Source: Ryuthela nishihirai
Taxonomy: Eukaryota; Arthropoda; Arachnida; Araneae; Heptathelidae
Length of the DNA: 64,000 nt
Assembly: GCA_038380435.1 (NCBI GenBank)
Contig: JAWZYU010000028.1
Coordinates: 42,095,095-42,159,094, forward strand
Direction: 5' to 3'
Below are positions 1-64,000 of this stretch, piece after piece. The position numbers and the translations under genes are program-made. How positions within the stretch are numbered: position 1 is the stretch's first letter; every line of letters starts with the position of its first letter. The notes below the pieces were generated by a model, which had not been told where the DNA came from, searched no databases, and saw nothing but the letters and a program-made list of their open reading frames with translations.

Positions 1-1494
1 AACTTGTCTACGCTAATCCGCTGAAATTTTATTTGCAACGGGTCCCTAGCGATTACTGGTTGTTGCATTTTTTACTAGAAGAAACCCTACCCCTGCAGCA
101 CCCGCAGAAAATAAAAAATGCTTTCGGGCGAAAAAATTAATAAAATCTGATTTTATTCGTCGTGATGAAAAATATTGATGGGGTAATAGGTTCGACTTAA
201 AAGACTTCGTGTTCGGATCCTCACCACGGACAACCTCTCGCTGACGGACGGTTAAACCCTACGAAATTATTCAAACGGGGAATCACAAGGTTTTTATTGA
301 CGAATGAATCTTGGACCTGTACTGCTTCCGTACATCGTGAAAACCCACTCACAGCCTTGATCCGTGTTCCCAATTTCCTTTACTAAGTCACTTCAAAAAA
401 CATTGTGATTGCAAAAGTATGACTAACAGTTTTATTACGCCACGTTTTAAAAATACTTATTACTGCTGTATCCGCGGTACGGGAGAGTAACACTGTTCGA
501 AGAAAATTCAGGTAAAACAGTTTAAAAAGAAAAATCGTTTCCTCCGTCGTTTGCGTATGTCTCATCACGCTGGTGAAACCGGGTGAAAAAAATTTTTTTT
601 TGTACGAGGTAGAATGTTAAAAGTACGTCGCGTGCAAAAACTTTAGTTCCATCACGAATGCACATTAATGGAGTAGGGAGGTCGTAGTTTAATACTTCAG
701 CTATAAAAAAAAATAATACAATGTCTCACACACACCTCTCCACTTGTCTACACTAATCCGCTGAAATTTCATTTGCAACGGAGGCTGATACTTCGAATCC
801 GCTATATGTTCCGGAGCTGCAGTGGAATGCATGGCCCCTGCTGAATGCTACGCTATCAGAAGTCCATGTGGCTGTCACGTTCTCCAAGCGCTCAGAATAT
901 TACTATACTTATAACTGATCTAATATTACTTATAACTGATCTAAAGTCCGTTTTAATCAATACTTATTTCTTTCAACTCTGCGACTATTGGGCTGGCACA
1001 TTTTCACTAGAAGGACCGCCTCACAGTGGCAATCCCACAGAAAAAATTAATAAAAGGAAAAAATCTGATTTTATTCCCCCTGATGAAAAATATTGAAGGT
1101 AATAGGGTCGACCTAAAAGGCCCGTGTTCGGATCCTTGCCCCGAATGGTTTTTAACAAAAGTCCTACGAAATTAAAAACTATCCCGTTACACGACGGCGT
1201 TGTTTAAAAATACTTATTACGGCTGTATCCACAGCAAACTCTTTCCTAGGAAGTAACGCTACTCGATGCAGCCCCAGTTACATGCTTTTACCGGGTAAAG
1301 ACTGTGCGTCAGAATGGTAAAAGTAGAATTCATACGTTTCCGTAAAAAAAAAAAAACTTTAGTTCCTGCTTAAAGGAGTATGGTTCGATTCAGGAAGAAT
1401 AGGATTTGACCTCGTGCATTAGAAAAAAGAACAAATCCGTCCCCGGTGCCCTTTGTTAGGTTGTAGTATTAGGATCCTTATACAAGCTCACTTC
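1..1494. repeat. Left-arm mirror of the 740-bp tandem units
   Basis: Reverse complement of 6930-8422 in the right arm: one well-conserved unit (about 1-742) and one diverged unit (about 743-1494). The array probably continues left of the window, because the right-hand array runs about 700 bases beyond the point that pairs with position 1. Confidence 0.8.
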
Positions 1495-3329
1495 AAATAT
1501 TCATGTGACATTCTGGGGTTGAGTTTCAACCTTTTTATTTTTTCCAACCGCGATAATGCGCAGTTTTCTGCGGAACGCGAGCGACCTCGACGCCAAGGAC
1601 GACCCGCACTAAACGGTACGACCGTGCACTAGAAAACCGTGAACGGACTTGTGTGAAACGTAATGTACAGAGCTTGACAACAGTAATGTAGACTGGGATC
1701 CTCGCTCACTATACTATCATAACCCTCGAGAAATTATCAAATATGAATAGACCTCTGTAAAGTTCTGACCCCACAATCTTCTGAGTTCATTCCCCGGTCG
1801 ATGCTGTCAGGATCACAAGGGATGTTTTACACATTCAACGACTTTTTCTGACATTCGCTAATCAAAGTGTCTATCTACACATCAGACTTGTCATTACATC
1901 GACAAACTACGTGTCCATAGGCTGAGTAAGCATTTAGAATGAAAAATTGAGTCTGCTTCACGACACACATTCGTAAAACGCTCATTAATTATTTTGTGAG
2001 AGAAAGCATGCATAAAGTTCAAACACTAATACATCTTCCCTTTCTAAAAAATCTGAAAAACTCACTGGAAAACAACAATATTTCCGTGAAAAATTAGGTC
2101 CCTGAATCGAGCCCTAGTTCGCGGCGTTCACTGACTTCAACCACCGATGAAACTTAACGTAAGCTCTCTCGCTGTTAGTTCAAGGTGCTTTCACACGCTC
2201 TTTTCAGAGTTCCTGGCCCACCTACTACGTTTCAATAAGCGCATAAGTGTGTGTGTGTGATGGTGGCTAGCTACAAACACAAGTTTCGCTACAATATAAC
2301 ACTGAGATGTTTGTTTAGTTATTTTTCTCTATTTCTATACTAGTGGTACAGTGCGAAAGTGGTTAGCACACGTTTTTTATATGTATCCTGTTTGTAAATA
2401 ACACTGTCTATGGACCATTACTCCTGTACATACCATAAGCATAATACCTCGCGATTCTAAGAGTCCCCCGAACCGGTATTAATCTTATTTTTGTAGTTCA
2501 ACGGAGTGCTTTGAGCTTGCTCGACCGCTGTCATGGGTTGGACCGGTAGCGGCCCACATATTTAATCCAGAATTAGTACATGCAAACATTTTCTTTTGTA
2601 ATCGTATCAGGTGTAGAGCAGAACAGGATACTTCAATCATCAGGACAAACAATATTGCAGAAGTGAGAAAGAGAAGCGACAGGAAAGCACACTACCTGCA
2701 ATCATCACCTCAAAACAACTAAGACAGAGGGCGCCACGTGCAGGGTTGAAAAGCAGTTCATAACAATGGTTTAACCATTCATTTTTTTTTAAGTGTTAGG
2801 ATATTCATGTTACAATTTCTTACAACAGGTTCATAGCTAGTGAAGACACAAGTCAGCAACACTCACACCTCTGTGTAAGCACACGAATATTACATTTCAA
2901 CAACGTACACTTTTCGTGTGAGTATGTGAATATTACATTTTAGCTGTATGTGCACTAGACGTTCAGTTGCGAAGAATATTTAAAAACATCAGTGCAAACT
3001 CACTGAAGCGTGTCTCTTTCTTGTGTCTCTCCATATCTATATACTATTCTTATGAGCATAAAAGATAGAACTTTCGAAGTAAGATGAAGCATGTATCGGT
3101 TAAAAAAAAAAGATTTTGAGCTTTTCACCAACGCCATCTAGGGACAACAATGTTGACTGTCTGATTCAAGCAATCTATGAATATGTAGGAGAATGTTTCT
3201 CTGATCTTATGCAAAGTATATTCTTGTGTGGTGTATGGCATTATTCAACGGATGTCTTTCTAAGTGTATGCACATATCCGTGCGATGGACTAAGTTTTTT
3301 CTCACATACTTGATTCGTCTCTGTAATTG

Positions 3330-3545
3330 TATGCTTTCATGTTTGTGAGTGTGTGCGTATGTTTCTGTGTGCGGGCGAGTGTGTGTGTGAGTGTGAGTAT
3401 GTTTCTGTGTGCGGGCGAGTGTGTGTGTGAGTATGTTTCTGTGTGCGGGCGACTGTGTGCGTGAGTATGTTTTCATGTTTGTTTCGCTGAATCTGATATG
3501 TGTATACGTCTTCATGTCTCTCTCGGTGTGTCTGTATGTGTGTAT
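3330..3545. repeat. GT-rich minisatellite, left arm
   Basis: About four to five imperfect units of about 35-40 bases made of tgtgtgcgggcgagtg-type blocks plus (GT)n. Translated ORFs through it are Thr/His-rich low-complexity strings and are not genes. Confidence 0.85.
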
Positions 3546-3805
3546 ATGTTACCGTAGGCAAGAATAAACATATTGTCTTACGGACACTTGCTCGCTACAG
3601 AAGAAGCTAACAATTTACAAACCTCGTCAGATCGGTATTATAGCTCTATTAGGAAATCTCATCGAAAAGTCACTAAACAGATAAGTTTACTAAAGATGCA
3701 CGCTTGTATACAATTTTTCAGATTCTTTTACCTTTCTCGATTCTGTTAAGTAGAACAATGAAATAGCATTGCAGGAAAAAAATCTTTTATTCATACACTA
3801 AGAAA

Positions 3806-4120
3806 TTACAAGGACGACCCATCAGATATAGAACAGAAATTAGTAACACTATTACATTTATTTAGTACATATTCAGAGGCTCGCACCAGTTCGTCATACA
3901 CTTCGTTTAGTAATATAGAAAAGTGTAGCATGTAGGAATCTTCAACTCCTGCCTCTTCCACAAAAAGTTTAGCGATATCGCTTAAATGAATGTTTCTCAC
4001 TGCCTCGGCGAAACGGGATATGGCCACACACGAATGGCGAAGCTGACTTGAATGATCTACTTCACACCCAATTCGTGTTCGTACGTAGAATCCGAAAAAT
4101 GTCTTTTCTGACGAGTGTAT
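3806..4120 (-). CDS. Unrecognised small ORF, mirror copy (left arm)
   Basis: Same open frame as 4304-4618 on the opposite strand, ending at 3806, with an AATAAA (minus strand, 3786-3791) just downstream. The 73 C-terminal residues are identical although the arms differ at several bases here (including silent changes near 4016-4026). The two copies diverge outward from the palindrome centre. Confidence 0.3.
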   Translation of the reverse strand: MHSSEKTFFGFYVRTRIGCEVDHSSQLRHSCVAISRFAEAVRNIHLSDIAKLFVEEAGVEDSYMLHFSILLNEVYDELVRASEYVLNKCNSVTNFCSISDGSSL

Positions 4121-4303
4121 TTAATGTTTTTCTGAAACTTAGCTTTGCTCTCTGAACGTGCAGTTCAGCATTAGACAGTCTTGGAGTAAGGGATGTCGAA
4201 TTATCTACATTATTCTTAATTAATTCGACATCCCTTACTCCAAGACTGTCTAATGCTGAACTGCACGATCAGAGAGCAAAGCTAAGTTTCAGAAAAACAT
4301 TAA

Positions 4304-4618
4304 ATACACTCGTCAGAAAAGACATTTTTCGGATTCTACGTACGAACACGAATTGGGTATGAAGTAGATCATTCAAGTCAGCTTCGCCATTCGTGTGTGG
4401 CTATATCCCGTTTCGCCGAAGCAGTGAGAAACATTCATTTAAGCGATATCGCTAAACTTTTTGTGGAAGAGGCAGGAGTTGAAGATTCCTACATGCTACA
4501 CTTTTCTATATTACTAAACGAAGTGTATGACGAACTGGTGCGAGCCTCTGAATATGTACTAAATAAATGTAATAGTGTTACTAATTTCTGTTCTATATCT
4601 GATGGGTCGTCCTTGTAA
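4304..4618 (+). CDS. Unrecognised small ORF next to the palindrome centre (right arm)
   Basis: An open frame runs from 4304 to the TAA at 4616-4618, about 104 codons. The C-terminal 73 residues are of balanced composition, with stretches such as FAEAVRNIHLSDIAKLF and ILLNEVYDELVRASEYV that look helical. It contains no early ATG, so it may be a terminal exon. An AATAAA lies 15 bases after the stop (4633-4638). A second open frame at 4223-4369 overlaps upstream and includes KLSFRKTLNTLVRKDIF. I do not recognise the protein. The mirror copy in the left arm encodes the same 73 residues, so the frame has survived the divergence between arms. Function unknown; it could be chance. Confidence 0.3.
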   Translation: MHSSEKTFFGFYVRTRIGYEVDHSSQLRHSCVAISRFAEAVRNIHLSDIAKLFVEEAGVEDSYMLHFSILLNEVYDELVRASEYVLNKCNSVTNFCSISDGSSL

Positions 4619-4878
4619 TTTCTTAGTGTATGAATAAAAGATTTTTTTCCTGCAATGCTATTTCATTGTTCTACTTAACAGAATCGAGAAAGGTAAAAGA
4701 ATCTGAAAAATTGTATACAAGCGTGCATCTTTAGTAAACTTATCTGTTTAGTGACTTTTCGATGAGATTTCCTAATAGAGCTATAATACCGATCTGACGA
4801 GGTTTGTAAATTGTTAGCTTCTTCTGTAGCGAGCAAGTGTCCGTAAGACAATATGTTTATTCTTGCCTACGGTAACAT

Positions 4879-5095
4879 ATACACACATACAGACACACCG
4901 AGAGAGACATGAAGACGTATACACATATCAGATTCAGCGAAACAAACATGAAAACATACTCACGCACACAGTCGCCAGCACACAGAAACATACTCACACA
5001 CACACTCGCCCGCACACAGAAACATACTCACACTCACACACACACTCGCCCGCACACAGAAACATACGCACACACTCACAAACATGAAAGCATAC
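4879..5095. repeat. CA-rich minisatellite, right arm
   Basis: Reverse-complement partner of the minisatellite at 3330-3545, with one or two base differences (a CGC/AGC codon-sized change within one unit). Confidence 0.85.
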
Positions 5096-6929
5096 AATTA
5101 CAGAGACGAATCAAGTATGTGAGAAAAAACTTAGTCCATCGCACGGATATGTGCATACACTTAGAAAGACATCCGTTGAATAATACCATACACCACACAA
5201 GAATATACTTTGCATAAGATCAGAGAAACATTCTCCTACATATTCATAGATTGCTTGAATCAGACAGTCAACATTGTTGTCCCTAGATGGCGTTGGTGAA
5301 AAGCTCAAAATCTTTTTTTTTTAACCGATACATGCTTCATCTTACTTCGAAAGTTCTATCTTTTATGCTCATAAGAATAGTATATAGATATGGAGAGACA
5401 CAAGAAAGAGACACGCTTCAGTGAGTTTGCACTGATGTTTTTAAATATTCTTCGCAACTGAACGTCTAGTGCACATACAGCTAAAATGTAATATTCACAT
5501 ACTCACACGAAAAGTGTACGTTGTTGAAATGTAATATTCGTGTGCTTACACAGAGGTGTGAGTGTTGCTGACTTGTGTCTTCACTAGCTATGAACCTGTT
5601 GTAAGAAATTGTAACATGAATATCCTAATACTTAAAAAAAAATGAATGGTTAAACCATTGTTATGAACTGCTTTTCAACCCTGCACGTGGCGCCCTCTGT
5701 CTTAGTTGTTTTGAGGTGATGATTGCAGGTAGTGTGCTTTCCTGTCGCTTCTCTTTCTCACTTCTGCAATATTGTTTGTCCTGATGATTGAAGTATCCTG
5801 TTCTGCTCTACACCTGATACGATTACAAAAGAAAATGTTTGCATGTACTAATTCTGGATTAAATATGTGGGCCGCTACCGGTCCAACCCATGACAGCGGT
5901 CGAGCAAGCTCAAAGCACTCCGTTGAACTACAAAAATAAGATTAATACCGGTTCGGGGGACTCTTAGAATCGCGAGGTATTATGCTTATGGTATGTACAG
6001 GAGTAATGGTCCATAGACAGTGTTATTTACAAACAGGATACATATAAAAAACGTGTGCTAACCACTTTCGCACTGTACCACTAGTATAGAAATAGAGAAA
6101 AATAACTAAACAAACATCTCAGTGTTATATTGTAGCGAAACTTGTGTTTGTAGCTAGCCACCATCACACACACACACACTTATGCGCTTATTGAAACGTA
6201 GTAGGTGGGCCAGGAACTCTGAAAAGAGCGTGTGAAAGCACCTTGAACTAACAGCGAGAGAGCTTACGTTAAGTTTCATCGGTGGTTGAAGTCAGTGAAC
6301 GCCGCGAACTAGGGCTCGATTCAGGGACCTAATTTTTCACGGAAATATTGTTGTTTTCCAGTGAGTTTTTCAGATTTTTTAGAAAGGGAAGATGTATTAG
6401 TGTTTGAACTTTATGCATGCTTTCTCTCACAAAATAATTAATGAGCGTTTTACGAATGTGTGTCGTGAAGCAGACTCAATTTTTCATTCTAAATGCTTAC
6501 TCAGCCTATGGACACGTAGTTTGTCGATGTAATGACAAGTCTGATGTGTAGATAGACACTTTGATTAGCGAATGTCAGAAAAAGTCGTTGAATGTGTAAA
6601 ACATCCCTTGTGATCCTGACAGCATCGACCGGGGAATGAACTCAGAAGATTGTGGGGTCAGAACTTTACAGAGGTCTATTCATATTTGATAATTTCTCGA
6701 GGGTTATGATAGTATAGTGAGCGAGGATCCCAGTCTACATTACTGTTGTCAAGCTCTGTACATTACGTTTCACACAAGTCCGTTCACGGTTTTCTAGTGC
6801 ACGGTCGTACCGTTTAGTGCGGGTCGTCCTTGGCGTCGAAGTCGCTCGCGTTCCGCAGAAAACTGCGCATTATCGCGGTTGGAAAAAATAAAAAGGTTGA
6901 AACTCAACCCCAGAATGTCACATGAAAAT

Positions 6930-9125
6930 TTGAAGTGAGCTTGTATAAGGATACTAATACTACAACCTAACAAAGGGCACCGGGGACGGATTTGTTCTTT
7001 TTTCTAATGCACGAGGTCAAATCCTATTCTTCCTGAATCGAACCATACTCCTTTAAGCAGGAACTAAAGTTTTTTTTTTTTACGGAAACGTATGAATTCT
7101 ACTTTTACCATTCTGACGCACAGTCTTTACCCGGTAAAAGCATGTAACTGGGGCTGCATCGAGTAGCGTTACTTCCTAGGAAAGAGTTTGCTGTGGATAC
7201 AGCCGTAATAAGTATTTTTAAACAACGCCGTCGTGTAACGGGATAGTTTTTAATTTCGTAGGACTTTTGTTAAAAACCATTCGGGGCAAGGATCCGAACA
7301 CGGGCCTTTTAGGTCGACCCTATTACCTTCAATATTTTTCATCAGGGGGAATAAAATCAGATTTTTTCCTTTTATTAATTTTTTCTGTGGGATTGCCACT
7401 GTGAGGCGGTCCTTCTAGTGAAAATGTGCCAGCCCAATAGTCGCAGAGTTGAAAGAAATAAGTATTGATTAAAACGGACTTTAGATCAGTTATAAGTAAT
7501 ATTAGATCAGTTATAAGTATAGTAATATTCTGAGCGCTTGGAGAACGTGACAGCCACATGGACTTCTGATAGCGTAGCATTCAGCAGGGGCCATGCATTC
7601 CACTGCAGCTCCGGAACATATAGCGGATTCGAAGTATCAGCCTCCGTTGCAAATGAAATTTCAGCGGATTAGTGTAGACAAGTGGAGAGGTGTGTGAGAC
7701 ATTGTATTATTTTTTTTTAAAGCTGAAGTATTAAACTACGACCTCCCTACTCCATTAATGTGCATTCGTGATGGAACTAAAGTTTTTGCACGCGACGTAC
7801 TTTTAACATTCTACCTCGTACAAAAAAAAAATTTTTTCACCCGGTTTCACCAGCGTGATGAGACATACGCAAACGACGGAGGAAACGATTTTTTTTTTTA
7901 AACTGTTTTACCTGAATTTTCTTCGAACAGTGTTACTCTCCCGTACCGCGGATACAGCAGTAATAAGTATTTTTAAAACGTGGCGTAATAAAACTGTTAG
8001 TCATACTTTTGCAATCACAATGTTTTTTGAAGTGACTTAGTAAAGGAAATTGGGAACACGGATCAAGGCTGTGAGTGGGTTTTCACGATGTACGGAAGCA
8101 GTACAGGTCCAAGATTCATTCGTCAATAAAAACCTTGTGATTCCCCGTTTGAATAATTTCGTAGGGTTTAACCGTCCGTCAGCGAGAGGTTGTCCGTGGT
8201 GAGGATCCGAACACGAAGTCTTTTAAGTCGAACCTATTACCCCATCAATATTTTTCATCACGACGAATAAAATCAGATTTTATTAATTTTTTCGCCCGAA
8301 AGCATTTTTTATTTTCTGCGGGTGCTGCAGGGGTAGGGTTTCTTCTAGTAAAAAATGCAACAACCAGTAATCGCTAGGGACCCGTTGCAAATAAAATTTC
8401 AGCGGATTAGCGTAGACAAGTTGAGAGGGGTGCGTGAGACATTGTATTATTTTTTTATAGCTGAAGTATTAAACTACGACCTCCCTACTCCATTAATGTG
8501 CATTCGTGCAGGGACTAAAGTTTTTGCACGCGACGTAGTTTTAACATTCTACCTCGTACAAAAAAAAAAATATTTTTTCACCCGGTTTCACCAGCGTGAT
8601 GAGACATACGCAAACGACGGAGGAAACGATTTTTTTTTTAAAACTGTTTTACCTGATTTTTCTTCGAACAGTGTTACTCTCCCGTACCGCGGATACAGCA
8701 GTAATAAGTATTTTTAAAACGTGGCGTAATAAAACTGTTAGTCATACTTTTGCAATCACAATGTTTTTTGAAGTGACTTAGTAAAGGAAATTGGGAACAC
8801 GGATCAAGGCTGTGAGTGGGTTTTCACGATGTACGGAAGCAGTACAGGTCCAAGATTCATTCGTCAATAAAAACCTTGTGATTCCCCGTTTGGAATAATT
8901 TCGTAGGGTTTAACCGTCCTTCAGCGAGAGGTTGTCCGTGGTGAGGATCCGAACACGAAGTCTTTTAAGTCGAACGTATTACCCCATCAATATTTTTCAT
9001 CACGACGAATAAAATCAAATTTTATTAATTTTTCGCCCGATAGCATTTTTTATTTTCTGCGGGGGCTGCAGGGGTAGGGTTTCTTCTAGTAAAAAATGCA
9101 ACAACCAGTAATCGCTAGGGATAAA
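6930..9125. repeat. Tandem repeat of about 740 bp (three units, right arm)
   Basis: The best-matched units run about 7680-8420 and 8421-9120. They share the same landmarks at an offset of about 741 bases, such as the segments starting at 7855 and 8596. A third, more diverged unit lies at about 6930-7680. Mirror copies of the first two lie at about 1-1494 in the left arm. Small ORFs of 61-120 codons in the units are not conserved as proteins and are treated as chance. The array looks like satellite DNA. Confidence 0.85.
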
Positions 9126-9616
9126 AGAAATAAGTGTTGGTTTTAAAATGGTTATAAAAATACGTATATGAAAAGACTGTCGGTGTAAGATCTAAATTTT
9201 AAAAGTGGGAGAGGGAGCCTACCCGCAATAACTATGTTATAAGAGTTGTTAATCCTAACACACTGTGTAAAATTATACTGAAGGTTAAACATCCCCAGTG
9301 CTCAGTCTTCTGATACGTGTCACTCGCTGGTCACGCCACGTTACTTTCCCCTTGTTGTGACGTCACCTACCCTCAGAGAACAACATCGTATGAGTCATCA
9401 CACTGCTGAGCGCTGGACACTCAACCTCCCAGGGCGATTGTGTCAGGAGATGTTTCGTTGCTACCTGACCGGTAAACGGACACGTGTGGGCATGACTCCA
9501 CGTACGACTTCAGGAATGCCTTTTCCATTGCAGGTTGGTTCTTGTTAGGAGTTCACAGAGTGAAGCTTGGGTAGCGCGTTCGACTCTCGTTGCCGAGGAG
9601 AAGTTTTTTTTTTTTT

Positions 9617-10305
9617 CGATAAAACGCCTCTACAGAAAACTGCTTTTTTTTAATAAAGGTAAGGGAATTTTGATGAGTGTTTAATTACTAGGGAGTTTAA
9701 TAGCAGGGAATTTTAATTATAAAGGAATCGTTTAGTCGTCCTGGCTAAATGAATAGCAAAGAGTTTTAATTACTAAGGAATAAATACAACTCTGCGAGTT
9801 GATTTACAATTTGAGATCTGCATTCAAAAGAGTTCAGTGCTAGTGTTGGCTTTGATGTAAGAAATACATAGAAAAAGCTAGTTATAAAGAATGCTAGGTT
9901 AATATCTGAAATGTTTGGCCCGCATCTAAATCACAGCAAGACAGTCGGACGGAATCCACAGAGCGAGGGACGATTTTTTTTTTTTTCCGGTGAAACACAT
10001 CTACAGAAAAACTGATTTTTATTTCGACCGTGGAGTGATTTTAATAAAGGTGAGGAATATTTTGACGAGTGTTTAATTACTAGGGAGTTGATTAACGGAG
10101 TTTGAAAATTTTTCCACTGCAGACGTGTGTTCTAAAAGCAGATTTAACATGTCATCCCTACGAATAATTTAAACCATTATTAATTTCACCCTATGGTATT
10201 TTCTATGGAAGCAGTAAGAGTAAAATGAGTTTCAACTGTAGGATGATTTTTAATAGAGGTAAGGGAATTTTGATGAGTGTTTAATTACTAAGGAATTTTG
10301 TATCA
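9617..10305. repeat. Dispersed degenerate repeats of about 80 bp
   Basis: Three related segments (9617-9700, 9985-10090, 10237-10305) share ctacagaaaa, taataaaggtaaggg and gagtgtttaattacta blocks. The sequence between them is AT-rich and shows no gene. Positions 9121-9616 and the gaps between copies hold nothing else I can identify. Confidence 0.7.
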
Positions 10306-10489
10306 TTCCTTTCTGTACAATTATTCTAAGACCAGTCAATCGTTCCATGCAATTATTCTGAGACTTGCATCAGCCGAGTGAAGGGGTGGGGCCTTAAAAT
10401 GGTCAACCAGAGAGTTTTTCATAAGGGGGAGGGCTTAAAATATAGGTCAACCATTGGGACAAAATAAAGAAAAATCGGGAATTAGAGTT

Positions 10490-10860
10490 AAAATAAGGAG
10501 GTTTTTCCGAAAATAGTACTCTTCATTGTCAACAGAAGGCATCAGGGTTTTTTCATAAGGGGGAAGAAATTTTTAATAGGGGGGAGTAATTTTTAATAGG
10601 AGGGGGAAATCAAAGAATTAAAATAAGGGTTTTTGGAGAATTAGTGTTCCTCACAGGCACCAGATGGCGCCAGGGGTTTTTTCATAAGGGGGAGGAATTT
10701 TTTTTATAAAGGGGGAAATCAAAAATCGAAGAATTAGAATAAAAATAGGGTTTTTTTGGGAAAATAGTACTTCTCACTGTCAACAGGTGGCGCCACTGAG
10801 GGGAAAGGGGGGGTGAAAGGGGGAGGAATTATTAATAAAGGTCGGTTACGTAATGATTAT
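10490..10860. repeat. Tandem repeat of about 120 bp with GGCGCCA motif
   Basis: Three imperfect units start near 10491, 10620 and 10739. Each has aaaataaggg, a gtcaacag/caccag block, ggcgcca or a decayed form, then ttcataaggggga. The strand is G/A-rich. Confidence 0.65.
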
Positions 10861-10880
10861 GTAATGATTACGCCATGCTG

Positions 10881-10936
10881 CGTCATAGGGGGCGTGGTCG
10901 GTGACGTCATAGGGGGCGTGGTCGGTGACGTCATAG
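10881..10936. repeat. 24-bp tandem repeat carrying TGACGTCA-type sites
   Basis: Two full 24-bp units and part of a third, each ending in gtgacgtcat. The TGACGTCA core matches the CREB/ATF site. No gene start is recognised nearby, so a regulatory role is only a possibility. Confidence 0.55.
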
Positions 10937-10974
10937 GGGGAAAGCACTAGTGGGGGTACGGTATAATATGACTA

Positions 10975-11195
10975 TACTACTCACATGGTATGGCTCTCTT
11001 GCATATTACACTGCGCCATGGTTTAACGTTTCATCAGACGGACAATGGCCTTCCCAAGCTCATCGGTGTTCCCTGCTGACCGAAGACAAGAGTTTCGGCT
11101 TGGAGGAGATTAATCTCACGATGGCCCAGGCGGGGCTTCAATATGAGAACTACAGATTATGAGCCTGGTGCGCTATCCACCGAACCAATCGCCGT
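10975..11195 (-). mobile_element. SINE-A fragment, diverged
   Basis: Head-side half of SINE-A in reverse orientation: decayed copies of the taacgtcccatccgacgg body block, then the reverse complement of the tRNA-like head up to about 11195. Confidence 0.75.
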
Positions 11196-11267
11196 CTCCA
11201 GATCTGGTCTTGAAGATCTGGTCTTCGAGCTAATGTATGATGGAGAAGATGTATATAGTAGTATATA

Positions 11268-12700
11268 CACTGACGGATATTTAAAAAAGAACACCCAGAA
11301 GGAATTCATTTAGGAACGTCATATTATAATACGTTAATAGCTAAGGGCAGCAGAAACCGTGATCCAAGATTGAAAGTCATTGGATAAAATAATGACGTCA
11401 CTGAGGACGACAACATGCAGATGTACGCTGCGCGTATTTAAGGACTAGGACGTGAAGAAAGAAGTTATTCGTCTTGTGTCGTGTTGTTCAATGCTCTTTG
11501 AAGAAGCTATCATGCCTGGATGATGCAGGCACGCAACATTTGTTCAGTTAACGGAGTTTGAGTGAGGTCGTATAGTGGGTCTTCAGGAAACAGGCTGGTC
11601 CTTTCGTCAAATTGCACACCACTTTGGACGAGAGGTATAGGCAGTGGTACGATGGTGGCGTCGATAGTTAGAATATCATCGCACACTCGCAGATATGGTT
11701 CGGGCGAACACAGAGTTACGGATGCACGAGAGGATAGGCGTATCTGGTGGGCGGCGATGGCAGGTCGAATGGCTATGGCGTCACAAATTCGATCCTCTGT
11801 CGCATCAAGGGTGTCTACAAGAACGATATGCAATCGTCTTTTGGAAGCAGGACTACAGGCATGCGTGCCGCTGGAACAGTTACCACTGTCACCTCGTCAC
11901 TGTCGAGCACGTTTACAGTGGTATCAAGAACGAGTTGATTGTAGGGAAGAATGGCAGTTTGTGGTCTTCAGTGATGAAAGCTGATTCTGCTTAGGAGCAT
12001 CTGATGGTCGTTTACGCGTCCGAAGGTGAAAAGGTGAGCAGCTTCTTCCATCGTGCATTCACCAGCGACACGCAGGGCCCTTGCCGGTCATCATGGTGTG
12101 GGGAGCGATTAGATATCACTCTCGTGCGTGTCTGGTGTTTGTACAAGGTACACTGAATAGCAATACTTACATCAGCAATGTTGTACAGCCGGTCGTCCTG
12201 CCATATTTGAGTGTAATCCCAAATGCGATATTCCAGCAGGATAACGCCCACCCACACTCCGCTCCGGGCAGCTCAACATGCTCTTCAGGCAGTGCACCAA
12301 CTCCCTTGGCCAGCACGCTCTCCGGACTTGTCTTCAATCGAGCATGTCTGGGAATGGATCGGACAAAGACTCTTCTGCAGACCGTGGCAGGCAACGACCA
12401 TCGCTGAATTTCGCGTCCAATTTCAAAGCGCATGGAATGGTATCCCCCAGCGTGATATCCAGCATTTGTACGCCCGATTGCATGTCAGATTGGAAGCTTG
12501 TATTGCGGCTCGAGGAGGTTCAACTCCTTATTAAAATGTGCCTTCTGTAAAATGTAATGCTTGTTAAAAGGTAAAATAAACATTGAATCACTTCACACGT
12601 GGGATCACCGTCCTTTTTGAAAAAGTTGTTTCTAATAAATGAATCTCATAGATTACGCTTCAATTGTTAATATTGTTCGTTTTTTCAATTTACACCAGTG
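11268..12700 (+). mobile_element. Tc1/mariner element (copy 1)
   Basis: Flanked by TA (11266-11267 and 12701-12702). Both ends begin cactg, followed by A-rich inverted-repeat sequence with a shared gaaca. The interior holds a broken transposase in the left-to-right direction. Length of about 1.43 kb is normal for Tc1 elements. Confidence 0.85.
11543..12534 (+). pseudogene. Tc1-type DDE transposase pseudogene
   Basis: The coding sequence is spread over several frames by indels and stops. The N-terminal paired-type DNA-binding region includes GWSFRQIAHHFGRE near 11600. The catalytic region keeps the first Asp in FVVFSDES (about 11965), the second in FQQDNAHPH (about 12235) and the Glu in SPDLSSIEHVW (about 12335), matching the DD34E pattern of Tc1 transposases. 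The C-terminus is the typical ARGGSTPY followed by TAA at about 12532. At least three frameshifts make it inactive. Confidence 0.9.
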
Positions 12701-12965
12701 TACATATATATAACATGAAAAGTTTTTTGTATTTTATTCCTTATATTTAAAAAACGTTTCTTTTCTCACACCCCCTCCGAGAAAAAGGGGCAGATTGTTG
12801 CTGTCAGTGGAATAGTTTTTGATACTCTACCACCGAAATTTCTGCCAAAAACAGATCACTTGCAACGTTCGTTACAAGTTCCGCCGTTTCCATGTTTAGC
12901 AATATCTAACGATATTAATTAAAACTAACCAAGGATTTGATTACATTATCTCGTCTTTGTTTTTT

Positions 12966-13139
12966 TGCTATGTTGGGTTGCTTTACCTCTGAGCGGCATT
13001 TTTTTTCCACACAATGGGGTAAATGGCCAGGTCACAAGGACCTCAAGAGCTCAGAGAAGGTTGGGGGAGATTCATTGGATACCTGTTGAGAGACAGATGG
13101 TAGCTGCCCATCAAGGCCATACGTATTCTTTAAAGTGCA
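12966..13139 (-). mobile_element. SINE-A fragment (tail side)
   Basis: Starts with the reverse-complement tail (ttgggttgctttacctctgagcg) and stops in the middle of the body. It is followed directly by another SINE-A. Confidence 0.8.
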
Positions 13140-13145
13140 CATGGT

Positions 13146-13566
13146 ATGTTGGGTTGGGTTGTTTTACTTATGAGTGGCACTTTTTTGCACACCATGGGCT
13201 AAATGGCCAGGTCACAAGGACCCCGAAGGCTCAGAGAAGGTTGGGGGAGGGGACCCACAGAAACAGTTGTTGGCAGACAGATGGTAGCCTCCCATCAAGG
13301 CCATCCAATGTGTTCTTTAACGAACAGTCCATCCAGTGTGTTTCTTAACGTATGACTCTCCCCCAAACGGGGCCACCGGCTTTACGTCCCATCCGACGGA
13401 CGGCGACCTTTCCAAACCCATTGGTATCCTCTACTAACCGTGAGGCAGGGCAAGAAGTTTTGCGGCGATAAATCTCAACACTGGCCCAGCTTGGATCCGA
13501 ACCTGGGAACTGCAGATTACGAGCCTAGCTCGCTATCGACGAGCTGTCTCTCCCCCACCCCCACTT
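13146..13566 (-). mobile_element. SINE-A, near full length
   Basis: Reverse-orientation copy from the tail gttgggttgggttg to the decayed tRNA-like head. It carries a small internal duplication of the atccagtgtgttctttaacg block near 13300-13345. Confidence 0.85.
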
Positions 13567-13581
13567 TTTCTTAAAAGTGAG

Positions 13582-13973
13582 GGGGCGGGGGTGGCTCAGT
13601 CGGTAGCGCGCCAGGCTCGTAATCTGTAGTTCCCAGGTTCGAGTCCCAGCTGGGTCAGCGTTGAGATTTATCTCCGCAAAATTCCCCACCTTGCCCACGG
13701 TCAGTAGGGGACACCAATGGGCTTGGAAAGGCCGCCGTCCGTCGGATGGGACGTTAAGCCGTGGCCCCGTGTGCGGGAGAGCCATACCCTGTGCACGTTA
13801 AAGAACACGCTGGTGGCCTTGACAGGAGGCTACCATCTGTCTCCCAACAGCTGTTCCAGTGGGTCCCCTTCCCCAACCTTCTCTGAGCCTTCGGGGTCCG
13901 TGTGACTTGGCCATTTAGCCCATGGTGTGCAAAAAAGTGCCGCTCAGAGGTAAAACAACCCAACCCAACCCAA
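13582..13973 (+). mobile_element. SINE-A, full length, with target-site duplication
   Basis: Complete copy with the tRNA-like head at its left and the (aaccc)n tail at its right. It is bounded by perfect 12-bp repeats cttaaaagtgag at 13570-13581 and 13974-13985. Confidence 0.95.
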
Positions 13974-14219
13974 CTTAAAAGTGAGCAAAAGAAAAAAGAG
14001 TGCGATAAAATGTGAGCAAAAAAAAATATTTCTTTTTGAGGCATAAAAGTGAGCAAACTTTCAACAATATGCAATATGCACGAGTGAACTTGAAACATTT
14101 TGTAACAAACAAAAGCAAACTTGTAATGCAGATAACAAAAATAAATCTGCAAAGAAAAATAAAGAATATTGAAGCCAAAACAAAGAAACACCTTAAATAA
14201 TATTTGCTGAATATCTAGC

Positions 14220-14640
14220 GAATTCAGGGCGCGTACAAGTGGCAAAAACTTCATGCTGATCAAATCGCAGATGGGACCCATTAATTCGACAAGAACATGC
14301 ATTAACCTGTGTAGGGACTCGGCATCTAAGGCAGAACGAAGGAAAGCCGGAATCGCCATTTTGGCGGCAGCGCCTTCCCTCCTAGCCCCGGCGGCGGATC
14401 CAGTTTGGGGAGCCAGACGAAGATTAGCGACAAGAGTCAGCACTGCGACCATATCCGTTCCCTATTGGCCGAGACACCGTAACGTCCCCAAATGACATGT
14501 GACCTCATACGGCGGGGTGGTTCGAACTATGACTTGCGCGCAGACCACGAGACTGTTCGGATCTGTGAGCTTTGTTCTGTATCTAGCGGTGGGATCGCTG
14601 AAGCTCATTATAGCCTATGTTGCATTCGGCCAGTGACTGT
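14220..14640. other. GC/CpG-rich island, unassigned
   Basis: Much more GC-rich than its surroundings, with many CpGs and a CCAAT motif on the minus strand near 14466. A minus-strand frame opens at 14452 (ATG) with an Ala/Leu/Arg-rich N-terminus, then runs out into AT-rich sequence and a SINE-A. It could be a promoter with first exon on the minus strand, or a fragment of a retroelement. I recognise no domain. Confidence 0.35.
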
Positions 14641-14854
14641 ACCGGGTGGGCAGTCACTGTATGTATATAGTTAAAGTATAAATAAATATGTATATATGTG
14701 AAATACATGAGCTTGTGTGTTCGGCCATCTGAGTTATTCATCCTGACGAGATAGGGACGGGACCCTTCTGCAAAAGTTCTCACATACATAGACAGAAAAA
14801 GAACCCAGCCCAGACAGGTAGAAAAGGAGTCTGTCTACAACCTGTAAGCTTTCA

Positions 14855-15244
14855 TTTGGGTTGGGTTGTTTTACCTCTGAACCGGCACTTTTCTGCACAC
14901 CATGGGCTAAATGGCCAGGTCACATGGACCCCGAAGGCTCAGAGAAGGTTGGGGGTGGGGACCCACTGGAACAGCTGTTGGGAGACAGATGGTAGCCTCC
15001 CGTCAAGGCCATCCAACGTGTTCTTTAACGTGCACAGGGTATGGCTCTCTCTCACATGGGGCCACGGCTTAACGTCCCATCCGACGGACGGCGGCCTTTC
15101 CAAGCCCATCGGTATCCCCTACTGACCGTGGGCAGGGCGGGGAATTTTGCGGAGATAAATCTCAACGCTGACCCAGCTGGGACTCGAACCTGGGAACTGC
15201 AGATTACGAGCCTGGCGCGCTACCGACTGAGCCACCCCCACCCC
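14855..15244 (-). mobile_element. SINE-A, full length, with target-site duplication
   Basis: Flanked by ctgtaagctttca (14842-14854) and ctgcaagctttca (15245-15257), a 13-bp duplication with one mismatch. Confidence 0.93.
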
Positions 15245-15257
15245 CTGCAAGCTTTCA

Positions 15258-15806
15258 AGTTATCATCCAACCAGCTAATTCTTGAACCTAATCATCAATT
15301 TTTATTAATTAGTGTACGCTATTAAAGAGCGCTAAGTACTCCCCACAGAATAGGAAACAAAATATCTAAGGGCACGTTTTGATTCGACCAAGTTGAAAGC
15401 AATTACGCTTTGTTCAACGTTGTAACCCCTCAAGTTTCTTGGAATTGTATGTGCTAACTAAAGAGAAGCAAGGAAATTAAATTAACTTCCCATGGAGTAA
15501 TTAAAGCGGCAGAAACAACTTTGCTAATTCCCCTATGTAAAGAGAAAAAGTTTGGTAAGGACAGAGAGAAATTTATAAAGGTAATCAAGAGTGAAGTATT
15601 TACTTTGAGTGAGCAATCTCTGTCGTGATGAAAGTTTACATCAACAACAGTTATTTACAGAAAAAAAGAAAGCTTAGTTTAGGAGACGATGATTGAATTA
15701 AGCGAAAAGAAATGGAAATTTGCAAGAACTAAGAGTTGTTCTGGAGAGTACTTAATTTGTTGTAAATTTGAGGGATAAGATTATGAAAAATATTAGGTAA
15801 GAAGTA
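15258..15806. other. No feature seen
   Basis: AT-rich sequence with no recognisable coding or repeat structure. Confidence 0.5.
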
Positions 15807-15891
15807 CAGTCGTTCAAAAAAATATCCGAACAGTATGGTTGATTAGAGAATTCAGAAAAAATATCTGGCAACGATTTTTTTTAGAAATTTT
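15807..15891. mobile_element. CAGTCGCTC-MITE, one arm only
   Basis: Preceded by TA. Matches the outer arm of the palindromic MITE (cagtcgttcaaaaaaatatc, then atctggcaacg) but the second arm is missing. The following 15900-16080 is AT-rich and shares blocks with the fold-back repeat at 41636-42184. Confidence 0.75.
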
Positions 15892-16108
15892 TAACAAAAC
15901 ATTCCCATATTAAGTTAATGGAGAGTCAAATTCAAATATTCGTAATTTTTACAATAAGCACTTTACTGGAAAATGGGACTAGATAAATTCAAAATCTCAT
16001 TCAAATCTATCTAAATCTCGATTTTCAACAGTATTCAGTTGGGTATTTAAAGGGTTATGGAAGCTTGAATATTTAACAGTATCAAAGTCAATCCTAAGAA
16101 ACTTAGGC

Positions 16109-16490
16109 TTGGGTTGTTTTACCTCTGAGCGGCACTTTTTTGCACACCATGGGCTAAATGGCCAGGTCACATGGACCCCGAAGGCTCAGAGAAGGTTGGG
16201 GGAGGGGACCCACTGGAACAGCTGTTAGGAGACAGATGGTAGCCTCCCGTCAAGGCCATCCAGAGTGTTCTTTAACGTGCACAGGGTATGGCTCTCCCCA
16301 CATGGGGCCACGGCTTAACGTCCCATCCGACGGACGGCGGCCTTTCCAAGCCCATCGGTGTCCCCTACTGACCGTGGACAGGGCGGGGAATTTTGCGGAG
16401 ATAAATTTCAACGCTGACCCAGCTGGGACTCGAACTGGGAACTACAGATTACGAGCCTGGCGCGCTACCGACTGAGCCACCCCCGCCCCC
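16109..16490 (-). mobile_element. SINE-A, full length, with target-site duplication
   Basis: Perfect 12-bp duplication agaaacttaggc at 16097-16108 and 16491-16502. Confidence 0.95.
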
Positions 16491-16682
16491 AGAAACTTAG
16501 GCAAAACTGACAACTATTGAAAGAATTATTTGCAGAAAATTCAAAAACATATACTTGTGTTATTAAATAGTTTGAAATAACACTTCGTTAAAAAGTTTCG
16601 ATTAACTAATAATTAAATAATATCATTAATAATTAATGTCAGGTAAATTCTTATGGCTGACATCTCTGTCGTTCAATACTTA

Positions 16683-16899
16683 AAATAAAAAAATATAATA
16701 AATACCCCCTCAAGCAGCTGCTTGCCACAGAGGTCTGACAGGAGCCTGTCAGTTTATATGCCATAGTAGAAGATCTGAGAGGATGGCAGGACCTCAGCAG
16801 AAAAACGACACAAACAGCCATGCCTTACCCGGGGCTCGAACCCAGGTCCCCTAGATCAGTAGCCAAGCGCGCTAACCACTCGGCCATGGGACGGCTACC
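16683..16899 (-). mobile_element. SINE-B copy with target-site duplication
   Basis: Reverse-orientation copy: AT-rich (ATAA)n tail at left, ccccctcaagcagctgcttg, then the tRNA-like head ending cggccatgggacggct at right. Perfect 12-bp duplication gttcaatactta at 16671-16682 and 16900-16911. Confidence 0.93.
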
Positions 16900-16936
16900 G
16901 TTCAATACTTAGACTTCTATAATTCTTTATGTATGT

Positions 16937-17345
16937 ACTGGGACTCGAACCTGGGAACTGCAGATCGGTACACACCAGTAGTCGATAGCGCGCCAAGCTC
17001 GTAATCAGTTGTTCCTAGATTGGAGTCCCAGCTGGGCCAGCGTCGAGATTTATCTCCGCAAAGCTTATGGTGGTGAGTAGGGGGCATCGATGGGCTTGGA
17101 AAGGCCGCTGTCCATCAGATGTGACGTTAAGCCGTGGCTCCGTGTGCAGGAGAGGCATACCCTGTGCACGTTAAAGAACACACTGGATGGCCTTTACAGG
17201 AGGTTGCTATCTGTCACCCAACAGCTGTTCCACTGGATCCCCTCCCCCAACCTTCTCTGAGCCTTCGGAATCCTTGTGACCTGGCCATTTAGCGCATTGT
17301 GTGTGAAAAAGTGCCTTTCAGAAGTAAAACAATCCAGCCTATCAA
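16937..17345 (+). mobile_element. SINE-A, diverged, plus a reversed head fragment
   Basis: A short reversed head piece (16937-16968) is followed by an old + copy from about 16970 to the tail at about 17345. Many substitutions; B box decayed. Confidence 0.75.
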
Positions 17346-17518
17346 GGAAAAAAAATAAAAAAACGGATAATATAATAAAAGATGCATCCATATCTTATCC
17401 GGAGCTTTAACTTGGATATATTTTATTAGTAGCTAATCACTCAGCCACGGAAATGGTTAAACTTTTTCTAGCCCAACTATTTACAACATTAATTTTTCTT
17501 AATAATAATTTTAAAATA

Positions 17519-18698
17519 CACTGAAGTGCCATTGAATTTATCCAAATTCAGTACCGCAAGTCCCGCATTTGTGCGCACGCGTGGCTGAAACTCTGGTCAT
17601 ATATAGCTGTCAGCTTTGGCTTCCCTAAGCATTCGTCGTGGGAAGAGTAATGGGAAAGAGGCGGGATTTAGATGCATTTGACAGAGGGCAGATCGTAGGT
17701 GCCCGACGGATGGGACAGTCGATTTCTGGAAATTGTCAATGAACTTGGATTTTCTCTTACGACAGTTTCAAGAGTGTTCCGGGAATATAAAAATTCCGGT
17801 AGAAAAGCAAACACCCCGGACAAACTGCAAAGGACAACCAGACTTGAATGATCGTGGACTTCGCCGTCTGACCCACATCGTATGGACCGATAGGGGTCAG
17901 ACATTATCTGAAATCACCTCCCATCTGAACGCGGGATCCAGCTGGGAAGTCAGTGCACGGACCGTGCAATGCTCTCTTCATCGTCTCGGCTTCGGGAGCT
18001 ACCGACCTACGAGAGTCCCCACTTCTTCTTCGGCACGACATCGGGCTTAACGCATTGCTTGGGCTAAAGAACATCGAAACCGGATCATCAAAAATTGGCA
18101 ACGGATAGCCTGGAGTGATGAATCCCGATTTAATCTTTATCACGCCGATGGGAGACTGAGGGTATGGCGCCAACCCCATGAAGCCATGGATCCTGCATGT
18201 CAGGTGGTGGTGGCTCAGTGATGGCCTGGGGTGTCTCCCGTTGGATCTTTGGTACGTGTACTGACGACTCTCAATGCATCCAGGTACGTAGAACTAACGG
18301 CTGACCATTTACACCCATTTATGGCGATCATGCATCCAATTGGAGATGGCGTCTACCAGCAAGACAACCATTCATCTCAGAGGTCCAGATTGGCTACTGC
18401 ATAGTTCAGGAGCATTCTGCTGACTTTGAAATAATGAATTGGCCACCTAGAAGCCCAGATTTAAATCCCATCGAAAATCTTTAGGATACCGTCTAGCAGA
18501 GTGTTCGGCCCATGTTCCATCAGCGACGACCTTGAGAGAATTGTGGACAGCTCTGGAGGATCCATGGGTCGCCATACCTGTAGAACATTTACACAAGCTT
18601 GTGGAGTCTTTGCCTCGTCGTGTGGAGGCGGTTATCAGGGCCAGAGGGGGTCCAACAAGTTACTAGGTTGCTATCCCTAATTCAATGGCACTTCAGTG
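17519..18698 (+). mobile_element. Tc1/mariner element (copy 2)
   Basis: TA at both sides (17517-17518, 18699-18700) and a perfect 20-bp terminal inverted repeat cactgaagtgccattgaatt. Length of about 1.18 kb. Contains a degraded transposase in the same direction. Confidence 0.93.
17650..18665 (+). pseudogene. Tc1-type transposase pseudogene
   Basis: Starts near MGKRRDLDAFDRGQIVGARR at about 17651. It keeps WSDESRFNLYHADGR (first Asp, about 18113), QQDNHSSQ (second Asp, about 18360) and SPDLNPIENL (Glu, about 18460), then ends ARGGPTSY with TAG at about 18663. It carries numerous frameshifts and in-frame stops, including one right after IENL. Inactive. Confidence 0.9.
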
Positions 18699-18700
18699 TA

Positions 18701-19437
18701 AAATAATCGGTTAATATCTCCTATTAAATGATTTTATAAAAAACAAAATCTCATTTTCTTTTCATATCCATGGAATCAGACTGCCTCTGACTTTTATACC
18801 TGTCTCCCGAGTTCTTTGTCTGCTTCAAACTTACGACTTTTTTTTCGGGAAATTGTTAAAACAATTTTGTTGAAAAGAAATCTCAAATGCTTCAGTGAAC
18901 AACGTTAAATGGTAGAAATGACCTTGTCCAATACAAAAAAAAAGAAAAAGGCGAAATAAAGAAGAAATTTACATAATGCATCTGAGAAAAATTACCTTTA
19001 CGAAAGTAGGATCGTTTTAGATTTTTTTTTTAAATTCCTTTTAAGCGAATAATTAATAAAATACTTATGTTTAACACTTTTCTCTTGATACATGGGATCA
19101 TGGAAAGTGATTTAAATAAAAACTCTTTCAAGCATTTTATGAAAACAGCATAAGAATTAATTCAGACGAAAACCTCCCGAGACCAATGCATGCAGAGAAA
19201 CCGAGAAAAATAAATAAGATGGGAGAAAATATGTCTTTTTTTTTACGATTTTTAATTAGAAATATTAATTCATGGCTTTCAAATGTACGTCGTACACTGA
19301 ACGTATATTTAACTAATCTGTTAAGACTTGAAATAGATAAAGAAAAATGATTAAAATTTAATCGTCTTCTAACTTTACCGCACTTTAAAGGGCGAAATTC
19401 AAACTAATGGATACTTCGAAAAAAGTGATTTTGTTAG
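18701..19437. other. No feature seen
   Basis: AT-rich, no gene or recognisable repeat. Confidence 0.5.
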
Positions 19438-19439
19438 TA

Positions 19440-19883
19440 CAGTGGCTCAAAAAAATATCCGAACACTATGGTTGATTACAGAATTCAGAAAAAATATCTG
19501 GCAACGATGAACGAAGGTTGCCAGATCACTAATTTCTAAAAAAAAATCGTTGTCAGATATTTTTTCTGAATTCTGTAATCAACCATAGTGTTCGGATACT
19601 TTTTTGAGCGACTGTAGGTGGTCATATTATTTTGATACTAGATCGTGTGGGCTCACTCACGGAAATATTGAGCGTGTGCAGTAACTGCACACGCTCCAGT
19701 TTGCTGTGAACGGTAACTGGAGAGTGTACAGTTGCTGTACACGCTCCAGATATTTTTCCTGAATTCTGTAATCACGTGACACGAAGGTTGCCAGATCACT
19801 AATTTCTAAAAAATATCGTTGCCAGATATTTTTTCTGAATTCTGTAATCAACCATGGTGTTCGGATATTTTTTTGAGCGACTG
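19440..19883. mobile_element. Composite CAGTCGCTC-MITE
   Basis: Flanked by TA. A complete hairpin unit (19440-19614, ending in gagcgactg) is joined through a module of about 190 bp (ggtggtcatattattttgat to tgtacacgctccag) to a second outer arm ending at 19883. The module contains perfect palindromes such as gcgtgtgcagtaactgcaca. Confidence 0.85.
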
Positions 19884-20139
19884 TACTTCTTAAAATAACT
19901 TTTCTTCTTTCATTTATCGCTTTAAACATAAAAAAAAACAGTCGATGTCTGAGGACACCCTGATGAGACAAAGTGGGGACTTTGCGGAAGTCTGAAAATA
20001 GAAATAATTTATTTATGATTGTATGAATAAATAGATGAATAAAACAACTTTCATAGCCCTTTAATTTTTTTTTGGGGGGGACGAACTAAAAACAAAACAA
20101 AAAATTGTTATTTTAAGTATTGCTAACAACCAAGTACTG

Positions 20140-20455
20140 AAAATTTTGGTCAGGGTTGTCTGAGTTGATATCTTGCGAAATCCGTAATCTGAAGTTCCAT
20201 GGTTCGAGTCCCCATTTTATCTGCTTTGAAAGTTCTACACTAATCTCTGCCATACCCTCTGCGAGAAAGGGTGTACCTATGGTTTGGAAAATGACTGGAT
20301 GTTAATCTATGGGTCTGTGCCTGAGAGAGGGGACTGCGTAGCTCAGTCGGTAGCGCGTCAGTCTCCTATTCTGCAGTTCACAGGTTCGAGTTCCCATCTG
20401 CACCAGCGTTGAGATTTATCTCTACTAAACGCTCCCCTACCTTCTGTCAGAACAG
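20140..20455 (+). mobile_element. Two diverged SINE-A head fragments
   Basis: 20140-20300 and 20331-20455 each have a tRNA-like head: A box tagctcagtcgg and B box ggttcgagt are visible in the second. Each is followed by a decayed body. Confidence 0.65.
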
Positions 20456-20456
20456 G

Positions 20457-21235
20457 GATTGGGTTGTTTTACCTGTGAGTGGCACTTTTTCTGTTCACAA
20501 TGGACTAAATGACCAGTCGTAAGGACTCCGAAGACTTAGAGAAGGTTGTGGGGGGGGGGGGGGGGATGGACCCACTAGAACAGCTGTTGGGAGCCAGATG
20601 GTAGCCTCCCGTCAAAGCCATCCAGTATGTTCTTCGCACGGGAAACAGGCTTAACGTTCCATCCAAAGGACGACGGTCTTTACAAGCCAATAGATATCTC
20701 CTATTGACCGTGGGCTTGGCGAGGAATTTTAGCACGCTGACCCAGCTGGGACTGGAACCTGGGGACTGGGTTGTTTTACCTCTGAGCGGCACTTTTTTGC
20801 ACACTATGGGTTGGGTTGTTTTACCTCTGAGCGGCACTTTTTTGCACACCATGGGCTAAATGGCCAGGTCACATGGACCCCGAAGGCTCAGTGAAGGTTG
20901 GGGGAGGGGACCCACTGGAACAGCTGTTAGGAGACAGATGGTAGCCTCCCGTCAAGGCCATCCAGCGTGTTCTTTAACGTGCACAGGGTATGGGTCTCCC
21001 GCACACGGGACGACAGCTTAACGTCCCATCCGACGGACGGCGGCCTTTCCAAGCCCATCGGTGTCCCCTACTGACCGTGAGCAGGGCGGGAATTTTGCGG
21101 AGATAAATCTCAACGCTGACCCAGCTGGGACTCGAACCTGGGAACTACAGATTACGAGCCTGGCGCGCTACCGACTGAGCCCCCCCCCCCCTGGGGACTG
21201 CAGATTACAAGACTGGAGGCTACCAACTGAGCCAC
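20457..21235 (-). mobile_element. SINE-A (outer copy) interrupted by a nested SINE-A
   Basis: Outer copy occupies 20457-20768 and resumes at 21201-21235 (end of head). The interruption is a younger SINE-A. Confidence 0.85.
20769..21189 (-). mobile_element. Nested SINE-A with duplicated tail
   Basis: Inserted in another SINE-A, with an 11-bp duplication cctggggactg at 20758-20768 and 21190-21200. Its tail segment (ttgttttacctctgagcggc) occurs twice in tandem (from about 20770 and 20815), so the 3' end was partly duplicated. A C-run sits at the head end. Confidence 0.9.
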
Positions 21236-21463
21236 CCACGTCGCTCAGAACAGGGACATCGATGGATGGCCATCCGTCAGAATGGACGTGAAGCCCTGGT
21301 ACCCTATGCACGTTGATAAACGTGCTGGGTGGTCTTGAAGGGAGACCCAGATGCATCCTAATAGCTGCCCAATGGATTCATTTCTAGGAACCCTTGCGAT
21401 CCAGACCCTGTGCACACTTGTCTGTTGTGTGCATAAAAGTACCGTTTAGAGGTAAAACAATCC
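21236..21463 (+). mobile_element. SINE-A, diverged tail-side part
   Basis: Old + copy lacking the head; ends in gaggtaaaacaatccaaccc. Confidence 0.7.
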
Positions 21464-21540
21464 AACCCATGTCGAAGAATAACCCTGTGCACATTAAAGA
21501 ATTCAAATTCAAATTTATTTTCAATAAGTATTATCTATAA

Positions 21541-21745
21541 ATTGCCGTCCCGTGGCCGAGTGGTTAGCGCGCTTGATTTCTGATCTACGGAACCTGGGTT
21601 CGAGCCTCCGGGTAAGACATGGATGTGTGTGTTATTTTTCAGCTGAGGTCCTGCCATCCTCTCAGATCTTCTACTGTGGCATATAAACTGACAGACCTCT
21701 GTGGCAAGCAGCTGCTTGAGGGGGTATTTATTTATTTATTTATTT
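21541..21745 (+). mobile_element. SINE-B inserted in the LINE tail
   Basis: Head tggccgagtggttagcgcgc and B box ggttcgag; ends in (ATTT)n. Perfect 12-bp duplication tattatctataa at 21529-21540 and 21746-21757. Confidence 0.94.
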
Positions 21746-21938
21746 TATTATCTATAATTATTTTACATAAAAAATCCCACTAAGCCGAAGCTTATCAGCG
21801 GGAATGTACATATATGTTTTTACAGATATGATCTAGATTGCCTCAGTAGTACAAAAAATGAAGGAGAAAAAAAGGAATAAATGAGAAAGAAAACCGACAA
21901 AATGATGAAAGTTTCCAAATAAAAACATCACTTTTTCA

Positions 21939-23330
21939 TCAACCACTGAAATAATTTTTCTTTAACATCACAAATTTTTTTAAGTTAACTATTTCTCTAG
22001 AAAGCAAGTTAAATAGGTAAGGAATTTGATATGCTTTGGAATTTCGTCCGTAATTATTATAAAATTTTGGTTGTTTCAAAAAACCCATAGCCTTTTTTTT
22101 AGTAAACTTATTGTGGCAAATATTTTGCTTATAGATATCATCAAAGAAGTTATTGATAACAGAAACAAACATATATAAACTTTCAATAGGTAAAAATTTG
22201 AACAAACTGAATATATCGTCTTTCGTTGTAAGGGAATATTTAACTTCTGTATTATACAATCCTTTTAGAAGACTAAATTGTATTCTTTTAATTTTATTTA
22301 ATTCTGTCTTATAGACTGTTCCATAAACTGTTATCCCATACCTAATTATAGATTCAAAAAGTGCTTTATTTACTAAAATAGTTATCTGTGTATCAACAAA
22401 CATGTTAAGTTTCTTATTTTAAATGCTACAAATCGTAGTCTTGAACATATCCAATCAATATGTTTATTCCATTTCATTTTCGAATTCATTTTCAAGCTTA
22501 GGTAAATTATTTCATTTACTTCTTCTATTTTAGGACAATTGCATGTACCAGGTGATAAACCATCCAGCCTAGTACAACTTATTCGATGCTTAGTAATTCT
22601 TCTATTAAGTGTAGGTTGTTGAGAACCAATACACATAAATTTAGTTTTTTTCTCGTTTACACTCAGTTTGTTAAGAGAAAACCATTTAACTGCTTTATTG
22701 AAATCACTCTGTAGATTGCAAATAGCATATTCTAAATCTGAGTGGAAGTTGATTAGCACTGTATCATCAGCATACATATATAGTTTACTATCGAAATTAA
22801 TATTAGCCAAATAATTTATGTATATTTGAAATAGCATAGGGCCGAGAATAGATCCTTGTGGAACCCCAAAATTAATCTGAAATTTATCGCTAAAATTATC
22901 ATTTATTTTCATAACTATTTCTCTATATAATAAGTAGCTTTTAAACCATTCAAAAATATTCCCTCTTATAGCAAGTAAATATAATTTCTGTAGCAAGATA
23001 TCAATGTCAACTGAATCAAATGCTTTATTTAAGTCCATAAATACCGCAACGCATTTCTTTCCTATATTCAAATTAATATTTATATTATTAATAAGATCTT
23101 CCAAAAAGCTTTGCGTTCCCATACCTTTACGGAACCCAAATTGCTGACTTGACAGAAAATTCATTTTGTTCAAAACATTTTGCAAGCGATCTCCAACGTA
23201 TTTTTCCATTATCTTATCAAAAATTGTTAATAGAGTGATTGGTCTATAATTATTAAGATTCTTTTTTGATCCACTTTTATATACCGGACGAATAATTCCA
23301 ATTTTCATAGTTATTGGGATCTGAGAATTT
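21939..23330 (-). pseudogene. LINE reverse transcriptase (frameshifted)
   Basis: The upstream 308-codon frame (23308-22382) holds the RT domain: a KNLNNYRPITLL block, motif A VFMDLNKAFDSVD (residues about 89-101), motif B FGVPQGSILGP (147-157) and the catalytic YADD (179-182). The remaining 154 codons (22403-21939) hold the thumb and C-terminal region in another frame. The two frames overlap at 22382-22403, where the second LINE copy reads through without a shift. Coding continues upstream of the first ATG but hits another shift near 23340. Endonuclease not present. Confidence 0.92.
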
Positions 23331-23451
23331 TCAAAAATTTTATTTATAACAATTGTTTATTACATGAACAAAATTGCATTTACTTTCCTTTATGTATTTT
23401 GGTTTAATATTGTCAAATCCACAGAAGTGTTATATTTTAAGTGATAAAGGG

Positions 23452-23829
23452 TTGGGTTGTTTTACCTCTGAGCGGCACTTTTTTGCACACCATGGGTTAA
23501 ATGGCCAGGTCACATGGACCCCGAAGGCTCAGAGAAGTTTGGGGAAGGGGACCCACTGGAACAGCTGTTGGGAGACAGATGGTAGCCTCCCGTCAAGGCC
23601 ATCCAGCGTGTTCTTTAACGTGCACAGGGTATGGCTCTCCCGCACACGGGGCCACGGCTTAACGTCCCATCCGACGGACGGCAGCCTTTCCAAGCCCATC
23701 GGTGTCCTTTACTGACCGTGGGCAGTAAATTTTGCGGAGATAAATCTCAACGCTGACCCAGCTGGGACTCGAACCTGGGAACTACAGATTACGAGCCTGG
23801 CGCGCTACCGACTGAGCCACCCCCGCCCC
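23452..23829 (-). mobile_element. SINE-A, full length, with target-site duplication
   Basis: Duplication agtgataaagg at 23440-23450 and 23830-23840. Confidence 0.93.
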
Positions 23830-23841
23830 AGTGATAAAGGG

Positions 23842-24549
23842 AAATTTCTAAGTGTTTCCAGTGTATCTGTGCTCAGAGAACTGAGCCTTTGTGGTTCTTG
23901 TAACATGACACATTTATCCCGTTGTGTTCAAAAATGAAGTTCTGCTCAGATGTTAAAATAAGAAGTGCAATTAATTTGCAGAAGTTTTGAATTCATCTTT
24001 TACAATTTTATTGCATTTTCCTTGATTATCAGATTTCCGAATTTCCAATTTCTTCACTGCCGGTCAATTCCACGTGACAGGAAAGATGGATGAGTTCGTC
24101 ACTCAAAGAATCCTCCACCAATGAATCGTCGGATCGATGCTGAAGCTTAAGCGAAAAATCTTTAATTTTTGATTAAAGATCGAAAATATATATATATATC
24201 GTTCCCCTCCCCCCCACCCCAAAGATCGACAATATATATATATATATCGTTCCCCCCCCCCACCCGCCACTGTCAACTTTTGCAATCTCGCAACTCTCGT
24301 TCGAAGCCATAAATCAAAACCTTGCGTTGTGTAACCTGTTATTTCAGGAATATAAGTCGATTCTGAATCAGAAAGGGAAATTTCTTAAAAAAAAGGAGAA
24401 ATTTTTGAGTTGCTAGATAGGGTTTTTAATTATATATATATTTAATGTTATTTTAATAAATTGACGATTGATTTTTGAGCGAATTGGCAACTTCCTAAGG
24501 GCACAAGTATTGTAAGAGAATTAGTCAAATCAATATTTCAGGGAGCATA
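23842..24549. other. AT-rich stretch with a tandem duplication of about 47 bp
   Basis: At 24170-24262 a segment with (AT)n, tcgttccc and a C-run is present twice in tandem. No gene seen. Confidence 0.6.
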
Positions 24550-25470
24550 ACTTAATATTCTTTGGTTCGAATCCCAACTGTGCCACAGTTGACGTTTATC
24601 TCGCTAAATCTCCACCAAGTCTTCGGTGAGGAAAAAGATCCCTGGTCGGATTGAAATGGTCACAGATGGGCTCGGAAAGGGTCCCAGATGGGATTGAAGA
24701 GGGTCACAGATGGGCTCGAAAAGGGTCCCAGATGGGATTGAAGAGAGTCATAGATGGGCTCGAAAAGGAGTCCCATATGGGATTGAAAGGGTCACAGATG
24801 GGCTCGGAAAGGGTCCCAGGTGGGATTGAAGAGGGTCATAGATGGGCTCCAAAAGGGGTCCCAGATGGGCTCGGAAAGGGTCCCAGATGGGATTGAAGAG
24901 GGTCATAGATGGGCTCGAAAAGGGGTCCCATATGGGATTGAAAGGGTCCCAGATGGGCTCGGAAAGGGTCCCAGATGGGATTGAAGAGGGTCATAGATGG
25001 GCTCGAAAAGGGGTCCCATATGGGATTGAAGAGGGTCACAGATGGGCTAGAAAAGGGTCCCAGATGGGATTGAAGAGGGTCCCAGATGGGATTCAAGAGG
25101 GTCATAGATGGGCTCGAAAACGGGTCCCAGATGGGATTGAAAGGGTCCCAGGGACATATATGAGCTTGAAAAGGGTCACAGATAGGCTTCAAAAGGTTTC
25201 AAGATGGGCTTCAAAAGCGACATAGAGGGACTAAAAAGGGTCCCAGATAGGTTTGAAAAGGGATACAGATTTGCTCGAAAAGGGTCGCAGATGGAATTGA
25301 AGAGGAAAACAGATGGGACTGAAATTACAGATGAGCTTGAAAAGGGAGACAGATGAGCTTGAAAAGGTAACAGATAGGCTTGAAAAGGGTAGCAGATGTG
25401 CTTTGGAAGGCAGCCGTCCGTCGGATGAAGCGTTAAGGCTTCAGCCCTTGTGCAGGAGAACCATAGGAGG
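24550..25470 (+). repeat. Minisatellite expanded from within a SINE-A
   Basis: A degenerate SINE-A starts at 24550 (B-box remnant, then gtttatctcgctaaat). From about 24650 to 25400 a unit of about 23 bases, gggtcacagatgggctcgga and variants, repeats over 30 times, often as a dimer of about 47 bases with a gggattgaaga variant. After the array the SINE-A body resumes (tttggaaggcagccgtccgt, 25400-25470). The unit resembles the SINE-A segment caccgatgggcttggaaagg. ORFs through the array are low complexity. Confidence 0.85.
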
Positions 25471-25524
25471 GGGGGGGGGGTTATATTACAATGAAAATCT
25501 AGTCTCTCTTTTCTGGTTTGATTG

Positions 25525-25765
25525 GGGACGAGGGCGGCTCAGTGTGTAGCGCAGGCTCATAATCTGCAGTTCCCAGGTTCGATCCCCGTCAGCCGTGTGC
25601 AGTAGAGCCATACCCTCTGGATGTTATTAATAGTGGACTTCCATCTGTCTTCTAACCGCTGTCCAGTGGATCCTCAGCCTTCTCTGGCCCTTAGGGTCCT
25701 TGTGATCTGGCCATTTAGCCCAATATGAAAACAAAAATGTCGCTCAAAGGGAAAACAACTAAGCC
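25525..25765 (+). mobile_element. SINE-A, internally deleted
   Basis: Head with cggctcagtg and B box ggttcgat, then a jump to the tail half (tctggccatttagccc) ending near aaaacaactaagcc. Confidence 0.75.
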
Positions 25766-25769
25766 AACA

Positions 25770-26572
25770 CACGCATCGCTTCTCTACGAGTGAAACTCAG
25801 TTCACCGCTACATATACACAAGCTCGCTGTCGCTCAGTTAATATTCACACTGTCTAGGAGCTTTCTCTTTTCTTGTTGCCTTTTTTTATCGTATCCACGA
25901 AGCGTAATTGCCAACAGGCTGCGCGAAGTACCAATCGATTCGGCCGAGTCTTTTTCAGCAATCTCGCTCTCTCTGCCCCAACTATTGCTGCTTTATAGAT
26001 CGCTGGCCGAAGCCAAACTGGGAGGGGAGAAAAACTCCTCCCCCCCAAAAAAAAGAGAAGAGCGCATTAACGTGCTTCTTTCAGCAGCTAAAAATTTTGT
26101 CGACGTAGATGTAAGGAACGGCGAATAGGTTGACAGTTGCGTGTATTTCCGCAGATTTTTTAAATAGACTCCAATGGCCAAATATTGATCGATGTTTTCT
26201 GTTGAAGCAAACTCGCTGTGGTAATGTTGAAACAAAAATAAAGAGATAAATAAGAAAAAAGAATTAGAAGAATAACATATCGCCTCTGGCGACTATGGGA
26301 TGCTCGTTGGCAAAGAGAATGAAGGTTTTTTTGGTTTATCTACTTTTACACCCTTTTAAGAGTGGTGATTCGAGATAATGGATGGTTGGGAAAATGAGAA
26401 TGGTAATATTTTTATCAGAAGATTTTTCATTTGTTCCTTAAAATGAAAAAGTTGCGTTTATTCACCCACTTACCCCTGTATGAAAAAGGGAAATATGTCG
26501 GTGTAATATATTTTATCACCGAAATATCAATTTTCTATCTGAATAGGTCGCTTGCAAACAGGGTTCGATCTA
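25770..26572. other. Unassigned stretch
   Basis: Contains an open frame at 25790-26128 (112 codons, + strand) with no recognisable domain, preceded only by a TTG/GTG-type opening. Otherwise no repeat or gene is recognised. Confidence 0.4.
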
Positions 26573-26580
26573 AGGGGGAG

Positions 26581-27099
26581 GGAGGAGCAAGGGAGAGGGA
26601 GGAGCAAGGGAGGGGTTGGTCTCCGCCGTTGAGAATGCTCGAAAGGGTTGGGTTGTTTTACCTCTGAGCGGCACTTTTTTGCACACCATGGGCTAAATGG
26701 CCAGGTCACATGGACCCCGAAGGCTCAGAGAAGGTTGAGGGAGGGAACCCACTGGAACAGCTGTTGGGAGACAGATGGTAGCCTCCCGTCAAGGCCATCC
26801 AGCATGTTCTTTAACGTGCACAGGGTATGACTCTCCCGCACACGGGGCCACGGCTTAACGTCCCATCCGACGGACAGCGGCCTTTCCAAGCCCATCGGTG
26901 TCCCCTACTGACCGTGGGCAGGGCGGGGAATTTTGGGGAGATAAATCTCAACGCTGACCCAGCTGGGATTCGAACTTGGGAACTACAGATTACGAGCCTG
27001 GCGCGCTACCGACTGAGCCACCCCCGCCCCATAGGAGGAGCAAGGGGGAGGGAGGAGTAGGGGAGGGGTTGGTCTCCGCCGTTGAGAATGCTCGAAAGG
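26581..27099. repeat. 66-bp direct repeats flanking a SINE-A
   Basis: 26581-26646 and 27034-27099 are about 95% identical. They flank the SINE-A at 26647-27031 almost exactly. This is far longer than the 11-13 bp duplications of the other copies. Confidence 0.88.
26647..27031 (-). mobile_element. SINE-A, full length
   Basis: Reverse-orientation complete copy, close to the consensus, lying between 66-bp direct repeats. Confidence 0.94.
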
Positions 27100-27237
27100 A
27101 TAATAAAGGTAAAAAAAATATTGACCTATGTATATTTCATGCATTTTTTTTAAGAAACGTTATAAACACCTATAAACGGAGGAGGGGCAGGATGGATGTT
27201 ATACTGCAATGAAAATCCAGTTTTTTTGCTTTTTTTC

Positions 27238-27440
27238 TGGTGTATGGCCGAGTGGTTAGCGCGCTTGGCTACTGATCTAAGGGACCTGGGTTCGAGTCCC
27301 GGGTAAGGCATGGATGTATGTGTCGTTTTTCTGCTGAGGTCCTGCCATCCTCTCAGACCTTCTACTATGGCATATAAATTGACAGGCTCCTGTCAGACCT
27401 CTGTGGCAAGCAGCTGCTTGAGGGGGTATTTATTTTTTTT
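27238..27440 (+). mobile_element. SINE-B copy
   Basis: A box tggccgagtgg, B box ggttcgagtcc, body ctgaggtcctgccatcctct, end cagctgcttgagggggtatt and a T-rich tail. Confidence 0.92.
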
Positions 27441-27617
27441 ATCTGGGGGATGCAGACGGTAGCGCCCCAGGCTCGTAAGTCTCACACGGACCAGCGTTGA
27501 GATTTATCTCTGCAAAAACTCCTTACTCTACCCTCGGTTAGTACGAGATAGCGAAGAGCTTGGAAAGACCGTCATCCGTCGGATGGGACGTAAAACCGTC
27601 GTCCCCGTGTGGAGGAT

Positions 27618-28001
27618 TAAGTTGGGTTGGTTTACCTCTGAGCGGGACATTTTTTTACACACCATGGGCTAAATGGTCAGGTCACAAGGAACCTGAAGAC
27701 TTAGAATGCTGGGGGAGTGGGACCCACTGGACAGCTATTGGGAGACAGATGGTAGCTCCTGTCTAGGCCATCCAGTGTGTTCTTTAAGGTGCACAGGGTA
27801 TGGCTCTCCCGCACACGGGGCCATGGCTTAACGTTTTATCCGACGGTCGGCGGCCTTTTCAAGCCCATCAATGTCCCCTATTCACCATGGACAGGGGGGG
27901 ATTTTGCCGAGATAAATCTCAATGCTGACCCAGCCGGGACTCGAACCTAGGAACTGTAGATTACGACCCTGGTGCGCTATCGACCGAGCTACCCCCGTGT
28001 G
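27618..28001 (-). mobile_element. Nested SINE-A (reverse)
   Basis: Tail aagttgggttggtttacctc at left, head ending accgagctacccccgtgtg at right. Inserted in the older + copy. Confidence 0.88.
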
Positions 28002-28103
28002 ATTGAGATAATTACCCAGTGTACGCTAAAGAACACCCTGGATTACCTTGCAGGGAGGCTACCATCTGTCTCCCAACAGCTGTTCCAGTGAGTCCCCTCC
28101 CCC

Positions 28104-28490
28104 CTGGGGCGGGGGTGGCCAGTCGGTAGCGCGCCAGGGTCGTAATCTGTAGTTCCCAGGTTCGAGTCCCAGCTAAGTCAGCGTTGAGATTTATCTCCGC
28201 AAAATTCCCCGCCCTGCCCACGGTCAGTAGGGGACACCGATGGGCTTGGAAAGGCCGCCGTCCGTCGGATGGGACGTTAAGCCGTGGCCCCGTGTGCGGG
28301 AGAGCCGTCCCCTGTGTACGTTAAAGAACACGCTGGATGGCCTTGACGGGAGGCTACCATCTGTCTCCCAACAGCTGTTCCAGTGGGTCCCCTCCCCCAA
28401 CCTTCTCTGAGCCTTCGGGGTCCATGTGACCTGGCCATTTAGCCCATGGTGTGCAAAAAAGTACCGCTCAGAGGTAAAACAACCCAACCC
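28104..28490 (+). mobile_element. Nested SINE-A (forward)
   Basis: Complete copy from ggggcgggggtggcc to the aacccaaccc tail. The cccctccccc at both junctions is a probable target-site duplication within the outer SINE. Confidence 0.9.
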
Positions 28491-28590
28491 AACCCCTCCC
28501 CCAAAATTTCTCTGAGCCCTCAGGTCTTTGTGACCTGGCCATTTAGCCATGGTGTGCAAAAAAAGTGCTCCTCAAAGGTAAAACAACCCA

Positions 28591-29378
28591 ACTCAAAGCT
28601 TATTTAAGAAGTAACTAAGTTCTATATTTGAGTTACTATTGACATTACATGGAATTGGACCTAATAAAGTGACCCCTGAGTGTAAATACTTCTGGGTAAA
28701 AAAACAACACCAATCTTGACCTAAAATGAAAATATTTTAAAGCAGATCCGCCATTACCGAACTTTCCATTATCATTTTTTCAACGTAATTACTTACATTC
28801 AAAGAAAGAATTCTTTTCCGGTTCTTTCAGCCAAAGAATCCATTTATCATTTGCAAGTTAAGGAATTAGAAAATTAGTTCAGGATCCTCATGTTTAATTA
28901 ATTTTTTTTTCTTTTGTTTCTAGCGCAGAAAAAAGAAACAACTTTTGTAATTTTTAGTAAGAGCAAGTATACAATGCTTAGAGAGAGCAGGTGTAAAATT
29001 CGTATAATGCAATGCAAAAACTAACTTCAACTTCCTAGTCCTTTTGAGATAAGTTTTTTCCACCATAGGATCCTCTGCTGAGCTAATTAGATATTGAAAG
29101 ACTGAGCCTTTAATTGTGTTATCATGGGTTAATTAAAGGTTATCTTTAATTAAACATTTTCATTAAAGAACGGAATTGCGGCGAAAAAAAAAATATATAT
29201 ATATAAATCGATACATTCAAAGATAAATAAGGAAATATTCGTATTCTAAAGTGCTTCTTTTTTTAATTCGTTAATTAAAAAACGCAGTCAGAACTTTAGC
29301 AGAAAATATGTCGAATTTTGTTCTAGAAAGCAAGAAAAACCGTTAAACTGGATGATTTGAAAGAAATATTTATGAACT
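28591..29378. other. No feature seen
   Basis: AT-rich sequence without recognisable genes or repeats. Confidence 0.5.
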
Positions 29379-29391
29379 ATATAGTAGAGTA

Positions 29392-29594
29392 TAATAATAA
29401 ATACCCTCTCAAGCAGCTGCTTGCCACAGAGGTCTGACAGGAGCCTGTCAGTTTATATGCCATAGTAGAAGATCTGAGAGGATGGCAGGCCCTCAGCAGA
29501 AAACAACACGAACATCCATGCCTTACCCGGGGATCGAATCCAGGTCCCGTAGATCAGTAGCCAAGCGCTCTAACCACTCGGCCACGGGACGGCC
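29392..29594 (-). mobile_element. SINE-B copy with target-site duplication
   Basis: Perfect 13-bp duplication atatagtagagta at 29379-29391 and 29595-29607. Confidence 0.94.
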
Positions 29595-29609
29595 ATATAG
29601 TAGAGTACT

Positions 29610-29958
29610 TGTTAGAAATAATCGTAGTTCCCAGGTTTGAGCCCCAGCTGGGTCAGCGTTGAGACTTATCTCCGCAAAATACCCCGCCCTGCCCACGGTC
29701 AGTAGGGGACACCGATGGACTTGGAAAGGCCGCCGTCCGTCGGATGGAACGTTAAGCCGTGGTCCTGTGTGCGGGAGAGTTCTGTGCACGTTAAAGAACA
29801 CGCTGGATGGCCTTGACGGGAGGCTACCATCTGTCTACCAACAGTTGTTCCAGTGGGTCCCCTCCCCCAACCTTCTCTGAACCTTCGGGGACCTTGTGAC
29901 CTGGCCATTTAGCCCATGGTGTACAAAAAAGTGCCGCTCAGAGGTAAAACAACCCAAC
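29610..29958 (+). mobile_element. SINE-A, 5'-truncated
   Basis: Begins inside the tRNA-like head just before the B box and ends in acaacccaac. The start abuts the SINE-B duplication. Confidence 0.88.
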
Positions 29959-30168
29959 TTGTTTGAAATAGAGTAATACCTTCCTTGAAATCTGTTCCGG
30001 ACTTCTTGAATCTGTTTGAAATAGAGTAATACCTTCCTTGAAATCTGTTGTGTCTAAAAATATGCTTTTTATAAAGCACATTAAAAGAGCAGACTTTTAA
30101 TAGTCTGCTGACTATTAATGATAATGAGTTAATATACACCGAAGAGCCAAAACATTGTGATCACATGC

Positions 30169-31647
30169 CTAATACGATGTTGGTCCTCCACGTGCCACCA
30201 AAACAGCTCTTACCCGGCGAGGCATGGAGGCTACAAGATTTCTAAAGGTGTCTTGTAGTATATGGTACCAACACGTTACCAGCAAATAGTTTAACTCTTG
30301 TAAGTCACGTGGTTGAGCCGCCGCAGTTCGGATATGCTGTTCCAACACAAACCACATTTGCTCAATTGAATTGATATCTGGAGAATTTGGAGGCCAGGAC
30401 AATACCTGGAAGTCTTCCTCGTGTTCCGCGGACCATTCTCGAACAATCCGGGCAGTGTGGCATTGCGCATTATCCTGCTGAAAGAAGGCACTACTAGAAG
30501 GATATACCGTTGCCATGAAGATGATGTATCTGGTCTAAAATGATGTTTAGGTAGGTGGTAGACGTCATAGTTTCCTGCACATGATGACTGGACCCAGAAT
30601 TTCCCAGCAGAATATTGTCCAAATCATTACACTTCCTCCACGAGCTTGTTTTTTTGTCCCATGGTACATCCTGGTGCCAACACTTCCCCAAGAAAACGAC
30701 GCACACGTACCCGGCCGTTCACACGGTGCACCAGGAACCGACATTCATCGGAACAGACGACTTTCTTCCAATCATTCAAGGTCCAGATTTGATGCTCATT
30801 GTAGGCATTTTCGCCCCCCCCCCCGATAGGGGACCACCTTGTCGTGGTGGGGGGGCCTAGGGTCCAGCAACCCGGCTGAGGCTTTGCCGGTCGGAATGAT
30901 CCCCAGCTGGAGCATGCCAAAGGCTTTGCCGGCTGTAGTGGGCAACAGCTGGAGCATTGCTAAGGTTTTGCCGGTTGGGATGGTCCCCGGCTGGAGCATT
31001 GCTGAAGCCAACCGAGGTTGAAGACGCTGCTGGCCGGCTTGATTGCCGGTCGGATGGTGACGGCGTTGGAGACCTCACCTATCAGGAGCTCAGTGGAGTT
31101 GTTCGAGGGATCGGCAGAACGGATTGATTCCTAGTAAGCCAGAGCCCTCACAAAAGTCTGGGTCTTACTAAGAGTCTCCACCCCGGACGCCGATCGAACT
31201 TGGATCTATATATCCTTGTTCATGGCTAACCGGGGAATAGATTAAAGCAAGGTTTCTTCCGGTGGTCAGCTTTCCTTCTATAGGACTGCTGCCATGTGAG
31301 GCTGGGGTTGAGGTGCGCCTATAGGGCGTATTCCTTGCCCCCGGCTCTAGATAAGCACGGCTCTTCATAACCAGGTAGTGCTGTACAAGCGGAACCGGGA
31401 ATTGCCGTGGTTGCATAAGATCGGAACAAGAGATTCATTGTAGGCATTTTCGACAGTGAACCGAGGTTAGCATGGGCACTCAGAGTGGCTTACGGCTACG
31501 CAACCCCATTTTTAGCCGATTTTGATATATTATGTGTTGTGACACATTACTCCGTCACCAGCATTCAAATTACGGGCGAGTTGCGCCACAGTATCCCTTC
31601 TGTTGGCTTGCACCATACCGGATAGCCTTCGCTCACATCTGGCATCA
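30169..31647 (-). pseudogene. Tc1-type transposase pseudogene with an insertion
   Basis: From the N-terminal side: a NRRDTVAQLARNLNAG block (31560-31610), NEHQIWTLNDWKKVVCSDEC with the first catalytic Asp (about 30745-30800, across the insertion), FFQQDNAQCHTARIV (second Asp, about 30450-30480), SPDINSIEQMW (Glu) and a C-terminal ARGGPTSY with stop at 30169. Several frameshifts plus the insertion make it dead. Confidence 0.9.
30814..31434. mobile_element. Unclassified insertion, 621 bp, 18-bp target duplication
   Basis: Bounded by a perfect 18-bp repeat tcattgtaggcattttcg (30796-30813, 31435-31452) that was single-copy transposase sequence. Starts with a C-run and gataggggaccacc, with a small hairpin (ccacc 30834-30838 with ggtgg 30846-30850). 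Then come three 42-bp tandem units (30881-31006, each with gctttgccgg and agctggagcat) and a GC-rich remainder ending gatcggaacaagag. No inverted termini and no RT domain. The long duplication suggests LINE-type target-primed insertion of a non-autonomous or deleted element; orientation probably +. Confidence 0.75.
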
Positions 31648-32040
31648 TGGGGCGGGGGTGACTCAGTCGGTAGCGCGCCAGGCTCGTAATCTGTAGTTCC
31701 CAGGTTCGAGTCCCAGCTGGGTCAGCGTTGAGATTTATCTCCGCAAAATTCCCCGCCCTGCCCACGGTCAGTAGGGGACACCGATGGGCTTGAGAAAGGT
31801 CGCCGTCCGTCGGATGGGACGTTAAGCCGCGGCCCTGTGTGCGGGAGAGCCATACCCTGTGCACGTTAAAGAACACGCTGGATGGCCTTGACGTTGGTGG
31901 TTACCATCTGTTCCAACAGCTATTCCAGTGGGTCCCCTCCCCCAACCTTCTCTGAGCCTTCGGGGTACATGTGACCTGGCCATTTAGCCCATGGTGTGCA
32001 AAAAAAGTGCCGCTCAGAGGTAAAACAACCTAACCCAACC
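31648..32040 (+). mobile_element. SINE-A, full length
   Basis: Complete head and tail. Abuts the 5' broken end of the Tc1 copy at 30136-31647. Confidence 0.92.
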
Positions 32041-32041
32041 C

Positions 32042-32896
32042 AGATTACAAGACTCAAGCTCTACCCCACAGATTATTCCCAACTCCGTACTTACATAGGT
32101 CTGTTCTAATTTCAATATTTTGATAATATCAGAACTCGTAACGAAATCCATGACTCAATAAATGCTCAAACGAAATTAATATAAAATTGATTTAATAGGA
32201 ACCGAATATGCACTTACCACATGATCGTTCACAATGCAATCTGAACGGCAATGATAATAATTTCCCTTTCCAAATGTCAGCAACTGCCACTCTACTTGTT
32301 AATTAAAACTTAGGTGTCATAGCAACAGCTGTCAGAGACTTCGCACACCCACTGAGATTCGCTGTGAAAACTCTCGAAGCATTGCTTTAATCTCTATACC
32401 GTTAAACTTCAGAAGTAAAAGAATCTGAAGTGAAGCAGAAAGTTGGCACTCCTAACAACTCACTTCAAATGCGATTCGCTCAAAATGGCATCTGCAAAGT
32501 AGGACACATAGATCGATGGCATTTGTTTCCGTTGTTCTATGCCAACTGTGCTTGTAAGCGTCAGAGCTTTGGACTGTCTGTGCAAGTAATTGCAATTAGC
32601 CCTAATTGCCGCTTCGAAACAAAGTGCGGAATAAAATGGTTAGTGTTTCTACGTCAACATCCATTAAGTCAGGTTAATCGGAACGACCTCTGGTGAGCTA
32701 TCGTTCTGCTTCTCGCGTGTCGAAGTCGTGAAATACCTGTCAGATATTTCTCTGTGCCATTGGAATCAAAATGGATCGCTTTGGAACATCAGTCTGCGTA
32801 AACTTTAAACTTTCGTGTTCATCTTTGAGAATTTCGGTTAGCAAAACTTTCAGAAGATTTGACTAATTAGATTGGAATTTTGTGAAAAAAAGCTTT
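32042..32896. other. No recognised feature
   Basis: Balanced-composition sequence with an 88-codon + frame at 32430-32696 containing several cysteines. No domain recognised and no clear splice context. Confidence 0.4.
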
Positions 32897-32908
32897 GAAT
32901 TGATGAGG

Positions 32909-33295
32909 GTTGGGTTGTTTTACCTCTGAGCGGCACTTTTTTTGCACACTATGGGCTAAATGACCATGTCACATGGACCCCTAAGGCTCAGAGAAGGTTG
33001 GAGGAGGGGGACCCACTGGAACAGCTGTTGAGAGACAGATAGTAGCCTCCCGTCAAGGCCATCCAGTGTGTTCTTTAACGAGCACAGGGTATCGTTCTCC
33101 GGCACACGGGAGCCACGGCTTAACGTCCCAACCGACGGACAGCGGCTTTTCCAAGCCCATCGGTGTCCCCCACTGACCGTGGGCAGGGAGGGGAGATTTG
33201 CGGAGATAGGTCTCAACGCTGACCCAGCTGGGACTCGAACCTGGGAACTACAGATTACGAGCCTGGCGCGCTACCGAGTGAGCCACCCCCGCCCC
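32909..33295 (-). mobile_element. SINE-A, full length, with target-site duplication
   Basis: 12-bp duplication gaattgatgagg (32897-32908) and gaatagatgagg (33296-33307), one mismatch. Confidence 0.92.
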
Positions 33296-33391
33296 GAATA
33301 GATGAGGTCTTCTAATAATAGTGTGAAGCGTAGTGAATGTCGAATCACGGATTTCTTCCTCAGAAAGGCATTTGTTGTTGCCTTTTCCTTA

Positions 33392-33678
33392 TATTCCCCG
33401 CCCTGCCCACGGTCAGTAGGGGACACCGATGGCTTGAAAAGGCCGCCGTCCGTCGGATGGGACGTTAAGCCGTGGCCCCGTGTGCGGGAGAGCCATACCC
33501 TGTGCACGTTAAAGAACACACTGGATGGCCTTGACGGGAGGCTACCATCTCTCTTCCAACAGCTGTTCCAGTGGGTCCCCTCCCCCAACCTTCTCTGAGC
33601 CTTCGGGGTCCATGTGACCTGGCCATTTAGCCCATTGTGTGCAAAAAAAGTACCGCTCAGAGGCAAAACAACCCAACC
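33392..33678 (+). mobile_element. SINE-A, 5'-truncated
   Basis: Starts in the body at attccccgccctgccc, lacking the tRNA-like head, and ends with the normal tail. Confidence 0.9.
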
Positions 33679-33734
33679 AACCTTTTTCTTCATTTTTTTT
33701 TTTGAAATAAGCCAGTATTGAATAAATACTTAAG

Positions 33735-33800
33735 TTTGGATTGGGTTCTTTCACCTCTGAGCTGCACCTTTTCGCCCACAAAGGGCTAAACGCCCACATT
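33735..33800 (-). mobile_element. SINE-A tail fragment
   Basis: Reverse tail (ggattgggttctttcacctc) and the first body bases, cut by the MITE at 33802. Confidence 0.7.
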
Positions 33801-33801
33801 A

Positions 33802-34017
33802 CAGTCTCTCAAAAAAAAGTATCCAAACACTATGGTTGATTACAGAATTCAGAAAAAATATCAGGCAACGATTTTTTTAGAAATTAGTGATCTGGCAACC
33901 TTCGTGTCACGTGACACGAAGGTTGCCAGATCACTAATTTCTAAAAACATCGTTGCCTGATATTTTTTCTGAATTCTGTAATCAACCATAGCGTTCGGAT
34001 ACTTTTTCGAGCGACTG
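33802..34017. mobile_element. CAGTCGCTC-MITE, complete hairpin
   Basis: TA at both sides. Two arms of about 100 bases pair around the palindrome gtgtcacgtgacac near 33908. Ends read cagtctctcaaa and its partner gagcgactg. Confidence 0.9.
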
Positions 34018-34204
34018 TACAAGCACTGGCACCGAGTTTTTAAATTCTCAGGAGGGAGGGGGCTCACACACAATAACAGGATACCAGACATATTTATTTT
34101 GTGTGTTAAATATATAATCGAAAAAAAAATATTTTTTTTTGGGGGGGGGGGGGCAGAACCCATCAGCCCCACCGTAAACGGTGCCAATAGTCACAATTAT
34201 CCTA

Positions 34205-34455
34205 AGGACACACAGAAAGTTGGCGATGGCAGTTGGCGTTCGTTAATATGCACAGGATATGGCTCTGCTGTACACGAGGCTACGGCTCTGCTGTACACGA
34301 GGCTACGGCTCTGCTCCCCATCTAACGGACGGCGGCTTTTCAAAGCCCTCACTGTCCCCTTTCTCATCGAGAGCAGGGTAAGGATTTAGCGGAGATAAAT
34401 CTCAGTGGCAGCCCAACTGGGACTCCAACCTGCTCGTGACGATCCTGAGGTGCTA
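34205..34455 (-). mobile_element. SINE-A, diverged, head-side half
   Basis: Body and decayed head in reverse. Contains a 25-bp tandem duplication of the ggctctgctgtacacgaggc block at about 34260-34310. Confidence 0.75.
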
Positions 34456-34593
34456 CTGACGTAGCATCATAAAATGAAAAGTACTAAGATAATTTAATTA
34501 GATAATTAAAACAAGATTAAGTAAATAACCGAATAATTTAAACACATAATTTTAATTACTCTGATAATTACGAACCAACTCTCGCCCCCTCGT

Positions 34594-34974
34594 GGGTGGG
34601 CGTGGCTCAGTCGGTAACGCGCCAGGCTCGTTATCTGTAGTTCTCAGGTTCGAGTCCCAGCTGGGTCAGGTTGAGATTTATCTCCGCAAAATTTCCCGCC
34701 CTACCACGGTCAGTAGGGGACACTGATGGGCTTGGAAAAGCCGCCGTCCATCGGATGGAACGTTAAGCAGTAGCCCTTTGTGCGGGAGAGCCATACCCTG
34801 TGCACGTTAAAGTACACGCTGGATGGCCTTAACGGGAGGCTACCATCTGTCTCCTAACAGCTGTCCAGTCTGTCCCCTTCCCCCCAAACTTCTCTGAGCC
34901 CTTGAGGTTCTTGTGACCTGGACATTTAACCCATTGTTTGCAAAAAGTGACGCTCAGAGGTAAACCAACCCAAC
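34594..34974 (+). mobile_element. SINE-A, near full length
   Basis: Head gtggctcagtcggtaacgcg with B box ggttcgagtcc; tail gaggtaaaccaacccaac. Confidence 0.92.
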
Positions 34975-35486
34975 TTCTGACACAATTGGTATGCACTTTT
35001 CTTCTGCAACTCTTTCACCATTTGGATTCTCTCAGAAGTGAGACTGAGTCATTTCTCATATTTAAATTAACACAAAGGAAAGCTTACTTTTTGACGAAGT
35101 GCAGTTGAAAGACACTTCAAAATCTTTAGTTGAAATAAAAAAAAGAAAAGTCAATAGACTCTTTCCTGGAAAGTTACAAAAGGAAAAGATCCTTTAAAAA
35201 AATCTCCCATTTCATTGACCATCATTTGACTTTCTAAAGATTTCGATGGAAGCTGACAATGGAAATGAAGATTTCTGCGACGGTGTTTGGCGATACAAAA
35301 GAAAATTTCATCAAAGAAAACGTTTTTTATTACACCCAAGACCTTATTTATGCGGCATTGCTTGAATTGTGACAACGTAAAGTTTGGTGCATATTTAAAT
35401 TCTTTTCATTTCCATTCAGAAATCAGTGAAGCATTCCCTCTTCAAAACCATATCGACCGTTCACAGCGACTTCACATCTGTGGTTA
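34975..35486. other. No recognised feature
   Basis: AT-rich; short frames on both strands are without recognisable domains. Confidence 0.45.
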
Positions 35487-35494
35487 GTTTAAAA

Positions 35495-35681
35495 CAGCGG
35501 TTCCCAAACTTTTGAAAGCGGAGGAACGCTGTTTTAATTTTAAAAATATGGCGGACCCCTGAGGAGGGATCTGCCGTATTTTAACCTCTTAACCACCTCA
35601 AAAATGTATTTCTTGCGGATCCCCTCAGATCTCAATGCTAGGTCCCCTGGGGGTCCGCGGACCACAGGTTGGGAACCTCTG
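35495..35681. mobile_element. hAT-type MITE
   Basis: Terminal inverted repeat cagcggttcccaaac at left and gttgggaacctctg at right. The 8-bp flanks are gtttaaaa (35487-35494) and gtctagaa (35682-35689), 6 of 8 matching. Interior has a second inverted pair (ggaccccgag / ctgggggtccgcgg-type). Typical non-autonomous hAT structure; no coding. Confidence 0.88.
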
Positions 35682-35760
35682 GTCTAGAAAATACAGATGC
35701 AGGAGTCGCAGCAGCTGGGAAAAAAGGCATGATCACTTATTGCAAACTCTCTTTGTAACT

Positions 35761-36147
35761 GGGGCGGGAGTGGCTCAGTCGGTAGCACGCCAGGCTCGTA
35801 ATCTGTAGTTCCCAGGTTCGAGTCCCAGCTGGGTCAGCGTTGAGATTTATCTCCGCAAAATTTCCCCGCCCTGCCCACGGTCAGTAGGGGACGCCGATGG
35901 CCTAGAAAAGGCCGCCGTACGTCGGATGGGACGTTAAGCCGTGTGCACCCGTGTGGGGGAGAGCCATAACCCTTTGCACTTTAAAGAACACTCTGGATGG
36001 CCTTGATGGGAGGCTACCATCTGTCTCCCAACAGCTGTTCCAGTGGGTCCCCTCCCCCAACCTTCTCTGAGCCTTCGGGGTCCTTGTGCCCTGGCCATTT
36101 AGCTCATGGTCTGCAAAAAAGTGCCGCTCAGAGGTAAAACATTCCAA
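35761..36147 (+). mobile_element. SINE-A, full length, with target-site duplication
   Basis: 13-bp duplication tctctttgtaact (35748-35760) and tctctttgtcact (36148-36160), one mismatch. Confidence 0.92.
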
Positions 36148-36324
36148 TCTCTTTGTCACTGGAGGTGCGTTATACGAAATTTCTCATCAGAGTTGATCAT
36201 TCATAAACATAAAATGCAATATCATAGTTTATATTTTTAGTGAGCCGTTAGACTAGGGAACCTTTATTGTAGTCAGTCGTGTTGTTTGAATTATTTTTGC
36301 ATGAGTGGTAGTAGTGTGAATATA

Positions 36325-37160
36325 TTCGGGCTAAATGGTAGGTCACATGGACCCCAAGGGCTTGGAGAAATTTGGGGGGTAGGGAGGAGACCCACTGGGT
36401 ATCAACCCCGTCGCAGGTAATTCCCGTCAAGGCCATCCAGCTGTTCTTTAGCGTGCATAGGATATCACTTTCTTTTGCACTCGGTGCCACGGCTCAACGT
36501 CCCATTTGATGGATGGCGTCTATTTCAAGCACATCGATGTCCCTAACTCCAAGAACAGGGCGGGGTTTTTACCGCAGATACATTTCGACGTCTATCTCAA
36601 TAATCCACAGCAATTTTCAAGCATATCAGTGTCCATTACGCCAAGGACAGGGCTGGGTTTTTCCGCAGTAAAATTTCAACGGCTCTCTGAGTAATGCACA
36701 GTAATTTTCAAGCACATCGGTGTCCCTTACTCCAAGGATAGGGCGGGGGTTTATCAGAGATAAATTTCAACGTATATATCAGTAATCTACAGTAATTTTT
36801 AAGCACATCGGTCTCCCTTACGCCAAGGACAGGGCGGGGGTTTTACCGCAGACAAATTTCAACGGCTATCTCAGTAATTCACAGTAATTTTCAAGCACAT
36901 CAGTGTCCCTTACTACAAAGACAGGGCTGGGGTGTTACAGCAAATAAATTTCAACGGCTATCTCAGTAATCCACAGTACTTTTCAAGCACATCGGTGTCC
37001 CTTACTCCAAGGACAGGGCGGGGTTTTACCGCAGATAAATTTCAACGGCTATCTCAGTAATCCACAGTAATTTTCAAGCACATCGGCGTCCCTTTCTCCA
37101 AGAACAGGGCGGGGTTTTACCGCAGATATATTTCAACAGCTATCTCAGCAATGCATAGTA
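36325..37160 (-). repeat. SINE-A whose body has been amplified into a 92-bp tandem array
   Basis: A reverse SINE-A fragment begins at 36325 and reaches its acatcgatgtccctaactcc region at 36526. From there a unit of 91-92 bases repeats seven times. The caagcacatc landmark lies at 36526, 36618, 36709, 36800, 36892, 36984 and 37075. Each unit carries tcggtgtcccttactcc, acagggcgggg and gcagataaatttcaacg, all homologous to one stretch of SINE-A. The tRNA-like head is not present after the last unit. The array ends about 130 bases before an exon. Confidence 0.9.
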
Positions 37161-37292
37161 ATTTGGCACTCCAATCACTGTCCCATCAATTTTTTTTCGT
37201 CTGAAATTTTAAATATGAAGTAAAATCAAAAATCTTTAATATTCTAATAGTTTCAAATTTGTTTTACAAGTTTTATTTTTTACCATTCGCAG

Positions 37293-37838
37293 ATACTTCC
37301 GAGTACGAATTAATCAAACACTTGAACCTTTCCTTCCCCACTGGTCATCTGGAGTATCTGAAGAAGCAGATTTTCCAATACATCAGCAGAACCGATCAAC
37401 GGATACGGGATGCAAGCTACGAGAGCAAGGACTTTGATCCATTCAGCAGCATCCATGACCACTCGGATAGCTATATGTACTCTTCCGATTCGGATGCTGG
37501 AGACAACTTTGATTTCTCACCGGATCTCTTCAACCAAGCTCTCCTTGTAAAGCAAGAGCCTGACCGACGTCATCGGAAGAGACCCTCTACGTCATCGTCA
37601 TGGCTTCAGATTGGTTCTCGGAACGAAGAAGCCAGCACGACTCCTCTCGTGGACACCGCCTCCGATCTCTTTCAGCCCATCAATACCGTCACTATGACTA
37701 CGCTCCCGAGCGTCCCTCGACGGCATCCTTGTGAGAACTTGAGATGTGAGTTTGGTGGTTTCTGTGTCCCCAATGAGGAGAGTGGAGGTTTCCGATGCCG
37801 TTGTCCTATCGGGAGGAAAGGTAGAACGTGTGAGATAG
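37293..37838 (+). CDS. Exon of an EGF/laminin-G matrix protein (linker plus EGF-like domain)
   Basis: Acceptor: a pyrimidine-rich tract ending ttcgcag (AG 37291-37292). Donor: a perfect GTAAGT (37839-37844). The exon is 546 bases, phase 1 at both ends. It encodes about 182 residues. First comes a non-descript segment (TSEYELIKHLNLSFPTGHLE). Then an acidic Ser/Asp-rich stretch (HDHSDSYMYSSDSDAGDNFD) and a Ser/Thr-rich linker. Last is one EGF-like domain with six cysteines spaced C-x4-C-x5-C-x10-C-x-C-x8-C. An S/T-rich linker before the first EGF and laminin G pair fits agrin- or pikachurin-type proteins. Extracellular. Upstream exons are not seen in the window. Confidence 0.85.
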
Positions 37839-37957
37839 GTAAGTCATTAAAATTAGTCATTTCTTACTAGGGTAAACAATTTTTTCGTTTTCAATCTGCC
37901 ATTTTCCAGTTGTAGTTGGCATTTACATTTTTGATTCGATGAACCTGTTAGATTGGT

Positions 37958-38160
37958 GACGAGGGCTGGGTCATTCGGTAATGCTCCAGGATCGTAATCT
38001 GAATCTTCCAGGTTCGAGTCCCACGTTTGCCAGCATTTAGAATCATCTCCCCTAAACCTTTTTCCTACCCTCTGTCAGAAAGGGGTCACTAATAGGTTTG
38101 GAAAAGCCGCCGTCCGTTGAGTGGGATGCTAAACCCTAACATCATGTGTAGAAGTCCTGA
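37958..38160 (+). mobile_element. SINE-A, diverged head half
   Basis: Old copy with B box ggttcgagtccc and decayed body; cut by the next copy. Confidence 0.75.
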
Positions 38161-38162
38161 GC

Positions 38163-38536
38163 TGTGCGGTAGCGCGCCAGGCTCGTAATCTGTAGTTCCC
38201 AGGTTCGAGTCCCAGCTGGGTCAGCGTTGAGATTTATCTCCGCAAAATTCCCCGCCCTGCCCACGGTCAGTAGGGGACACCGATGGGCTTGGAAAGGCCG
38301 CCGTCCGTCGGATGGGACGTTAAGCCGTGGTCCCGTTTGCGGGAGAGCCACACCCTGTGCACGTTAAAGAACACTCTGGATGGCCTTGACGGGAAGCTAA
38401 CATCTGTCTCCCAACAACTGTTCCAGTGGGGTCCCTCCCCCAACCTTCTCTGAGCCTTCGGGGTCCATGTGACCTGGCCATTTAGCCCATGGTGTGAAAA
38501 AAAGTGCCGCTCAGAGGTAAAACAACCCAACCCAAC
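38163..38536 (+). mobile_element. SINE-A, almost complete
   Basis: Starts at cggtagcgcgccaggctcg, lacking only the first bases of the head. Tail (aaccc)3. Confidence 0.92.
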
Positions 38537-38537
38537 C

Positions 38538-38697
38538 CTGGGCTGTGTTGTTTTACCTATCAGAGGCACTTTTTTGCACACAATGGGCTAAATGGACAGG
38601 TCACAAGGACTCGGAAGGTTCAGACAAGAATGGGAGGAGGGAGCTCACTGGACAGCTGTTGGGAGACAGATGGCAACCTCCCGTCAAGGCCACAAAC
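38538..38697 (-). mobile_element. SINE-A tail-side fragment
   Basis: Tail ctgtgttgttttacctatca in reverse; ends at gtcaaggccac. Confidence 0.8.
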
Positions 38698-38919
38698 CAT
38701 GCCTTTCTGGTACTCGAACAGATTTCGGCAACTACAGGGTCACCACAAGCACCATCCACGGCACCACCGAAGAGGTATTGTATAGAACATAAGGATTGCA
38801 AAAAACATATTGCCTACTATTGGTCCCAATATCAGTTGAGCAATTTGCAGTAATACGTTTTGTGTATAACAAAGGAACTCTGAAATACCTCTAGAAACAT
38901 TTTATTGGTCAAATGAGCT

Positions 38920-39034
38920 TCATTTTCTTGCACACAATGGTCTAAATGGTACACAATGGGCCAGGTCACAAGGACCCCAAGAGCTCGGAGAAGGTTAGGG
39001 GGAGGGGACCCACTGGAATAGCTGTTGGGAGACA
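38920..39034 (-). mobile_element. SINE-A tail-side fragment
   Basis: Starts at ttgcacacaatgg in reverse, with a small internal duplication (acacaatggtctaaatggt then acacaatgggcc). Ends at gttgggagacaag. Confidence 0.75.
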
Positions 39035-39072
39035 AGATAACAGATATAGTCCAAATTCTTAAAAAACTTCTG

Positions 39073-39560
39073 TGACCCGGTGGCCGAGTGACTAGTGTAC
39101 TTGGCTACTGATCTAAGGGTTAGTTGGTTGTTTTACCTCTCAGCGGCACTTTTTTTTGCACACAATGTTCTAAATGGCCAGATCACAAGAACCCCGAATG
39201 CTCAGAGAAGGTTGTGGGAGGGGACCCACTGGAGCAGCAGTTGGGAGACAGATGGTAACCTCCCGTCAAAGCCATCCAGTGTGTTCATTAATGCTCTTCC
39301 GCACACGGTGTCACGTCTTAACGTCCCATCCGACGGACGGCGGCCTTTCCAAGATCTTCGGTGTCCCCTACTGACCGTGGGCAGGGAGTTTCGTGGAGAT
39401 ATGATCTAAGGGACCCCGGATTCGAGCCATGGGTAAGGCATGGATGTTCGTATTGTTTTTCTGCTGAAGTCCTGCCATCTTCACAGACTTACTACGGCAT
39501 ATAAACTGACAGGCTCCTGTCAGACCTCTGTGGCAAGCAGCTGCTTGAGAGGGTATTTAT
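39073..39560 (+). mobile_element. SINE-B interrupted by a SINE-A
   Basis: Head half 39073-39117 (ggtggccgagtgactag), then resumes at about 39402 with the B-box region and runs to cagctgcttgagagggtatt. tgatctaaggg is duplicated on both sides of the inserted SINE-A. Confidence 0.9.
39118..39401 (-). mobile_element. SINE-A nested in SINE-B
   Basis: Reverse copy truncated at its head (stops near gggagtttcgtggagata). The 11-bp duplication is of SINE-B sequence (tgatctaaggg). Confidence 0.9.
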
Positions 39561-40782
39561 TTGTTATCCCAATGGAAACCAAATAAGAAACAGTATCTTG
39601 AAGAATAACTTTTTTATGAAAGTCAGACTAAAACATTTAAAGCAAGTTATCAGATTTTTGAATTTCATCAGTTTGATTCAGTATTTAAATAGCTTCGAAA
39701 ACTGGAATATTTAACATAAAAATTTGTCAGTTCTAAGAATTTATCTCGAAAGCAAATCATACATAAGAATTGTTATATCAAACTATTTACAAAAGAAAAG
39801 TTCAATACTACAGTTTTTCCAATTTGTTAGCTTTTGTCAATGTATCAGTACTGGAAAACACTTTGCTAAAAGTGAGGCTTCGAGGAAGGAATACTTATAT
39901 TTTGCAGATTCGTCATGTTATTCCACACAATCATTTGCTTCTTAGTTTAAAATCAAGTTCAACCCTTAAAATCCTAATTTATTTTGAAGAGCTTTAAATA
40001 CGAAAACTAAAAGAATCGTAGACTCTTATCTTGATTTAAGCAGCTAACAAAAATTGGTCATGTTTATACAAATGTTCAATGATTCTTATTACAGTTTTTT
40101 TACATTGGTTTTTGCCTTTAAGCAAAGTTATAAAAAACATTAAGCTTTTTTCAACATAAAGAATCAGTAGCAAAGTACATATTTTTGTGAGAGAGGTAAT
40201 ATAATTGAAGAAATAAGATTTTTCAAGGAAAGTATTTTTAAAGAGAAGGCTGATTTAACCCTTATTATTATTTAAGTATTTCCTCCCTGGCTACACCATT
40301 ATATGGAATTAATAATAAATGACAGAAATAGAAACGCTCTATCAATAGTTTCAAAGTCTAATAATTATTTCCCTGTTATCTCGAAGTTTTATATTTTACT
40401 TTTCATACAATTTAATATTTCCACTCTTAGGTCGATTGAAAAAAAAAAGTTTCATCTTAAAAATAAGTTTTCCTTTAATTCAAATTTTCAAAAATGTATC
40501 TTTCAGAATATAAAACAACCATAATAATATTTTTTTGATATTCATAACCAGGATCGATTTAGGAGGGGCAGGTTGGAAGGACGAATATTATATTTTGCAG
40601 AATCGTCATGGTTTTCCACACAATCATTTGCTTCTTAGTTTAAAATCAAATTTAACCCTTAAAATCCTAATTAATTTTGAAGAGCTTTAAATCTGAAAAG
40701 TAAAAGAATCGCAGACTCTTATTTTGATTTAAGCAAGGGCAGCCCGTTCTTGAGAATGCTGTTAAAGATAATCGGGTTAAAG
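39561..40782. repeat. AT-rich stretch with a direct duplication of about 150 bp
   Basis: 39895-40045 and 40582-40735 are about 88% identical, both starting near ttatattttgcagattcgtc or its variant and ending in ttgatttaagca. No gene seen; frames in this stretch are AT-driven. Confidence 0.75.
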
Positions 40783-41510
40783 GATCTGGCAACCTTCGTG
40801 TCACGTGACACGAAGGTTGCCAGATCACTAATTTCTAAAAAAAACGTTGCCAGATATTTTTTCTGTATTCTGTAGTCAACAAGTAGTGTTCGGATATTTT
40901 TTTGAGCGACTGTAGGTGGTCATATTATTTTGATACTAGATCGTGTGGGCTCACTCACGGAAATATTGAGCGTGTGCAGTTACCGTTCACAGCAAACAGG
41001 AGCGTGTGCAGTAACTGCACACGCTCCTGTTTGCTGTGAACGGTAACTGGAGCGTGTACAGTTGCTGTACACGCTCCAGATATTTTTCCTGAATTCTGTA
41101 ATCACGTGACACGAAGGTTGCCAGATCACTAATTTCTAAAAAAAAAATCGATGCCAGATATTTTTTCTGAATTCTGTAGTCAACCATAGTGTTCGGATAT
41201 TTTTTTGAGCGACTGTAGGTGGTCATATTATTTTGATACTAGATCGTGTGGGCTCACTCACGGAAACATTGAGCGTGTGCAGTTACCGTTCACAGCAAAA
41301 TGGAGCGTGTGCAGTAACTGCACACGCTCCAGTTTGAACGGTAACTGGAGCGTGTACAGTTGCTGTACACACTCCAGATATTTTTCCTGAATTCTGTAAT
41401 CATGTGACACGAAGGTTGCCAGATCACTAATTTCTAAAAAAATCATTGCCAGATATTTTTTCTGAATTCTGTAATCAACCATAGCGTTCGGATACTTTTT
41501 TGAGCGACTG
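40783..41510. mobile_element. Composite CAGTCGCTC-MITE with the central module twice
   Basis: Begins inside a hairpin (ctggcaaccttcgtgtcacg); the left outer arm is missing. Ends in gagcgactg with TA at 41511-41512. The ggtggtcat module occurs twice, at about 40915 and 41216, each followed by gcgtgtgcagtaactgcaca and gtgtacagttgctgtacac palindromes, so a unit of about 300 bp is tandemly duplicated. Confidence 0.88.
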
Positions 41511-41635
41511 TACTACTAAAAATTCAATACTTAGACGAGCAAAGGTTCTTTATACTCAGACTAGCAAAGGCTTCCTCTACATTTGAACAACAAAAGACTT
41601 TATACTTATGCTAATAACGCTTTCTTCTACATTGG

Positions 41636-42184
41636 TTTCCGTAAATTAAGAAAAATCTCTATGTTAAGTCAATGGGAACTAACGTCAACGCTCTATAATT
41701 TCTAAAATAAATTTTTTTTGAGAAATGCAATTGCAGATAAAGAACTCAATCAAATAAATCAATATCTGGATTTCAACAATATTCGTTCAATATTTAGAGA
41801 CTTATGGAAGTTTGAATATTTAGCGATAACAATGCCAGCCACAAAAATTGACTTCAGAAGTTAATTAAAACTAATAATAAGTATTGGATCAAAGTGTTTA
41901 ATAAAATAAGTTTGTATTTTAGAACTTTGTGTAAAGAATTCTTTCACTATTCTTCAGTTTTGTAGAAGTTCATAAGACTGGCATTGCTGTTGTTAAATAT
42001 TCAAACTTGCACAACTCATTAAATACTGAACGAATATTGCTGAAAACCGAGATATTGATTTATTTGATTGAGATCTTTATCTGCAATCACATTTTTCAAA
42101 ACAAAAAATTATTTTAAAAGTTATAGAGCTTTGACGTTAGCTTCCCATTGACTTAACAATAGGGATTTTCCTTAATTTATGGAA
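41636..42184. repeat. Fold-back repeat, arms about 200 bp
   Basis: 41636-41835 pairs imperfectly with 41975-42184 in inverted orientation around a spacer of about 140 bases. Shared blocks include ccgtaaattaagaaaaatc / ttttccttaatttatgg, gtcaatggga / tcccattgac and tgcaattgcagataaag / ctttatctgcaatcac. Related blocks occur at 15900-16080, 43400-43520 and 46860-46970. A MITE-like family is likely; termini not defined. Confidence 0.75.
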
Positions 42185-42328
42185 ACTAGTGTATATTCAT
42201 ACCAGCGAAGATATCCATTTAAATTTAGATTAACGAAGACTCGCTTTCTTTGTCTCCACATACTTAATGAACACCTTATGCATGTATAATTCAAATGTGT
42301 TCTCTTTCTATCAAATTGTCTCTTATAG

Positions 42329-42530
42329 AGGAAGAAATCCGCTACCCTCGTTTCCAAGGCCACTCTTATTTATCCCTGAGGACTTCCAACGATGCTTCCA
42401 AGTTTATGAGACTGCAAATAGAGTTTCGACCAGAACTCTACGAAGGACTTTTGCTGTACTCTGGCGACGGAAACGACAAGGATGGGATGTTCGTCGCGTT
42501 GCTATTGAGGAACGGAATTCTCGAATGCAG
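42329..42530 (+). CDS. Exon of the same gene: first half of a laminin G domain
   Basis: Acceptor cttatag (AG 42327-42328), donor GTCAGT (42531-42536). Enters in phase 1, matching the exon ending at 37838, and leaves in phase 2. Encodes IRYPRFQGHSYLSLRT, LQIEFRPELYEGLLLYSG and MFVALLLRNGILECR. The F-x-G-x-SYL start and the GLLLYSG core are classic laminin G strands. The intron upstream (about 4.5 kb) is filled with SINE-A and SINE-B copies, a composite MITE and AT-rich DNA. Confidence 0.92.
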
Positions 42531-42580
42531 GTCAGTGCTTAATATTTCGCCATATGCATTTTAGTTATCAAGGATTATCA

Positions 42581-42968
42581 TTGGATTGGATTGTTTTACC
42601 TCTGAGCGGCACTTTTTTGCACACCATGGGCTAAATGGTCAGGCCACAAGGACCCCGAGGCTCAGAGAAGGTTGGGTGAGGGGACCCACTGGAACATCTG
42701 TTGGGAGACAGATGGTAGCCTCCCTTCGAGGCCATCCAGCGTGTTCTTTAACGTGCACAGGGTATGACTCTCCCGCACACGGGGGCCACGGCTTAACGTC
42801 CCATCCGACGGACGGCAGCCTTTTCAAGCCCATCAGTGTCCCCTACTGACCGTGGGCAGGGCGGGGAAATTTCGCGGAGGTAAATCTCAACGCTGACCCA
42901 GCTGGGACTCGAACCTGGGAACTACAGATTACGAGCCTGGCGCGCTACCGACTGAGCCACCCCCGCCC
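42581..42968 (-). mobile_element. SINE-A, full length, with target-site duplication
   Basis: Perfect 12-bp duplication caaggattatca at 42569-42580 and 42969-42980. Lies 51 bases after the donor of the exon ending at 42530. Confidence 0.95.
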
Positions 42969-43062
42969 CAAGGATTATCAAAGGATTATCAAAGTGCTGT
43001 AATGGTAAATATTAGACTTTACAAGTGAAACTTAAGTGTCATCAATTTTCTAACAGTTTGTA

Positions 43063-43311
43063 CAGTCGCTCAAAAAAGTATCCGAACACTACGGTTGATT
43101 ACAGAATTCAGAAAAAATATCTGGCAACGATTTTTTTAGAAATTAGTGATATGGCAACCTTCGTGTCACGTGACAGCCGCAGCGTAATCTTTTTTTCAGT
43201 GTCACGTGACACGAAGGTTGCCAGATCACTAATTTCTAAAAAAATCGTTGCCAGATATTTTTCTGAATTCTGTAATCAACAGTAGTGTTCGGATACTTTT
43301 TTGAGTGACTG
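43063..43311. mobile_element. CAGTCGCTC-MITE, complete
   Basis: TA on both sides (43061-43062, 43312-43313). Two hairpin arms with gtgtcacgtgacac at the centre and an extra insert of about 27 bases (cagccgcagcgtaatc...) in the loop. Confidence 0.9.
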
Positions 43312-43564
43312 TACCTTATATAACTTCAGTGGTCATTGATTTATAATTATTCATGTTATGAGTGCGACGCTGACTCCGAAGTTCCGTAATAGTTAAAATA
43401 AGCGTTTTATAGGAAAATGCGATTTAAAGGAAATTAAGGATCTCAATCAGTTCTATCTAAATATTGATTTTCAACAATATTCCTGCAGTCTTCAAACAGT
43501 TGTAAAGGTCTAAACATTTAACGTAAGTATTAGGAATAATTTCCATTTGTAGTTAATTGCAACT

Positions 43565-43908
43565 GGGTTGGGTTGTTTTACCTCTGAGCGGCACTTTTTT
43601 GCACACCATGGCTAAATGGCCAGGCCACAAGGACCCCGAAGGCTCAGAGAAGGATGGGGGAGGGGACCCACTGGAACAGCTGTTGGGAGACAGATGGTAA
43701 CCTCCCGTCAAGGCCATCCAGCGTGTTCTTTAACGTGCACAGGGTATGGCTCTCCCGCACACGGGGGCCACGGCTTAACGTCCCATCCGACGGACGGCAG
43801 CCTTTTCAAGCCCATCGGTGTCCCCTACTGACCGTGGGCAGGGCGGGGAATTTTGTGGAGATAAATCTCAACGCTGACCCAGCTGGGACTCGAACCTGGG
43901 AACTAGAG
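43565..43908 (-). mobile_element. SINE-A, 5'-truncated, with target-site duplication
   Basis: Perfect 11-bp duplication taattgcaact at 43554-43564 and 43909-43919. The copy stops inside the head just past the B box, showing that truncated copies are genuine insertions. Confidence 0.93.
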
Positions 43909-44046
43909 TAATTGCAACTGAAATAAGAAGTATTATTTGAAACCATTTGATAAATTACTGCATATTTTGAAAGTGTACGTAAATAATTTATTCAATATTT
44001 CTTTAATTTTTTGATAAATTGCTTTAAACGTATTCATCATCATCCT

Positions 44047-44431
44047 AGGGACGGGGGTGGCTTAGTCGGTAGCGCGCCACACTCGTAATCTGTAGTTCCC
44101 AGGTTCGAGACCCAGCTGGGTCAGCGTTGAGATTTATCTCCACAAAATTCAACGCCCTGCCCACGGTCAGTAGGGGACGCCGATGGGCTTGGAAAGGCCG
44201 CCGCCCGTGGGATGGGACGTTAAGCCGTGGTTCCGTGTGCGGGAGAGCCATACCTGTGCACGTTAAAGAACACGCTGGATGGCCTTGATGGGAGGCTACC
44301 ATCTGTCTCCCAACAGCTGTTCCAGTGGGTCCCCTCCCCCAACCTTCTCTGAGCCTTCGGGGTCCTTGTGGCCTGGCCATTTAGCCTATGGTGTGCAAAA
44401 AAGTGCCGCTCAGAGGTAAAACAACCCAACC
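44047..44431 (+). mobile_element. SINE-A, full length, with target-site duplication
   Basis: Perfect 12-bp duplication catcatcatcct at 44035-44046 and 44432-44443. Confidence 0.94.
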
Positions 44432-44444
44432 CATCATCATCCTC

Positions 44445-44755
44445 AAGGACTCAATGAGGTGTTAAAAACACCGAGGTGATATTGCCGCCCATGAACCTGT
44501 CTAGAGCATCCACAGTTGCTGGTGGATATTGACGGGCTCGAACAGATCTTTCCAAATCGTCCCACAAATTCTCAATGGGGTTGAGATCAGGCGATCGGAA
44601 GATGGCGCCATGATGCGGAAAGAGAATCGTTACGAACGGGTGTAGAATGTCGGCGAGGATGTTCACATACCTTGTGCCGGTGACGGAGGTCTCGACGAGT
44701 ACTAGGAGCTACAAGGAAGCCACTGTAAACGCACCTTAAACTGTTACACGCTTCC
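44445..44755 (-). pseudogene. Tc1/mariner transposase fragment (copy 4)
   Basis: Minus-strand frame with FRSPDLNPIENLWDDLERSV, the catalytic-Glu region of Tc1 transposases, ending at 44451. The upstream part fades out by about 44755, where a SINE-A starts. No termini seen. Confidence 0.8.
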
Positions 44756-44764
44756 ACCTGCCTC

Positions 44765-45148
44765 TGGGGCGGGGGTGGCTCAGTCGGTAGCGTGGCAGAC
44801 TCGTAATCTGTAGTTCCCAGGTTCGAGTCCCATCTGGGACAGCGTTGAGATTTATCTCCACAAAATTCCCCGCCCTGCCCACGGTCAGTAGGGGACACCG
44901 ATGGGCTTGGAAAGACGCCGTCCGTCGGATGGAACGTTAAGCCGTGGCCCCGTGTGCGGGTGAGCCATACCCTGTGCACGTTAAAGAACACGCTGGATGG
45001 CCTTGATGGGAGGTTACCATCTGTCTCCCAACAGCTGTTCCAGTGGGTCCCCTCCCCCAACCTTCTCTGAGCCTTCGGGGTCCTTGTGACCTGGCCAATT
45101 AGCCCATGGTGTGCAAAAAAGTGCCGCTCAGAGGTAAAAGAACCCAAC
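44765..45148 (+). mobile_element. SINE-A, full length
   Basis: Complete copy from ggggcgggggtggctc to the tail aacccaaccc. Confidence 0.93.
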
Positions 45149-45193
45149 CCCAAATAAATGCATCATGATTAATTTGAGTTTACTATTGTAAAT

Positions 45194-45577
45194 GGGGCGG
45201 GGGTGGCTCAGTTGGTAGCGCGCCAGGCTCGTAATCTGTAGTTCGCAGGTTCGAGTCCCAGCTGGGTCAGCGTTGAGATTTATCTCCGAAAATTCCCCGC
45301 CCTGCCCACGGTCAGTAGGGGACACCGATGGACTTGGAAAGACCGCCGTCCGTCAGATGGGACGTTAAGCTGTGGCCCCGTGTGCGGGAGAGCCATACCA
45401 TATGCACGTTAAAGAGTAAAAAACACACTGGATAGCCTTGACGGAGGCTACCATCTGTCTCCCATCTGTTAAAATGGGTACCCTCACGCAACCTTTTCTG
45501 AGCCTTCGGGGTCCACGTGACCTGGCCATTTAGCCCATGGTGTGCAAAAAAGTGCCGCTCAGAGGTAAAACAACCCA
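45194..45577 (+). mobile_element. SINE-A, full length, with target-site duplication
   Basis: Perfect 12-bp duplication actattgtaaat at 45182-45193 and 45578-45589. A short insertion (gtaaaaaac) follows ttaaag near 45415. Confidence 0.94.
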
Positions 45578-45589
45578 ACTATTGTAAAT

Positions 45590-46204
45590 ATCATTACTGC
45601 GTGCATTAATATAAAATATTATAGGCCAATGTTATTGGTTTACTCTACCACAACTTATTTAATTTGACTTCATCGCATTTCTTATTAATGCAATATTTTA
45701 CTTTGATTAGAAGAACCAATGGAAATGCAGTGTATTCGTTTTAATGTATTTAAAGGAATTGCAGCTTCATTTACTCTGGTCCTTTCTGCTTTCCAACAGT
45801 ATTGCCGTGAAATTCACTTTAAACTCCCCGATATTTGTATTAATGCAGTTGGCTTTGCATTTCCTTTCAACAGCCATTGGGATGAAATGCAATTCATTCT
45901 CATGCCCAAAGTTACATTTCAATGCCGATGTTTCATTTCGGCTTACACGATTCCATTGTCATTATTAACGACGGAATAGTGTAAGCCAAAGCCTTTGACT
46001 AATCTTGCTGCTAAGCTTCTGAATAGAGAGCTATTGTTAAAAGATTTTTCTACAGCAATTTATACTTAGAATGAATCATTACTGAGGAATTTAGTAATGA
46101 TGCTATTTATGAAGTTTTTATTTCCCATCTTTAGCACCTTCTGACAATGGAAATTGGAATGAATGATTGGTTGGAAAAACGCAAAAAATAATATTTTATC
46201 AGTA
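45590..46204. other. No recognised feature
   Basis: An 86-codon + frame at 45719-45979 has no recognisable domain and no good splice context. Confidence 0.4.
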
Positions 46205-46668
46205 CAGTCGCTCAAAAAAGTATCCAAACACTACGGTCGATTACAGAATTCGAAAAAAATATCGTTGGCAGATATTTTTTCTGAATTCTGTAATCAACCA
46301 TAGTGTTCGGATACTTTTTTTAGCGACTATAGGTGGTCATATTATTTTGATACTAGATCGTGTGGGCTCACTCACGGAAATATTGAGCGTGTGCAGTTAC
46401 CGTTCACAGCAAACTGGAGCGTGTGCATTAACTGCACACGCTGCAGTAACTGCACACGCTCCAGTTTGCTGTGAACGGTAACTGCACGCGTTGTTTCAAA
46501 AACTGGAGCGTGTACAGTTGCTGTACACGCTCCAGATATTTTTTCTGAATTCTGCAATCATGTGACACGAAGGTTGCCAGATCACTAATTTCTAAAAAAA
46601 TCGTTGCCAGATATTTTTTCTGAATTCTGTAATCAACCGTAGTGTTCCGATACTTTTTTGAGCGACTG
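46205..46668. mobile_element. Composite CAGTCGCTC-MITE
   Basis: TA-flanked. A short hairpin unit, the ggtggtcat module at about 46331 with an expanded gcgtgtgcag palindrome region, then the second outer arm ending gagcgactg. Confidence 0.88.
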
Positions 46669-46669
46669 T

Positions 46670-47339
46670 ACCTATAAAACAAAACAAATCATTATTTTAT
46701 CTCCTGAAGCTAAAATATTAAATCCCTTTCCTTGGTGGTTGGGGGGGGGGGCTAAATCAGATGTCAGTGTAAACCTCTTAACCATTCACATTTTAGCAGC
46801 GAAATGTTAAATTTATAACATAAAAAGGTCGTTTGTAATATTCAGATAAAATTGTCCCGTTTTCAGTCACAGTTTTTTCAATAAATGCATATTTTAGAAG
46901 TTATAGAACTTCGAAAATTCCCCAATATTCTCTCAGCCTCCGGGACCTCATTGACATAAGAGGAAATTCTCTAATTTTTTGGTAGGAGAGTGTACCATGT
47001 TCATCTTTTGCAAATGATCTTTTTACCTTTTCTGGTCCATTTCAATATGTTACATGTCAGTGTATTATTCAGCAGAAGAAGAATTAAAATTTAATTACTC
47101 TTATTTAGAATAAATCTGCCCATTTTATATCAACAATTTAGATAAACGCATACCCCAGTTTGTGTAGTTTGGATAGCGTTGCTGGCTAGGAAACATTTTC
47201 CATTTGTGTCATAAAATTCGATACTTCGGAAGGACTAATTAGCGACGTGGATTTATACAATAGTGTACAGTTATTAGGTTCGTGATACGTTTTCCATTTT
47301 AACTGCATCCAGTAACTCTATCTTATCATTACATTTTTG
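46670..47339. other. No recognised feature
   Basis: AT-rich with a G-run at about 46740; shares a few blocks with the fold-back repeat family near 46860-46970. Confidence 0.45.
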
Positions 47340-48128
47340 GAATTGGAATGAATTCGAAAATGAAATGGAATAAACATATTGATTGGATGTGTTCATCCCT
47401 ACGATTTGTAGCATTTAAAATTAGGAAACTTAACATGTTTGTTGATACACAGATAACTATTTTAGTATATAAAGCACTTTTTGAATCTATAATTAGGTAT
47501 GGGATAACAGTTTATGGAACAGTCTATAAGACAGAATTAAATAAAATTAAAAGAATACAATTTAGTCTGCTAAAAGGATTGTGTAATACAGAAGTTAGAT
47601 ATTCCCTTACAACGAAAGATGATATATTCAGTTTGTTCAAAATTTTACCTATTGAAAATTTATATGTGTTTGTTTCTGTTATCAATAACTTCTTTGATGA
47701 TACCTATAAGCAAAATATTTGCCACAATAAGTTTACTAGAAAAAAGGCTATGGGTTTTTTGAAACAACCAAAATTTTATAATAATTACGGACGAAATTCC
47801 AAAGAATATCAAATTCCCTACCTATTTAACTTGCTTCCTAGTGAAATAGTTAACTTAAAAAAAATTTGTGATGTTAAAGATAAATTATTTCAGGGGTTGA
47901 TGAAAAAGTGATGTTTTTATTTGGAAACTTTCATCATTTTGTCGGTTTTTACTTTTTCATTTATTCTCTTTTTTTTCTCTCTTTCATTTTATGTACTACT
48001 GATGTAATCTAGATCATATCTGTAAAATCATATATGTACATTCCCGCTGATAAGCTTCGGCTTAGTGGGATTTTTTTATGTAATATAATTATAGATAATA
48101 CTTATTGAAAATAAATTTGAATTTGAAA
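47340..48128 (+). mobile_element. Jockey/CR1-like LINE, strongly 5'-truncated (second copy)
   Basis: Starts within the coding region and runs through the stop at 47909-47911, the 3' UTR (cccgctgataagcttcggct) and a TTTGAA-type tail ending about 48126. The 187-codon frame is intact and matches the C-terminal part of the element at 21939-23308 at over 90%. It reads through the position where that copy is frameshifted. Confidence 0.93.
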
Positions 48129-48202
48129 CAGCAATGTATGACGAATGAATTAACAATGAGTAATATTTCACTTTTCTTTTCGGCTAGTTTCCAAAAACAA
48201 AA

Positions 48203-48578
48203 CGGGGGTGGCTCAGTCGTTAGCGTGCCAGGCTGGTAATCTGCAGTTCCCAGGTTCGAGTCCCAGCTGGATCAACGTTGAGACTTATCTCTGCAAACTC
48301 CCCGCCCTGTCCACGGTCAGTAGGGGACACCGATGGACTTGGAAATGCCGCCGTCCCGCGGATGGGACGTTAAGCCGTGGTCCCGTGTGCGGGAGAGCCA
48401 TATCCTGTGCACGTTACAGAACACGCTGGATGGCCTTGACGGGAGGCTACCATCTGTCTCCCAACAGTTGTTCCAGTGGGTCCCCTCCCCCAACCTTCTC
48501 TGAGCCTTCGGGGTCCATGTGACCTGGCCACTTAGCCATGGTGTGCAAAAAAGTGCCGCTCAGTGGTAAAACAACCCA
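48203..48578 (+). mobile_element. SINE-A, full length
   Basis: Head ggtggctcagtcgttagcgt, B box ggttcgagtcc, tail acaacccaaccca. Confidence 0.93.
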
Positions 48579-49013
48579 ACCCAAAAAGAAAACGTGGTAT
48601 TGGTTTCACTACTGTCTGTTGACATTGCGCTTTTCTTTAGAGATGAACGAAAACTATTTTTAGAATCTCTCAGTTGCTTTAATAGCGTCCTCTAACGGTG
48701 GAAAAGTTTATCAAAATGCCCAAATATTTTGACGAATATTGCAAACGATCTATCCAGGCCCGATTTACAAAAAATTCGAAGGAGAGACTAAGGAACTTGA
48801 TTTCCAGTTCAGTATAACATTTACTCCACCGTTTTACATGTCTTTAAAAAAAACTCTTTAAAAATACATGAAATATGTATAGATAAGCTTGGTAATTTTG
48901 CCTCTATCACGCTTACTAGCATTTTGAAAGAGCTGGTTTTGATAATGATGGCTGGTCCTTGCTATGTCAGCTTTGAAATTTATCTTCTAACCATCATCTG
49001 CCCTAGGTCAGAG
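48579..49013. other. No feature seen
   Basis: AT-rich, no gene or repeat recognised. Confidence 0.5.
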
Positions 49014-49360
49014 ATGGGCGGGTATGCTCAGTCGGTATCGCGCCAGGCTCGTAATTTGCAGTTCGAGCCACAGCAGGGCTAGCGTTGAGAATTATATCCC
49101 CAAACCTCCCTGCCCATGGTCAGTAGGGGACACCGATAGGCTTGGAACGGCCGTAGTATGGGACTTTAAGCCGTGGCGCCGTGTGCGGGAGAGCCATACC
49201 CGATGCACGTTAGAGAACACGCTGGATGGCTTTGACGGGACACAGCTGTTCCAGTGGGTCTCCTCCCCCAATCTTCTCTGAGCCTCCGGGGCCTCGTGAC
49301 CTAGCCATTTAGCCCATTGTGTGCAAAAAAGTGCCGCTCAGGGGTAAAACAACCCAAACC
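49014..49360 (+). mobile_element. SINE-A, diverged
   Basis: Head with a gap in the B box and several short deletions in the body; tail aaaacaacccaaacc. Confidence 0.85.
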
Positions 49361-49419
49361 TAGGTCATGTACTTTGAAAGGTCTCATCCGTCAAGCCGTA
49401 GTATGATATTCAGGAGAAA

Positions 49420-49570
49420 AAGTGAAGGTTAAAGAACACACTGAATGGCCTTGATGGAAGTCTTCCATCTTTCTTCTAAGAGCTCTGTAATGGGTCTCCC
49501 AATCTTCTCTGTGCGCTTGAGGTTCTTGTGACCTGGCCCGTGTGGGCATAAAAGAGCCGCTCAGAAAAAA
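49420..49570 (+). mobile_element. SINE-A tail-side fragment
   Basis: Begins at gttaaagaacacactgaatg and ends gagccgctcagaaaa. A C-run and (AC)n follow at 49595-49630. Confidence 0.75.
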
Positions 49571-49599
49571 AAACCCTAGCACCCCCTAGCTCACCCCCC

Positions 49600-49630
<31 letters not shown>

Positions 49631-49889
49631 CGGCCCAGGATCTATTCATTCCAGAAATTTGGTTTTTTGGTGGAGGAGTGTGAGAATCAAGAGCAGGCAT
49701 GTCAAACACGCGGCCCGCCGGGAACTATTCTGCGGCCCGCCAAGATTGATAACCAATACGTTTATTTAACTTTTGACAACACTGGATTCTTTAATTAAAA
49801 TTATAAGTACGTACACGGTACATGAATTAAATAAACGTATTTCAGAAAACATTTCCATTTATATATAAGGGAAACTATTGCGCATAAAT

Positions 49890-50005
49890 GTATATGTCGG
49901 AGCCCGATCGTAGAATTGCTCATATCATGAAATGCCCGATCATTTCATGAAATAGTGGCATTTCATGATATGAGCAATTCTACGATCGGGCTCCGACATG
50001 TATAC
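49890..50005. repeat. Near-perfect hairpin inside the hAT element
   Basis: 49890-49936 pairs with 49957-50005 over about 47 bases (tatgtcggagcccgatcgta and its partner) around a 20-base loop. Probably a small separate MITE. Confidence 0.88.
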
Positions 50006-50187
50006 ACATGTCTCGAGGTCATTCAAATGTACGTACTTTGCGCATGGCAATGAGTCACGAAATGCCAGTAGAGTCGGAAGCTATTCGTTAGCAGTCAGTG
50101 AACGAATACTGCGTTCTAGTCTAGTTTGCACAGAACAATTTTCATCTGGTTTTTTTTGTTTTGCGGCCCGCGATTTAATATCTAATA

Positions 50188-50521
50188 CAGTTGACCTTCG
50201 TTATAGCGCTGCTCGCTATACCGCGCACTCGGTTATAGCGCGGGCGATGTTCGTGATAAGTTCAAACATGTTTATACAGGTCCGTGCGGCGTTAGTGAGG
50301 ATCGCATTTTATTGTTACTGCGTATTGAGTAATTGTGTATGTATTGAGTTCCTGCATGTATTTTGAATAGTGTTTAATTATTGTATGCATGATGAGTAAA
50401 AGAAAAGCTTACAGTGTGAAATTTATTGTGTCGCCACCGCGCCGCTCGGTATAACGCGGTTCACCTTATAACGCGGGTGTTGTTTCCCGCCCGACATGCG
50501 CGTTATATCGGGGGTCCACTG
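50188..50521. mobile_element. Pogo/Tigger-like MITE nested in the hAT element
   Basis: TA on both sides (50186-50187, 50522-50523). Termini cagttgaccttcgttatagc and its partner cgcgttatatcgggggtcca pair with a few mismatches. Length 334; no coding. Confidence 0.85.
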
Positions 50522-50954
50522 TACTTAATATGGCCCTCGGTGGTTAACGAGTTTGACATGTCTGATCAAGATGTTTGCACTGACAACAAAGATTTGCTTT
50601 CTTCATCCGAGAGTAGGAAGGAACCAGAATTTGGTTTTGGGAGGGGGGAAGTGGGTAGGAGAGAGACAAAGACTTGAATAGGGTTTCACCAATTACTAAA
50701 ATATTCCACCGGATAGGAAAGATGCAAAGAATATTCTGTATGCAATAAAATTGCTTAGTTATTCATTTTTTAAATCCATTTTTTATTTCTTCTATTTTTA
50801 GGCATGCAATATTAGACTAAAATTATTGCAAAGATAAGTGTTCTGGATTTCAAAGCAAGTTGACAAGTTCGAGAGTTCGTATAATATTTCAGTGGGTAAG
50901 GGGGGGTCATAACTCTAGCCTCCCCCAAGATACCTCGTTTGCTCGAGGAGGTTG

Positions 50955-51340
50955 GGGGCGGGGGTGGCTCAGTCGGAAGCGCGCCAGGCTCGTAATCTGT
51001 AGTTCCCATGTTCGAGTCCCAGCTGGGTCAGCGTTGAGATTTATCTCCGCAAAATTCCCCGCCCTGCCCACGGTCAGTAGGGGACACCGATGGGCTTGGA
51101 AAGGCCGCCGTCCGTCGGATGGGACGTTAAGCCGTGGCCCCGTGTGCGGGAGATCCATACCCTGTGCACGTTAAAGAACACGCTGGATGGCCTTGACGGG
51201 AGGCTACCATCTATCTCTCAACAGCTGTTCCAGTGGTCCCCTTCCCCAATCTTCTCTGAGCCTACGGGGTCCATGTGACCTGGCCATTTAGCCCATGGTG
51301 TACAAAAAAGTGCCGCTCAGAGGTAAAACAACCAACCCAA
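50955..51340 (+). mobile_element. SINE-A, full-length reference copy
   Basis: Best copy for describing the family. The 5' end is a tRNA-like head of about 72 bases: A box tggctcagtcgg, B box ttcgagtccc (first bases gtgttc in this copy, ggttc in others). Anticodon-loop-like ctcgtaa with flanking cagg/tctg points to a tRNA-Thr(CGT) origin. A tRNA-unrelated body of about 300 bases follows, with gagatttatctccgc, gtccgtcggatgggacgtta and ctcccccaaccttctc-type blocks. The tail is aaaacaacccaaccc. Perfect 13-bp duplication ctcgaggaggttg at 50942-50954 and 51341-51353. Such elements are transcribed by RNA polymerase III and moved by a partner LINE. Neither LINE type in this window shares the SINE-A tail. 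Confidence 0.95.
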
Positions 51341-51354
51341 CTCGAGGAGGTTGG

Positions 51355-51646
51355 TGCTAAAACGCAACTTTTTTAAATAATGAATAAAAAATTCCATTTC
51401 TTTCTGTATAGTTACTAATGAAATATCATTATTTTAATTTTTTCACTTTCCCATTAGTTGGAATTTCCACTATTAGAGAATGCAAGAACAGAAAATCGTA
51501 AGCACTTTATTGTCTTTGAAAACGATCATCCGACATTCGGCAGAAGCGATATGATAATTTTTCTTAAGAGTGTTTCGAGTCTTCTTCATCAACCTCATCT
51601 TGCAGCGATGTATTTCACTCTCACATTTCTATTTCTTTTCCTCAAG
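51355..51646. other. Intronic sequence before the exon at 51647
   Basis: AT-rich. A short frame at 51458-51560 is open but is not needed: the exons ending at 42530 and starting at 51647 join directly in the laminin G pattern. Confidence 0.5.
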
Positions 51647-51791
51647 GTATTACGATGGAGAGGAAACGGAAGTTCTCCGAACTAATCAGCCAGTAACTCT
51701 AAATTCGTGGAACAGAGCAATCGTTTACATGGATGCATGGGACATCTGGATACAGCTTAACGGAGGGACTCATTCCGAAAGAAAATCAAAG
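51647..51791 (+). CDS. Exon of the same gene: continuation of the laminin G domain
   Basis: Acceptor tcctcaag (AG 51645-51646), donor GTGAAA (51792-51797, weaker than consensus). Enters in phase 2, matching the exon ending at 42530, and leaves in phase 0. Encodes YYDGEETEVLRTNQPVTLNS then WNRAIVYMDAWDIWIQLNGG. Together with the previous exon this gives the usual F-R-Y-D..G...LRS/T..P..L..W...V laminin G pattern. The rest of the domain must lie beyond a further intron of more than 12 kb, outside the window. Confidence 0.9.
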
Positions 51792-51797
51792 GTGAAA

Positions 51798-52114
51798 AGA
51801 TTTCTTTAATTTTTCGATACCATTGTCATTGAAATCTTAGCAGTAATTTGCAAAAAATATTTTTAGCGTGTTTGTTGTTAATTAGGTACTGCGGCGTTTC
51901 GTTGCAGTCTTTCAAACAAGCACAATAATTTTATTTTGGACTCTTCGAAATCATTCACAAATTCAAAAACACCTTTACATCTTTTGTCTCATTTCATTCC
52001 AGCTGATAGACATCCAGTCAAAGCGTATAATAAAATCAGCACTTTTTTTTTATTTTAGAACGGACTGAAATGGATGTCACAAGTATCCCAGTTCTTGGGA
52101 GAAAGTTAGGGTTA
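51798..52114. other. No feature seen (intron)
   Basis: AT-rich sequence following the donor at 51792. Confidence 0.5.
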
Positions 52115-52235
52115 TTGTGTTGTTTTTCTTCTGAGCTGTACTTTTATGCACACCCGGGTAAGGTCACAAGGACCTCAAAGGCCCAGAGAATGAGACTCAC
52201 TAGAGAGCTCCTTTGATGAAAGCCTTCTATCACGG
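52115..52235 (-). mobile_element. SINE-A tail-side fragment, diverged
   Basis: Reverse tail ttgtgttgtttttcttctga and part of the body up to gagaatgagactcac. Confidence 0.65.
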
Positions 52236-52259
52236 TCATTCAAGTATTTCAATGTTTGT

Positions 52260-52468
52260 CAGACTCCTTTCCTCCTAATTAACTTCACTCTAGAGCATTG
52301 TTTATCAGATTTTTCTCCTAGTTCAGCAGTAGTTTTCCAATGTTTTCCACTTATTTAATGTCAGTCTAGAGCAGATCACACATTTTTATTAATAGAGATT
52401 AATGAGCGTTTCTCACATTTCACACTTTTTTTCATTAATAGAGAATAAGGTGCGTTTCTCACACTTTT
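52260..52468. repeat. Degenerate minisatellite, left part
   Basis: Units of about 45-70 bases with ctctagagca, gtttatcagatttttctcct and taatgagcgtttctcaca blocks. The same motifs resume at 56282-56470 and 56699-56877, showing one array was split by later insertions. Confidence 0.75.
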
Positions 52469-52672
52469 TCATTAAAATAAATAAATAAATAAATACCCCC
52501 TCAAGCAGCTGCTTGCCACAGAGGTCTGACAGGAGCTTGTCAGTTTATATGCCACAGTAGAAGATCTGAGAGGATGGCAGGACCTCAACAGAAAACAACA
52601 CGAACATCCATGCCTTACCCAGCTCCCTTAGGTCAGTAGCCAAGCGCGCTAACCACTCGGCCATGGGACGGC
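52469..52672 (-). mobile_element. SINE-B copy
   Basis: (AAAT)n tail at left, ccccctcaagcagctgcttg, head cggccatgggacggct at right. A short deletion removes part of the B box. Its target duplication ctttttcattaa (52457-52468) is found again at 56277-56288, beyond the RTE element. Confidence 0.92.
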
Positions 52673-52683
52673 TCTTTTTCATT

Positions 52684-55600
52684 CATCATCATCATCATCC
52701 TCCTCAAGCAGCCATGGGCTACGGAGGTCCAACCAGACCGTGCAATTTAGTTCTCCAAGCAAGTCTATCCTGAGCTACATCTACTGCATCTGGCCACTGC
52801 ACACCAATTCTAACAAGGTCCTGTTTGACATTGTCTGCCCACCGCATCCTAGGTCTCCCCTTCTTTCTGAGGCCTTTAGGCACACTGTTCATAACCCTAT
52901 TCGCCAATCTATAATTATTCATACGGGCAACATGGCCAAACCAACGGAGTCTCTCTCTGCACAATATACTGCTTAAAGGAGGTTGCAAACTCCTTTTCCT
53001 AATCTCATCATTAGTTACAAAGTTGAACCACCTAATGCCCAAGATACTGCGTAAGCATCTGGAATCAAAAGCATCTAGTTTCCTGTTATCTTGTTTACAA
53101 AGTGTCCAAGTTTCACTACCATAACTAACCCTAGAAAGAACCAAACTATTATACAGTCTAATTTTAGTCTTTAGGTGTATACGCCTATTTCTCCACACTC
53201 TCCATAGATTCTTAAAAGTCCCAGCAGCAATCCCTATTCGTCTGTTAATCTCATGCCGCACATCACCATTATCTGTTACATAGCTCCCAAGATAATTAAA
53301 CTGTGACACCTGCTCAAGACTGCAACCATTCAGATTAACTGAATCACAGCCTGCCTGACCAATTTTCATCACTTTAGTTTTCTCTCTGTTTATAACCAAA
53401 CCTACTCTACTACCAGTCTCATCAACGGCTCGAATGAAAGAGTTCATCTCATCAACATCATTTGCCAGAAGGGCTAAATCATCAGCATAATCTAAATCAG
53501 AAATTTTCCTATCTCCAGCCCATTTAAGGCCAAAATCTTTCCCTTGAAGTGAATTTCGCATAACATAATCAATAACCAAGCTAAAGAGAAAAGGAGACAA
53601 AATGCACCCTTGTCGAACACCAGAAGTAATGCTAAACCAATTGCTACAAGCCTTACCAACTCTCACACACGACTCAGTGTTATTATAGAGAGCTTTCATA
53701 ATGTTAACTAACTTGTCTGGTATACCATATGATCTCACAATCAACCACAAATTATGACGATCAACAGAGTCGAAAGCCTTTTTGAAATCAACAAAGCTAG
53801 CAACCAAAGGTTTCTGAAACTCTAAACATTTCTCAAGAATCTGCCTAAGTGAAAATATCTGATCTACACATCCCCTACCACTTCTGAATCCACATTGCTC
53901 ATCACGCAATTGCCTGTCAACCAGATTCTTAATTCTATTAAGCACAATCATGGAAAGAACTTTACCTGGAACAGAGAGTAGGCTGATACCCCTATAGTTA
54001 TCACAAGAACTGCGATCACCTTTTTTGAAAATAGGGATAACAATAGCTCTGGTAAAATCCTTAGGAACCATGCCTTTATCATAAAAGAGATTCAGAATTT
54101 CAGTCATCCAAGTGGTAACCGAAACATTCCCAGCTCTAAGCATTTCCGTAGTAATTTCATCTACCCCTGGGGATTTATGAAGTTTAAGTTTAGAAACAGC
54201 CAAACTAACTTCAGATTGTGTTATAGGGCCAACATTAAAGCCACCAATGCATCTATCATCATTGCAAACAATGGGAGTAGAACTAACTACATTGTTTAGA
54301 ACATCACTGAAATGCTCAGCCCACCTAGCCATGACAGAATCCTCCCCTTCTATAACCTTACCTTGTTTATCCTTCAATCCTTGTATGCCTGTCCGTTTTC
54401 TACCACACAAAACATTAACTATCTGGTACAGCTCTCTGCTGTTGTGCTGTCTAACTGCTTCCTCGGCTTTGTCAGCCAAACCATCAAGCCAAAAATTTTT
54501 ATCAGCAGCTAACTGATCCTTTACAAGTTTATTAAGGTCTCTGTAATGCTTTCTATTAGGACTAGTAGGGTATTGATTAAGGGCATTCCTGCAGTTCTTT
54601 CTTTCCGAAATAAGCTCAAGTGCCTTATCACTCAGATAATTTTGCCTCTTCTGCTCCTTTTTTCCTAAAAGAGTACTGTTAGTGTCCAAAAAAGCCTGTT
54701 TAAAATGATCCCATTCTTCCTCAACTTCAGTAGTAAGCAAACCATGACTGTCATAATGACTAAGTAACCTATCATGGTAAGCTTTGGCTATAACTGGATC
54801 TTTCAGAGCTTCAGTATTAAAAGTAAATTTTTTAACCCTAGCACAACACTTTTTAAGTTTAAGTTGCAACACACTTTTAACAAGGTAATGGTCAGATCCA
54901 ATTTCAGCTCCCCTATATGCCCTGGTATTCCTAACAGAACTAGTCCATTTGCTGTTAATTAATACGTAATCAATCATATTCTTATGCAGCCCATCAGGTG
55001 AAACCCATGTGTACTTATGTATGTCGCGGTGTTTGTAATAAGTGTTAGTTATTCTGAATCCATTGAGTTTACTTACCTGTAGGAGACGTTGCCCATTGCT
55101 ATTGCAGCTACCAATACCAAAAGGGCCTATTACTCCTCCCCAAAGGTCAGAGTCAGTACCAACTTTGGCATTGAAGTCACCAAGAACAAGGGTAATATCT
55201 CCTTTCTTGACAGAATTCAAAATATCCTGAAGTTGTTCATAAAACCTATCCTTCTCATCCTCATCGGCATCCTCAGTGGGGGCATAACATCAGATAACAT
55301 TCAAGTCTTTAACGCTTGTCTGAAATTTAGCTGTAAGAAACCTTTCATTAATGCACTCATATCCTAGAAGAGCATCACTAGCGTGTCTGCTGAGAAGCAG
55401 ACCCACGCCTTGGTGATGCTTTTTGTCGTCCCTCCCTGAAAAGAGAAATTTAAGATTATTTTTAAGAATCTGACCTTTATCTGTCCATCTGGTCTCTTGC
55501 AAGCCGAGAATATCTAAATTATAACGGTGGAATTCTTGTGTGAGGACATCAAGAGAAAAAGCTCTGTGCAGAGTCCTCACATTCCAACTACCTATGGAGA

Positions 55601-56274
55601 GAAAATGGTTAGTGGGATGTTTAAAGAAACTATGTTTATTGAGAGAGGGAATGCCGACAATATCAAACAGCCCCCTAATCGCAGACATGGGGCAAAGACC
55701 CGTTCCCCCACTACTAAAGGCTGAAGCCATCTACACTGGAAGACTTACTCCAATGTAGAATTTGACGATGCCAATAGAAGCAAAGAGTTCAGGTGCCTGC
55801 GATGACTTCTGCTCAGGATTATCCACCAGCTGATAAACATATCCTGTGGATCTATTCACTTGGGGCTGTCAACCCACAAACAAAAAGAAAACACAGCGGA
55901 AGATTTTCCCTCCACAGAAGCCCACCAGTGCAGCAAAATCAGGATCCATAATCAAGCTCAGAGCCATATATCTGTCCAGTCCAGTAGGTTTATATGGTCA
56001 GCACCAGGACCCTGTGTGGTTGACCACTCCTCAGCAGGGTAGAAAAAAAAGAAAAGTAGCCATAGTTGTCCAGATCAGTAGGCCACACTAATCTGGCAGC
56101 CCTCCCCTTCCGTTCACTTCCACAAGAGAGTATCTCTTTTGAAAGTTACTAACGGTCCGCACCACGAGAAGGCGGGGTTGGACATTAGGTGCTAGGCCTG
56201 GCCGGTTCTATGCATCATCACAGGGGATTGGTGCATAGCTCTCCTTCCAGTGACTACCTAGCTACCATTTACGG
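52684..56274 (-). mobile_element. Full-length RTE-type LINE, one stop from an intact ORF
   Basis: 3.59 kb on the minus strand. The 3' end is a (GAT)n tail (catcatcatcatc on the + strand at 52684-52698), as usual for RTE elements. Then comes a very short 3' UTR (stop at 52719), a long ORF (55730-52719) and a 5' leader (55731-56274). An 11-bp target duplication flanks it, so the copy is complete. Inserted in the 5' flank of a SINE-B. Confidence 0.93.
52719..55730 (-). pseudogene. RTE-type endonuclease-reverse transcriptase, one in-frame TGA
   Basis: ATG at 55730-55728 is preceded by an in-frame TAG. The frame runs 1,004 codons to the stop at 52719, broken only by TGA at 55292-55290. Before the stop: endonuclease motifs GSWNVRT (residues 47-53), LQETRW (77-82) and GVGLLLS (108-114). 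After it, counted in the 833-residue part: LGDFNAK (13-19), YTWVSPDG with IDY, and GSDH (108-111), completing an APE-type endonuclease. RT follows: NYRGISLL (408-415), FVDFKKAFDSVD (476-487), GVRQGCILSP (534-543) and YADD (578-581). The C-terminus has RLRWFGHVARM and KGRPRMRWAD blocks typical of RTE/BovB proteins. Almost certainly recently active; the TGA makes this copy non-autonomous. Confidence 0.94.
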
Positions 56275-56471
56275 TCTTTTTCATTAACATAGATTTAATG
56301 AGCGTTGTTTACACATTTTCCAACAATAGAGATTAATGAGCGTTACTCACACGTGTTTCTTGTTTTTGTTATCCCTGGTCTAGAGCAGCGTTTCTCAGAA
56401 GCTTTTCTCCTATTAATCTCTCTCTAGAGCAGAACGTTTTAGACTTCTTTTCATTTAACTTCACTCTAGAC

Positions 56472-56698
56472 CAAGCGTCGGCAACCTATGACCCGCGGGT
56501 CACCAAGTGACCCATTTAATAATTTCAAGTGACCCACTTGAGTTCCGCAAATAAAGTATAAAGAACTCAAAGAACTCAAGTGGGTCACTTGAAATTATTA
56601 AATGGGTCACTTGGTGACCCGCCAAGTGACCCATTTAAGTGACCCCTATGACCCGCGGGTCACTTGGTGACCCGCGGGTCATAGGTTGCCGACGCCTG
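56472..56698. mobile_element. hAT-type MITE with perfect 8-bp target duplication
   Basis: Termini caagcgtcggcaacc and ggttgccgacgcctg are inverted repeats. The duplication ctctagac is perfect at 56464-56471 and 56699-56706. The interior is almost entirely palindromic, with repeated gtgacccgcgggtcac-type blocks. Inserted in the minisatellite. Confidence 0.93.
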
Positions 56699-56826
56699 CT
56701 CTAGACGAATGTTTTTCTCGCTTTTTTGTTAATCAACTTCATAAAGGCTTCTTATGTTTTTCCTTTTCACTTATTGTTAAATTGTAAATTTTGCTGTAAT
56801 GTTTATAATGATATTTAAGTGAATAA

Positions 56827-56850
56827 ACTGATTCATTCATTCATTCATTC
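56827..56850. repeat. (CATT)n microsatellite
   Basis: Short run of attc/catt repeats just before the long tandem array. Confidence 0.8.
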
Positions 56851-56877
56851 CTAGAGCAGTGTTCCTTAGATGTTTTT

Positions 56878-59019
56878 CTCCTATTGAACCTCACCTTAGA
56901 ACAATGTTTCTCTCCTATTGAACCTCACCTTAGAACAATGTTTCTCTCCTATTGAACCTCACCTTAGAACAATGTTTCTCTCCTATTGAACCTCACCTTA
57001 GAACAATGTTTCTCTCCTATTGAACCTCACCTTAGAACAATGTTTCTCTCCTATTGAACCTCACCTTAGAACAATGTTTCTCTCCTATTGAACTTCACCT
57101 TAGAAGAATGTTTCTCTCCTATTGAACCTCACCTTAGAAGAATGTTTCTCTCCTATTGAACCTCACCTTAGAACAATGTTTCTCTCCTATTGAACCTCAC
57201 CTTAGAACAATGTTTCTCTCCTATTGAACCTCACCTTAGAACAATGTTTCTCTCCTATTGAACCTCACCTTAGAACAATGTTTCTCTCCTATTGAACCTC
57301 ACCTTAGAACAATGTTTCTCTCCTATTGAACCTCACCTTAGAACAATGTTTCTCTCCTATTGAACCTCACCTTAGAACAATGTTTCTCTCCTATTGAACC
57401 TCACCTTAGAACAATGTTTCTCTCCTATTGAACCTCACCTTAGAACAATGTTTCTCTCCTATTGAACCTCACCTTAGAACAATGTTTCTCTCCTATTGAA
57501 CCTCACCTTAGAACAATGTTTCTCTCCTATTGAACCTCACCTTAGAACAATGTTTCTCTCCTATTGAACCTCACCTTAGAACAATGTTTCTCTCCTATTG
57601 AACCTCACCTTAGAACAATGTTTCTCTCCTATTGAACCTCACCTTAGAACAATGTTTCTCTCCTATTGAACCTCACCTTAGAACAATGTTTCTCTCCTAT
57701 TGAACCTCACCTTAGAACAATGTTTCTCTCCTATTGAACCTCACCTTAGAACAATGTTTCTCTCCTATTGAACCTCACCTTAGAACAATGTTTCTCTCCT
57801 ATTGAACCTCACCTTAGAACAATGTTTCTCTCCTATTGAACCTCACCTTAGAACAATGCTTCTCTCCTATTGAACCTCACCTTAGAACAATGCTTCTCTC
57901 CTATTGAACCTCACCTTAGAACAATGTTTCTCTCCTATTGAACCTCACCTTAGAACAATGTTTCTCTCCTATTGAACCTCACCTTAGAACAATGTTTCTC
58001 TCCTATTGAACCTCACCTTAGAACAATGTTTCTCTCCTATTGAACCTCACCTTAGAACAATGTTTCTCTCCTATTGAACCTCACCTTAGAACAATGTTTC
58101 TCTCCTATTGAACCTCACCTTAGAACAATGTTTCTCTCCTATTGAACCTCACCTTAGAACAATGTTTCTCTCCTATTGAACCTCACCTTAGAACAATGTT
58201 TCTCTCCTATTGAACCTCACCTTAGAACAATGTTTCTCTCCTATTGAACCTCACCTTAGAACAATGTTTCTCTCCTATTGAACCTCACCTTAGAACAATG
58301 TTTCTCTCCTATTGAACCTCACCTTAGAACAATGTTTCTCTCCTATTGAACCTCACCTTAGAACAATGTTTCTCTCCTATTGAACCTCACCTTAGAACAA
58401 TGTTTCTCTCCTATTGAACCTCACCTTAGAACAATGTTTCTCTCCTATTGAACCTCACCTTAGAACAATGCTTCTCTCCTATTGAACCTCACCTTAGAAC
58501 AATGCTTCTCTCCTATTGAACCTCACCTTAGAACAATGCTTCTCTCCTATTGAACCTCACCTTAGAACAATGTTTCTCTCCTATTGAACCTCACCTTAGA
58601 ACAATGTTTCTCTCCTATTGAACCTCACCTTAGAACAATGTTTCTCTCCTATTGAACCTCACCTTAGAACAATGTTTCTCTCCTATTGAACCTCACCTTA
58701 GAACAATGTTTCTCTCCTATTGAACCTCACCTTAGAACAATGTTTCTCTCCTATTGAACCTCACCTTAGAACAATGTTTCTCTCCTATTGAACCTCACCT
58801 TAGAACAATGTTTCTCTCCTATTGAACCTCACCTTAGAACAATGTTTCTCTCCTATTGAACCTCACCTTAGAACAATGTTTCTCTCCTATTGAACCTCAC
58901 CTTAGAACAATGTTTCTCTCCTATTGAACCTCACCTTAGAACAATGTTTCTCTCCTATTGAACCTCATCTTAGAACAATGTTTCTCTCCTATTGAACTCA
59001 CCTTAGAACAATGTTTCTC
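56878..59019. repeat. 34-bp tandem array, about 63 copies
   Basis: Unit cttagaacaatgtttctctc plus ctattgaacctcac. It is extremely homogeneous: most units are identical. A T-to-C variant (acaatgcttc) occurs in units near 57859, 57893, 58471, 58505 and 58539, and aagaatg units near 57116 and 57139. The first unit before the array (about 56851) is about 45 bases, with cttagatgttt in place of the missing 11 bases. So the 34-bp unit derives from the flanking minisatellite by deletion, then amplification. Confidence 0.97.
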
Positions 59020-59785
59020 GGCCTTTTTCTTTTCATTTCCATTTACCCACACTCTTTCCAATATATCTCAGACACTTATTTTTTCTTTTGAACCTCTTTC
59101 CTAGAGCACTGTTTACCACACATTTTTGTTCTGTTTAATTTCACTCCAAACCAGTGTTTCTCAAACGTTTTTCTTTCATTTCCGACTGAAGAAGACTTAA
59201 CTTTACCAATTATTTTCCACGAAAGACCAAATACAACGATCCTAAATGAAACAAGATCAGTTTACAAATGCGTTAACCATTTTAATTTGGCTTAAAAGAA
59301 ATCCGCATTTAAAACTAAATCAAAGCATCTTTTTTAAAAAATATAATTTAATCAGTCTCTCATAAATTCAAAGTTCAGCATTGAAACTGTGGAGAAGACT
59401 TACTAAAGTTTCTTGAAACTTTGTTGCAACAATAATTATTAATTATGTTATGCATTAAGGTAAGCTAAATATATTTCACGTTTATTAAATTATTTACTGA
59501 GTAAGAAATACAGTAGGAATTGGCATATTCTTAAATCCTATACAAAATTTATTAGTAAATTTTAAATGCGAAATTTCAACACAGTACATGAAAAAATGGC
59601 TCTGATAATAAAGCGTTTATACACAGTAGAAATGAGTGTTTTATATAAGGGGATTTTGATTATGCTCATGGATATCTTCTTTATATTTGCAGTACACCTT
59701 CATTACGATCACAGACTAACTTCAATATTAACGCAGACTACCTTCAAAGTCATCTCAGAGTATCTTCGTTATGCTTGCGGAGCAC
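59020..59785. other. No gene seen
   Basis: 59020-59200 has further degenerate minisatellite motifs (ctagagcactgttt, ccagtgtttctcaaac). The rest is AT-rich. Confidence 0.55.
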
Positions 59786-60540
59786 AATTATTAAGCTTCT
59801 GGTGCACTTGCCACTGCTTGTGTAGCACCATTATTAAGCATCTGCTTGAGGGGGGGAGCACTTGCCACTGCTTGTATAGCACCATTATTAAGCATCTGGA
59901 GCACTTGCCACTGCTTGTATAGCACCATTATTAAGCATCTAGAGCACTTGCCACTGCTTGTATAGCACCATTATTAAGCATCTGGAGCACTTGCCACTGC
60001 TTGTATTGCACCATTATTAAGCATCTGGAGCACTTGCCACTGCTTGTATTGCACCATTATTAAGCATCTGGAGCACTTGCCACTGCTTGTATTGCACCAT
60101 TTTTAAGCATCTGGAGCACTTGCCACTGCTTGTATAGCACCATTATTAAGCATCTGGAGCACTTGCCACTGCTTGTATTGCACCATTATTAAGCATCTGG
60201 AGCACTTGCCACTACTTGTATAGCACCATTATTAAGCATCTAGAGCACTTGCGACTGCTTGTATTGCACCATTTTTAAGCTTCTGGAGCACTTGCCACTG
60301 CTTGTATAGCACCATTATTAAGCATCTGGAGCACTTGCCACTGCTTGTATTGCACCATTATTAAGCATCTGGAGCACTTGCCACTGCTTGTAATGCACCA
60401 TTTTTAAGCATCTGGAGCACTTGCCACTGCTTGTATAACACTATTATTAAGCATCTGGAGCACTTGCCACTGCTTGTATTGCACCAATTTTAAGCTTCTG
60501 GAGCGCTTGCCAGTGCTTTAGGTGCACATTATTAAACTGA
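59786..60540. repeat. 43-bp tandem array, about 17 copies
   Basis: Unit agcatctggagcacttgcca, then ctgcttgtatagcaccatta and tta. Variants tatagcacc, tattgcacc and tataacact are interspersed. A lone partial unit recurs at 60687-60720. Confidence 0.95.
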
Positions 60541-60714
60541 ACCACTTGCCAATGGTATAACATTTTGTGTATGGAAAATAATGTTCATCTATATTTCATG
60601 CGCCGGTCAAATGTAAAAAATCTCTCTATATCTGTGTTTCGTGAGATGATGATGAATAAATATATCTACTACTGCTTTTGGGGGAAGATCATTATTAAGC
60701 TTCTGGAGCATTTG

Positions 60715-60830
60715 CCAGTGGAGACTGACTGAGAGTAGGGCGGGGAGTTTTGCAGAGCTAAATCCCAATGCTGGCACAGGTGGGACTCGAACCTGGGAAC
60801 TGCTGATTACGAGCCTGGCTCGCTACCGAC
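60715..60830 (-). mobile_element. SINE-A head-side fragment
   Basis: Reverse body and head: agggcggggagttttgcaga, then ggactcgaacctgggaactg and gcctggctcgctaccgac. Confidence 0.85.
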
Positions 60831-61238
60831 AAAAAAAAAGAGTATACGAAGAAAATGTTGAGATACTCTGTCCTAGTGTTCGACTAAATAAAAGAAAAAC
60901 GTCTCGGAAACTCTCTAGAGTGAGGATTAGTAGAATATCTGAGAATGAGATCATATGGAAGAAAAAGGTCAATTCTACTTAATGACCAAAATTCCGCTAG
61001 TTATAAAAAAAATTATAAATATTTATTAAATGTAAAATATTAGCATATACATGTATATAAATATATCCGTATATATGTTATCCAATTTATTATTAACGTA
61101 TGTTAATACATAAATATTTCGTACTAAAACATAAGTCTTTTCAAAACTAAAAGCAATATAATTATTACAGATTAGAAATATTGGTCTTTTTTCCTCGTGT
61201 AGAAACGGATAAAGCCGATATTATCTTCAAGTCTCTAG
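60831..61238. other. No feature seen
   Basis: AT-rich sequence between arrays. Confidence 0.5.
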
Positions 61239-61797
61239 AGCTTGCTCTTGAACTTGAGCAATTCCTCCTCTTGCTCTTGAACTTGAGCAATTCCCCCCTC
61301 TTGCTCTTGAACTTGAGCAATGCCCCCCTCTTGCTCTTGAACTTGAGCAATGCCCCCTCTTGCTCTTGAACTTGAGCAATGCCTCCCTCTTGCTCTTGAA
61401 CTTGAGCAATGCCCCCCTCTTGCTCTTGAACTTGAGCAATGCCCCCCTCTTGCTCTTGAACTTGAGCAATGCCCCCCTCTTGTTCTTGAACTTGAGCAAT
61501 GCCCCCCTCTTTGCTCTTGAACTTGAGCAATGCCCCCCTCTCTTGCTCTTGAACTTGAGCAATGCCCCCTCTTGCTCTTGAACTTGAGCAATGCCCCCTC
61601 TTGCTCTTGAACTTGAGCAATGCCCCCCTCTTGCTCTTGAACTTGAGCAATGCCCCCCTCTTGCTCTTGAATTTGAGCAATGCCCCCCTCTTGCTCTTGA
61701 ATTTGAGCAATGCCCCCCTCTTGCTCTTGAACTTGAGCAATGCCCCCCCCCCTCTTGCTCTTGAACTTGAGCAATGCCCCCCTCTTGCTCGTGAGAC
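61239..61797. repeat. 30-bp tandem array, about 18 copies
   Basis: Unit ttgctcttgaacttgagcaa plus tgcccccctc, with unit lengths mostly 29-32 because the C-run varies. Both strands stay open in several frames; for example a minus-strand frame of 220 codons alternates IAQVQEQEGG, LLKFKSKRGA and CSSSRARGGH as unit length shifts. The ORFs are by-products. Each unit contains the small inverted repeat cttgaacttgagcaa / ttgctcttgaacttgag. Confidence 0.95.
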
Positions 61798-62118
61798 CGA
61801 GTTAATGCCGCATTTGATTGATGGCATCCTTTTTGTAAGATCGTGTTTTATGTCTTTTTCTCTTACGGCGTGGTGGTGGCGACTGAAGGAAGAAAATCCG
61901 AAGCGAGTATTCTAAGTTGCAAATCTCAAGTTTCCTTGAAGTCATTGAACAAATAGTTTTTGATCTGAAAAATAGGCAGAACTACAGTAAAATTAATGTC
62001 CAATATATGACGGAAAACTATTAATTTGGAATGAAACCGGATTTTATTTTCTCAATGCATTTGAAATTGATACATTTGTACGAACATTACTAGTAGCGAA
62101 TGACTTGATAATAATGCG
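61798..62118. other. No feature seen
   Basis: No gene or repeat recognised. Confidence 0.45.
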
Positions 62119-62477
62119 TCGGGTTGCTTTACTTCTGAGCGACACTTTTTCGGTACAAAATGGTCTAAATGGGCAGGTCACAAAGATGGTTGGGGAGACG
62201 GGACCTATTACACAGTTGTTAGGAGACAAATGGAGGCCTCGCGTCAAGGTCACCCAGCGTATTCTTTAACAAGAACAGTGTATGGGTCTCCTGCACATGG
62301 AGCCTCATCTTAACGTTTAATATGACGGACGGCGGGTTTTCCAAGCCATCGGTGTCCTCTGCTGACCGAGGGCAGGACGGGGAGTTTTTCGGAGATAAAC
62401 CTCAAAGCTGGTCCAGCTGGGACTTGAACCTGGGAACTGCAGATTACGAGCCTGGCGCACTGTCGATTGAGCCCCCC
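62119..62477 (-). mobile_element. SINE-A, diverged
   Basis: Reverse copy, tail gcgtcgggttgctttacttc, head ggacttgaacctgggaactg to gattgagccccc. Old by its substitutions. Confidence 0.85.
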
Positions 62478-62574
62478 TCCAATGATAACGATACTGCCTA
62501 GTAATCAAGATCGCATTGAAGTCTAGTATTTAAATGATTATTGATAGAAAACCTAAATTTGAGAAAAATGATAG

Positions 62575-63235
62575 CCTCTCGTCATGGCCATCCAGCGTGT
62601 TGTTCAAAGTGCACAGGGTATGACTCTCCTGCACACGGCGCCACGGCTTGAAGTCCCATCCGAGTGACCAGTGGTCTTTCCATCTCAATTGTTGGTCCCT
62701 TTCTACCGAGGTTAGGTTGTTTTACTTCTGAGCGGCACTTTTTTGCACACCATGGGCTAAATGGCCAGGTCACATGGACCCCGAAGGCTCAGAGAAGGTT
62801 GGGTGGAGCTGCTGTTGGAACTGGAAACAGCTGCCACTGGCTCCAACAGCTGCCACTGGAACACCTGTTGGGAGACAGATGGTAGCCTCCCGTCAAGGCC
62901 ATCCAGCGTGTTCTTTAACGTGCACATGGTATGGCTCTCCCACATATGGGGCCACGGCTTAACGTCCCATCCAATGGACGGCGGCCTTTCCAAGCCCATC
63001 GGTGTCCCCTACTGACCGTGGGCAGGGCGGAGAATTTTGCGGAGATAAATCTCAACGCTGACCCAGCTGGGACTCGAACCTGGGAACTACAGATTACGAG
63101 CCTGGCGCGCTACCGACTGAGCCACCCCCGCTCCGTTCTACCGAGGTCAAGGTACAAATTGGCAGAGATAAATTAAATCGCAACGCTCCCAGCTGGGATT
63201 CGAACCTAGATACTGAAGATCACCAGCAAGGCTCA
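62575..63235 (-). mobile_element. SINE-A (outer copy) split by a nested SINE-A
   Basis: Outer pieces are 62575-62712 (body, starting atggccatccagcgtgttg) and 63136-63235 (body end and decayed head, gggattcgaacctagatact). Confidence 0.82.
62713..63135 (-). mobile_element. Nested SINE-A with an internal repeat expansion
   Basis: Perfect 12-bp duplication ttctaccgaggt at 62701-62712 and 63136-63147. Carries an extra segment of about 40 bases at 62807-62862, where the cagctgccactgg-type block is repeated three times, unlike other copies. Confidence 0.92.
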
Positions 63236-64000
63236 AACCTGCCCACTATTGCGACAAAATTAATAACTCAATTAGAAATTGTTCGATGTACATGAAATTT
63301 GACATAATAATTGCTTCTGCATGCGTCTACAATATGTTCAAAAATGGTGGGAATATACTGTATATTTCGCAAATAATTAACAATTGAATTTCGACTGCTA
63401 TGCAATTCAATGGGAGGATGTAGAGAAGAATTTCTCTAACCGTCATAACTGAAATAGAAACAGCCAATCATTCAGAAATTTGGAATGTTAATATGCTAAA
63501 GCGCCGCTTATAAGTAAAGCAAGCTAACCGAACCTCATATATGTGCGGAAAAACTTTCCTACAAAACCGAAATTCTCCAATGCAGCGAAGGTTTCTTGAA
63601 AGGTTTTATCCTGTTGCTTTAATGATCCTTTAAAATATCTTCCTCTGGAAAAGAAAAAAACCTCAAAGAGTCAGAGACTTTATACATATTTATATACGCG
63701 ACCACGCTGAACGTATTCCTTTGCTTTAAAGAATAAATATTTCTACAAAATATCAACCTGCTACTAGTTCTGCGAGATCTTTGAGGAGTCCATGGCTGCA
63801 ATAAAATCATGGCTGCACAAAGTTCGGTTGTGCATTTTTAGGGTCTGCTTTTATTATCAATGTGTGGGTGTATCAAAGCATGGAATGTATTCAAAGTCAA
63901 GATACGGGAGATCGCCAAAGGTAGCTTGTCGTTCATATTGGAGGAGTTAAAAGAAAATCAGAATCATTTTAGGAAGAAGATTTTCTGAAGGGCGTTTTAT
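63236..64000. other. No feature seen
   Basis: AT-rich, no gene or repeat recognised. Confidence 0.5.

Follow-up and report, generated by a model that had tools for sequence, protein, structure and literature searches.

The first 8,422 bases of the analysed window, a continuous stretch of 64,000 bases with zero ambiguous positions, form a near-perfect palindrome whose two arms, each at least 4.2 kb long, face each other across 19 bases. The most likely origin of this structure, to which we assign a probability of about one half, is a fold-back join made outside the animal, with the arms taken from two alleles of one locus.

The inverted repeat itself is confirmed. In a BLASTN comparison of the window against itself, bases 1-8422 matched their own reverse complement with E = 0, and an inverted repeat of such length and identity cannot be due to chance. 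The first-pass annotation had described a near-perfect 4.2-kb inverted repeat at 1..8422, which is borne out both by this match and by a base-by-base global alignment of the left part against the reverse complement of the right part. The latter was used to set the limits of the arms. The following features are referred to below.

1..4202, minus strand: left arm as far as it is visible, truncated at the first base of the window (BLASTN and global alignment)
4203..4221, no strand: centre, or spacer, of 19 bases between the perfectly paired inner ends (global alignment)
4222..8422, plus strand: right arm as far as it is visible (BLASTN and global alignment)
4304..4618, plus strand: open frame of 104 codons close to the centre, with a mirror image in the left arm; not regarded as a gene (shuffles and homology searches)
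7644..8380, plus strand: copy 1 of a tandem unit of about 738 bases, inside the right arm, with its mirror at about 42-779 in the left arm (BLASTN and alignment)
8382..9121, plus strand: copy 2 of the tandem unit, of which the visible right arm includes the first 41 bases (BLASTN and alignment)
9122..10981, plus strand: flank past the tandem unit, free of the repeat of about 390 bases seen elsewhere in the window and containing short diverged local repeats of itself (self comparison of 4212-12000)

The spacer at 4203-4221 has the sequence ATCTACATTATTCTTAATT. It had been given as 17 bases, and the earlier count probably treated the pairing near the centre differently. The innermost stem consists of 46 bp without a mismatch. 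The motif AATT flanks the 19-base centre on both sides; lacking an unduplicated ancestor, a match that primed the folding looks the same as any other part of the arm. The left arm pairs with the right arm up to base 1 of the window, and thus its visible end is simply the edge of the window. The first-pass annotation was right in placing the left boundary beyond it.

In the global alignment, which pairs about 4,200 bases, 13 substitutions separate the two arms (0.31%), at positions 529, 592, 703, 1473, 1499, 1586, 2795, 3239, 3447, 4004, 4022, 4065 and 4156 of the left arm. There are also three one-unit length changes, all in simple repeats: a 2-base CA unit at 727, a single A of a poly-A run at 1344, and a 2-base GT unit near 2246. 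Together these amount to a divergence of about 0.4%, lower than the 1% or so estimated previously. The individual differences pointed out at that stage are present: position 3239 of the left arm and 5185 of the right arm carry C and T, respectively, in the left-arm orientation, and the several substitutions placed near 4016-4160 correspond to the inner cluster at 4004, 4022, 4065 and 4156. By manual count from the alignment, seven substitutions are transitions and six are transversions. Despite 18 homopolymer runs of six bases or longer in the left arm, only one difference is a change of homopolymer length.

The second tandem copy (8382..9121) was used as an outgroup to polarise the differences in the region that it covers. 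The derived state is in the left arm at 529 and in the right arm at 703, that is, each arm has a private change, although the polarity at 529, which sits within a T run, is modest evidence. Site 592 lies where an A run and a T run of differing lengths meet; here a naive reading makes the left arm derived, and the polarity of the CA length change against the outgroup is not safe. Since the differences are mostly substitutions and each arm has a change of its own, they look like real variants, and the arms, taken at face value, look like two distinct versions of the sequence. The 13 substitutions against one homopolymer change, together with the private changes in both arms, disfavour a single molecule read twice with a good consensus.

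The outer end of the visible right arm is no natural boundary. The two tandem copies, 96.6% identical by BLASTN (16 mismatches in 743 columns), lie across position 8422, and thus this position is not a biological boundary. The zone without the 390-base repeat spans the arm and its flank to about 10.98 kb, the first match to the repeat beginning at about 10982. As the tandem pair spans 8422 and the repeat-free zone extends this far, the right arm is continuous with its flank. We infer that the left arm is the copy.

A fold-back join in a read or in the assembly could account for these observations as follows. One chimeric molecule or read would have reversed its direction at 4203-4221, a single-stranded end having folded on itself and been filled in, so that the two strands were sequenced as a single one. 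The assembler would then have retraced the same locus, one arm being the true locus and the other its opposite strand. The account starts from what is seen directly, namely the arms, the spacer, the differences and the passage of the right arm into its flank. The right arm, whose flank is visible, would represent the true locus; the chimeric join itself and the source of the left arm are inferred. The other arm may have been taken from the second haplotype or from a thinly covered consensus, and the 0.31% difference would then combine allelic variation with some consensus error.

Several features are consistent with such a join. The window begins with a sequence followed by its own reverse complement, the spacer is short and one unique flank is visible; arms in reverse complement with a short or absent spacer are the form by which fold-back artefacts, in reads and at assembly joins, are recognised. 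The palindrome runs right up to the first base of the window and no left flank is visible, as would be expected of a fold-back if base 1 were the end of a contig. The right arm merges seamlessly with its surroundings, whereas the left arm is seen only to base 1, and no recognisable element or gene was found at the centre. An amount of 0.3% is an ordinary divergence between two alleles of one locus, and therefore the level of divergence does not decide between a join and a true duplication.

Structures of this kind are common in some long-read data. Fold-back reads are reported as 0.55-0.6% of nanopore genomic reads (PMC12870357), and inverted-repeat reads as 0.18-7.33% (PMC13141652). For PacBio, fold-back reads are given as 11.8% and 45.8% in two data sets obtained after whole-genome amplification and as 0.5% in a control that was not amplified; missed SMRTbell adapters are described as yielding the same structure and as able to damage assemblies (PMC6218980). 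On the other hand, the three PacBio samples treated in one of these reports are described there as having no systematic fold-backs, and HiFi data as having virtually none (PMC12870357). In the spacer, inspected by eye, no sequencing adapter was recognised.

A difficulty for a join is that the arms look like two real sequences. The 13 substitutions are more than one molecule read twice would leave after consensus, unlike the situation in fold-back artefact reads, and a join would account for them only if joining of two haplotypes or a poor consensus is added. A thin consensus at a contig end or a return path along the other haplotype may still be compatible with the differences.

The same observations may be explained by an inverted duplication that truly exists in the genome of the animal and is fairly recent, which we regard as a serious possibility, if a somewhat less probable one. 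A real but aged inverted duplication had been one of the two suggestions of the first-pass annotation, which had set a fold-back chimera against it. A broken end or a stalled fork would have folded where two short inverted sequences match, for instance at the AATT beside the centre, and been extended; the hairpin would have been replicated to a palindrome, whose arms then mutated separately. Real evolution would be expected to give differences of this kind, dominated by substitutions, with changes private to each arm and with three simple repeats that differ by one unit. With substitutions alone counted (13 in about 4,200 bases between the arms against 16 in 743 columns between the tandem copies), the tandem duplication of the 738-base unit, which was copied in the process, would be about seven times as old as the inverted duplication.

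The short spacer suits folding of a hairpin, and fold-back at short inverted repeats is a known source of inverted duplications (PMC10622511, PMC3907307, PMC10766186). In yeast they are reported to arise at inverted repeats of 3-15 bp, one of the sites studied having an imperfect repeat of 11 bp whose spacer is 6 bp long, and Mre11 is described as less active on hairpins whose spacers exceed 12 nt (PMC10622511). The fold-back duplications of yeast and human and the ODIRA products resemble the present structure in that their inverted copies surround a short unpaired centre, next to which lies a short inverted match. However, the 19-base centre is shorter than the spacers of 766-70,466 bp given for 21 of 21 sequenced junctions of human fold-back duplications (PMC3907307), and also shorter than the spacers of 40-80 nt given for yeast ODIRA sites (PMC10766186). 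The present arms are 4.2 kb as far as visible, and the outer junction, which would prove a duplication, lies beyond the window.

The survival of the centre also weighs against a duplication. Long palindromes, including those with short spacers, are described as unstable wherever introduced and as scarce in natural genomes (PMC10766186), and an intact 19-base centre after 0.31% divergence requires long survival of an unstable structure. Because of this instability, the combination fits poorly with a real palindrome, whereas two alleles need no such survival. A partial precedent is provided by the palindromes of the human Y chromosome, whose arms are over 99% identical and are kept alike by gene conversion (PMC3723533). 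These have far larger and mostly gene-bearing arms, the spacer of P6 being tens of kb (PMC3723533). In contrast, no gene was recognised in the arm considered here, and no sign of sex linkage or conversion was seen. Nanopore reads over real inverted duplications are reported to be badly called near the junction (PMC7229812), and thus a real duplication in a nanopore assembly could carry errors near its centre.

Four of the 13 substitutions fall within 200 bases of the centre, which could be counted in favour of a true duplication. The naive probability of this is 0.0026, but the scan statistic gives 0.17 and the Kolmogorov-Smirnov test 0.29. Clustering at the centre was thus set aside, being significant only if the inner 200 bases are selected beforehand.

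One property of the differences is at odds with all simple accounts. All nine differences that change GC content have G or C on the left arm and A or T on the right (two-sided p 0.004, in a test chosen post hoc), and all four remaining ones, which exchange A and T, have A on the left and T on the right in the left-arm orientation. Such a one-sided pattern should not arise from randomly joined alleles, nor is it expected of two arms mutating alike, and it is left unexplained by either main reading. Decay of CpG dinucleotides was considered as a cause and dropped because only one of the nine sites (3447) is in a CpG of the left arm, and the observed to expected ratio of CpG is 1.07 in both arms. 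The combined reading, in which the palindrome is genuine, its arms of 4.2 kb or more have diverged by 0.3% around a 19-base centre while persisting in an animal germline, and one arm is consistently richer in G and C at the differing sites (nine of nine), is considered improbable.

Both main readings fit the data. We consider a fold-back join slightly more likely than a duplication, because an intact 19-base centre at 0.31% divergence is hard to square with the reported spacers and with palindrome instability, whereas 0.31% between alleles is unremarkable.

The content of the arms was analysed for genes and for known repeats. The 104-codon frame at 4304-4618 resembled, by eye, a last exon with a possible poly-A signal. 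Its length is ordinary, as 103 of 200 dinucleotide shuffles of the arm gave a stop-free stretch at least as long; no relative was found in Pfam, PDB or viral contigs, and a search of a large protein collection returned one candidate, which did not score. A gene at the centre was thus rejected. Three arm differences fall inside the frame; two would be silent and one not, and they are uninformative either way. None of the 17 stop-free stretches of at least 60 codons in 4212-9200 (one of which was shortened by a codon so as to start at its ATG) reached a curated Pfam cut-off. The weak matches to DAP10 (E 0.014) and DarT (E 0.042) are below it, and their number is about that expected by chance for 17 stretches at E up to 0.1. 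No Rfam family reached the gathering threshold anywhere in the window. A viral origin of the arm frame was also rejected, one scan of viral contigs having given seven pattern matches, none of which was confirmed.

The first-pass annotation had also suggested a large fold-back transposable element, the inverted termini of which would meet at a short middle. Drosophila FB elements have long inverted arms with tandem repeats inside. The very long arms seen here, with almost no middle and with tandem repeats in the outer part, recall these elements, and this shape is the sole support for the suggestion. Unlike in the FB elements, the tandem pair runs on past the visible arm end, which thus falls inside an older tandem repeat, and no element ends were seen. 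No genes of an element were recognised among the stop-free stretches. No second copy of the arm was found within the 64-kb window either, and the 390-base repeat is also absent from the arm. Only 0.2% of the 14-mers of the arm recur in the window (the block itself and 5 kb on either side being excluded), whereas of the 12 full 4.2-kb blocks that lie between 12.6 and 63 kb, 11 gave 5-32% and the remaining one, at 54.6-58.8 kb, gave 0%. The block at 8.4-12.6 kb gave 12.6%. As recurrence in most blocks is so much higher, the arm is not one of the interspersed repeats of the window. An element of this type is therefore unsupported and very unlikely.

A hairpin-RNA locus is also very unlikely. In this case a transcript of the palindrome would form long double-stranded RNA, which would give rise to small interfering RNAs against a gene or an element sharing the arm sequence. 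Loci of this kind silence selfish genes in flies (PMC10317233, PMC10292708), and near-perfect arms with a short loop are the geometry that would be needed; geometry is all that favours it. No recognisable target gene or element was found in the arms, in the window or in the libraries searched. The locus would presuppose that the palindrome is real.

If the palindrome is an artefact, it serves as a warning that large inverted repeats at the edges of assembled sequences need read checks before any biological reading, and that allelic differences can make a fold-back join look aged. If it is real, an animal genome would hold a near-perfect palindrome that has practically no spacer and has lasted unusually long, and this would provide a useful natural test of how palindromes survive breakage. 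If both real and long-lasting, it would imply that a palindrome can escape the usual breakage at the centre, with one-directional or GC-biased exchange between its arms.

The rest of the window is animal-like and rich in repeats. It contains the following features.

11562-11984: fragment of a Tc1-type transposase
22382-23356: reverse transcriptase frame
37205-37867: EGF-like frame (Pfam E 0.0008, just under the curated cut-off)
52719-55730: LINE-type frames with endonuclease and reverse transcriptase

The solved chains nearest to the EGF-like frame are Notch1 (E 8e-6) and agrin (E 0.0085). A 13-mer, CCCTTACTCCAAG, is shared between the centre of the palindrome and a tandem array with a 91-base unit at 36523-37164 (positions 4232, 36724 and 36999, and in reverse at 4180); by our own arithmetic several such matches are expected by chance, and no relationship was assumed. 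By manual count among the matches listed, the repeat of about 390 bases occurs at 26 or more places in the window.

All nine differences between the arms of the inverted repeat (positions 1-8422) that change GC content are one-sided, with G or C in the left arm and A or T in the right arm.

The interspersed repeat of approximately 390 bases was found on both strands between positions 10982 and 63124, at no fewer than 26 places among the matches listed. Its copies are about 70-96% alike. Among the same matches, none falls in the first 10.9 kb of the window. One tRNA-Ser-like gene with anticodon ACT was predicted by ARAGORN on the minus strand (16821-16892). Its surroundings are repeat-rich, and the prediction may be a false call derived from a repeat.

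The following frames and tandem arrays were observed further to the right:

36523-37164, array of a 91-base unit
37205-37867, EGF-like frame
52719-55730, minus strand, LINE-type long frames in two adjoining pieces
56870-59019, array of a 34-base unit, about 63 copies with 99% matches
59781-60518, array of a 43-base unit, about 17 copies
61241-61794, array of a 30-base unit, about 18 copies

The 91-base array lies directly upstream of the EGF-like frame, for which the closest solved chains are those of Notch1 and agrin. The LINE-type frames carry an endonuclease and a reverse transcriptase. The array of the 34-base unit sits within a region of strongly negative GC skew. Finally, on the minus strand of the 30-base array three frames are open, with lengths of 188-248 codons.
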